Shown: positions 1 through 36,967 of the stretch, piece by piece | Layout of the letters: every line of letters starts with the position of its first letter | Position numbering within the stretch: position 1 is the stretch's first letter | Origin: Plantactinospora alkalitolerans | GTDB lineage: Bacteria; Actinomycetota; Actinomycetes; Mycobacteriales; Micromonosporaceae | Direction: 5' to 3' | Assembly: GCF_015690345.1 (NCBI RefSeq) | Contig: NZ_JADPUN010000129.1 | Span: 1 to 36,967 of the forward strand | DNA length: 36,967 nucleotides | Translations under genes and position numbers: made by a program | The notes under the pieces: model-generated | What the model saw: only the letters and a program-made list of their open reading frames with translations | Databases searched by the model: none | What the model was told of the DNA's origin: nothing

Positions 1-117
1 CACTGGTTCCGCCGGCTACGCATCCGCTGGGAAATCCGCGACGACATCCACGAAGCCTTCCTCACCCTCGCCTGCGCCATCATCTGCTGGCGCCGCCTCC
101 AACACTCAAAGAGTTAG
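1..117 (+). pseudogene. IS5-type transposase, C-terminal end (cut by window edge)
   Basis: The first 38 codons read in frame from base 1 to a TAG at 115-117. They give HWFRRLRIRWEIRDD followed by a hydrophobic stretch ending in CWRRL, which is the usual C-terminus of IS5-family DDE transposases, including the final helix after the catalytic Glu. The rest lies to the left of the window, so I cannot tell whether the element is intact. It ends 6 bp from the convergent stop of ugd, so this edge is a mobile-element junction. Confidence 0.7.
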
Positions 118-123
118 GAGTTC

Positions 124-1515
124 TTAGACCTGGGAGCGCGGGGGGATGGCTGGCGCGGTCATGGTCAGGTATCGGTAGCCAAGTTCGGCGAGCCTGTCGG
201 CGTCGAGGCAGTGTCGCCCGTCGAGGACGAGCGGTGAGCGCATGATGGGGGTGAACTTGGCCCAGTCGAGGTCGCGGTAATGCGACCATTCGGTAGCAAC
301 CACGATGGCGTCGGCGTCGTCGAACACGTCTTCGACGCGGTCGGCGAGGTACTCGGCCAGGGTGGGTTGTTCGCGGCGGAAGCGGTCGGCGGCGACGGGG
401 TCATGCAGGGTGATTCGGGCACCGCGTTCGAGGAGCAGGTTCGCGATGTCGATGGCCGGTGAATCCCGCAGGTCGTCGGTGTCCGGTTTGAACGCGAGAC
501 CGAGGATGCCAATCTTTCGGCCCTTGATGATGTGGAGTTCGTCGAGGAGCCGGTCGACGACCTTGGTGCGCTGGCGGTGGTTGACGTCGCGGGCGGCGGT
601 GACGATCGGCATGGCGAGGTGGTACTCGCTGGCGGTGGCGATGAGCGCTGCGGTGTCTTTGCCGAAGCAGGATCCGCCCCAGCCGATGCCGGGGCTTAGA
701 AAGCGGGGGCCGATGCGGGCGTCGAGGCCGGTGCCGCGGGCGACCTCGCGGATGTCGGCGCCGACCTTGCCTGCGATTGCGGAGATCTCGTTGATGTAGC
801 TGATCTTTAGGGCGAGGAAGGCGTTGGCCGCGTACTTGATCAGCTCGGCCGAGGCCAGATCGGTGGAGACCAACGGAACGGCGCCGATGCCGGCGGGGCG
901 AGGCAACGTGGTGGGCGGGGTGAACGACTGGTTGAGGATGGGTCGGTAGAGCTGGTTGAGGACGTCCAGGCTGGCTTGGTTGTCAGAGCCGATGACGATC
1001 CGGTCCGGGTACAAGGTGTCGGCGAGCGCGGTGCCCTCACGCAGGAACTCGGGGTTCGATGCGACGGCGAATTGCCCGTTGGGGCGGTGGCCGTGGTGGC
1101 GTTCGTAGGCTTCGCGCAGGAGCGCGTCGACCCAGTTGCCGGAGCCGATCGGGACGGTGCTCTTGTTGACCACCACGGTGAAGTCGCCGTGCAGGTGCTG
1201 GGCGACGCTTTCGGCCGCGGATCGCAGGTACCGCAGGTCGGGGTTGCCGTTGTCCAGTTGCGGGGTCTGTACGGCGATAAACACGACATCGGCGTCGGGT
1301 ACGCCGATGGCGTAGTCGGTGGTGAAGGTCAGGCGGGACAGGGCCTGTTCGAGGAGCGCTTCCAGGTGCGGTTCGTAGATCGGGCATCGGCCGGCGCGGA
1401 GGGTGTCGATCTTTTGTTTGTCGAGGTCGACGCAGGTGGTGTCGTGGCCCAGGAAGGCCAGGCTGACGCTGGTGGTGAGACCGACGTATCCGGTGCCGAC
1501 AACGCAGACCTTCAT
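124..1515 (-). CDS. ugd: UDP-glucose 6-dehydrogenase (UDP-glucose/GDP-mannose dehydrogenase family)
   Basis: A 463-aa cytosolic enzyme that oxidises UDP-glucose twice with NAD+ to UDP-glucuronate, a precursor for polysaccharides and glycosylated products. The N-terminal Rossmann motif is GTGYVGL (residues 7-13), followed by the usual acidic residue at the end of the second strand (VDLDKQK). The catalytic cysteine sits in the conserved GGSCFGKD motif near residue 270. The C-terminal NAD/UDP-sugar domain contains LGLAFKPDTDDLRDSP. Length is normal for the family. ATG at 1515 is preceded by GGAGAGGAAACG. It lies 205 bp downstream of ribA on the same strand, so it could be co-transcribed but is not tightly coupled. 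A GDP-mannose dehydrogenase is the main alternative, but the N-terminus and length favour Ugd. Confidence 0.9.
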   Translation of the reverse strand: MKVCVVGTGYVGLTTSVSLAFLGHDTTCVDLDKQKIDTLRAGRCPIYEPHLEALLEQALSRLTFTTDYAIGVPDADVVFIAVQTPQLDNGNPDLRYLRSAAESVAQHLHGDFTVVVNKSTVPIGSGNWVDALLREAYERHHGHRPNGQFAVASNPEFLREGTALADTLYPDRIVIGSDNQASLDVLNQLYRPILNQSFTPPTTLPRPAGIGAVPLVSTDLASAELIKYAANAFLALKISYINEISAIAGKVGADIREVARGTGLDARIGPRFLSPGIGWGGSCFGKDTAALIATASEYHLAMPIVTAARDVNHRQRTKVVDRLLDELHIIKGRKIGILGLAFKPDTDDLRDSPAIDIANLLLERGARITLHDPVAADRFRREQPTLAEYLADRVEDVFDDADAIVVATEWSHYRDLDWAKFTPIMRSPLVLDGRHCLDADRLAELGYRYLTMTAPAIPPRSQV

Positions 1516-1720
1516 TGAGCGTTTCCTCTCCTCGTCAGCCGTACTGACGTGCTGTGTGATCCGGTCCGGGACGTCAGTGGTGCCGCTGACAAGCGAGGTC
1601 GGCGCGCCACCGTTCTGCTGCGGTGGTTGCCCGGCGTGTAAGCCGGTCCCACCTGCTGCACGTCGGAGTTATACATAATTGCGCATACTGGGGGCAAGCA
1701 GCGGGTGTGTCCAGAACACG
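1516..1720. other. intergenic spacer between ribA and ugd
   Basis: This 205-bp gap separates the ribA stop from the ugd start on the minus strand. The stretch around 1665-1685 (gttatacataattgcgc) is clearly AT-richer than its surroundings and could hold a promoter for ugd, but I see no convincing -35/-10 pair. No RNA gene or strong terminator hairpin is evident. Confidence 0.3.
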
Positions 1721-2329
1721 TCAGGAAGTGGCGGCTCCGCTGCTGTTCAGGTGCCCGAGCAGGGTGTCTTTCTGATGAAGGTAGTCGCGGTTTGCGGGGT
1801 TGACGAACCCGGACAGTGGGACACGGTCGACTGCGATTTCGGCTGTACGGAGGGCAGCGATCTTGTGGGGATTGTTGGTGGCAAGGTGGACCGAGGTGAC
1901 GCCGAGCCAGGTCAGCGCGTATGCGGCGGGCCGGTAATCACGGGCATCGGCGGGTGCGCCGACGGCGGCATTCGCGGCGACGGTGTCGTATCCCTGGTCT
2001 GCGAGGGTGAGAGCGCGGATATTGGCGGCGAGGCCGATGCCGCGGCCTTCGTGGCGCAGCATGTAGAGCAGGATCCCGTAGTCAGATTCGCCGATCATGC
2101 GCAGGGATGTGGCCAGCTGGGGGCCGCAGTCGCATTTGAGTGATCCGAGCAGGTCACCGGTGATGCAGGCGCTGTGCATCCGTACCAGCGGGATCTGCTG
2201 GTCGGCGGGCTGGGGGCGGTAGACGGCGGCGAGCACTTCCTCGCCCCCGGGCTCAGGACCGAAGACGTGCAGTTGGAAGTCTCCGTGGGCGGTGGGAAGG
2301 TCACAGCCGGCGAGCCGGACGGTGGTCAT
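1721..2329 (-). CDS. ribA: GTP cyclohydrolase II
   Basis: A 202-aa enzyme that opens the GTP imidazole ring, releasing formate and pyrophosphate and giving 2,5-diamino-6-(5-phospho-ribosylamino)pyrimidin-4-one. The zinc site is complete: Cys55, Cys66 and Cys68 in SACITGDLLGSLKCDCG. The catalytic/GTP motif RHEGRGIGL is at 92-100 and NPHK follows in the C-terminal part. It is stand-alone GCH II, not fused to DHBP synthase (RibB) as in many actinobacterial riboflavin operons. ATG at 2329 overlaps the methyltransferase stop as ATGA, so it is translationally coupled as the last gene of the operon. No other riboflavin gene is nearby. That context suggests it supplies a dedicated secondary pathway rather than vitamin synthesis, as ToxB does for toxoflavin; this last point is inference. 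Confidence 0.9.
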   Translation of the reverse strand: MTTVRLAGCDLPTAHGDFQLHVFGPEPGGEEVLAAVYRPQPADQQIPLVRMHSACITGDLLGSLKCDCGPQLATSLRMIGESDYGILLYMLRHEGRGIGLAANIRALTLADQGYDTVAANAAVGAPADARDYRPAAYALTWLGVTSVHLATNNPHKIAALRTAEIAVDRVPLSGFVNPANRDYLHQKDTLLGHLNSSGAATS

Positions 2330-3204
2330 CTCGTCTCCTCCATGGCGGTGCTGTCGGGTGTGGGCTTGTGGGCGATGAGCAGGAAGTTTTGCGACATGCC
2401 GAGCAGTGATGGCTCTGCCTCGATGCGGCGGATCGCGCGCAGAAGCAGGTCACGGCGGTGTGGGTCGCGGAGGCGGTCGGCGAGGTCGGGAAGGAGTTTC
2501 GCGGCGCCTTCGACCGCGAGCAGGGCGCGCGGGCGCAGGCCGGCGGTGGTGGCTTCGGCAGCGAGGTCGTCCGGGGTGTGGAAGTAGGCGGTGGTGAATA
2601 GCCGTCGGTCACCGGTCGGGTTGCGGTGTTGCCCGTCGCGCAGATGCCGGGCCAGGATCGCCTCCACGGCCGGGTCGTCGTAGAGGCTCTTGGCGAGGTA
2701 CTCCCAGGTGGTGTAGAAGCGGGAGGTCGCTGCGGCGACGACAACGCCGCCCGGAACGAGCACGCGGTGCGCCTCGGCCCAGGCATGGGCGCGGTCGGCG
2801 GCCTTAGTGAGGTGATACAGCGGGCCGAGTAGAAGAACGGCGTCGCAGCTGCCGGTGTCGAGCGGCAGTCGGCGCGCGTCCCCGCGCAGGATCGACGCCA
2901 GCGGCGACTTGGCATGGGCGGACGTGATAGCGGCTTGCTCCAGGTGCAGGGGGACGGGGTCCACGAGGTGGACGTGGTAGCCGTCCGCAGCCAGCGGAAG
3001 CGCGTACGCGCCGGGCCCGCCGCCGACGTCTGCGACCGTTCCTGCTGGGGGAAGGTGACGGGCCAGGATGTCCCGGGTACGCAGGTACTCGATCTGGCGG
3101 CGCGGGTCGGTCAGGCGCCCCTGCTCGGCTCCGTGGACGTAGTAGGTAAGGATCTCCGGGGCGATGCTCGCCCCGACGGCCGCGTCGGGCGTGCGGCTGG
3201 TCAC
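2326..3204 (-). CDS. class I SAM-dependent methyltransferase
   Basis: A 292-aa soluble methyltransferase. Motif I is VADVGGGPGAYALPLA (about 58-73), followed by the acidic ribose-binding position in HLVDPVPLHLEQA. Motif II/IV is DAVLLLGPLYHL and the post-motif segment is RVLVPGGVVV, the usual class I fold order. The frame stays open to 3645, but GTG at 3204 is the best start because it overlaps the upstream stop as GTGA and leaves an intact N-terminus. At the other end its TGA overlaps the ribA ATG as ATGA. Coupling to GTP cyclohydrolase II and a FAD oxidoreductase suggests it N- or O-methylates a GTP-derived heterocycle. The substrate is not visible from sequence. Confidence 0.85.
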   Translation of the reverse strand: MTSRTPDAAVGASIAPEILTYYVHGAEQGRLTDPRRQIEYLRTRDILARHLPPAGTVADVGGGPGAYALPLAADGYHVHLVDPVPLHLEQAAITSAHAKSPLASILRGDARRLPLDTGSCDAVLLLGPLYHLTKAADRAHAWAEAHRVLVPGGVVVAAATSRFYTTWEYLAKSLYDDPAVEAILARHLRDGQHRNPTGDRRLFTTAYFHTPDDLAAEATTAGLRPRALLAVEGAAKLLPDLADRLRDPHRRDLLLRAIRRIEAEPSLLGMSQNFLLIAHKPTPDSTAMEETR

Positions 3205-4490
3205 GCTGTTGCCTCCGGCGGCTCGCAGTCCAGCACCCCGAGGAAGTCGTCCTGGAACTGTCGGCGTAGGCGGGTCTGTTGCGCCGACATGATCGGTCCG
3301 CAGTAGCGGTCGAGGATCGAGGCGACGCCGCCTCCGATCGCGGGGCTGCTGCCGATGGCGCTGAGCAGCTTGAACTGCATCACGAGGTACACCGGCGGAC
3401 GGCCGCGCCGGCTGCTGGATTGCGGTGGCGACCAGAATCCGAGGTGATAGTCCAGGCCGGCCAAGGTCAGGCACCGGTTCGCGAGGTCCATGTCGGCCCG
3501 CATCAGGTTCATCTCGTAAGAGGTGACGTCCCGTAGCAACGACCTCAGCATGAGGAGGCCCTGCCGTCCGGGTTCGGACAGCCAGGCGAGTTCGTCGAGG
3601 TTCGTCGCGACCTGATCGGGTGGCAGCAGCCCTGGCCGAGTCCACGGCGGTGACGTCGCGGGGCTGCCTGTGAAGCTCTCCCGTAGCCGCGCGTACGCGC
3701 CTGTGGCCACGTCATGAAGATGGACGAGAAGCCGCGCGCAGGCGGCATCGGGCAGGAAGTCCCAGCTCGGAAGAGCGATCTTGAATCCGACCGGGCCACC
3801 ATCAGAGGGCAAATCTGTATCGCCAGCCAGGTGGCAGCCGGCGGGCAGCGGCTGCGTACGGAATGCGTCACACATGACCTGCGCGGCGAGATGCGCGATG
3901 GGGTCAACCAGCGCCCGTCGCTTGTTCACGTCGTCCACCTCGCCCAAGGGCACGATCGAGGCGTCGCGGTAGGCAGCGGCGGGCCAGCAGTTGAGGTGCC
4001 AGTGCATCCGCTTGTCCCACCACTGCCCGTTGTCTCGGTCGGTCGTGGAGGGGTCGTAGTTCGTGCCAATCATCAGCTGCGCCCCGTCGAGACCGAACCG
4101 GCGCCGAGTCGAGGAGGCGTGGATGTAGCGGACGAACTGCTCACAGATTGTGAGCAGCGCCGTCAGCATGGCTTCGGGAACATCACTGACCGACGACGCG
4201 ATGACTCTGTCGTCGCCGACTGTGGCGAGCAGCATCATGTCGTAGACGCTGTGCGGGAATGCCTTGTCGATGACCGCGATCCGGTCCCCGGAACCTCCAG
4301 TGGGATATTCGCGCAGGATGTGGGGGCCGTAGTGGTCGCGGTAGTGCGGGCTGAGGTTGCGCACATCCGGTGGCGGCGCGGCGAGTCGCGGCATCGGGAG
4401 GCCGGGGATGACCGGCAACGTCATCGCGGACACCGGGTAGAGCGGCCCGAACCGGTCCGCGACCGGGCTGCGGGTCGTGGCGGCGGTCAT
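3201..4490 (-). CDS. HIT/GalT-superfamily-like protein of unknown function
   Basis: A 429-aa protein I do not recognise as a named family. About residues 68-170 resemble a HIT/GalT-type fold: a strand-rich start (DRIAVIDKAFPH), a long helix (MLTALLTICEQFVRYIH) and then MHWHLNCWP. His163 and His165 there resemble the HxH of the histidine-triad active site, with Asn in place of the third His. GalT-like members often vary at that position. The C-terminal half is helical with no recognised motif. ATG at 4490 overlaps the upstream FAD oxidoreductase stop as ATGA, and its own TGA overlaps the methyltransferase GTG. If the HIT reading is right, it would transfer or cleave a nucleotidyl group, which fits the GTP-derived pathway. 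The family assignment is tentative. Confidence 0.65.
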   Translation of the reverse strand: MTAATTRSPVADRFGPLYPVSAMTLPVIPGLPMPRLAAPPPDVRNLSPHYRDHYGPHILREYPTGGSGDRIAVIDKAFPHSVYDMMLLATVGDDRVIASSVSDVPEAMLTALLTICEQFVRYIHASSTRRRFGLDGAQLMIGTNYDPSTTDRDNGQWWDKRMHWHLNCWPAAAYRDASIVPLGEVDDVNKRRALVDPIAHLAAQVMCDAFRTQPLPAGCHLAGDTDLPSDGGPVGFKIALPSWDFLPDAACARLLVHLHDVATGAYARLRESFTGSPATSPPWTRPGLLPPDQVATNLDELAWLSEPGRQGLLMLRSLLRDVTSYEMNLMRADMDLANRCLTLAGLDYHLGFWSPPQSSSRRGRPPVYLVMQFKLLSAIGSSPAIGGGVASILDRYCGPIMSAQQTRLRRQFQDDFLGVLDCEPPEATA

Positions 4491-5935
4491 GCAGGCTTGC
4501 CGTTCGCGATGGCGTCGCCGGCGGCAACGCCCATCATGGCGGCCTGCACGACGCCTTGGGCGATCCCGGCGGCATCACCGACCACGAAGATCGGCAGGCC
4601 CGACAGCTTACAGTCCTCGTCAACCGGGACCCGGTCCCACAGAAACTCGACCTCCGGTCCGATCACGAGAACGTCGTCAGCAAGATCCTCCACGGACATG
4701 CCGGCGCCTGCGTGGTCCAGAATCGAGCCCATGACACGGCGGAAGCTCTCGATGAGGCTGGCGTGCTCGCCGCCGGTGAACAAGTTGTCAAGCCGCGCGG
4801 TACTCAGGTCCTTGACGGACGGCTCGAACGTCACCGCCGCAGCCAACTCCGGCCAACTACGCGGCTCGGCCGTTCTGGCCATGAAGGCGCGCAGGCTCTG
4901 TGCCACCGGCCGGCCTCCGCTGAGCCGCCAATAGTCGGACAGGATCTCCGCGCGGACTTCGGTGCTGGTGCCGGGTCGGGCGAGCTGGCACAACAGGCCG
5001 AAGTTAGCCGCTAGCGGCCGTGCCCCCGGGCCGCGTTCGGTGGTCTCGTGCCCGTCGAGCGTGATCACCTCGCGTCCGAACGAACGCTGGTAGTTGGTGA
5101 ACTTGATCCGGCCACCATTCGGGCCACCACAAAAACAAAACGTCTTCGTCTTCCGGTCCACCTGCTCCAGCTGGGTGATCTTCAGATCAGGGTGCTCGAC
5201 GCCAATCGCGGCCAGCACCTCGGCCCTCGTTTCGAAACGCACGCCGAGCGACATGTCCGGCGCGATCGTCTCCACCCTGAACCCCGTCAGGAGATTCTGT
5301 GTGCTGGTCACCCCGTGCCGGCCCGTGGCCAGCACCAGATGTGCAGTCTCGACCGTGACAGGGCCACCGGGCGTCGCTGCCGTCACCGTCAGCCGATCCC
5401 CGTTGAGGGAGGCGGCGACCAGCTCCGACTTCTCCCAGACGGCCAGAGCGTCGTCGCGGAAGCCATGCAGCGCCGTGAGCATGTCCCGGACCTGCGTCTC
5501 ACCTAGGACCGCGACCGGGTACTCCCGGATGGCCAGACCGTTACCGGCGAACGCCTTGATCACCGGCGCACCAAGACTCGTGCCATGCAGGACCGGCCGC
5601 TCCGCAAGTGGCGCGGTCAGGAACTGAAAAGCCCGCTCGCACAACTCGCCGGCGCGTTCCTCGCCAAAGTGATCAATGAGGCGGCGGCCGGATGGCAGCA
5701 AGCTCAACTTCACCCCGTCGCCGTAGTGCATACAGCCACCGAAGCCGCTGATCACGTTGCAGATGCCGGCGCACCCCGTGCAGCGCAACCCTCGGTCAAC
5801 CGGGCACGGCCGATTCCGTAGCCCCCGCCCAGCCTCCAGCAGCAGCACCCGCCGGCCTAGGGCCTGGCGCACGACCGTCTGAGCGCAGGCCAGACCACCT
5901 GGGCCGGCACCGACGACAACAACATCGACGAACAT
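4487..5935 (-). CDS. FAD-dependent oxidoreductase, COG2509 type
   Basis: A 482-aa flavoprotein. The N-terminal FAD-binding motif is VVGAGPGGLACAQ (about residues 7-19). Next comes a cysteine-rich segment (CPVDRGLRCTGCAGICN) running into VISGFGG, the pattern of COG2509 'FAD-dependent dehydrogenase' proteins. The second FAD contact, IFVVGDAAGIAQG, is near the C-terminus. A middle cysteine pair occurs in TFCFCGGPNGG. ATG at 5935 has GGGAGGAAGGGA upstream. It is the first of four genes joined by 4-bp overlaps, starting 159 bp after the stop of the 63-codon peptide gene. Its substrate is unknown; an oxidative step on a heterocycle or peptide is possible. No membrane segment is seen. Confidence 0.85.
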   Translation of the reverse strand: MFVDVVVVGAGPGGLACAQTVVRQALGRRVLLLEAGRGLRNRPCPVDRGLRCTGCAGICNVISGFGGCMHYGDGVKLSLLPSGRRLIDHFGEERAGELCERAFQFLTAPLAERPVLHGTSLGAPVIKAFAGNGLAIREYPVAVLGETQVRDMLTALHGFRDDALAVWEKSELVAASLNGDRLTVTAATPGGPVTVETAHLVLATGRHGVTSTQNLLTGFRVETIAPDMSLGVRFETRAEVLAAIGVEHPDLKITQLEQVDRKTKTFCFCGGPNGGRIKFTNYQRSFGREVITLDGHETTERGPGARPLAANFGLLCQLARPGTSTEVRAEILSDYWRLSGGRPVAQSLRAFMARTAEPRSWPELAAAVTFEPSVKDLSTARLDNLFTGGEHASLIESFRRVMGSILDHAGAGMSVEDLADDVLVIGPEVEFLWDRVPVDEDCKLSGLPIFVVGDAAGIAQGVVQAAMMGVAAGDAIANGKPA

Positions 5936-6094
5936 AGCGTTCCCTTCCTCCCAACAAGCGACTGCGACACGAAACGGCGGGGCTAGCTAGTGGTCCACGC
6001 GAGGCACTGAAGTGCCCATAACGGACCGCCCACAACGGGGGTGCCAGCCGGCGGCCGGGGTCCGCGGGCCGGCAGCGCTCTCGATTCGTTCCGA

Positions 6095-6286
6095 TCAGAG
6101 GCCGAGGTGGAACCACCGCGCCCAGGTCACGGCAGTGACGCCGCCGCCCCACGCGACCGTGCCGGTGTAGGTCTCGCAGTCCAGCACGAGCGTCGTCTCC
6201 GCGATGGCGGAAATCTGCCGGCTCTCGTCGAGCCCGCCGGCGGTCGGGGCGGCCACAGAGGCCATTGAGGAACGGATAGGGGCCAT
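6095..6286 (-). CDS. 63-aa peptide of unknown function (possible modified-peptide precursor)
   Basis: A short gene supported mainly by translation signals: AGGGAGG lies 7 nt before the ATG at 6286, one of the best ribosome binding sites in the window. The product has a polar Ala/Ser-rich N-terminal half (MAPIRSSMASVAAPTAGG), an acidic middle (LDESRQ) and a C-terminal half rich in Thr, Gly and Trp. The C-terminal half contains a single Cys37, then TYTGTVAWGGG and a Trp/His end (WARWFHLGL). There is no signal peptide or membrane segment. It sits just upstream of the FAD oxidoreductase operon on the same strand. The leader-plus-core look and neighbouring tailoring enzymes suggest a RiPP-like precursor, but I recognise no known class. 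A structural or regulatory small protein is an alternative. Confidence 0.6.
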   Translation of the reverse strand: MAPIRSSMASVAAPTAGGLDESRQISAIAETTLVLDCETYTGTVAWGGGVTAVTWARWFHLGL

Positions 6287-6377
6287 CAGCCCGCCTCCCT
6301 ACGAGATAGAGACCGTGAGAAACCTCGAACCCCGGCGAGTCAACGCCTACCGCAGCGATGTCGAACACCCTCGACAC

Positions 6378-6789
6378 CGACTTCCGACGTGATCACGCGG
6401 CGAATGTGAGCGGCCCTAAGACCTAGAGCGGCTGGCCGAGCACGGCCCTGCGGTTTGCCGTCATCGACACAATCAGGCACGTTTCCGACCAGGTCTCGCC
6501 ACCGCGACCGGCGCGCTCTGGCTGCCGGGGTTCGCCGGCTGCCGTTCCGGCGCGTGCAAGCAACGCGGTCCGACTGTCATACCAGCGGGAGGACTCCCCG
6601 GCTGCTGCGATAACCGATACGGCGAATGCCCGTACAGGGCATGGCGTCGTCCTGCCAGGCCCGCCACCTGCTGGAAAGCATCCGAACCGAAGCCCTGGAC
6701 TCGGCGGAGTACCACAGTCGGCGACGGCAAGCCGGGAGACAGACCGGCCCTGGACGGCACCGCGAACCGGCCTGGTAGCACTGCAGGAG
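6378..6789. other. degenerate sequence downstream of a transposase fragment
   Basis: No gene is supported here. Minus-strand frames remain open, but their translations are Arg/Pro/Ser-rich and show no motif. The stretch lies between the recognisable transposase N-terminus (6790-6990) and the peptide gene's upstream region (about 6287-6377). It most likely is decayed insertion-sequence DNA that separated the kinase from the peptide gene. Confidence 0.4.
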
Positions 6790-6990
6790 TAGGGACAGGG
6801 CCATGAGCACGAACCTGTCCGGCAAGCGCAGTTTGGGGCGGTCGACCTGGCGACGTAGGACCGCGACCTGATGGCGCAGCACGAGTAGTTCGACGTCCTT
6901 GGCGCCGTCGTCGCGGGCGAGGTGGGTCAGCCCCTGCAGGATTTGGCGGAGCAGGAGATAGACCAACGACGCGCTGATGATGTCAGATCG
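6790..6990 (-). pseudogene. integrase-type transposase, N-terminal remnant
   Basis: Reading leftwards the translation includes VYLLLRQILQGLTHLARDDG, then AKDVELLVLRHQVAVLRRQV and LPDRFVLMALSLLL. This is the conserved N-terminal helical region of actinobacterial rve-type (DDE integrase) transposases. After about 6785 the family resemblance stops, so the catalytic domain is gone. A shorter relic of the same family lies at about 34350-34430. The remnant sits between the kinase and the 63-codon peptide gene and probably broke an older, longer operon. Confidence 0.65.
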
Positions 6991-7079
6991 TCGCTGTCGC
7001 CGCTGGCTGGGGGGCGCACAAATCCGCACGTCACGGCACCTGAGCCGACTTTACGAACGCGACAACCTCCCGCGAGCTG

Positions 7080-7973
7080 CTACTGCCGTCCGCCGACCCG
7101 CACGAAGGTTGTTGCGGCGGTAACCCCCTCGGCGACTGCATGAGTAAGTGGGACCTTGTGAGCGAGTCGCGCGGCGAGGGTGCCGAGGAAGGCATCGCCC
7201 GCGCCGCTGGTGTTGATGGCGTTGACGTGCTGTGCGGGCACGAGTGCTGTGTGGTCGGCATCGCTGTAGACGGCGCCGCGGGCGCCGACGGTCAGCACTA
7301 CCGCTCGTGGCCCCAGCTTGCGGAGTTCCTGAGCCGCGATCGACGGATCAGCATGGTGGCGGCCCAGTATCGCCGCTGCCTCGGCTTCGTTCGAGACGAA
7401 CAGGTCGAGTGGGGCCAGCGCGGTCGCCCCGAGCGTCGGATGTGGTACGAGGTTGCCGATGAGCGTCCCGGCATCGTGATGTTGGAAGACGGCGTCAACG
7501 GCTTCGGGCTGGAGGTCGAGCTGGGTCACCACGGTCGGGGCCCGCAACTGCCGAAGTGCGCTGCGCACGTGCTCGCCGGTGAGCTCGGTCTTTGGAGGAC
7601 GTGCGAGGACGATGTAGTTCTCGCCGTCGGGGGTGACTTCGATGATCGCGATCCCTGTCGGAGCCGAGGGTACGAGTCGGAAGTGGGATACGTCGACGGC
7701 CGCGTCGGTGAGGGCTCGGTTCAGGAAGATGCCCCATTCGTCGTCGCCGACGTTGCTGATCAGGCTGGTGCGGGCACCCGCCTGGCGGGCGGCCAGGGCC
7801 TGGTTGAGACTCTTGCCACCCGGCGTGGTCGTGGCGGGTGATGAGGCGAACGTCGTCCGGCCGGGGACGGGCCGTTGGGGTATCCGCACCGTGATGTCGA
7901 TGTTGGCACGGCCGACAAAGGCGACATGCGGCGGCTGCGGGGAACGGGCCTGATCGGGCGGGTGGTGGTTCAT
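7080..7973 (-). CDS. PfkB-family (ribokinase-like) carbohydrate/nucleoside kinase
   Basis: A 297-aa cytosolic kinase of the ribokinase fold that uses ATP to phosphorylate a sugar or nucleoside hydroxyl. The N-terminal PfkB signature includes PGGKSLNQALAARQAG (about 51-66) and NVGDDEWG. The C-terminal signature is NTSGAGDAF (254-262), with Asp260 as the catalytic base and the GAGD anion hole intact. ATG at 7973 is 36 bp downstream of the creatininase 3' fragment stop, so before the transposon insertion the two genes were probably one operon. With RibA and a creatininase-type amidohydrolase nearby, a nucleoside or ribosyl-pyrimidine substrate is a reasonable guess. Ribokinase or adenosine kinase activity cannot be told apart here. 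Confidence 0.88.
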   Translation of the reverse strand: MNHHPPDQARSPQPPHVAFVGRANIDITVRIPQRPVPGRTTFASSPATTTPGGKSLNQALAARQAGARTSLISNVGDDEWGIFLNRALTDAAVDVSHFRLVPSAPTGIAIIEVTPDGENYIVLARPPKTELTGEHVRSALRQLRAPTVVTQLDLQPEAVDAVFQHHDAGTLIGNLVPHPTLGATALAPLDLFVSNEAEAAAILGRHHADPSIAAQELRKLGPRAVVLTVGARGAVYSDADHTALVPAQHVNAINTSGAGDAFLGTLAARLAHKVPLTHAVAEGVTAATTFVRVGGRQ

Positions 7974-8009
7974 CCGTTTGTGGCCAGTTGATCGAGGAGT
8001 TGCCGCACT

Positions 8010-8399
8010 TTAGGCATCTCGCTGTGTAAGCGGCTGGGCTTCGTTGCGTAGCACGGCAAGGCTGGCCGCTAACGAGGTGGTGAGGCGATCCAGGACGACT
8101 TTCCCTTTGCTGGCTGTGGCGAGGGACGGCTGGCCGATGACGCCGCTGTCGGTGTAGCCGCGCATACCGAGGATCAGCAGGTCCGGGCGTTCCGTGAGGT
8201 GGTCAGCGTTGTGATAGCCGTCCCGAACGAGTTCGGGACACAGGCGCAGCAGCAGGGAGGTTTCGATCTCCCCGGCGTGCATGTCGTCGTGGCTGCTGCT
8301 GGCCAGCCCGGCCTGCTGGCGGGCGGTCTCCCAGTCCTGCCGGCGCGGGTACAGGGCCATGCGCCGCCCATCGACGTTCGCTTCCTGCACGACGTTGGA
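8010..8399 (-). pseudogene. creatininase-family amidohydrolase, 3' half (split by transposon)
   Basis: This is the C-terminal half of the resident creatininase-family gene, whose N-terminal half lies at 19086-19440. It starts at the insertion point with NVVQEANVDGRRMALYP and continues through SHDDMHAGEIETSLLL, which holds the conserved metal/active-site Glu region. It ends at a TAA at 8010-8012. The frame stays open into the element to a GTG at 8441, so a 143-aa truncated product could be made but would lack the N-terminal metal ligands. Creatininase-family members include creatininase, MftE and the archaeal FAPy deformylase ArfB. The last acts just after GTP ring opening and fits the nearby ribA. 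The 36-bp gap to the kinase shows the original operon order. Confidence 0.88.
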
Positions 8400-8412
8400 T
8401 TTACCGACCGCG
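8400..8412 (+). repeat. left terminal inverted repeat of the Tn554-like element
   Basis: TTTACCGACCGCG on the plus strand, matching the right end over 13 bp without mismatch. The adjacent host-side core is GTTGGA (8394-8399). In a circular form the two ends would flank a 6-bp spacer as perfect inverted arms, the usual layout of a tyrosine recombinase core site. Confidence 0.85.
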
Positions 8413-8557
8413 AGCGCCGACGCGACGGCCATGACCTGCACCTTTGTTCAAACTACATGTCAGCGAGGCAGCAATGGCGAAGGGCTTGCCGGGTTCACCC
8501 GTTTGGCGTGCGGAGTAGGTCGATCACTTGTAGAGGCGCGGGTGCCAGACTGGAGCG

Positions 8558-8829
8558 GTGATCGTCGAACTTCGCTCGGTGCCGGACTGCCCGAACCTCC
8601 CCCAGTCCGAGATGTGCTGTACGCCGCATTGGCCGACTTGGGTCTGCCACCTGAGGTGACGAAACTGGTCGGTGACTATCCGTCGCCGTCGGTGCTGATT
8701 AACGGTGTTGACGTGATGGGCCGCTCCGCCGACGGCGTCGCGGCATGCCGGCTGGATCTGCCGACCAGCGTACATATCCGCGCGACCCTGCGGCATGCTT
8801 TGGCGTCCGAAACCGGGTCGACCCGTTGA
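8558..8829 (+). pseudogene. thioredoxin-fold small protein, frameshifted
   Basis: GTG at 8558 opens IVELRSVPDCPNLP, then the frame shifts at the CCCCC run near 8602-8608. In the next frame the protein continues as VRDVLYAALADLGLPPEV, then LVGDYPSPSVLINGVDVMG, AACRLDLPT and a TGA at 8827-8829. The composite is about 90 aa. It has the appearance of small thioredoxin/glutaredoxin-like proteins with an N-terminal CPN motif that accompany actinobacterial mercury or alkylmercury genes. Either the gene is broken or a base is missing in the assembly. It is the first cargo gene inside the left end. Confidence 0.6.
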
Positions 8830-8869
8830 TCAAGCCCGCCGGGGTGGGCCGGGATCGGCTATCTGGGGG

Positions 8870-9415
8870 CTATGCGGGCAGCGACCCCGGCGAGGATCGG
8901 TTGGTCGATCGATTCCTGCACGCATGGGCGAATAGCCAGGTGATGAGCCTGTCAGGGTCGAGGTCGAGGAGATCTGCTAGCCGGGTGGCCAACCCAGCCG
9001 GGTCGGCAACCAGCCGTTCCTCGCAGTTGAGCAGGTGTTGCAGCGCATCGTAGGTCGGGTCGCCCACGTACGGTTTTGGGGTCGATGGCAAGCCAAGGCT
9101 CCCGCTGCGCGGCCAGCACGTTGCCGGCGTGTAGGTCGGTGCACAGCAGTATCTGCCGCTCGGCGGTGGCGGGCAGACTGTGAAACAGCTCGATCCCGGC
9201 GCGTGTCAGTCCCGGGTCCATCAGGCTGGCCGACGTGGTGAGCTTCTCGCCGAACTCTGCGGCCCAGGCGTCGCACATCATCTGCAGCGGCCGGAACGGA
9301 TAGGCATCGGTGGTCGCGGTCCACAACCGCTGCAGCAGGGCTGCCATGACCTCGTCCTGCTCGGGTTCCGGCAGCGACTGCGAGAGGCTGGTCCCGGGGC
9401 GGCTTGCGCGGTGCC
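8870..9415 (-). pseudogene. APH(6)/hydroxyurea-type phosphotransferase, C-terminal remnant
   Basis: Reading leftwards from about 9415: PGTSLSQSLPEPEQDEVMAA, then the Brenner-type motif LLCTDLHAGNVLAAQREPWL with IDPK, after which the frame is lost. An extra A in the CCCAAAACCG run near 9078 explains it. The next frame continues PYVGDPTYDALQHLLNCEER to a stop at 8870. This matches the C-terminal lobe of the aminoglycoside (streptomycin 6-)phosphotransferase/hydroxyurea kinase family, including the catalytic TDLHAGN and metal-binding D of IDPK. The N-terminal lobe is missing because the alpha/beta hydrolase gene ends just upstream. It is non-functional cargo, a relic of a resistance gene. Confidence 0.75.
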
Positions 9416-9448
9416 TAATCGGTCTGCCTGCAGCACCTCGCGGGTCCC

Positions 9449-10282
9449 TCAGTGTTCGCTGCTGAAGAACCGTAGCAACAGCGGGCCGACGGTCTGTGGG
9501 TCGACGACGTGATCCGGCCCCTCGAGGGTCTCCCGTTGAGCGTGGGGTAGTAGGTCTGCGAGCTCGTCGGCTGCGCGGTCGAAGAAGTCCGAGGGCAGGC
9601 CTGCCATGTAGGGGGCCGTGATCGGTCCTCCGGTGGTGACCAGGACCGGTTGGGTGACCGTTGCCAGTCGATCGGCCGGCAATTGGTAGCGGTTGAGGAA
9701 GACGCTGTCGTGGACCAGCGTGGGCGCGAGGGCGACCGAATGCGCCCAATGCGCCGTCTGCTTGCCTGCCGCTTTCCTGGCCGCGATGTTGTCGTCGGAG
9801 GCGCCGGTCATGCGCATGAACAGTTCGAGAACCTCCTCGTCTCGCCCGGCGTCGAAGGCGCGTCGGGTGTCTGCGATGTACTCCTCGAATCGCGGGCGTA
9901 TGTCGTCCCCGACCGCGTAGGGCACCTCCCACACGGCGATCGTGTCGATGGCTGACCCGGCCGCGGCGGCTTCCAGCGCCAGCGCGCCGCCTGAGGACGC
10001 CCCGAACAGGTGTGCCGAGCCGCCCGCCTCCGCGATCAACGCATCCAGGTCCTCGATCTCCCTGTCCACGGCGTACGGCTCGGTGAAGCCGCTCGCGCCG
10101 CGTCCCCGACGGGCATAGTTGTAAACCGTGAAGTGCTCGGCGAGAGCAGGTACCAAGGGAGCGTTCTCGGCTCCGTCGTCCAGTCCGCCGCCTACCAGGA
10201 CGACAGCCGGGCCGCTTCCCTTCCGGTCGTAGGCGATGGCGGTGCCATCGTTTGATGTCACGCGAAAGGCCATCTCGTTCAT
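9449..10282 (-). CDS. alpha/beta hydrolase
   Basis: A 277-aa hydrolase without signal peptide. The nucleophile elbow is FGASSGG (93-99), with Ser96 in GxSxG. The oxyanion region LVGGGLDDG is near residue 29 and the likely catalytic His is in GPDHVVD close to the C-terminus. It resembles the small alpha/beta hydrolases that often follow DrrAB-type ABC genes in actinomycetes. It lies 27 bp downstream of the DoxX-like gene on the same strand and is probably the last gene of the PadR-controlled operon. Substrate unknown; drug inactivation would fit the setting but is inference. Confidence 0.85.
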   Translation of the reverse strand: MNEMAFRVTSNDGTAIAYDRKGSGPAVVLVGGGLDDGAENAPLVPALAEHFTVYNYARRGRGASGFTEPYAVDREIEDLDALIAEAGGSAHLFGASSGGALALEAAAAGSAIDTIAVWEVPYAVGDDIRPRFEEYIADTRRAFDAGRDEEVLELFMRMTGASDDNIAARKAAGKQTAHWAHSVALAPTLVHDSVFLNRYQLPADRLATVTQPVLVTTGGPITAPYMAGLPSDFFDRAADELADLLPHAQRETLEGPDHVVDPQTVGPLLLRFFSSEH

Positions 10283-10309
10283 CTCACATCTCCGTTCGAG
10301 AGGTTTGTC

Positions 10310-10732
10310 TCAGCGCCTGAGCAGCGTGCCGACGACGGCCTCGGTGCGCGACCACCGCGCCCTTGCGATCACGGCCGCCACGACGAGTAAGGCGAGCGGC
10401 AGCCAAGGGCTCTGCTCGAGCACGAACTGATCGGTGATGACAGCACCGGTCAGCAATGCCGCCAACCCGAGACTGGCCAGGCCCGCCAGAGCCGGGATCA
10501 GAAGTCCAACCCCTCCCGCGACCTCCAGCGCTCCGACCAGGTACCGGAGCCACTGGCCAGCCCCGATGTCGGCGAACATGTCCACCATGTCCGGGTCGCC
10601 GGCGAGCTTCGAGATTCCGCCGCCGGCGATTATCGCCGCCAGGACGACTTGCAGAATCCAGACGCCGATGCTGCCCGCCCGCCCGGGCGTGTGCGCAACG
10701 GTTTCCGAGTTGTTCTTGGGGATGGTGCTCAT
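10310..10732 (-). CDS. DoxX-like membrane protein
   Basis: A 140-aa integral membrane protein with four hydrophobic segments: around VWILQVVLAAIIAGGG (23-38), LVGALEVAGGVGLLIPALA, LASLGLAALLTGAVI and LPLALLVVAAVIA. This is the DoxX/DoxX-like pattern. The frame is open to 10816, but ATG at 10732 has AAGGAG 7 nt upstream and gives a normal length, so I use it. It lies between the ABC permease and the alpha/beta hydrolase. DoxX-like proteins are linked to redox or membrane stress; the exact role here is unknown. Confidence 0.82.
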   Translation of the reverse strand: MSTIPKNNSETVAHTPGRAGSIGVWILQVVLAAIIAGGGISKLAGDPDMVDMFADIGAGQWLRYLVGALEVAGGVGLLIPALAGLASLGLAALLTGAVITDQFVLEQSPWLPLALLVVAAVIARARWSRTEAVVGTLLRR

Positions 10733-10835
10733 GCGTCTCTCCTTGTCGTGTCCGGGCCTGGTACCGGTGATGGCGTTGGCCGAGTGGGCCGGGTTGTCGG
10801 AGTTGATGTCGACCAAGTGCTCGCGGTAGCGGGAT

Positions 10836-11681
10836 CTATTTCTTGTTGCGGTAGAGGACCATGGTGATGGGACCGAAGACCGCGACGAGAAGTACGGACG
10901 AGACGAGCACCCAGCCGATTTCCCCGGCGGGCACCGAGCCGTGCATCAGGCCGCGTACCACGGTCGCCAGGTGGGTGATCGGGTTGACCTCGATGACCGC
11001 CTGAAGCCATCCGGGCATCGTCTTCGGGTCCACGAAGATGTTGCTCACGAACGTCAGTGGGAACATCACCATCATGCTGACCCCCGCGACCGAGTTCGGC
11101 GTGCGCAGGATCAGGCTGAGCATCGTCCACAGCCACGACAGGCAGAACGAGAACACCAGCAGCAGCGCGACCGAGAGCACCACGCCGACGGCGCCGCCCT
11201 CCGGCCGGAACCCTAGGACCAGGCCGAGCATGATGACGATCGCCGACCCGATCGAGTAGCGCACCAGATCGCCGAGCAGGGCGCCGACCAGCGGGGACGG
11301 TCGCCACACCGGGAGCGACCTGAACCTGTCGAAAACGCCTTTCTGAATGTCGGTGTTCAGCGTAATACCAGTGTTCATGGTGATCATGACGTTCGCCTGC
11401 ACCAGGATGCCCGGCAATAGGAACTGCAGGTATTCCTGCGTCGACCCGGCGAGCGCGCCACCGAACAGGTAGGCGAACATCAACGTGAACATGATCGGGA
11501 ACATGGTCACGTCGACGAGCTGCTCCGGGACGTGTTTGATCTTCAGCAAAGCGCGCCAGCCGAATGTCAACGAGGTACTCACCGGACCGGGTCGGGGCGG
11601 GCGCTCACCGGCCAAGAGCACACCGCGCAGCGCGTCCTCGGTGACCGGCGGCGACGCCTGCTCCGCGGACGTGGCATTCAT
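10836..11681 (-). CDS. ABC-2 type transporter permease (DrrB-like)
   Basis: A 281-aa inner-membrane permease with a cytoplasmic N-terminus of about 60 residues and six hydrophobic segments. The ABC-2 signature region includes [20 protein letters not shown] and [20 protein letters not shown], with [16 protein letters not shown] near the end. These are hallmark segments of the daunorubicin-resistance DrrB subfamily. ATG at 11681 overlaps the ATPase stop as ATGA (11678-11681), so the two subunits are translationally coupled. The pair should export a hydrophobic compound, plausibly an antibiotic. Substrate not identifiable. Confidence 0.9.
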
Positions 11682-12643
11682 GCGGCATCCTCCTTGGGTG
11701 TCTCCTCGGACGGGTGACCGGTCAGGGCGAGAAACACCTCGTCCAGGCTCGGCTGACCGAGCGCGAACTCGGTGACGTCGATGCCGCCGCGGGACAGCTC
11801 GGCCAGGGCGCGGGCGACCCGCTCGGGGTCGGAGATCCTTGCGGACAGCGCGACCGGGTCGGTGGACGGCTCGACCTGCACCTCGAGGACGCCGGCGAGG
11901 ACCCGCTCGGCCTCGGCCCGCTGCTCGGGCGCACGTAGCCGTACGTGCAGCGAGCCGGCGCCGAACGATGCCTTGAGCTGGCCGCTGGAGCCCTCGGCGA
12001 TGACCTTCCCGTGGTCGATCACCGCGATGCGGTCGGCCAGCTGGTCGGCCTCGTCGAGGTACTGCGTGGTCAACAACACGGTGGTGCCTTCGGCGACCAA
12101 ACCCCTGACGATCTCCCAGACCTGGTTCCTGCTGCGCGGGTCGAGCCCGGTGGTCGGCTCGTCGAGGAAGATCAGTTCCGAGGGGACGACCAGGCTCGCT
12201 GCGATGTCGATGCGCCGGCGCATCCCGCCGGAGTACTTCTTCACCTGCCGGTCGGCGGCATTGGCGAGCCCAAACGCGTCGAGCAGGTCGGCCGCTCGCC
12301 GCCTGCCCCGCGGGCGCGAGTAGCCGAGCAGCCTGGCGAGCAGCAACAGGTTCTCCACCCCGGTGAGATCCTCATCGACCGACGCGAACTGCCCGGTAAG
12401 GCTCACCCGGGTCCGTACCGAACGCGCATCACGCACGACGTCGTAGCCGAGCACTTGCGCCTCTCCGGCGTCGGGGCGCAGGAGCGTGGCGAGCATGCGG
12501 ATCGTGGTGGTCTTGCCCGCCCCGTTCGGGCCGAGCACGCCGTACACGCCACCGGCGCTCACGGCCAGATCCACACCGGCGACCGCGTGGGTCTTGCCGA
12601 AGCTCTTCTTCAACCCTCTCGTCTCGATCGCGAGCTTTCCCAT
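11678..12643 (-). CDS. ABC transporter ATPase (DrrA-like)
   Basis: A 321-aa cytoplasmic ATPase partner of the downstream permease. Walker A is GPNGAGKTT (38-46), the signature is YSGGMRRR (137-144), Walker B is [12 protein letters not shown] (157-168) and the switch His lies in [11 protein letters not shown]. The C-terminal extension of about 90 residues, ending EVFLALTGH, is typical of DrrA-type drug exporters. The frame continues to a TTG at 12694, but ATG at 12643 ([10 protein letters not shown]) has GAGAAGGA upstream and is the better start. Its leader contains two PadR-type palindromes. The first eight codons are part of a 344-bp duplication that recurs upstream of padR. Confidence 0.9.
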
Positions 12644-12687
12644 GGGTTCGAGTCCTTCTCTCGGTGTTGCGAACGGATTGGTTGAGC

Positions 12688-12703
12688 TAGTCAAGTTTGA
12701 CTA
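12688..12703. promoter_or_regulatory. operator-like palindrome upstream of the ABC ATPase
   Basis: TAGTCAAGTTTGACTA: perfect 7-bp arms TAGTCAA/TTGACTA around a 2-bp centre, 45 bp upstream of the ATPase start. A related site, TAGTCAAGGTTGATTA, lies at 12734-12749 with one arm mismatch. Two spaced sites between padR and its target operon are the expected layout for PadR repression; binding itself is inferred. Confidence 0.65.
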
Positions 12704-12733
12704 CTTGGCCAGAGTACGCGAGGAGGAAACATC

Positions 12734-12749
12734 TAGTCAAGGTTGATTA
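12734..12749. promoter_or_regulatory. second operator-like palindrome, overlapping the padR stop
   Basis: TAGTCAAGGTTGATTA matches the 12688 site in one arm and differs by one base in the other. It spans the last codon of padR. The 46-bp centre-to-centre spacing is between four and five helical turns. It is repeated at 13479-13494. Confidence 0.55.
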
Positions 12750-13340
12750 GAAGCGCATCTTGAGGGGATCGTGGACCGTTCGCCACGAACCCGGATCATC
12801 GGCCATGGTGTAGGCGCCCTCAGACAGTCGTTTGCTCAGGCTCTTCGCCCACTCCAGTTCGGTGCGTGCGTGTCCCGCCCACAGTTCGGCCTGATCGCGG
12901 ACGTGCTCGGGGACGTCCCGATTGGGGTGCTCCCACCCCTTGGCCTGCCCTACGAGCTCCGCTTCCAGGCGCGCGACCCGCTCGTTAATGTGCGCGATGG
13001 CATCTGTCCTGGTCAGCATGGGCAACATGGCGATGGCCGCGTCGAGCATGGTGGGGTCATGGGTGCGCCGCAGACCGTCGCGGACCAGTTCGACTATCTC
13101 GTCACGTCCCCGAGCTGTCGCGCGGTACAAAACGCGCTCCGGCCCGGAGTTGCCCGGCTCGGCGTGTTCGGTGAGGAGGCCATCAGCCGCCGCCTTCTTC
13201 AGCGCGTGATAAATCGAGCCGGGCTTGATCTTGGCCCAAATCTCCGCACCCCAGCTCTGCAGTTCGGACCGCACCTGGTAGCCATGCGCGCCGCCGGAGA
13301 GGTGCACGATACCGAGTACCAGGAGCTTCGTCGCCGACAT
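12747..13340 (-). CDS. PadR-family transcriptional regulator
   Basis: A 197-aa repressor-type protein. The N-terminal winged helix shows the PadR pattern: LLVLGIVHLSGGAHGYQVRS, then IKPGSIYHALKKAAADGLL and a wing ending VLYRATARGRDEI. The C-terminal half (residues about 90-190) is the helical dimerisation domain. ATG at 13340 has GGAGG 7 nt upstream. The frame extends to 13388, where eight duplicated codons of the ABC ATPase (MGKLAIET) are fused in frame; that longer start is less likely. It probably represses the downstream ABC/DoxX/hydrolase operon, and itself, through the TAGTCAA-type palindromes. PadR regulators of DrrAB-like exporters are usually released by the exported drug. Confidence 0.88.
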   Translation of the reverse strand: MSATKLLVLGIVHLSGGAHGYQVRSELQSWGAEIWAKIKPGSIYHALKKAAADGLLTEHAEPGNSGPERVLYRATARGRDEIVELVRDGLRRTHDPTMLDAAIAMLPMLTRTDAIAHINERVARLEAELVGQAKGWEHPNRDVPEHVRDQAELWAGHARTELEWAKSLSKRLSEGAYTMADDPGSWRTVHDPLKMRF

Positions 13341-13365
13341 GCGCCCACCTCCGCTCAATCTGCTT

Positions 13366-13709
13366 GTCTCGATCGCGAGCTTTCCCATGGGTTCGAGTCC
13401 TTCTCTCGATGTTGCGAACGGATTGGTTGAGCTAGTCCAGTTTGACTACTTGGCCAGAGTACGCGAGGAGGAAACATCTAGTCAAGGTTGATTAGAAGCG
13501 CATCTTGAGGGGATCGTGGACCGTTCGCCACGAACCCGGATCATCGGCCATGGTGTAGGCGCCCTCAGACAGTCGTTTGCTCAGGCTCTTCGCCCACTCC
13601 AGTTCGGTGCGTGCGTGTCCCGCCCACAGTTCGGCCTGATCGCGGACGTGCTCGGGGACGTCCCGATTGGGGTGCTCCCGCCACTTGGCCTGCTCTACGA
13701 GTTCCGCTT
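13366..13709. repeat. direct repeat copy 2 upstream of padR
   Basis: Second copy of 12621-12964. It supplies padR with the same leader as the ABC ATPase. Its first palindrome carries one change (TAGTCCAGTTTGACTA, 13433-13448), while its second (13479-13494) is unchanged. The upstream-most part encodes a truncated padR. Confidence 0.9.
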
Positions 13710-13746
13710 GCGCGCCCGCCAGGGTGGTGTCAACTCCCACCAACAC
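13492..13746 (-). pseudogene. padR fragment, C-terminal 70 codons
   Basis: Produced by the 344-bp duplication: residues from about HPNRDVPEHVRDQAELWAGH to the C-terminus LKMRF are identical to the intact padR, but the DNA-binding domain is absent. The open frame reaches 13746, but the first 20 or so codons are unrelated sequence. A translated product would at most interfere with PadR dimers. Confidence 0.75.
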
Positions 13747-13880
13747 TAGGGTGCCCTCCTGGTCCGGGTGGTGTCAGCACTGACCTACAAGCGGTGCTGG
13801 TGGAGACCTCCAAAGCCACTCGACAGGCATTCCTGCACCGGGCAGCCGCCGGACTCACGACCCGTGGCACGCTAGGCAGC

Positions 13881-14591
13881 GTGAACTTCCTGCTGCCAAC
13901 GGCCACCTCCGCGCAAGAGGCTGCCCGCTCCGCGCGTACCGCCGTGCTGCCGGTGGGCAGTTTCGAGCAGCACGGTGAATATCTGCCGTTGATCACGGAC
14001 ACGGTGGTGGCGTGCCTGGTAGCGGGTCGTGTCGCGGCCGACTATCGAGTGTTGCTGCTGCCGCCGATCACGATCTCCTGCTCGCATGAGCACGCCAGCT
14101 TCGCCGGGACGGTAAGCATCAGCGCCCGAACGCTGATTGCGGTCGTGGAGGACATCGACGAGTCGCTGCGGGCCGCTGGGGTCGAGAACCTGGTGATCGT
14201 CAACGGGCATGGCGGGAACTATGCGCTGCGCAACGTCGTGCAGCAGTCAACGACGGTCCGGCCGCGGATGGCGCTGTTCCCCGCGAGCGAAGACTGGACA
14301 GCGGCCCGGGCCGACGCGGGCTGTGAGACGGGGTCGCACGAGGACATGCATGGTGGGGAGCTTGAGGTCTCCCTGTTGCTGCACGGGGCTCCGGAGTTGC
14401 TGCGGGAGGGATATCAGTCGGCCGACCACGATGCGAACGACCGTCCGGATCTGCTGACGGTGGGGATGCGCGCCTATACCGCCTCAGGGATCATCGGTCG
14501 GCCGTCGTCAGGCAGTGCGCAGAAGGGCGCGGCGGTGTTGGACAGCTTGTCTCGGTCGTTCACCCGGGTGCACAAGCTGCTTGAGCTCTGA
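13881..14591 (+). CDS. creatininase-family amidohydrolase, intact copy carried by the transposon
   Basis: A 236-aa enzyme with all the expected creatininase-family motifs: SFEQHGEYLPLITDT (metal ligands Glu, His and Asp), SCSHEH, NGHGGN and SHEDMHGGELE. The family hydrolyses C-N bonds in cyclic or formyl amides; members include creatininase, MftE and the FAPy deformylase ArfB. GTG at 13881 aligns with the start of the resident copy; the ribosome binding site is weak (AGGCAG). It reads towards tnpC (stop-to-stop gap 22 bp), opposite to the rest of the cargo. It is clearly homologous to, but diverged from, the gene split by the element. It may therefore supply the lost activity. Confidence 0.88.
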   Translation: MNFLLPTATSAQEAARSARTAVLPVGSFEQHGEYLPLITDTVVACLVAGRVAADYRVLLLPPITISCSHEHASFAGTVSISARTLIAVVEDIDESLRAAGVENLVIVNGHGGNYALRNVVQQSTTVRPRMALFPASEDWTAARADAGCETGSHEDMHGGELEVSLLLHGAPELLREGYQSADHDANDRPDLLTVGMRAYTASGIIGRPSSGSAQKGAAVLDSLSRSFTRVHKLLEL

Positions 14592-14613
14592 TCGCCGATG
14601 TGCCGGCCGCTGG

Positions 14614-15201
14614 TCAAGTTCTGCCGGCCGGGTTGGCGATGCGGCTTTCGAGGTCGGCGATGCGCCGGTCCTGGAAACGTAGGGTGGACCGGGCGGCCGT
14701 GAGCCTTTCCTCCAAGGTGCGGTTCTCGATGGTCAGCTGCCGGACCCGCTGCTTGAGCGTGGTGTTCTCGGTGGTGATCCGCGCGATGGTTTCATCGTCC
14801 CACTCGGCTTGCAGGTCGCGGATCTGGCCGAGGAGTTCACCGATGCGGGTGCGTTGACGGGCGATCTCCGTGTAGCCGCTCTTGAGTGCGTCTTCGGCGT
14901 TGAGCGCGCGTTCCCGCCATACGGCCTGCCGCGCGTCGTCCTGCGCCAGGCGCGACAGCGTGTGCCGCTGGTCATCATCGGCCACGGCGGCGGCGACCGC
15001 GGCACGCGCCTGCGGGTTGTCATACACGAAGGTCCGGGAGACGTTGGCGCGGCGGGCGACCGCGGCGACAGTGACGCGGGCCTTCTCCCGCCGCAGGACG
15101 GCGAGGGCGTCCTGGACCCGCTGCACTGCGGCTTGGCTACGGTGTCGCCGGGCCGCAACGGCGGCGGCCGTGCGGGCACTGGACCTGGCCGAGGCGCTCA
15201 C
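14614..15201 (-). CDS. tnpC: Tn554-type TnpC accessory protein (DUF6262-like)
   Basis: A 195-aa basic protein. The N-terminal part has an HTH-like segment (VTVAAVARRANVSRTFVYDN), and the C-terminal two-thirds is a long coiled coil (RQRTRIGELLGQIRDLQAEW, RQLTIENRTLEERLTAARST). This is the shape of the third protein of Tn554-like trios, annotated DUF6262 in actinobacteria. In Tn554, TnpC is not essential but affects efficiency and orientation. GTG at 15201 overlaps the tnpB stop as GTGA. It is the last gene of the tnpABC operon. Confidence 0.85.
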   Translation of the reverse strand: MSASARSSARTAAAVAARRHRSQAAVQRVQDALAVLRREKARVTVAAVARRANVSRTFVYDNPQARAAVAAAVADDDQRHTLSRLAQDDARQAVWRERALNAEDALKSGYTEIARQRTRIGELLGQIRDLQAEWDDETIARITTENTTLKQRVRQLTIENRTLEERLTAARSTLRFQDRRIADLESRIANPAGRT

Positions 15202-17783
15202 CCGGCATCCAGAGAGTCGTTGGGGTCGTCGGCTTGCGCGCCGGCTGCGGTCAGGTCGCGGGCGCGGAAGGCAGTGGACCAGACGCGGTGGAAGTAGTCC
15301 TGCGGTTTGCGTAGATCGAGCGCGAGGGCGTCATCGAGGAGACCGAGCCCAGCCAGGGCCTTCTCCAGCCCGTCGATGGCCCGGGCGGTCGGCTCGAAGT
15401 GCTGGTGCAGATAGTCGGCGGTGGGGTCGTCGGGGGCGCCTTCGGCCAGCAGCCGCCACTGTTCGCGTTTGCGCCGCCAGTAGAGCAGGTCGGCGCCGGA
15501 CAGCACGAACTTGTCGCAGTTGTGACAGTCCAGGTTCCACGGGCAGGCGCCGCCATCGACGACGGGTTGGAAGGTGCAGAACCCGCCTTCGGCGGGCGTG
15601 CTGCGTCGCGACAGGTCGATCGCGAGGGCCAGCGCCTCGGCTTGGGTCAGCGGCGACGTGTCGGTGGTCAGTAGCTCGCCGGGGTTGGCGGTCCCGGGTC
15701 CGGCGACCCACACGTGCTGCAACACCTGTTCCAGGTCGGAGTGGGCCAGATGTACGTAATGCTCGGCCATCCGGTCGGAGACCTGGCCGAGGTAGCGGCG
15801 GATGTGGGTCAGAGTTGCGCCCTGGCGCAGCAGGTTCGTGGCCAGAGTGTGCCGGGCCTGATGCGGCACCCAATGACCAAGGTCGATCTCTGTGACCCAG
15901 GCGCGGAACGGGCCGTAGAACCACTCCTTGGACAGTGACACCGTCCCCAGGGGGTTGCGGTACGGGCTCGGGAACAGGGCCAGCCGGGCGCGCTGCTCGC
16001 CGACCGGCTGGTAGCCGTGGCGGGCGGTGAAGCGTTCCAGCGTCTTGGCCTGCCTCGTCTCCAACCGGCCGTAGACGCGTTCCGGGATGCGGATGGCGGC
16101 GTCGAAGTTACCCACCTTGGTTTGGTCGTGCCAGAACATCGCCAACCCGCCATAGCGGCCCAGGCAGTCCCAGCGCACCTCCAGCACCTCACCGATGCGC
16201 CGACCTGTGGCAATCAGCGTCTCCCAGATGTCACGCACGCCGTGACCGGCCGAGTCATGGTGCTCGGCGAGCCGGCGCAGGTTCGTCTCGTCGGCCAGCG
16301 CACGCGCGACCTCATCCGGAAACGGCCGCCGGGCCCGCACCGGAAGCCCTTCACAAGCCGGCAGTGCGGTGACGAACTGCCGGTCCAGGCCGAGCCGGTC
16401 GGCGGCACCGCTGTCCAGGGCGTCGCGCATCACCGTGCGTACGCCGTTGAAGACCAAGCCGCGGGTGGTGGCGGTGACCGTCGAAGGCTTGCCGCCAGCC
16501 TTGGTGATGCCCAGCGACGGCAGTCCGTCGCGTTCACGGCGGCGTTGGTCGGCGACGAACCGGCCCATGTGCTCGCCGCGCAGCACCGTAGGGTCGTGCC
16601 CGCCGCCCAGGGCATCGACCGCGAGGAAGGCGCCCAGCTCAACGCACGCGCGCCGCAGGTTGTCGAAGCTGCCGGCGGTGCGCGGGCAGCGCGGCGACTG
16701 CAACAGCCCGGCCAGGTAGTCCCAGGCCAGATCCCGCAACCAGCGTTGCGGGATCGCAGTCAGGTCGAAACGGCTGGTGCGCCGCGGGAACCGAACCCCG
16801 AAGTGCTCGGTGTCCAGCATCCCGGTCTCGCGGGCATCGGCCGGGGTGCGGTAGATGCGCCACAACTCCCGGGCGATCTCCCCGCCGATACGACGGACGC
16901 AGCGGTCAGCGTTGTCCATCCCGAGGTCGGCCAAGGAGTTCATGCCGGCGGCGCGGCAGGTGTTGACCAGCTTCTGGATCGACCCGACGTCCCAGCGGGT
17001 CGGTCGTGGCTGCTGCGTGTGCGCGAACAGGCCCCACTGCAACTCCGCCCGCAGCAACATGCGTAGCCCACGCGAGTTCACCTGTGCCGGCCACGGCATC
17101 GGCTCCGCACTCGCGCACCAGCGCCGGAACGCCCGCTCGTCCTGATAGGACACGGGAGTCGGCCTGCCGTGTTGCTCGTAGCACTGGGACCACGCCGGCG
17201 GCAGCGCAGCCGAACCAGGGGTGCCGGCCTTGCGGTACCGCGTCTCGTGGCCGAAACACAACCCCAGCGGCGAGTCGGCCGGGCTCGGGCACACCGCGAC
17301 CACGCAGCCACCGAAGCCCGCGTACGGCTGTTGCCCCGCAACCCAGCCCGCGAAGGCTGCCTCGTCCAGGACACCCCGGCGTTTCCACCGGCTCAGGTGC
17401 CGATGGCACAGCCGCCACCGGGTGTGCGCCGCCGGTCGGTCCGGGCAGATCCGGCACGCCGCCTCCTCCACCCACTCCGACGGTGCCAGCGGCTCCGCCG
17501 CCGCAAGGAACGCGGCCTTACCGACGCCGCGCCGGCTGGCCTGGCCCCACGCCCGCATATGCACCGAGCACATGTCCGTCCCGCTGGACCGAACCCGCTC
17601 ACAGGCGGGCACCACGCACCACCACCGGTAGGTGGAATGGTCACGAGGAATCCGGATCACGTCGGTGCGGAACATCGGGTCGAAGGACGGCGCACTGATC
17701 AGGACGGTGAGGATCTCCAGCCGGTCCCGGCCCACCCGGTCCGGTCGCGAAGGCTCCGGTAGCAGCGCGAGGGTCGCGGTCAC
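15198..17783 (-). CDS. tnpB: Tn554-type tyrosine recombinase TnpB
   Basis: An 861-aa site-specific recombinase. The frame remains open to 18362, but GTG at 17783 overlaps the tnpA stop as GTGA and gives a sensible N-terminus. The first 200 residues carry several Cys/His pairs (CSVHMRAWG, CRICPDRPAAHTRWRLCHRH, CFGHETRY) that look like zinc ribbons. The catalytic domain has Arg in ATGRRIGEVLEVRWD (about 528), HxxR in PHQARHTLATNLL (about 641) and Tyr in MAEHYVHL (about 675). A C-terminal cysteine cluster follows (CPWNLDCHNC). It acts with TnpA on the element ends and the 6-bp core. Confidence 0.9.
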   Translation of the reverse strand: MTATLALLPEPSRPDRVGRDRLEILTVLISAPSFDPMFRTDVIRIPRDHSTYRWWCVVPACERVRSSGTDMCSVHMRAWGQASRRGVGKAAFLAAAEPLAPSEWVEEAACRICPDRPAAHTRWRLCHRHLSRWKRRGVLDEAAFAGWVAGQQPYAGFGGCVVAVCPSPADSPLGLCFGHETRYRKAGTPGSAALPPAWSQCYEQHGRPTPVSYQDERAFRRWCASAEPMPWPAQVNSRGLRMLLRAELQWGLFAHTQQPRPTRWDVGSIQKLVNTCRAAGMNSLADLGMDNADRCVRRIGGEIARELWRIYRTPADARETGMLDTEHFGVRFPRRTSRFDLTAIPQRWLRDLAWDYLAGLLQSPRCPRTAGSFDNLRRACVELGAFLAVDALGGGHDPTVLRGEHMGRFVADQRRRERDGLPSLGITKAGGKPSTVTATTRGLVFNGVRTVMRDALDSGAADRLGLDRQFVTALPACEGLPVRARRPFPDEVARALADETNLRRLAEHHDSAGHGVRDIWETLIATGRRIGEVLEVRWDCLGRYGGLAMFWHDQTKVGNFDAAIRIPERVYGRLETRQAKTLERFTARHGYQPVGEQRARLALFPSPYRNPLGTVSLSKEWFYGPFRAWVTEIDLGHWVPHQARHTLATNLLRQGATLTHIRRYLGQVSDRMAEHYVHLAHSDLEQVLQHVWVAGPGTANPGELLTTDTSPLTQAEALALAIDLSRRSTPAEGGFCTFQPVVDGGACPWNLDCHNCDKFVLSGADLLYWRRKREQWRLLAEGAPDDPTADYLHQHFEPTARAIDGLEKALAGLGLLDDALALDLRKPQDYFHRVWSTAFRARDLTAAGAQADDPNDSLDAG

Positions 17784-18961
17784 CGCAACTCGCCCCAGAC
17801 CGTGCGCAGCGCGGCGTCGAACGCCGGGTCGTGCACGTCGACGTGCGCGTAGATCTCGTCCACGACGGACGTTGAGGACCAGCCTCCGGCGTCGCGGGCG
17901 ATGACCAGATTCCCGCCAGCCGCATCGAGCACGGCGCTGGCGAAGCTGTGCCGGAACGAGTGGGGTTTCACCGCGCCGAGGCCAGCCCGACGTCCCGCGC
18001 GAGCCAGCATCCGCCGCGCTGCCACCGGCGCCCACGGCTGCCCATGGCCAGGGCCGTGCAGCTGGACCAGCAGCATGCCATGCCCGGCAACGCTGCGCGG
18101 GTACTCGCTGGTGACGTACTCGAAGTAGGTGTGGACCATCGCCGGGCTCACCCGCTTGACCAGCCCGCCGGTCACCGTACCGTCCTCGAAGCGCCACGGA
18201 TGCTTGGTCTTCGCCTCCGCCCGGTTCGGGTTGCCCGGCCGGTGGCACACGTGCACATGCGGCGAGCGGCACTGCCCGCACCTGGCGTTCTCGCGAAGGT
18301 GTAGGTCCAGCAGGTGCAACCCACACAACTCGCCGATGCGCAGCCCGCCGTCGGCCAACCACGTCACCACCATCCGGTCCCGGGCCGTCCTCACCTCAGC
18401 CCGCAGCCGTTCCCGCGCGCCCTCGGGCAGCATCTTCGGATGCCGGCGGTGCGGCCCGCGCGGAGCCAACGGATTCGCCGGCATCCCGGCCTTCACGTGG
18501 CCCAGAAACGAGCGGCGCCGATCGGCCCGCGACGGCAGTCGGGTCCGGCCCAGCTGCCCGCCGAGCTCACCGTTAACCCCCAGCGACGCCTGATGCAGGT
18601 AGAAGCCCTTCAGACACGCCGCCGCCGTCGACAACGCCGAGCGCCCGTACGGACGCTTGCCCTCCCGCCATGGCTGCCCCAGCGGCATGCGGACCTCGGC
18701 CCCGACCAGACCCATGTACCGCTCAAGATCCCGCAGGCCGACCGCTGCCAGCGGCAGACACTCCCGATCCAGCCACCGCAGATGATCGACCAGCAGATAG
18801 GCATAGGTCCGCTGGGTGCCGGAGCCGTCATGCCGGCGCAGGAACCGGTCCGCCTCCAAATGGAGGTTGCCCTCCGGGTAGACGATCGTCCACGCTCGAC
18901 TCCCGTCACCCCGCCTGATCTCTTGAACCCGGAAATCTCCGACCACAACAGTACGAGCCAC
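17780..18961 (-). CDS. tnpA: Tn554-type tyrosine recombinase TnpA
   Basis: A 393-aa recombinase. The N-terminal SAM-like domain (about 35-125) precedes a catalytic domain with Arg208 in GGLRIGELCGL, His334 and Arg337 in HSFRHSF, Trp361 in the fourth position and nucleophile Tyr371 in EIYAHVD. An inserted Cys/His stretch (CGQCRSPHVHVCH, about 228-240) is seen in Tn554-like TnpA proteins. GTG at 18961 is chosen because the overlapping ATG at 18963 is out of frame. First gene of the trio, 112 bp inside the right terminal repeat, so its promoter must lie in the terminal region containing the 12-bp subterminal repeat. Confidence 0.9.
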   Translation of the reverse strand: MARTVVVGDFRVQEIRRGDGSRAWTIVYPEGNLHLEADRFLRRHDGSGTQRTYAYLLVDHLRWLDRECLPLAAVGLRDLERYMGLVGAEVRMPLGQPWREGKRPYGRSALSTAAACLKGFYLHQASLGVNGELGGQLGRTRLPSRADRRRSFLGHVKAGMPANPLAPRGPHRRHPKMLPEGARERLRAEVRTARDRMVVTWLADGGLRIGELCGLHLLDLHLRENARCGQCRSPHVHVCHRPGNPNRAEAKTKHPWRFEDGTVTGGLVKRVSPAMVHTYFEYVTSEYPRSVAGHGMLLVQLHGPGHGQPWAPVAARRMLARAGRRAGLGAVKPHSFRHSFASAVLDAAGGNLVIARDAGGWSSTSVVDEIYAHVDVHDPAFDAALRTVWGELR

Positions 18962-19005
18962 ATGCCCTCCACCCCGACGCCGCGACAGGTCGGACGTGCC
19001 GGACC

Positions 19006-19016
19006 CGGTCGGTAAA
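19006..19016 (-). repeat. subterminal copy of the element's end repeat
   Basis: TTTACCGACCG on the minus strand, in the same orientation as the right terminal repeat and 69 bp inside it. I found no such second copy near the left end. It could be an accessory recombinase binding site that makes the two ends unequal, or overlap the tnpA promoter. Confidence 0.6.
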
Positions 19017-19072
19017 CGAGCACGGGACGTCCTTGGTCACAAGCCAGGGCGAACGTCGCGGACAGTCCTACC

Positions 19073-19085
19073 CGCGGTCGGTAAA
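19073..19085 (-). repeat. right terminal inverted repeat of the Tn554-like element
   Basis: Reads TTTACCGACCGCG on the minus strand, going into the element from the creatininase 5' half. The host-side core is GTTGAA (19086-19091, plus strand). It differs from the left core GTTGGA at one position. Confidence 0.85.
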
Positions 19086-19440
19086 GTTGAACAGCACGTA
19101 GCTCCCGCCATGGCCGTTGACCACGATCGACCGCTCGACACCCGACCCGCGCAGCGACTCGGCGATGTCGGTGATGATGCCTGCCAGGGTGGACGAGCGG
19201 ATACTCACCGAGCCTGGCCAGCCGGTGTTCCTGTGAGCAACTGATGGTCACGGGAGGCAGAAGCATCAAGTCGTAGGCGGTGGCAGCAGCTTTCGCGATG
19301 GCGCAGGCGACGATCGTGACCGTGACCAGGGGTAGATGATCTCCGTGTTGCTCAAAACTGCCATTGGGTAACACGGCGACGTCCGCGGCGCGGTTAGCCT
19401 CTTCCGTGGTCGTCGCGGCGGTGACCAAATCCATGATCAC
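19086..19440 (-). pseudogene. creatininase-family amidohydrolase, 5' half (split and frameshifted)
   Basis: The resident gene starts at GTG 19440 or ATG 19434 and reads DLVTAATTTEEANRAADVAV, LPNGSFEQHGDHLPLVTVT and PPVTISCSQEHR. A one-base shift near 19220 then moves the sequence to another frame, which continues VSIRSSTLAGIITDIAESLR and IVVNGHGGSYVLFN up to the insertion point. Two lesions are visible besides the split: the frameshift, and TVT where the intact cargo copy has TDT, i.e. loss of the metal-ligand Asp. The gene is therefore dead. Before insertion it headed the operon now continuing at 8399-7080. Confidence 0.88.
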
Positions 19441-19476
19441 AGTCTGACCGTCGAGGCAACGAGAGAGGAGGAATCC

Positions 19477-19637
19477 TTGAACCCGTCCACCTCGACGGAG
19501 GTCGTCCTCCCGGCGGTCCGGGCATGCAACTGGTTAAGGGTGCGCATCGCACGTGTGGAAGATGTCGCGGCGGTCAGAGTCAATACTCGGCTTCCGTTCA
19601 GTACCCGCCTCGGTCAGCCGGTTCGGGGCCGTCGCCG
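19477..19637 (+). other. possible truncated ORF with strong ribosome binding site
   Basis: GAGAGGAGG lies 5 nt before a TTG at 19477. The frame reads NPSTSTEVVLPAVRACNWLR and a further 30 or so plausible codons before overlapping the convergent acetyltransferase gene antisense to its end at 19824. No motif is recognised. It is either the start of a truncated gene or chance; only 36 bp separate it from the divergent creatininase start. Confidence 0.25.
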
Positions 19638-20186
19638 TCACTTTAGATCGAGCACCATCGCGTCGTACACGGGTGCGTCGTTGAACGGTTGTAAGCGGCC
19701 CAGCTTGTACCAGCCCCATAAACGATACGCGGAGCGAGCGGGAATGTTATCGGGCAACACAAGCAGGGTTGCTCGTTCTTCTGGCCGACCGGCGAGCAGA
19801 GCGTCGTGTAAGAGTTTGGCATAACCACGTCGCCGGAACGCCTCACGGACCATGATCTCGTTCAGCGCGAACGTACGCCGCCCATCTTCGGTCAGCAGGG
19901 CGGGTTCGACGTCGTCTCGGAGACCCGACCACCACCGCGACCCTTGCGGCAGGGCGTAGCCCAATGCATAGCCGATGAGTTGGTCCTCGATGCGGCCGGC
20001 CACGGCTGAGAAGCCATCGCGCGAGGCATACGCAACGAGCCGATCCCAGTATCGTGGGACGGAAAAGAACGGGGTCTCGAGCTGTTCCTCGTAGACCTCG
20101 GTGTAGACCGCTAACAGTTCATCGCGATGCCTGTGCAGGTCTGCTGATTCGAGGCGCTCGACTGTAGTTGGCGTACTGGCTGTCAC
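19638..20186 (-). CDS. GNAT-family N-acetyltransferase
   Basis: A 182-aa acetyl-CoA-dependent transferase. The GNAT core includes GRIEDQLIGYALGYALP (beta4 region), ALNEIMVREAFRRRGYAKLL with the acetyl-CoA loop R-R-x-G-Y/A, and LLVLPDNIPARSAYRLWGWY, the usual N-x-A-x-x-x-Y end. The frame is open to 20546, but GTG at 20186 overlaps the upstream regulator stop as GTGA, so that start is preferred. It is coupled to the HTH-TPR regulator, a frequent pairing in actinomycete genomes. Acceptor substrate unknown. Confidence 0.88.
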   Translation of the reverse strand: MTASTPTTVERLESADLHRHRDELLAVYTEVYEEQLETPFFSVPRYWDRLVAYASRDGFSAVAGRIEDQLIGYALGYALPQGSRWWSGLRDDVEPALLTEDGRRTFALNEIMVREAFRRRGYAKLLHDALLAGRPEERATLLVLPDNIPARSAYRLWGWYKLGRLQPFNDAPVYDAMVLDLK

Positions 20187-21619
20187 TGGGGCCCCGCCAC
20201 GCTGGGGTAACGGGCAAGGAAGCCGGCGACGGCGGGAATCTCTGGGTACGCGGCGAGTTGGTGGGCGACGGCCTCCAACTCGGCGTTGACCCGCCAGCTC
20301 GCCACCTCCTCGGCTAGGTCGTCGAGTGCCTCGTTCGCAGCGTCCGCTGCGCCATCTGGCGCGCCGGCCGTGAGACGAGCGCGGGCCAGGCGCACCCGGT
20401 AGAGGGCACGGTTCCGTGCGTACCGATCGTCGTATCCAGCGATTGCCCGTTCGAGTAGCGTCTGGGCTTGGGTGGTCCGGCCAAGTTCGACTGCGCAGGT
20501 CCCTTCGATGCCGTCCAATTCGGCTGGACTGAGGAAGGTGCACCACTGCTCGGTTGGCTTGTCACCGTCGCGGTCGAGCACGCGCCTTGCCAGGCGGATC
20601 GCCGTGTCGGTGCCGCTCTGATCGGCCATCAATGCCGAGGCGATCGCCTTTCGGAGTTGCGGGACCGCACCCAACCTTGGAGGGCCGCCGATGGTCGATG
20701 TCGCATTCTCCGCTGCGGAAGCAAACCGGGATGCCTCGCGCGGCCGAGCAAGGGCATTTGCCTGGAGTGCCAGGTATGACAGCGTTGCCGTCTCTACCTC
20801 TCGGTCGCTGGCCTGGCGGGCGAGGGCTAACGCGTCGGTGAAGCAGTTCCGGGCGATCGTGTGCTCGCCCGCGTCGAGGGCCAGCCATCCAGCACACATC
20901 TGCACCCGACCTGTAGCTTTGAGGAGGTGACCCTCGACTGTGCCGGTGTACGTGCCTTGTTCCAACATGGCATAGCCGTCGTTGACTTTCGCGGTGGCTG
21001 CCTGCCACAGGCTGTCGCCGCCGTGGCGATAGTCCAGTCCGTACAGGCGCACGGCGGCTTTCGAGAGCCGCTCCGCATCGTGAGCGCCCACCCTGCCAGC
21101 ATGGGCAACGGATGATCTTCCGACTCCAGTGCTGGCAACCGCCGCTGCCGTTGCGCCCCACTTGACCAGAGTTCTCCGCCTCATGTCGTCAAACGCTACT
21201 CCGGGGAGGTCGTTCGGGACACCACTGATCTCAGCGCATCCGGCTGCGGTACTCCTCGCGACCGGATCCGGCACTGCCCCGTAGCCCGACTGCGCAATCT
21301 GCCTTGACCATGTATCAATGTCTCCCCACCGCGCCCGCGCCGCGCCTGCGGCCCTTTCGGCCTGAAACTGCCGCTCCAGCTCCTGGAAGCGGCCATAGGC
21401 CAAGATCAGTTCACCACCGGCCCGAAGCAATGCGTCGCACCTGGCCCAGAAAGTGTGGTCGACGACCTGAGCGCCGCGCTCAACCCCCGCAATCGTGCTG
21501 CGCGAGGAGGGTACCGATCGAGCCAGGTCGAGCTGCGTGAGCTTACGTGTGGTTCGCCAGCCTGCAAGCTTCCTCCCGAGTTCCTTCTTGGCGGTGTCGA
21601 CGTCCTGGGAATTGATCAC
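20183..21619 (-). CDS. HTH (XRE-type) regulator with TPR-like repeats
   Basis: A 478-aa regulator. The N-terminal helix-turn-helix spans about 14-55 (LAGWRTTRKLTQLDLARSV, SSRSTIAGVERG). A linker follows, and from about 190 a helical TPR-like array with repeated A/L patterns (GHLLKATGRVQMCAGWLALD, ARNCFTDALALARQASDREV). It resembles the large HTH-TPR regulators common in Streptomyces and Micromonospora. An internal TVVKWGATAAA-like segment (LVKWGATAAAVAST) precedes the TPR part. Coupled to the downstream acetyltransferase. Probably a DNA-binding regulator; target unknown. Confidence 0.85.
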   Translation of the reverse strand: MINSQDVDTAKKELGRKLAGWRTTRKLTQLDLARSVPSSRSTIAGVERGAQVVDHTFWARCDALLRAGGELILAYGRFQELERQFQAERAAGAARARWGDIDTWSRQIAQSGYGAVPDPVARSTAAGCAEISGVPNDLPGVAFDDMRRRTLVKWGATAAAVASTGVGRSSVAHAGRVGAHDAERLSKAAVRLYGLDYRHGGDSLWQAATAKVNDGYAMLEQGTYTGTVEGHLLKATGRVQMCAGWLALDAGEHTIARNCFTDALALARQASDREVETATLSYLALQANALARPREASRFASAAENATSTIGGPPRLGAVPQLRKAIASALMADQSGTDTAIRLARRVLDRDGDKPTEQWCTFLSPAELDGIEGTCAVELGRTTQAQTLLERAIAGYDDRYARNRALYRVRLARARLTAGAPDGAADAANEALDDLAEEVASWRVNAELEAVAHQLAAYPEIPAVAGFLARYPSVAGPQ

Positions 21620-22396
21620 CGAACCGGGCCTCCCGCCGTGGAGGGAACTTGACGGTCATGTCGGACCTCCGCGTCGAGGCTGTCCGACACAGCGCATGGG
21701 CACCCTAACCGATTGTGGCGACGCGGGTCGGCCGATTAGGACGGCACTTCACGCATCGACCTCGACACATCATCGCCCACGCACTCCGGCTACTTTGATC
21801 AAGATAAGGAAAGAACCTCATGCAGCCTGATCGCGGCAGAGTCCGTGTCGGAGACGCTCGACACTTCGGTGTCGTCGAGGGGGTCCGACGTGGGGCTCTC
21901 GGCACACCCAGGTGAGTTCGCAGCTTCTGGGATGTCCGTCGTCCACGGCGCGCCGCAACCAACCAGCCTTCACCTGCGGCGCCGCCCGAGCCGATCTGGG
22001 TTCGGTTCGAGCGAGAGGGCGGCCCGCCCTGCAAGGACTCCCCCGTCCCAATATCTGGGCTTTGACGCCGACACGATGAGTCATGATCAAAACGCGCCTG
22101 GACAGGGTGAGCATCCGTCGGACGGAGCAGGACGCGAGGGACGCTCGTCGCACGAGCACTATCCGAGCACCCAGACGTCCACAAGGGACTGAAGCACAAA
22201 TGGACCGGCCCGTCGTTTCAGCACGTCAAGACCCTGTTTGATCTTGTGCGACCGACGGGATTCGGACCCCTAGACTCCTGTTCCGTAGTCAGATGGACAG
22301 CAATAGGGACAGTCGGCCACGGCCTTCCGCCTCTGCGTCTGTTGTCTACCTCGGCGACGGTCTGCGAAGTTGGGGGCAGGAGACAGTGGGGGGCTT
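21620..22396. other. non-coding stretch between the HTH-TPR regulator and the NACHT gene
   Basis: No supported gene in 777 bp. The divergent neighbours mean promoters for both should be here. AT-richer DNA occurs at about 21785-21825 and 22190-22250. Bases 22253-22275 resemble a tRNA T-arm (gggattcggaccccta) on the minus strand, but no cloverleaf can be drawn. It could be an old integration site for the downstream island, without proof. Confidence 0.35.
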
Positions 22397-25258
22397 GTGG
22401 AGGAATGGTTCGAGGGGCACCTAAACCTCAGTGCCGACGAACTGGGGATAGTCCTCGCCCTCGGGCTGCCGCTGCTCGCGCTGATCTCGAGGCGGACGCG
22501 AGTACTGGTAGGCCGAGCAGTTGGACACGTCGCCGTGGCGCTAGGGCGGCCGCAGGAGCGCTACCGGCGCTGGTTCCTGGGCGAGTACGGAACGCTCCGC
22601 AACATCTATCTCAACCGCGTGGAGACTCTTGACCTTGCTGACACGTACATCGCTTTGTCAGTGCAGGCCGAGGGTGAGGTCAGCGGAAGCCAGGTGCCCG
22701 CGACCACCCTGATGGGTCCGTCCGGGCCACACCGGATCCTCATCGTCGGTGATCCAGGAACCGGCAAGTCCACGCTACTCAGAGCCTATGGCTCTGGCGT
22801 TCTGCGACCCGGGGTCGGCGAGAGCGAGCTCAATCTGTTCGGCGGCACCAGCGAACTGCCCGTCCTGGTCACTCTCCGCCAAGTGGCGGACTCCCTGGTT
22901 CGTGGCGGACGCTTAGAGGACCACGTCCTCGGTGTGCTGGGCAGACGAAGCGGGGCCCGCAACGCTCGTGCCATGCTCCGCCGGCTGCTGCTGCAGGGTC
23001 GGATCGTCGTGTTGCTGGACGGGCTAGACGAGGTAGCTCGGCCGGCCTACGACGCGGTACGGAGCGCGATCTACTCCTTCGTCCACACTGCCGAGGACGC
23101 TGAGCTGCCGACTGGCCTGGCTCGCGTCGTGATCAGTTGCCGACGACAGAACTACCGGCAGATCGAGGAGGACTGGTCATGGTTTGCCACCACCTCGTAC
23201 GCGATGGTCGCTCTGAATGACGCAGATATCGATCGGTTCGTGCAGCGGCGGGCGACTCAATTCACCGACGAGCGGAGCGGCGCCGCCTTTCTCGCCGACG
23301 TGCACGCTTCCGGAACAATCGAGCTGCACCGAGTGCCTCTGATCCTGACTATCTCGCTGGGCCTATATACACAGCTCGCCGCCTACGAGATCCCGCATTC
23401 GATCGGCAACTTCTACGACGAGATGGTGCGTGAGCTGCTTCGCCGGCATGACTTCCGGGCAGAGGGCCAACTGCGAATGAACCGGTATAAGACAGAAGAC
23501 AAACACCGGTTCCTTCGGGAGTTGGCATTGCATTTGGCGCAGACCCGCACGTCGCCCTTCGCCGATTTCACCTACGGCGACCTACTTGCTTTCTGCGCTG
23601 CACAGCGGCGCAGAATGCCGAGGGTGGACGACGAACGCCGATTTGTCGACGAAATCATTGACCGGTCCGGCTTGCTGATGCGAACCACAGAGGAAGATCA
23701 GTTCGCCTTCGCCCACCGCGCCTTACACGAACACCTGGCGGCAGCGCAGCTGGCGAAGGACCCACAAGAAGGCTGCAAATTTCTACACGACCGTGCCGAT
23801 GATCCACAGTGGCGTCAGGTTGCAGTTCTATTCTGCGGTGAAAGTCACCCTCACGTGGAAACATTTCTGCGCGGCCTCGCCGGCCTGTCGCCGGATCTTG
23901 CCTGTCAATGCCTGGCCACCGCAGAGGTATCTGCCGACGTCGCCGTCGATATGATCGAGACCGCCCGAACCCGCCGTATGCTTCCAGCGATCATGGAGGC
24001 AGCGAAATCGCCGGTCCCAGAAACTCGGACTCGGGCCCTACTCGCCCTGCAGGCCGAATTAACCGACCTTGCGACCAGTCCGGGTCGGCAGCGACGGGAC
24101 CGGCTCGTTGCCGACCTGTTCAGCGGGCATCTCCCAGCAGCCGGAAAACTGCTCCTAAGCATGGCGGAACAAAGAACGCCGGCCATGGCTGCCGCAGTCA
24201 CGCAGCTCGCATCAGCCCTGCCACCCGACGAGCAGACCCTGGTCGCACCGTTATGGCGTTGCCTGGCCATCCCAGGCATCGACCGCCACAGGGACCTCGC
24301 TCGTGAACTCATCGGACGGCTGCTAGTACTGGCGATGGACCCGGAGTGTGCCGCAACTCTAGAGCGTCTCCCGCCACTACGGCCGGACTGGCTAATCCCC
24401 GAGGACCTCGAGGCGGCGTACCCGCTGCGGCGTGGCCTATCTCCGGATTCGAACCTCGTCGTGCTTCTGGGTATGGGTCAGGCGTTGCGGATGCTCGACC
24501 AGGTCCCTCGGAAGAACCTCTACCTAACCGCACTAACTGAGCCCGGTCGCCCCCTCGCCCTAATCGAAGCGTCTCCATTCTGGTCCAAGGTTAGCTTGCA
24601 CCGGATCGCCAAAACACTGTCCTATTCGGCCTTCTACGCCACCATCACAGTCAGCCTCGGCGTCACGATCCTATCAATGACCGGTCGCATCTCGATTGAT
24701 CTGGAGCCGGCTCTGGCCGGGCTCGGAGCCAGCCTTTGCGCATTTACGATCATCGTGCTCGGACTCAGCACCTACGCAGCGCGTCGCTACTTCGACTACA
24801 TCTACGGCGGGCGATTCACAAAGTGGTCTTATCTGCTGCCTTCTGTCAACCCGACCTTCGGCCTCCCCCGCATAGAGCAGCTTTGGGGACTGATGGCCGA
24901 GCGCCCTCAAATAGCGGCCACATATCGTCTTAGAAACTGGACACTTGAATCCGTCCCCGTCCTCCTGGTGCACCTTTCCACGACCGCTATCTACGGCCTA
25001 CCTGCCGCAGCGCTGCTACCGCAGCCATGGCTCGTCCCATTCGTTGTGATCCCCGTCCTGTTGCTGTTCTACTGGTTACCGGCAACCGAACTCTGCGGTG
25101 AACACACCACCCGTCTGTTCCTGTCCTCGCGGCGCTTCCTCGGGATCTATCAGGACCCGGAAAGCCGCCACTGGGTCCTGCCCCGCACCAGTACGCCGCC
25201 CAGCCAGCGCCGACGCGCTGGGCCGCCATCTCGTTCCCTGACCGGGTCAAAGAACTAA
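22397..25258 (+). CDS. membrane-anchored NACHT-type STAND NTPase
   Basis: A 953-aa protein. One N-terminal hydrophobic segment (IVLALGLPLLALI, about residues 17-29) is followed by a P-loop NTPase: Walker A GDPGTGKST (118-126), Walker B VVLLDGLDE (about 206-214) with the extra acidic residue typical of NACHT, then sensor SCRRQNY. A helical region of about 300 residues resembles degenerate repeats. The C-terminus has at least four hydrophobic segments (about 745-905). GTG at 22397 lies behind a G-rich tract; a TTG at 22370 is in frame. Bacterial NACHT proteins often act as antiphage NLR-like sensors that kill the cell on infection. Membrane effectors of this shape are consistent with that, but defence is inferred. 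It sits upstream of an integrase, so is likely island cargo. Confidence 0.85.
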   Translation: MEEWFEGHLNLSADELGIVLALGLPLLALISRRTRVLVGRAVGHVAVALGRPQERYRRWFLGEYGTLRNIYLNRVETLDLADTYIALSVQAEGEVSGSQVPATTLMGPSGPHRILIVGDPGTGKSTLLRAYGSGVLRPGVGESELNLFGGTSELPVLVTLRQVADSLVRGGRLEDHVLGVLGRRSGARNARAMLRRLLLQGRIVVLLDGLDEVARPAYDAVRSAIYSFVHTAEDAELPTGLARVVISCRRQNYRQIEEDWSWFATTSYAMVALNDADIDRFVQRRATQFTDERSGAAFLADVHASGTIELHRVPLILTISLGLYTQLAAYEIPHSIGNFYDEMVRELLRRHDFRAEGQLRMNRYKTEDKHRFLRELALHLAQTRTSPFADFTYGDLLAFCAAQRRRMPRVDDERRFVDEIIDRSGLLMRTTEEDQFAFAHRALHEHLAAAQLAKDPQEGCKFLHDRADDPQWRQVAVLFCGESHPHVETFLRGLAGLSPDLACQCLATAEVSADVAVDMIETARTRRMLPAIMEAAKSPVPETRTRALLALQAELTDLATSPGRQRRDRLVADLFSGHLPAAGKLLLSMAEQRTPAMAAAVTQLASALPPDEQTLVAPLWRCLAIPGIDRHRDLARELIGRLLVLAMDPECAATLERLPPLRPDWLIPEDLEAAYPLRRGLSPDSNLVVLLGMGQALRMLDQVPRKNLYLTALTEPGRPLALIEASPFWSKVSLHRIAKTLSYSAFYATITVSLGVTILSMTGRISIDLEPALAGLGASLCAFTIIVLGLSTYAARRYFDYIYGGRFTKWSYLLPSVNPTFGLPRIEQLWGLMAERPQIAATYRLRNWTLESVPVLLVHLSTTAIYGLPAAALLPQPWLVPFVVIPVLLLFYWLPATELCGEHTTRLFLSSRRFLGIYQDPESRHWVLPRTSTPPSQRRRAGPPSRSLTGSKN

Positions 25259-25824
25259 GGCCACCAATCTCCGGAGAGAGCAGGAGGTCGTCGACCTGTA
25301 GGTCGGGCGGTCCGGAAATTGATCGTGAACGAGGGCTGTGAAAATGGCCCCGGGAGAGGGCTGCCACCGGGACAGCCGTCGCCAGCGGCGGCATGCCCCG
25401 CCCTGATGCGGGCCCCGCCCCCTCGTGGGGTGACGAAGCCCGCTGGTGCTGGGCTGCCGGCACACCATGGCAATACCGGCCAAGCCTACCGACAGCCCGG
25501 AGCCATCCCATCCTGCAGCACGCCGCGCTAGCTGGCGGCCTGCGGCCCCGGCCGTCGGCTCCATCGCCCCAGAACCCGGCTCACAACCACAAGAGGGTCC
25601 GGTGACAACGGCCTCCCCCCTCACAGGAGGGGTACGGACACGCCGCTGACCTCGGTAGCGCCTGCGACCGCCAGGGCGAACCTTCAGCAGGAGCACCCGC
25701 CTCTGCGCGGGTCACCTTAAGTCCCATAACTGGTGACGGCCCGCCTCTGAGGCGGGCCGTCACCGCGTCGCCCCTGCTCCGCCAACAACGCCGATCAACC
25801 ACACCCAGTCCTTGGAGACCTCTC
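25259..25824. other. intergenic region of a putative island, with GC hairpins
   Basis: No supported gene in 566 bp. Frames on both strands give Pro/Arg/Ala-rich translations without motifs. The only clear structures are GC-rich hairpins at 25698-25715 and 25732-25764, next to the start of the excisionase-like gene. They may be terminators for transcripts reading in from the NACHT gene or part of a replication/integration region. Confidence 0.4.
25732..25764. terminator. perfect 16-bp-arm GC hairpin
   Basis: Arms GGTGACGGCCCGCCTC and GAGGCGGGCCGTCACC flank a single T, a perfect inverted repeat of 33 nt. It lacks a T tract, so if a terminator it is of the actinomycete GC-hairpin kind. A shorter related hairpin sharing CCCGCCTCTG lies about 35 bp upstream. 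Confidence 0.5.
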
Positions 25825-26214
25825 ATGGCTACGCCCAAATCACGCCGATCCGGCATCGACAACCACTCGACGAACCGCCCTGAACCCTTCACCGCCAACA
25901 GCCCCAGCGATGATCTGCTGCTCTACACCCCTGCGGAGGCCGCCCATCGCCTGCAGGTGCGCGAGTCCTGGCTACGGAAGAAGGCCGCCGCACGCAAGGT
26001 GCCGTGCACCTTCCTCGGCAAACACCTGCGCTTCTCCCCCGCCGACCTCGCCGCGATCATCGACAACGCCGCCCAACCCGCCACCGGCCGACGCCCCCGC
26101 CGCAAACCCACGACCACCGTTCGGGACCGCGACTTGCCACCACCGCCGCAGCGAAGCGTCCATGCACACCGCGATGACCACACATCACGCGGGAGCAGCC
26201 CATGGCATGGATAG
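25825..26214 (+). CDS. excisionase-like helix-turn-helix protein
   Basis: A 129-aa protein. Residues about 31-75 form a MerR/Xis-type HTH_17 domain: LLYTPAEAAHRLQVRESWLR, KKAAARKVPCTFLGKHLRFS and PADLAAI. This pattern (tools-of-trade for excisionases next to integrases) recognises DNA and directs excision. The C-terminal 50 residues are Pro/Arg-rich and disordered. ATG at 25825 follows GGAGACC. The stop at 26214 overlaps the start of the integrase gene (26202), a standard xis-int coupling in actinomycete integrative elements. Confidence 0.8.
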   Translation: MATPKSRRSGIDNHSTNRPEPFTANSPSDDLLLYTPAEAAHRLQVRESWLRKKAAARKVPCTFLGKHLRFSPADLAAIIDNAAQPATGRRPRRKPTTTVRDRDLPPPPQRSVHAHRDDHTSRGSSPWHG

Positions 26215-27329
26215 AACAACGAGGCACCAACTACCGAGTCCGGCTACGACTACCCGACGGCACCGTCGCCACCGACTCCGTCCACCCCACCCGCAACACC
26301 GCGGACATCCGCCGCAAGCAAGTCGACCTCGACCACGCCCTCGACACCTACCTCGACCCCACCCTCGGGCGCATCACCCTCACCGAATGGGTACAAATCT
26401 GGGAAGCCGGCCACATCGCCGGCGACGCCAAATGGGCCGCATACCGCAGCCACCTCCGCAACCACATCCTCCCCCGCTTCGGCGACACACCCCTAACCAA
26501 GATCACCCGCCAGACCGTCAAAGTCTTCGTCAAACAACTGAAAACCCACCTCGCCGACAGCAGCGCCGCCAGCGTCATGTCCCTACTCAGCCTCCTTATG
26601 CGCGAAGCCGTCGCCGACGGCCGCATCCCCCACAACCCCTGCCAAGGAGTCAAAGTCGTGACCCGCCAATCAGCCGAACGACCCCACGCCACAGCCACCC
26701 AGGTCAACACCATCGCCGGCCGCATCGAACGCCGCTCAGACCAGATCCTCGTCATCACCGCCGCCTACACCGGCATGCGCTGGGGCGAACTCGCCGGACT
26801 CGCCCGCAGCAACACCCACCTCGGCCACGGCCTCATCCGCGTCGACCCCGACGTCGGAGCGCTCCACGAAGTCCAAGGCCGCCTCTACCTCGGCCCACCC
26901 AAAACCGCCGGCTCCGCACGAGACATCCACCTACCACCCTTCCTCATCACCCTTCTCCACGAGGTTCTCAACAGCCACGACCACGACCAGGTCTTCTGCG
27001 GCGCCCGCGGAGCGCTCCTACGCCGGTCCAGCATGTCCCGACGCGTCTTCGGGCCGGCCGTCAACGGCAACCCACGCACACACACCGGCCCGATCATCGA
27101 GGGAATGCACTTCCACGATCTCCGCCACACCCACAAGACCTGGATGATCGAGGACGGCATCCCCGAGATCGCCCAAGCCCGCCGGCTCGGCCACCGCCTA
27201 CCCGGCGTCAGGGACATTTACAGCCACGTCACACCAACCATGATCAGTGACGTGACACGGGCCCTCCAGGACCGCTGGCAAACCACCCAACCCACCACCA
27301 CAAAGCACCGGCACCTACGCGCCGCATGA
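26202..27329 (+). CDS. phage-type tyrosine integrase
   Basis: A 375-aa site-specific integrase. An N-terminal AP2-like arm-binding domain (residues 1-55) precedes a core-binding SAM-like domain (about 60-145). The catalytic domain has Arg in AAYTGMRWGELAGL (about 192), HxxR in HFHDLRHTHKTWM (about 307), His in LGHRLPGVRDIYSHV and nucleophile Tyr in that motif (about 339). Length and motifs match integrases of actinomycete integrative elements and temperate phages. It overlaps the excisionase-like gene by 13 bp. The attachment site usually lies just outside int, here near 27330-27400, but I could not find a matching partner repeat. Confidence 0.92.
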   Translation: MAWIEQRGTNYRVRLRLPDGTVATDSVHPTRNTADIRRKQVDLDHALDTYLDPTLGRITLTEWVQIWEAGHIAGDAKWAAYRSHLRNHILPRFGDTPLTKITRQTVKVFVKQLKTHLADSSAASVMSLLSLLMREAVADGRIPHNPCQGVKVVTRQSAERPHATATQVNTIAGRIERRSDQILVITAAYTGMRWGELAGLARSNTHLGHGLIRVDPDVGALHEVQGRLYLGPPKTAGSARDIHLPPFLITLLHEVLNSHDHDQVFCGARGALLRRSSMSRRVFGPAVNGNPRTHTGPIIEGMHFHDLRHTHKTWMIEDGIPEIAQARRLGHRLPGVRDIYSHVTPTMISDVTRALQDRWQTTQPTTTKHRHLRAA

Positions 27330-27384
27330 TCCGGTGCCTGCCGCCAAACAGCGGGCGGGTCGGTGGATCTGACGGCCTCTCTTG

Positions 27385-27692
27385 TCAAGGCGTTGGTAGT
27401 AGAGAGGTCTCCGTGTCGTGGATCATGGTGCGGTAGACGACGTCGGCGAGACGGCGTTTCAGGCAGCGCATAGCTTTTTTCGGTCACCTTGTCGGCGAAG
27501 GACGGCCCGTCGCCCGTGGGTCTTGCCGGAGGCTCGTTTGCGCTGGTAGTAGTCCCGGCCCGGAGGCGCGCGTTTCATCTGCGCCGTGGCCATGACGTGC
27601 AGCGCGGAGTTCAGTTGCCGGTCGCCGGCACGGGACAGGCGATGCCGTTGGACGTCACCGGATGACACCTCTGTGGGCGCAAGCACCGTTCA
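27385..27692 (-). pseudogene. IS110-family transposase, broken C-terminal part
   Basis: Leftward translation reads HRLSRAGDRQLNSALHVMA, then PPGRDYYQRKRASGKTHG, the C-terminal (transposase_20) hallmark of IS110 family elements. After a shift at the poly-A run complementary to 27475-27480, another frame gives AMRCLKRRLADVVYRTMIHD and a TGA at 27385-27387. The N-terminal DEDD domain is not present upstream. It is a frameshifted, truncated relic just behind the integrase gene. Confidence 0.72.
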
Positions 27693-28042
27693 CCTCACAC
27701 CGGCCGCGGGTACGGGCGCGGACGACGCGTGGATCGCTGGCTACCTGGATCAAGATCCAGGTGGTCTCGGCGTGGACAAAGACCGAGGCCGTTTCAGGCC
27801 GTGCCACTTGTCGATCTTTTGGTAGACCTGAATCCGTCAATTCACGCAAAGAATTCGAGTGAATACATTCCGTAGCGGCGCTGCTGGTTGACTGACCATG
27901 GTCTAGCTGATGTGGTAGGTCGTGCGGGGGACAAGGCGCTCCCTGAACGGTTGGTGTGTGCCACCCACCGCGACGTCACTGTACTCATTCCATTGTGTTT
28001 GTGTAGGCCGCGTGTTGGAGTCGCATGGAAAGGGGTGATCGG
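27693..28042. other. non-coding stretch with two inverted repeats
   Basis: No supported gene. Two structures stand out: a perfect 9-bp-arm repeat ACCTGGATC-AA-GATCCAGGT at 27743-27762, and ATTCAC...GTGAAT arms at about 27840-27864. Neither has a T tract. One may be an operator or an end of the IS110 element; I cannot decide. Confidence 0.35.
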
Positions 28043-28411
28043 ATGGCGGCTGCGAAAGCGGGTCCCCTGAGTGGACTGGTCCGGCGTGGCCTTGCGGCGA
28101 TGAGCGATGGTGCCACCGCCGGCATCGACAGCGTCTCGAACGAGCACCGGCCGGTCGTACCTACTGCCCCGGCTGGGCGGCGGGCGCGGACGCTCGTCGC
28201 CGCGATCGTGGTGGGGGGCCTCTCGGCCATGGTTTCGGCGATCGTGACGATGGCGGCGGTGTGGCTGTTACTGGACAGCCGGAGCACCTCGACAAAGGGG
28301 CTCATCGTCTTCGTCGGGACGGCGGTGGGAGCCGCTGCCGGGGGCTGGTGGAGCCAGCCGTTGGTGGCACGCTCACTCGCCGCATTGAGCGGCAGGCGCG
28401 GCGATGCGTGA
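28043..28411 (+). CDS. small two-segment membrane protein, unknown function
   Basis: A 122-aa protein with two hydrophobic helices: about residues 50-74 (LVAAIVVGGLSAMVSAIVTM) and about 84-102 (LIVFVGTAVGAAAGGWW). The N-terminal 45 residues are polar and probably cytoplasmic. ATG at 28043 has AAAGGGG 7 nt upstream, which I prefer to the in-frame ATG at 28025. The stop is 11 bp from that of the convergent gene, which also encodes a two-helix membrane protein. No family recognised. Confidence 0.6.
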   Translation: MAAAKAGPLSGLVRRGLAAMSDGATAGIDSVSNEHRPVVPTAPAGRRARTLVAAIVVGGLSAMVSAIVTMAAVWLLLDSRSTSTKGLIVFVGTAVGAAAGGWWSQPLVARSLAALSGRRGDA

Positions 28412-28421
28412 ACTGAGGCGG

Positions 28422-28835
28422 TCATCGGCGGCGAGGCCGACTAGAGCGGCCGTTCTTCCCCGTTGACCTTCGGCTTGTAAGCCAGGACCGCAGCAGGTAC
28501 GTCGCCGCGCCGATGCCCGTACCCACGCCCAGCGAGACCACGAGTTGGTCGGGTGCGACTCCGATGCCGGACGCCTTGAAGACGGCCACGAAGCCCAGGA
28601 GGACGAGGGCCAGAAGCAGCGTTGGCACGGTGAGGAAAAGCAAACAGACCCATGTGTGGGCCCAGAGCAGTCGGATCTCCTCGTCGAGGCTGCCGGTCGT
28701 GTTTGCCCGGCGCTCGTGGTAGTCGAAGAATATCGCCAACAACCCCGGGCGTGCCGCAGGCAGGCTCGGTTGAGCCAGCGGCGGTTTACCGTCCGGTCTC
28801 TGGCGGCCCCGTCCAGGGTGGCCCTCAGGAACCAT
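28422..28835 (-). CDS. small membrane protein, unknown function
   Basis: A 137-aa protein with two hydrophobic helices at about residues 61-82 (VCLLFLTVPTLLLALVLLGF) and 95-112 (LVVSLGVGTGIGAATYLL). Between its N-terminal Pro/Arg-rich tail and helix 1 is an acidic/aromatic stretch (FFDYHERRANTTGSLDEEIR). ATG at 28835 has GAGGAG upstream; the longer frame to 29087 adds only low-complexity Arg/Pro residues. Unknown family. Lies divergent from an Scr1-type regulator. Confidence 0.55.
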   Translation of the reverse strand: MVPEGHPGRGRQRPDGKPPLAQPSLPAARPGLLAIFFDYHERRANTTGSLDEEIRLLWAHTWVCLLFLTVPTLLLALVLLGFVAVFKASGIGVAPDQLVVSLGVGTGIGAATYLLRSWLTSRRSTGKNGRSSRPRRR

Positions 28836-29371
28836 GATCACCTGCTCCTCGACGGGAACGACGGCAGCGGCGGGTCGCGGTACCTGGCGCCGGTCATTGC
28901 GGGGGCACCCGGGTGTGACCGAGGCGGCGTTGGACTGTTTCGACTTGCGCGCCTGGAGCCGCCCGTCCCCCGGCAGCCCGTCCCGGGTCTCGCCGGGTTC
29001 GCGGGCATTCGGGGTGCCGCGTTTCCGGGGGGACACGCGCGGTCGGTCTGGCGACGGGTCGCCGCCCGCCTGGGGGGTTGTTGGCACCGCTTGAGCTCCG
29101 GTTCGGGAAGTCGACGTGACGTCGCACGGGGGCGTCTTTGCCTCTGGGGGCCAGGTCGGCGGTGGCGTTCTCCCAGGTCATCGAGGGATATGGATTTTGC
29201 AGCTAGCAGGTTGCACGGCGTTTCAACTAGCGTGAGATCGTACACGGGATGTGCGACTACCAAAGAGTGACACTCCACTAGTTACTACCCGATACAGAGT
29301 AGACCACCGTCGGTAGTCGTCTAGTCTCGCCGTGACACGGTCCACATGCCAATACGGGAGGAAACAGCCAA
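28836..29371. other. regulatory/non-coding region upstream of the Scr1-type regulator
   Basis: No gene is well supported. Open frames on both strands are Arg/Pro-rich without motifs. The 29255-29330 part contains the inverted heptamers GACTACC (about 29259) and GGTAGTC (about 29313) separated by about 45 bp, close to the regulator start, and is AT-richer. It is the likely promoter/operator region for the regulator. Confidence 0.35.
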
Positions 29372-30244
29372 ATGGGGCATGATGTCGATCCGACAGTCCA
29401 ACGTCGACGGTTGCGGGTAGAACTCCGGCGGGCACGGGATGCGAAGCACCTGACCCAGAAACAGGCCGCCGGCGAACTCGGGTGGTCACCCGCGAAGATC
29501 ATCCGAATCGAGACCGGTCAGGTGGGCATCTCGGGCACCGACCTGAAGGCACTGCTCGAGCTGTATGGGGTCACGGATCCCCAGCAGGTGGCGACCTTCA
29601 CCGAGATGGCCAGGCAGAGCAGGAAGCAACACTGGAGTATCTACCGGGACGTACTGAACCAGGACTTCCTCATCTACCTGGGGTTCGAGGGGTCGGCATC
29701 CACCCTCCGGCAGTCCGAGTCCCTCATCCTGCCGGGTCTCCTCCAGACCGAGGAGTACGCACGCGCGGTCATCCAGGCGTTCAGCACGCCGGACACCTCC
29801 CCGCAACTCACTGACCGACAGCTCGAGGTACGAATGAAGAGGCAGGAGATCCTCCACCGCGACGACCCACCCGTCCTGTTCTTCATCCTCGACGAGGCGG
29901 TGATCCGACGCGCGGTAGGAAGCAGCACCACCGGCTCGAAGATCATGCAGCGTCAACTGAGGCACCTCAACGACATCGGCGGCAGGGAGAACGTCCACCT
30001 GCGGGTGGTGCGGTTCGGCCACGGCGTCCACATGGGGCTCAAGGGGCCCTTCGTGATCTTGGAGTTTCCCGACCCCGGCGACGACGACCTGCTCTTCCTC
30101 GAAAACGGCCCACACAGCGTCGCGACCCGCGACGACATGGGCGAGATTTCCCTGTACAAGAAGCAGTTCTTGGAACTGGAGGACTTCGCGTTGAGCGAGT
30201 CCGAGACCGCAGAGCTCATCGAGCAGGTACGCGCCCAGATGTAG
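29372..30244 (+). CDS. Scr1-type XRE regulator with DUF5753
   Basis: A 290-aa regulator. The N-terminal HTH lies at about 14-65 (LRRARDAKHLTQKQAAGELG, WSPAKIIRIETGQVGIS). DUF5753 follows (about 100-285): LILPGLLQTEEYARAVI, then RQEILHRDDPPVLFFILDEA and GPFVILEFPDPGDDDLLFLE. This family (Scr1, BldB/WhiJ systems) is common in Streptomyces and relatives and normally pairs with a small DUF397 protein. ATG at 29372 has GGGAGGAAAC upstream. The partner is found at 30391-30585 but on the opposite strand, convergent. Confidence 0.9.
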   Translation: MGHDVDPTVQRRRLRVELRRARDAKHLTQKQAAGELGWSPAKIIRIETGQVGISGTDLKALLELYGVTDPQQVATFTEMARQSRKQHWSIYRDVLNQDFLIYLGFEGSASTLRQSESLILPGLLQTEEYARAVIQAFSTPDTSPQLTDRQLEVRMKRQEILHRDDPPVLFFILDEAVIRRAVGSSTTGSKIMQRQLRHLNDIGGRENVHLRVVRFGHGVHMGLKGPFVILEFPDPGDDDLLFLENGPHSVATRDDMGEISLYKKQFLELEDFALSESETAELIEQVRAQM

Positions 30245-30390
30245 GCGCACCCCGGGAGCGACGTCTCCCTCCACCGCCCAAGACGCGTCGACGCGTACCC
30301 GCCCGCGGATGAACGCCCTTCGTCGAAGCGCGCACCCCTCTAAGCCGCGGCGGGCGGGCTCGCCGACGCATCTCCACTTCAGCCGTCGCT

Positions 30391-30585
30391 CTACCTCATG
30401 CCGATTCCACCGCTCTTCAATCCCCGCACCATTGACATCCACGATTCTCGCCCTATGGCAAGAACCGGACCGGATCGGTCCTTCGAATCCCGCACGTGCA
30501 CACCGTCGCCGGCACAGGCCACCTCGACGCAGTTGTTGTCGCCCGCCGCGCTTCTCGTGCTCTTCCGCCAGACAGAGATCGCCAC
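30391..30585 (-). CDS. DUF397 protein (partner of Scr1-type regulator)
   Basis: A 64-aa protein with the DUF397 signature: WRKSTRS near the N-terminus, NCVEVA in the middle and VHVRDSKDRSGPVL towards the end. This family is usually the antagonist or partner of DUF5753 HTH regulators. GTG at 30585 has GGAGG 8 nt upstream. It reads towards the regulator's 3' end instead of following it in the same operon, which is the usual order, so a rearrangement is likely. Confidence 0.85.
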   Translation of the reverse strand: MAISVWRKSTRSAAGDNNCVEVACAGDGVHVRDSKDRSGPVLAIGRESWMSMVRGLKSGGIGMR

Positions 30586-31350
30586 GATTCAAGCCTCCAA
30601 GACGGTCATGTTCCATGACTTCCGGGGTGACGCCTTTGTGGACCTCTCGGGTGAATCACCCAGCAGGCGTGTTACGCACAGAGTGTAAGTAGTGGGTGCG
30701 GTTTCTACCAGGCGCCATCGTACGGTCCGGCAGCAACCACCTACGGTCAGTCACGCGTTCCGCTATGTTGACCTCTCGACCCGGCACCTCGAACCTGCCG
30801 GCTTACGCCTGGTTGATACGTGTTCGACACGACGAGAGAAGCACTCGATAACGCGAAGCGGCCACACGGGCCCGGTGAGGAGTTGTCATCTTCAGCGAAA
30901 TGTCGAGCGGTCCGAATCCCCGTCCGGTGCGTGCGGCCGCCTCACAGAACGTGGAACTTCCATTTGTAACTTGCGAACTCCAGGTTGCGAAAAGACTCGC
31001 TTTTCGATGCGACCGTCAGGTTCGCCCGTACCCAAGCCGGCGTACCGAAGGCGGAATCGCCAGTCCACCCGAAAGAGGATCATCGTCCGACGCAGTACGC
31101 CGAGCAGAGACTCGCCTGTCCGCGACCCGATTCTGCAGATTCGGGGGCAAGCCTGACCTGGTCGAGGATGGTCATCGGGGCCCCGGTACCGGCGTTCCAG
31201 CCCGCCGGCTCGTACGGCGACACAATGACCCTTTTCCAAGCTGATCTTGCAGCTCGGGGCGGGTGTGGCGAACCCGGTGGTCGATAGGTGCGAGGCTCCG
31301 GATAGGACAGCCGTCGACCAAGACCCGAAGCTCCGACCGGGAGCCTAGCC
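30586..31350. other. non-coding stretch upstream of DUF397 and the IS5-type fragment
   Basis: No supported gene in 765 bp. Open frames on both strands lack motifs and have no good ribosome binding sites. The stretch should contain the DUF397 promoter (about 30600-30690). The 31260-31345 part may be the end of the IS5-type element whose transposase begins at 31351. Confidence 0.4.
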
Positions 31351-31764
31351 ATGCTGTTCTACCCCGCCACGATCCCGTTGTCCAGCCGAACCCTGAACCA
31401 CCTCGCCGAACGCATTCGCGGTCACCGCAAGCAGTGTCGATCTCGGTGGCGGCGCCTCGACCCCGGCCGACAGGCCCTGCTCGCCCTGGCCCATCTGCGC
31501 AATGACGACACTTACACCCGTCTCGCGGCCGGCTTCGAGATCGGCGTCGCCACCGCCTGGCGCAACGTCCAAGAAGCGATAACCCTGCTCAGCGCAGCCG
31601 CCGACGACCTGGACACCGCGATGCGACGCATCCGTATGCTGGCGTACGCGATCCTGGACGGCACGCTGATCCCGATCGACCGGGTCGCCGACCAGAAGCC
31701 CTACTACGACGACGACCCGGCGACGAGTCATGTAGGAGTGCCGCAATGGGGACCGACCCTGTAG
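31351..31764 (+). pseudogene. IS5-type transposase, N-terminal part
   Basis: A 137-aa open frame starting LFYPATIPLSSRTLNHLAER, then RRLDPGRQALLALAHLRNDD, the helix-turn-helix N-terminus of actinobacterial IS5-like transposases. It reaches the first catalytic Asp region ILDGTLIPIDRVADQKP, then departs from the family and stops at 31764. The remaining DDE domain is missing, so it is a 3'-truncated relic. It does not match the C-terminal fragment at 1-117 closely enough to be called the other half. Confidence 0.75.
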
Positions 31765-31884
31765 GGCCGGTGACATTCATGAGCAAGTGAGACGAAGTCC
31801 TGCTGCGGCGACTGTACGTTCTGGCATTCGACAAGCGCAGTTCCGGACCTCAGCACGCCCGCTCCCATCGGCCGGACGCGAGCG

Positions 31885-33507
31885 TTAAAACCTTGGATAG
31901 TCTGCAGCGGCCTTGGCGGGGCGCCCGTCGGGTGCGTCCACCGACGCGAGATGGACGGCGATCTTGGCCCCCGGCAGGCACTGGTAGCGGGCCTTCACCG
32001 GCGCTGCGGTTGCGGCGGCGCTCATCTCGTCGGCGTTGACCAGGGTGACCTGCGGGGCCCGGATCGTGACCGGGCCCAGCGCCATCCGGTGCTCGCCGCA
32101 GGTGACGGCGTACTCGGCGCCCACGGCGGTGAGCTCGCCGGGCTGCCCCGGATGCTGGTCCTGCAGGAAGGCGCCGATCGCGTCGGGCTTGACGGTGAGG
32201 GTGAGTACGTCGTCGGTGAGCGTGATCGCCTTGCCGTCGAGCAGCCGTGCGGCCAGCAGCAGGTCGGTGCGCTCCTTGGCGGTGATCTGCTCGGGGACCG
32301 GGAACCGCTGCCCGGTGTGGGCTTGGACTCGGTCGAGGGCGGTGATGAGGTCGCCGTCGTAGCGGAACGCCAGCAGGATTTGACCCATCTGTTCGGCGTC
32401 GACGTCGACGGGCGAGCCGAGCGGACGGTCGTTGAGGCGCACCTCGAGCCGGTCGGTGGGCTCGGCGTCGCGGAACAGCTGCAGGGCGGCCAGCAATTGG
32501 TATGGGTAATGCCCGGCCAGGCTCGTGCTGGTGAGGTGGGTGGTGATCGTGCCGCCGTTGTCCGGGTGTTCGGCCTGCAGGCAGGCCGTGAACAGGCCAA
32601 CCCCGTCGCGCAGGATCATCCGGGCCCCGCGCTGGCCGGACGCGACCGAGTCGGCGTGCAGCGGGAGGCGGTCGCGAACGGCGCCGCCGGCGGTGACCAG
32701 GGCGAGGTGGAAGGTGGTGGCCGGGTCGAGCTGCGTGCCCACGGCGGCGATCAGGACCTGGTCGTCCGGCCCGGTCAGCCCCAGCACCTCCGCGATCGAG
32801 GAGGTGGCACTGTCGTCCGGCGGGATCAGGTATCGACCGTCGATAACCACCGCGCCGCCGTAGTCGCGGACTTCTGTGAGGCCCCGTCCGACCTCGTCGG
32901 TCGCAGGATCATCGGCGGACAGGTCGAACAGCGGCGGCAGCCCGGGCTCCTGGTGGGCGGTCTTGGGGGTGAAGAGCAGGGCGATACCGTCCGCGGTGGT
33001 GGTGACGTCCTGGCGCCAGGTGTCGGAGAACGCTTGGACCCGTTCGGTGAGCATCCGGATCCGGGCGAGGACCTCGGCCGGCGAGCGCAGCGCTTGGTCG
33101 GCCGCCACCGCGTGCGCCGCGCGCTGGTGGGCGGTGGCGAAGGCGAGCACGCGCTGGATCACGCGGTCCTGTTTCTTCGCGGCCCGGGCGAGCTTACCGG
33201 TCACTAGGGTGCCGGCGAATCGGTTGTTGCTCTTCTCGCGGTTGCACCGGCCGCAGATGGGCGCGAGATTAGCCGGCGCGTGCACGTCGAAGTCGGCGGG
33301 CAAATCGTGCCGGCGGATCAGGTCGGCCAGATGCTCGGCGGTGGCTGTGTGCGGCAGGATGTGGTCGATCTCGACGCTAGCGAACAGCACCGGCGTCTCG
33401 CACCAGTAGCAGCGCGACTGCCATTCTTCGAACAGCACGTGCCGCAGGATCCCGTTGTCTCCGCCCGACCGGTACCGGACGTCGTCGACCGTGCTGTAGG
33501 TGGTCAC
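31885..33507 (-). CDS. HNH endonuclease-domain protein with large C-terminal region
   Basis: A 540-aa protein. The N-terminal HNH motif is complete: Cys33/Cys36 (CYWC), DH at 48-49 (EIDHILPH), Asn80 (PANLAPICGRC) with Cys85/Cys88, then NREKSNNRF. A helical connector follows to about 170, and the rest (about 190-540) is beta-rich with no motif I can name. The open frame extends to 33654 but GTG at 33507 follows GGGGAG directly. It is the last of three minus-strand genes with a zinc-motif protein (35-bp gap) and a helicase. HNH plus helicase suggests DNA restriction or defence; function of the C-terminal region unknown. Confidence 0.8.
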   Translation of the reverse strand: MTTYSTVDDVRYRSGGDNGILRHVLFEEWQSRCYWCETPVLFASVEIDHILPHTATAEHLADLIRRHDLPADFDVHAPANLAPICGRCNREKSNNRFAGTLVTGKLARAAKKQDRVIQRVLAFATAHQRAAHAVAADQALRSPAEVLARIRMLTERVQAFSDTWRQDVTTTADGIALLFTPKTAHQEPGLPPLFDLSADDPATDEVGRGLTEVRDYGGAVVIDGRYLIPPDDSATSSIAEVLGLTGPDDQVLIAAVGTQLDPATTFHLALVTAGGAVRDRLPLHADSVASGQRGARMILRDGVGLFTACLQAEHPDNGGTITTHLTSTSLAGHYPYQLLAALQLFRDAEPTDRLEVRLNDRPLGSPVDVDAEQMGQILLAFRYDGDLITALDRVQAHTGQRFPVPEQITAKERTDLLLAARLLDGKAITLTDDVLTLTVKPDAIGAFLQDQHPGQPGELTAVGAEYAVTCGEHRMALGPVTIRAPQVTLVNADEMSAAATAAPVKARYQCLPGAKIAVHLASVDAPDGRPAKAAADYPRF

Positions 33508-33542
33508 CACTACTCCCCTGACTGAGGGTCGGCATTCGCTGC

Positions 33543-34184
33543 TCAGGCCCGCGCGCCGGCCTCGACGTCGGATGCCTGTGAGCCGTACGCGCCGGGCAGC
33601 GCCGGCTCGCAGAGCTTGCACCGCTTCGGCGGTGACTGGCGCCGCGCCAGCCACGCGGTGAGCTCGCCCGGGGTCATCCGGGTGGAGGCTCCGCTCGATC
33701 GCAGGCCGAGCATCCCGTAAAATCCGTGGCCCTCGTGCACGTACTCCTGCAGCGTGCGGCCAGGATGCTGCACCTGCGGCTCGCGGGGCTGGCTGCGGCA
33801 GTTCCAGGCGTGGACCTTGCCGGACGAGCTGACGATGAAGGGATGGGACTCCGGGGTGAGCGCCGCCTGTTGCCGCTCTTCCTGCTCCAGCGCTTCCTCG
33901 TACTGGCGCATCGCGGTGGCGTACGACTCGGTGGCCTCGTCACAGCGGGGACAGCAGCCGCTGCGCTCGCGGAAACCGGCCATCATCTGCTGTAGCGCGG
34001 TCCGGAGGTCGTCTGGGCCGATGGTGCCGGCCTCGCATGCGGCTACGAGGCTCAGTACGACCGGCATGTCGATCATCCACCCGGCGCCGTCGCCGGTATC
34101 CGGTCCGAAGCCTTCGTAGAGCAGGGTGACGTCGTGCGTGGCATCGCCGATAGTCGCTTCGGCCCGGAACTGGCAAATCGACAC
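33543..34184 (-). CDS. zinc-motif protein of unknown function in the helicase-HNH module
   Basis: A 213-aa protein. It has a CCPRCDEA knuckle (about 77-84), an acidic coiled-coil-like stretch (YEEALEQEERQQAALTPE), then SSSGKVHAWNC (about 119-129) and a distal RCKLCEPALPG (about 191-201). The H...C plus CxxC spacing resembles Ada-like zinc modules. The frame is open to 34427, but upstream codons are low-complexity and overlap a transposase relic, so GTG at 34184 is taken; its ribosome binding site is weak. The 35-bp gap to the HNH gene implies co-transcription. I do not recognise the family. Confidence 0.65.
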   Translation of the reverse strand: MSICQFRAEATIGDATHDVTLLYEGFGPDTGDGAGWMIDMPVVLSLVAACEAGTIGPDDLRTALQQMMAGFRERSGCCPRCDEATESYATAMRQYEEALEQEERQQAALTPESHPFIVSSSGKVHAWNCRSQPREPQVQHPGRTLQEYVHEGHGFYGMLGLRSSGASTRMTPGELTAWLARRQSPPKRCKLCEPALPGAYGSQASDVEAGARA

Positions 34185-34519
34185 CTGCGAAGGGTAGCCG
34201 GGGTGTGCCGCTGCAGGGTTGCGCGGGACGGCGCGGCGGTTGCAATCCACACCGGATCTCGGTTCCGGCCGGGGGTGTGAGTCTCGTAAATCCGGCCCCC
34301 GGGCTGTGGCGTACAGATTTGTGCGACCCAGAACGACAAGCGGCGACGACGATCCCGACTGTGAAGGACCCTTGCTGTACCAGATCCTGCAGATGCTGAC
34401 CCAACTCGCCCGCGACAACGGCGCCAAAGGTCGAACTACTCGTGCTCCGGACCCTAGCGGCGACCCACCTCTCCCGGGTGAAACGCCACGCCGTCCATAG
34501 AAGCGTCCACAGACCCGGC
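34185..34519. other. spacer with a transposase relic between the helicase and the zinc-motif gene
   Basis: On the plus strand, 34358-34430 translates to EGPLLYQILQMLTQLARDNG AKG, a short match to the N-terminus of the rve-type transposase also seen at 6790-6990. It is too short to be functional. The relic separates the helicase from the other two genes of the module, so the three-gene set may once have been closer. Confidence 0.55.
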
Positions 34520-36967
34520 TTAGCTACCTCGGACGGTTGTCGCGCTGTAGGTGCCGGCGATCTGGCCGGCGGCGAGATGGTGTTGATGTAGCTGAGCCGC
34601 GACCGTGTCGGGATTGGCCCACTTGCCGGAAGTCGTCAGGGCAACTGCGAAGGCGGTTACGGCTTCGCGTAGGCGCTGCAGGCAGTCGGGAGTCATGATT
34701 CGGGTGTTCGGCGGTGCGGTGGCGTTCGACTCCAGCATCCGGGTCGGATGTACCAGGACCGGGGTGGCGGCGCAGGTGTAGTCGTAGTTCTCAGCGAACC
34801 AGTTTGCGGAGTGGGCAAGCTGCTCCACCTCGCTGCGCCAGATCTTGTTGCGGGTGCTCTGCACGCCGGACTTCGCTTCGAGCAGCAGATAGCGAAGATC
34901 GCCGAGCGCCCACAGCACATCGGGTCCATTGCCGGAGTCACGCTCGGGACGCTGGGCGGTGAAGCCGAGGTGCTCGCCTAGGTGCTCCAGCGCGGCTTCG
35001 AACTCCGGGACGCGTTCGGGGTCGAACACGAGATCGTCCAGGAGCGCCTCGAACCCCAGCCGCAAACTGTTGGCGTCGCTGTAGGCAGCGCTCAGGTGCT
35101 TCGCTGCCTGTACCGCCTGGGCGTGGCCGGCCTTGAGCCGCTGGTAGCTGACCCCCTCCCGGGGACGCAGGACGTAGCGGTTGAGCTTCAGCGAGCCCGC
35201 CAGGGTTCGCTGGGCCTGTATCTGGTCGGTGAAGTGCTGGTAGGCAGCGAGCTGCTCCTGCAGCCACCCCTTGTGTCGATCATCGACGGCGACACTGACC
35301 GCCTGGCTCATCTCGGTCGCCGCCGCCGAGTACTGCCCGACGGCGGCATGGTTGAACGCCCGGCGGCGGTGGATGGCGACGGGGCTAACCGAGCCGGCAC
35401 CATAGACGACGTCGGCGAGCACGTCACGCGCGGCGGTCACCCAGCTGCGATCGCGCTCGAGGACCTGATCGATGACGGCGGCGAGGTCTGCCATGCCCCG
35501 GCCAGCCAGCGCGGCGGCGACCTCTCGGGACAGCTCAAGCTGCGCTCGGGTGGCCGGGCCGAGTTTCGCCCGGTTCACGGGGGAGGCGATGCGCTGGGAC
35601 AGCTTGGCGCCCATCAACAAGACCGCGCAGTAGTCGTTGGTCGAGCGCACACCACGCCCCATGCCTTGCTCAATGCGCTGCAGCTGCCGGCCTACCATCG
35701 CTTCGGAGTCGCCGAGCACCATCCGTTCCCGACGTTCCATGCCGCCGTAGGACTCTGGCAGTCCATCGATGACCAGCACGCGGCAGGCGTCTTCGGGCAG
35801 GTCGATGCCGTCGTACTTGTTGACCAGCACGACAAGGCCGACCGGGACGCTGCTGCGCAGCTCCGCCACGACCTCGGCGATCTGGTCGGCGGTGGAGGCC
35901 GTGACGTCACTGTAGGGATCCCAGAGTCGCGCCCGGTAGTGGCTGGGTGCCAGGACAACAACGTTGCGGCCGGCGTCGGCGAAACTGCGCGCGGCCGCGC
36001 GTACCTCGTTGTCGCTGATGGTCGCGTTCAGCTCCTGCGGGGCAAGGATGAGCCGGTCGCCGAGGTACCCGCCGCCGGCCGGGGTGATCGGCGTGGCGAC
36101 GCTAGTGGGGTTAGCGTCGAAGTCGGTGACCAGGACGCTGTCATCGGCGAGAGTAGCGGTCAGATACACCCGGCGCCGAGCCTTGTCGAAGCTGACGATT
36201 TGATCAATCGGTGGGCACGGCGGCCGAATCTCCACCGCGTCGGCGGTCAGTACCACCTGGCAGACGGGCAGGATGCCCTTGACCAAGGGCCACCTCCACT
36301 GCACCGCCTCGTCTTCGCGCAACGAGTGCAAGATCGCTGCTACCGCGTCCAGCCGGGCGGTCCACAGCCAGAACGGCACCGGCACCACCGCGTTGCGCAG
36401 CCCGTCCTCGATCTCGAGGAACGCGGCCGGGTCCGTGCGTCGAAGTTCCGCCTCGAACAGCTCCACGAGCTGCCGGTACGCGGGCAGTTGGCTGCGCACG
36501 CGCAGAGTCGTCTGCTCCTCCAGCACGCTGAGCGCGGCGTGGGTGTCATCGACGACGGCCGTCCCCACATCGATGATCGACTGAGTCCCGCCAGGAGACC
36601 CGAACACCGTCTTGCCGTTGATTAGCCGCTTGATGCTGATGACGCAGATGGCCTGGCCGTCAGCGAACCGTGTCGACCGCGGATCGGTGGTGACCTCCAG
36701 CCCGAGGTCACGAGCCTGCGCGGCAGCCTGATCCGCTAGGTATGGGTCGGGTGCTACGTACAATGCGGGTCCAGCGTCCTCGTGCAGGCTGGACTGACAG
36801 ACCACCAGCCCGACCACGGTCTTGCCGCCCCCAGTGTTCATTTTGATCACCAGGTCACGTTCCGTGCGGCGGGCGAACCAGCTCTCCAGGACTTGTCCCT
36901 GGGGATCACGAAGGAACTGGTACCGCTCGGCCCGGTCGGGAAGCGCCTCAAAGAGCTGGCGTGGATC
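34520..36967 (-). CDS. DEAD/DEAH-type helicase with C-terminal PD-(D/E)XK-like motif (5' end outside window)
   Basis: 815 codons in frame up to the window edge, so the N-terminus is missing. The superfamily 2 helicase core shows Walker A NTGGGKT (about 42-48), motif II DDTH (140-143), a motif III-like TATLADD and motif VI QRIEQGMGRGVRS (about 430). The C-terminal third contains PDVLWALGDLRYLLLEAKSG (about 685-700), where D...ExK matches the PD-(D/E)XK nuclease pattern. A helicase with a nuclease-like tail next to an HNH protein points to a DNA-restriction or antiphage module. The nuclease call rests on the short motif alone; a Mrr-like or RE-like fold needs a profile search. Confidence 0.82.
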   Translation of the reverse strand, partial: DPRQLFEALPDRAERYQFLRDPQGQVLESWFARRTERDLVIKMNTGGGKTVVGLVVCQSSLHEDAGPALYVAPDPYLADQAAAQARDLGLEVTTDPRSTRFADGQAICVISIKRLINGKTVFGSPGGTQSIIDVGTAVVDDTHAALSVLEEQTTLRVRSQLPAYRQLVELFEAELRRTDPAAFLEIEDGLRNAVVPVPFWLWTARLDAVAAILHSLREDEAVQWRWPLVKGILPVCQVVLTADAVEIRPPCPPIDQIVSFDKARRRVYLTATLADDSVLVTDFDANPTSVATPITPAGGGYLGDRLILAPQELNATISDNEVRAAARSFADAGRNVVVLAPSHYRARLWDPYSDVTASTADQIAEVVAELRSSVPVGLVVLVNKYDGIDLPEDACRVLVIDGLPESYGGMERRERMVLGDSEAMVGRQLQRIEQGMGRGVRSTNDYCAVLLMGAKLSQRIASPVNRAKLGPATRAQLELSREVAAALAGRGMADLAAVIDQVLERDRSWVTAARDVLADVVYGAGSVSPVAIHRRRAFNHAAVGQYSAAATEMSQAVSVAVDDRHKGWLQEQLAAYQHFTDQIQAQRTLAGSLKLNRYVLRPREGVSYQRLKAGHAQAVQAAKHLSAAYSDANSLRLGFEALLDDLVFDPERVPEFEAALEHLGEHLGFTAQRPERDSGNGPDVLWALGDLRYLLLEAKSGVQSTRNKIWRSEVEQLAHSANWFAENYDYTCAATPVLVHPTRMLESNATAPPNTRIMTPDCLQRLREAVTAFAVALTTSGKWANPDTVAAQLHQHHLAAGQIAGTYSATTVRGS

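Follow-up and report, generated by a model that had tools for sequence, protein, structure and literature searches.

Tn554 inserts into radC and, to our knowledge, carries no copy of that gene. Elements that pair the disruption of a gene with a homologue of it are already known. Tn552-II of Staphylococcus aureus, a tnpABC element, carries a gene termed target-gene-like, tgl, to which its authors ascribe a possible rescue of the disrupted target; they also describe att-like copies within tgl and propose that it acts jointly with the target gene in transposition (PMC12486829). In Vibrio cholerae S24, the recA mobile element RME occupies a single site in recA and brings a divergent recA that works in Escherichia coli, and its authors argue, in the excerpted account, that the host is thereby spared (PMC4405046). 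Integration into tRNA genes likewise leaves the host with the gene, as the excerpt on the Islander islands has it (PMC4383910).

Here we describe an element that lies in a creatininase gene of Plantactinospora alkalitolerans, within a window of 36,967 nucleotides (the whole stretch of DNA that was analysed), and carries inside it a complete homologue of the disrupted gene, as tgl and RME do. Like Tn552-II, it is a tnpABC element with a short core at its ends, whereas Tn552-II targets a YolD-like gene and CDS40, has a 7-bp core and bears β-lactamase cargo; the part of that report at hand compares tgl and target identities, and a host census, a selection test and a relic are, relative to that part, found only here (PMC12486829). 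RME, which also cuts its target and carries a divergent homologue, differs in being a 32.8-kb island that encodes a phage integrase and an XerS-type recombinase, in its 9-bp repeats and in its housekeeping target (PMC4405046, in excerpt). In the tRNA-gene islands, as excerpted, island sequence completes the split gene (PMC4383910), whereas our element leaves the host gene broken and brings a complete, separate and divergent one. The hosts given for the Tn554-related class in the excerpt of its description are Staphylococcus and Enterococcus (PMC10214605); ours are actinobacteria. The original prediction, made from the window alone, had called a mobile element that repays its host unusual, an assessment that the Tn552-II and Vibrio recA elements weaken. 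New here are two target families, a lineage-constant, constrained cargo with varying targets, and a single relic; no creatininase or GT2 case appeared among the matches listed in the open-licence literature, which covers few subscription papers and preprints.

The element and the split creatininase gene

Because the inverted repeats TTTACCGACCGCG terminate it at 19085 (-) and 8400 (+), we set the length of the element at 10,686 bp (Table 1); comparable element ends recur at nine junctions, four of them on the left and five on the right. PF00589 in both tandem recombinases (393 and ~855 aa) and DUF6262 in the third gene fit the tnpABC arrangement of Tn554-related elements, and the Tn554-type assignment follows from gene order, domains and insertion mode rather than from alignment to Tn554 sequences. 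In addition to what the original prediction described, the element reaches down to 8400 and includes the PadR, ABC-transporter, DoxX-like and hydrolase genes. Beside the cargo gene, the PadR gene's end and the ABC ATPase gene's beginning are present twice, as part of a 300-nt direct repeat (98%) at 12610-12909 and 13355-13654. Beyond the target, large genes at 22370-25255 and 31888-33654 give weak NACHT/AAA-like and GmrSD_C-like matches below curated cut-offs, and this region is possibly of a defence type.

Table 1. Coordinates of the element, its genes and the disrupted host gene in the window
Feature	Position	Strand	Remarks
Whole Tn554-type element	8400..19085	-	10,686 bp; inverted repeats TTTACCGACC at ends
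tnpA, tyrosine recombinase, 393 aa	17780..18961	-	Pfam Phage_integrase
tnpB, large tyrosine recombinase, ~855 aa	15198..~17783	-	PF00589; start codon approximate
tnpC-like gene, 195 aa	14614..15201	-	DUF6262
Cargo creatininase gene, open	13881..14591	+	Convergent with tnpC
Passenger PadR-type regulator	12747..13388	-	
Passenger ABC transporter ATPase (DrrA-like)	11678..12694	-	
Passenger ABC transporter permease (DrrB-like)	10836..11681	-	
Passenger DoxX-like gene	10310..10816	-	
Passenger alpha/beta hydrolase gene	9449..10282	-	
Partial APH(6)/hydroxyurea kinase-like fragment	8955..9512	-	PF04655 positions 93-189 of 252 only
N-terminal half, disrupted host creatininase	19086..19440	-	Start GTG 19440 or ATG 19434
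C-terminal half, disrupted host creatininase	8010..8399	-	Sequence match
Left core hexamer TTCAAC (Phe-Asn codons)	19086..19091	-	Junction sequence
Right core hexamer TCCAAC (Ser-Asn codons)	8394..8399	-	Junction sequence

The cargo is an open reading frame of 236 aa that passes the curated cut-off of PF02633 (198.1 against 31.3 bits), and a longer frame containing it (13611-14588) matches Pfam Creatininase with an E value of 2e-58. It retains the motifs SFEQHG, TDT, NGHGGN and HGGE, some of which we take to be metal ligands. Among solved structures, creatinine amidohydrolases come closest to it in sequence (E 8.5e-14 to 1.7e-11), and it falls below the NCBIfam equivalog cut-offs for MftE (128.3/172 bits), creatininase (95.5/235) and FAPy deformylase (ArfB; 35.1/180). 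Identity to the pieces of the broken target is ~49-62%, and 43% in one frameshifted piece, so that equality of substrate between cargo and target is not assured.

A search of the window's own genome returned the host N-half in two pieces (19428-19065, -) and the C-half (8399-8067, -), both on the contig of the window, together with one distant homologue (32%) elsewhere. Thus, the prediction that an element splitting a creatininase gene carries an intact one, with the full motif set and between both target halves, was borne out, as were its details of the host copy: the two tblastn pieces of the N-half lie in different frames and overlap near 19220, where the gene is frameshifted, and the N-half reads TVT where intact host genes, such as that of G092 from the same genus, read TDT. 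The further suggestion that this decay marks a redundant function carries little weight, because any split gene is expected to decay.

One cargo lineage in several target genes

Relatives of TnpA were sought in 300 genomes of the family Micromonosporaceae (11 with matches), in genome contigs, where the best 80 of 106 relatives gave 79 loci, and in 50 plasmid records, from which three loci were taken; the resulting set comprises 93 loci (L018-L110). A creatininase sequence occurs in four of them (L018, L019, L020 and L045, of which L045 repeats the L018 insertion), all with a TnpA 88-95% identical to that of the window and each with a creatininase cargo adjoining tnpC and a creatininase N-half at the left end. 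The other 89 loci, some of which are duplicates or too short to reveal a cargo or target, have TnpA identities of ~49-82% and contain no creatininase at E 1e-3. When 354 genomes of the family were searched with the cargo protein, nine cargo-type copies (72-100% identity in the best stretch) were found in eight genomes, namely that of the window (G000), G130 (two copies), G010, G031, G251, G116, G322 and G351; a gene of G080 follows at 65% and the remaining listed matches at 54-63%. Across 394 genomes of the class, family members among them, the best match besides the window's own is 63% identical (E 1e-55 or better), and that in the plasmid records 61%. Only 81 of the 354 family genomes contain a gene of cargo or target type when the threshold is set at E 1e-45; it is therefore an accessory gene, the loss of which may cost little.

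Target pieces accompany the cargo in six of the eight genomes, with both halves in G000, G010 and G031, the N-half in G130 (where the contig ends near) and the C-half in G251 and G116. The creatininase search, at the sensitivity of the census, found no target pieces in G322 and G351, and a decayed target start is present in G322 as the seventh case. An open host-type gene (55%) exists besides the cargo in G251 only; in five genomes (G000, G130, G010, G322 and G351) the cargo is the sole open copy of this creatininase subfamily that was found.

The insertions share one site. At all left junctions (window, L018, L019 and L020) and all right junctions (window, L020, L143 of G251, L172 of G116 and L174 of G031), the element abuts the codons after NGHGGxYVL, the cut falling directly after NGHGGxYVL-[S/F]-N, inside a conserved segment between NGHGGNYxL-[S/A]-N and VVQ, with no codons visibly lost as judged by sequence. 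The core hexamers over all junctions are TTCAAC, TCCAAC, TCGAAC, AGCAAT and AGCAAC, and the left/right pairs are TTCAAC/TCCAAC in the window, AGCAAT/TCCAAC in G010 (unlike, yet both encoding Ser-Asn) and TCGAAC/TCGAAC in G031. A 6-bp core, with a single hexamer on each side and a continuous target frame, shows site-specific insertion without target duplication, and the unlike hexamers of the window and G010 are compatible with a donor-derived right core or with later mutation. At 24 intact host loci, NGHGG is exact in 18, followed at the site by Ala-Asn in 12 and Ser-Asn in six, while the other six have a variant motif and then Ser, Ala or Gly before Asn. The cargos have Arg-Asn at the homologous site in eight of nine copies, the ninth (G116) having a 1-nt deletion nearby; because the native G080 gene also has Arg-Asn, this may reflect ancestry rather than protection against self-insertion. 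The exact right-junction pattern occurs in four of 250 family genomes (G000, G010, G031 and G116), all of which have the cargo gene; eight more matches had two mismatches, and a reversed-pattern control also gave scattered matches. Elements at the same target without a creatininase cargo were also sought, and none was found in the data searched; within this element lineage the gene is constant, as examined over the 354 genomes and 93 TnpA loci.

In a maximum-likelihood tree of 40 sequences (unrooted or midpoint-rooted), in which split targets were entered as composites, that of the window with a few residues from the wrong frame at its frameshift, the cargos form one side of a split with support 100 that leaves every host and target on the other, and they group with G080 (support 98), whose creatininase is their nearest relative. 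The split targets of the window and G031 group with G092, G120 and G060 (support 99-100), that of G116 lies within Micromonospora-type hosts (support 100) and those of G010, G130 and G251 lie in a third host clade (support 100). Since the targets fall in three clades and the cargos on one branch, a single cargo lineage occupies several different target genes, and the discord between the two phylogenies is what an element-borne gene would produce. The sequence comparison confirms that the creatininase gene travels with the element, because the same codons are cut in three host clades and the cargo branch has full support. A recent duplication of the host gene as the source of the cargo was ruled out by the per-piece identity of ~49-62%, by the separate branch and by the rejection of a tree constrained to join window target and window cargo (deltaL 169; the 2000 replicates of the AU test are few).

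The cargo probably came from a regulator/creatininase operon, long ago. The commonest conserved neighbour of intact orthologues is an XRE-like regulator gene, and the creatininase stands directly behind it on the same strand at 17 of the 24 intact loci (L149-L171 and others); neighbour genes were taken from a simple ORF caller and the XRE-like label follows the clustering of those frames, with Pfam HTH_31 confirmed for the window gene at 20186-21619 and for the G322 gene and no Pfam match for the gene upstream in G080. Upstream, the cargos have a stretch of 10 nt, GTGGCAGGCT (the window and G251 read GTGGCACGCT), with which the gene preceding the native G080 creatininase also ends, and capture from such an operon is likely because this stretch is common to the cargos and the locus of their nearest relative. 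The original prediction had placed the host gene in a working pathway operon. That placement found no support, as tblastn and neighbour clusters revealed no GTP-cyclohydrolase/PfkB neighbourhood at the 24 intact loci, where an XRE-like gene is the commonest neighbour; a PfkB neighbour occurs only at L142 (G351).

Six of the nine cargos are open, and among these dN/dS is 0.09-0.14 in 14 of 15 pairs at a dS of 0.2-1.3, the pair G010/G130b having no amino-acid change. As tnpA is constrained equally (0.111 between the window and G010), constraint on the cargo alone does not show a benefit to the host. The three broken cargos are those of G031 and G251 (loci L019 and L143), with the same 1-nt loss in a G-run near residue 100, for which sequencing error, a shared mutation and frameshifting stand side by side, and that of G116, with a 1-nt loss that shifts the frame and a divergent end. 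In G322 (L141), an open cargo is preceded by a decayed target N-terminus, which stands behind the HTH_31 regulator gene, and by 43 bp left over from the end of tnpC (score 41, against 33 for the best of 500 shuffles); this locus is the one relic seen, in which the cargo has outlasted both target and transposase. In G351, a syntenic locus holds an open cargo, and its examination revealed neither a tnpC remnant nor a decayed target; for this reason, and because the two cargos are unpaired in the tree despite synteny, only G322 is counted.

A second case in GT2 genes, and other targets

The 900 bp left of each element were compared with its interior in 132 loci including the window, which reduce to 92 distinct elements (23 duplicates and 17 short loci were dropped). 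Matches of at least 40 aa were found in seven, comprising four creatininase cases, two GT2 cases (L093 and L096) and one TrpA-like case (L223); a looser filter added one 22-aa match in L084, below the later filter. Because a control flank gave matches in 4 of 71 (L019, L026, L034 and L074), the count of seven is in itself no evidence, and the argument rests on an exact architecture repeated in separate insertions. A carried target homologue as a rule for the whole element group was rejected, 85 of the 92 having no flank-inside match of at least 40 aa.

The GT2 elements of Streptomyces sp. ISL-96 (L093) and S. lavendulae (L096) have both target halves and an open inverted cargo. The split in the target follows its His-Glu codons, and both junctions read CACGAG; left of tnpA stands the N-half (to residue 177), and right of the GT2 cargo the C-half (176-293). 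The two TnpA proteins are 90.5% identical and the cargos 85%, but identity to the L093 cargo is 62/79% for the one target and 36/49% for the other; hence these are separate insertions into different GT2 genes. A right end with a cargo and a C-half or its remnant is found in L235 (a plasmid of Streptomyces sp. NBC_00057) and L244, stretches in which the L093 TnpA and TnpB had no match. GT2 genes 75-90% identical to the cargo in stretches with no L093 TnpA or TnpB match are common, and apart from L235 and L244 they were treated as native. The GT2 cargo has a dN/dS of 0.09-0.19 and retains the His-Glu codons at the insertion site. By their structure, the GT2 loci are a convincing second case, and the GT2 and creatininase cargos were probably acquired independently, because the position of the cargo (right end versus adjoining tnpC) and the TnpA lineage both differ.

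L223 is a possible third case, as tryptophan synthase alpha (PF00290) is matched both by its left flank and by an inner gene (1158-1850 and 7960-8409); only part of the inner copy is present, and no second half of the target was recognised. At L070-L073, L100/L101, L215-L219 and L037/L059/L108, related elements lie in coding motifs of further genes, where the flank test detected no carried target homologue and where the left flanks, judged by eye, are presumably ATP-grasp-, ComM- and endonuclease-like.

What the carried gene may do

We consider it probable that this Tn554-type lineage has specialised on creatininase genes and that its own divergent copy offsets the damage and may persist as a xenologous replacement. 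The recombinases would direct the element to the conserved creatininase segment and split the gene, and a divergent creatininase, captured earlier from a regulator/creatininase operon, would ride with it. If expressed with an equivalent activity, this cargo would complement the broken host gene by supplying what the insertion destroys, so that insertion would cost the host little, possibly to the benefit of host or element. The transposase genes would decay later, and the element's enzyme would remain in place of the host's.

The cargo could also be a by-product of repeated landing in creatininase operons, neutral or useful in some other way without compensating for anything. Three of nine cargos are broken, and opportunity alone might explain the acquisition, given the 10 nt in common with the native G080 locus; we nevertheless find this unlikely in view of the low dN/dS across substantial divergence, a G322 cargo still open although tnp genes and target have eroded, and the similar arrangement with GT2. 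The cargo might also not be like for like, and displace the host version as a functional variant whose substrate differs or which has escaped the regulator. Such a variant would fit the contrast between native genes, mostly behind the XRE-like gene, and a cargo that stands alone and inverted, and a Clostridioides difficile insert whose thymidylate synthase is more active (Knetsch 2011, as cited in the excerpt of PMC4405046) offers a parallel. Conserved motifs and constraint are equally expected under like-for-like function, however, and we judge such displacement very unlikely.

It is more improbable still that the target-like gene serves the element itself, as a reservoir of target-like sites or by influencing the choice of target or the control of transposition, even though the cargo retains the homologous segment and the excerpted report on Tn552-II describes att-like copies in tgl and suggests a joint role with the target gene in transposition (PMC12486829). 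Arg replaces the Ser or Ala of most hosts at the site in eight of nine cargos, a change that speaks against such a service but may be inherited, as in G080, and the GT2 cargo keeps its His-Glu site codons, so that this argument is not uniform; the whole cargo protein, moreover, is under constraint. Compensation by the carried copy thus remains the reading we prefer. A broader proposal, which we put forward tentatively and hold with rather less than even confidence, is that carrying a divergent copy of the target is a strategy evolved repeatedly in Tn554-type elements (creatininase, GT2, YolD-like and possibly TrpA-like), making transposons vehicles of xenologous replacement, in which the host gene would be broken, the element's version substituted, the transposase lost and the foreign enzyme left as the resident gene.

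If the cargo does compensate, site-specific transposons can aim at conserved coding motifs, which would form a safe harbour besides tRNA genes and gene ends, and metabolic genes may be swapped for distant homologues without homologous recombination. The creatininase and GT2 lineages provide testable pairs of cargo and intact orthologue in actinobacteria.
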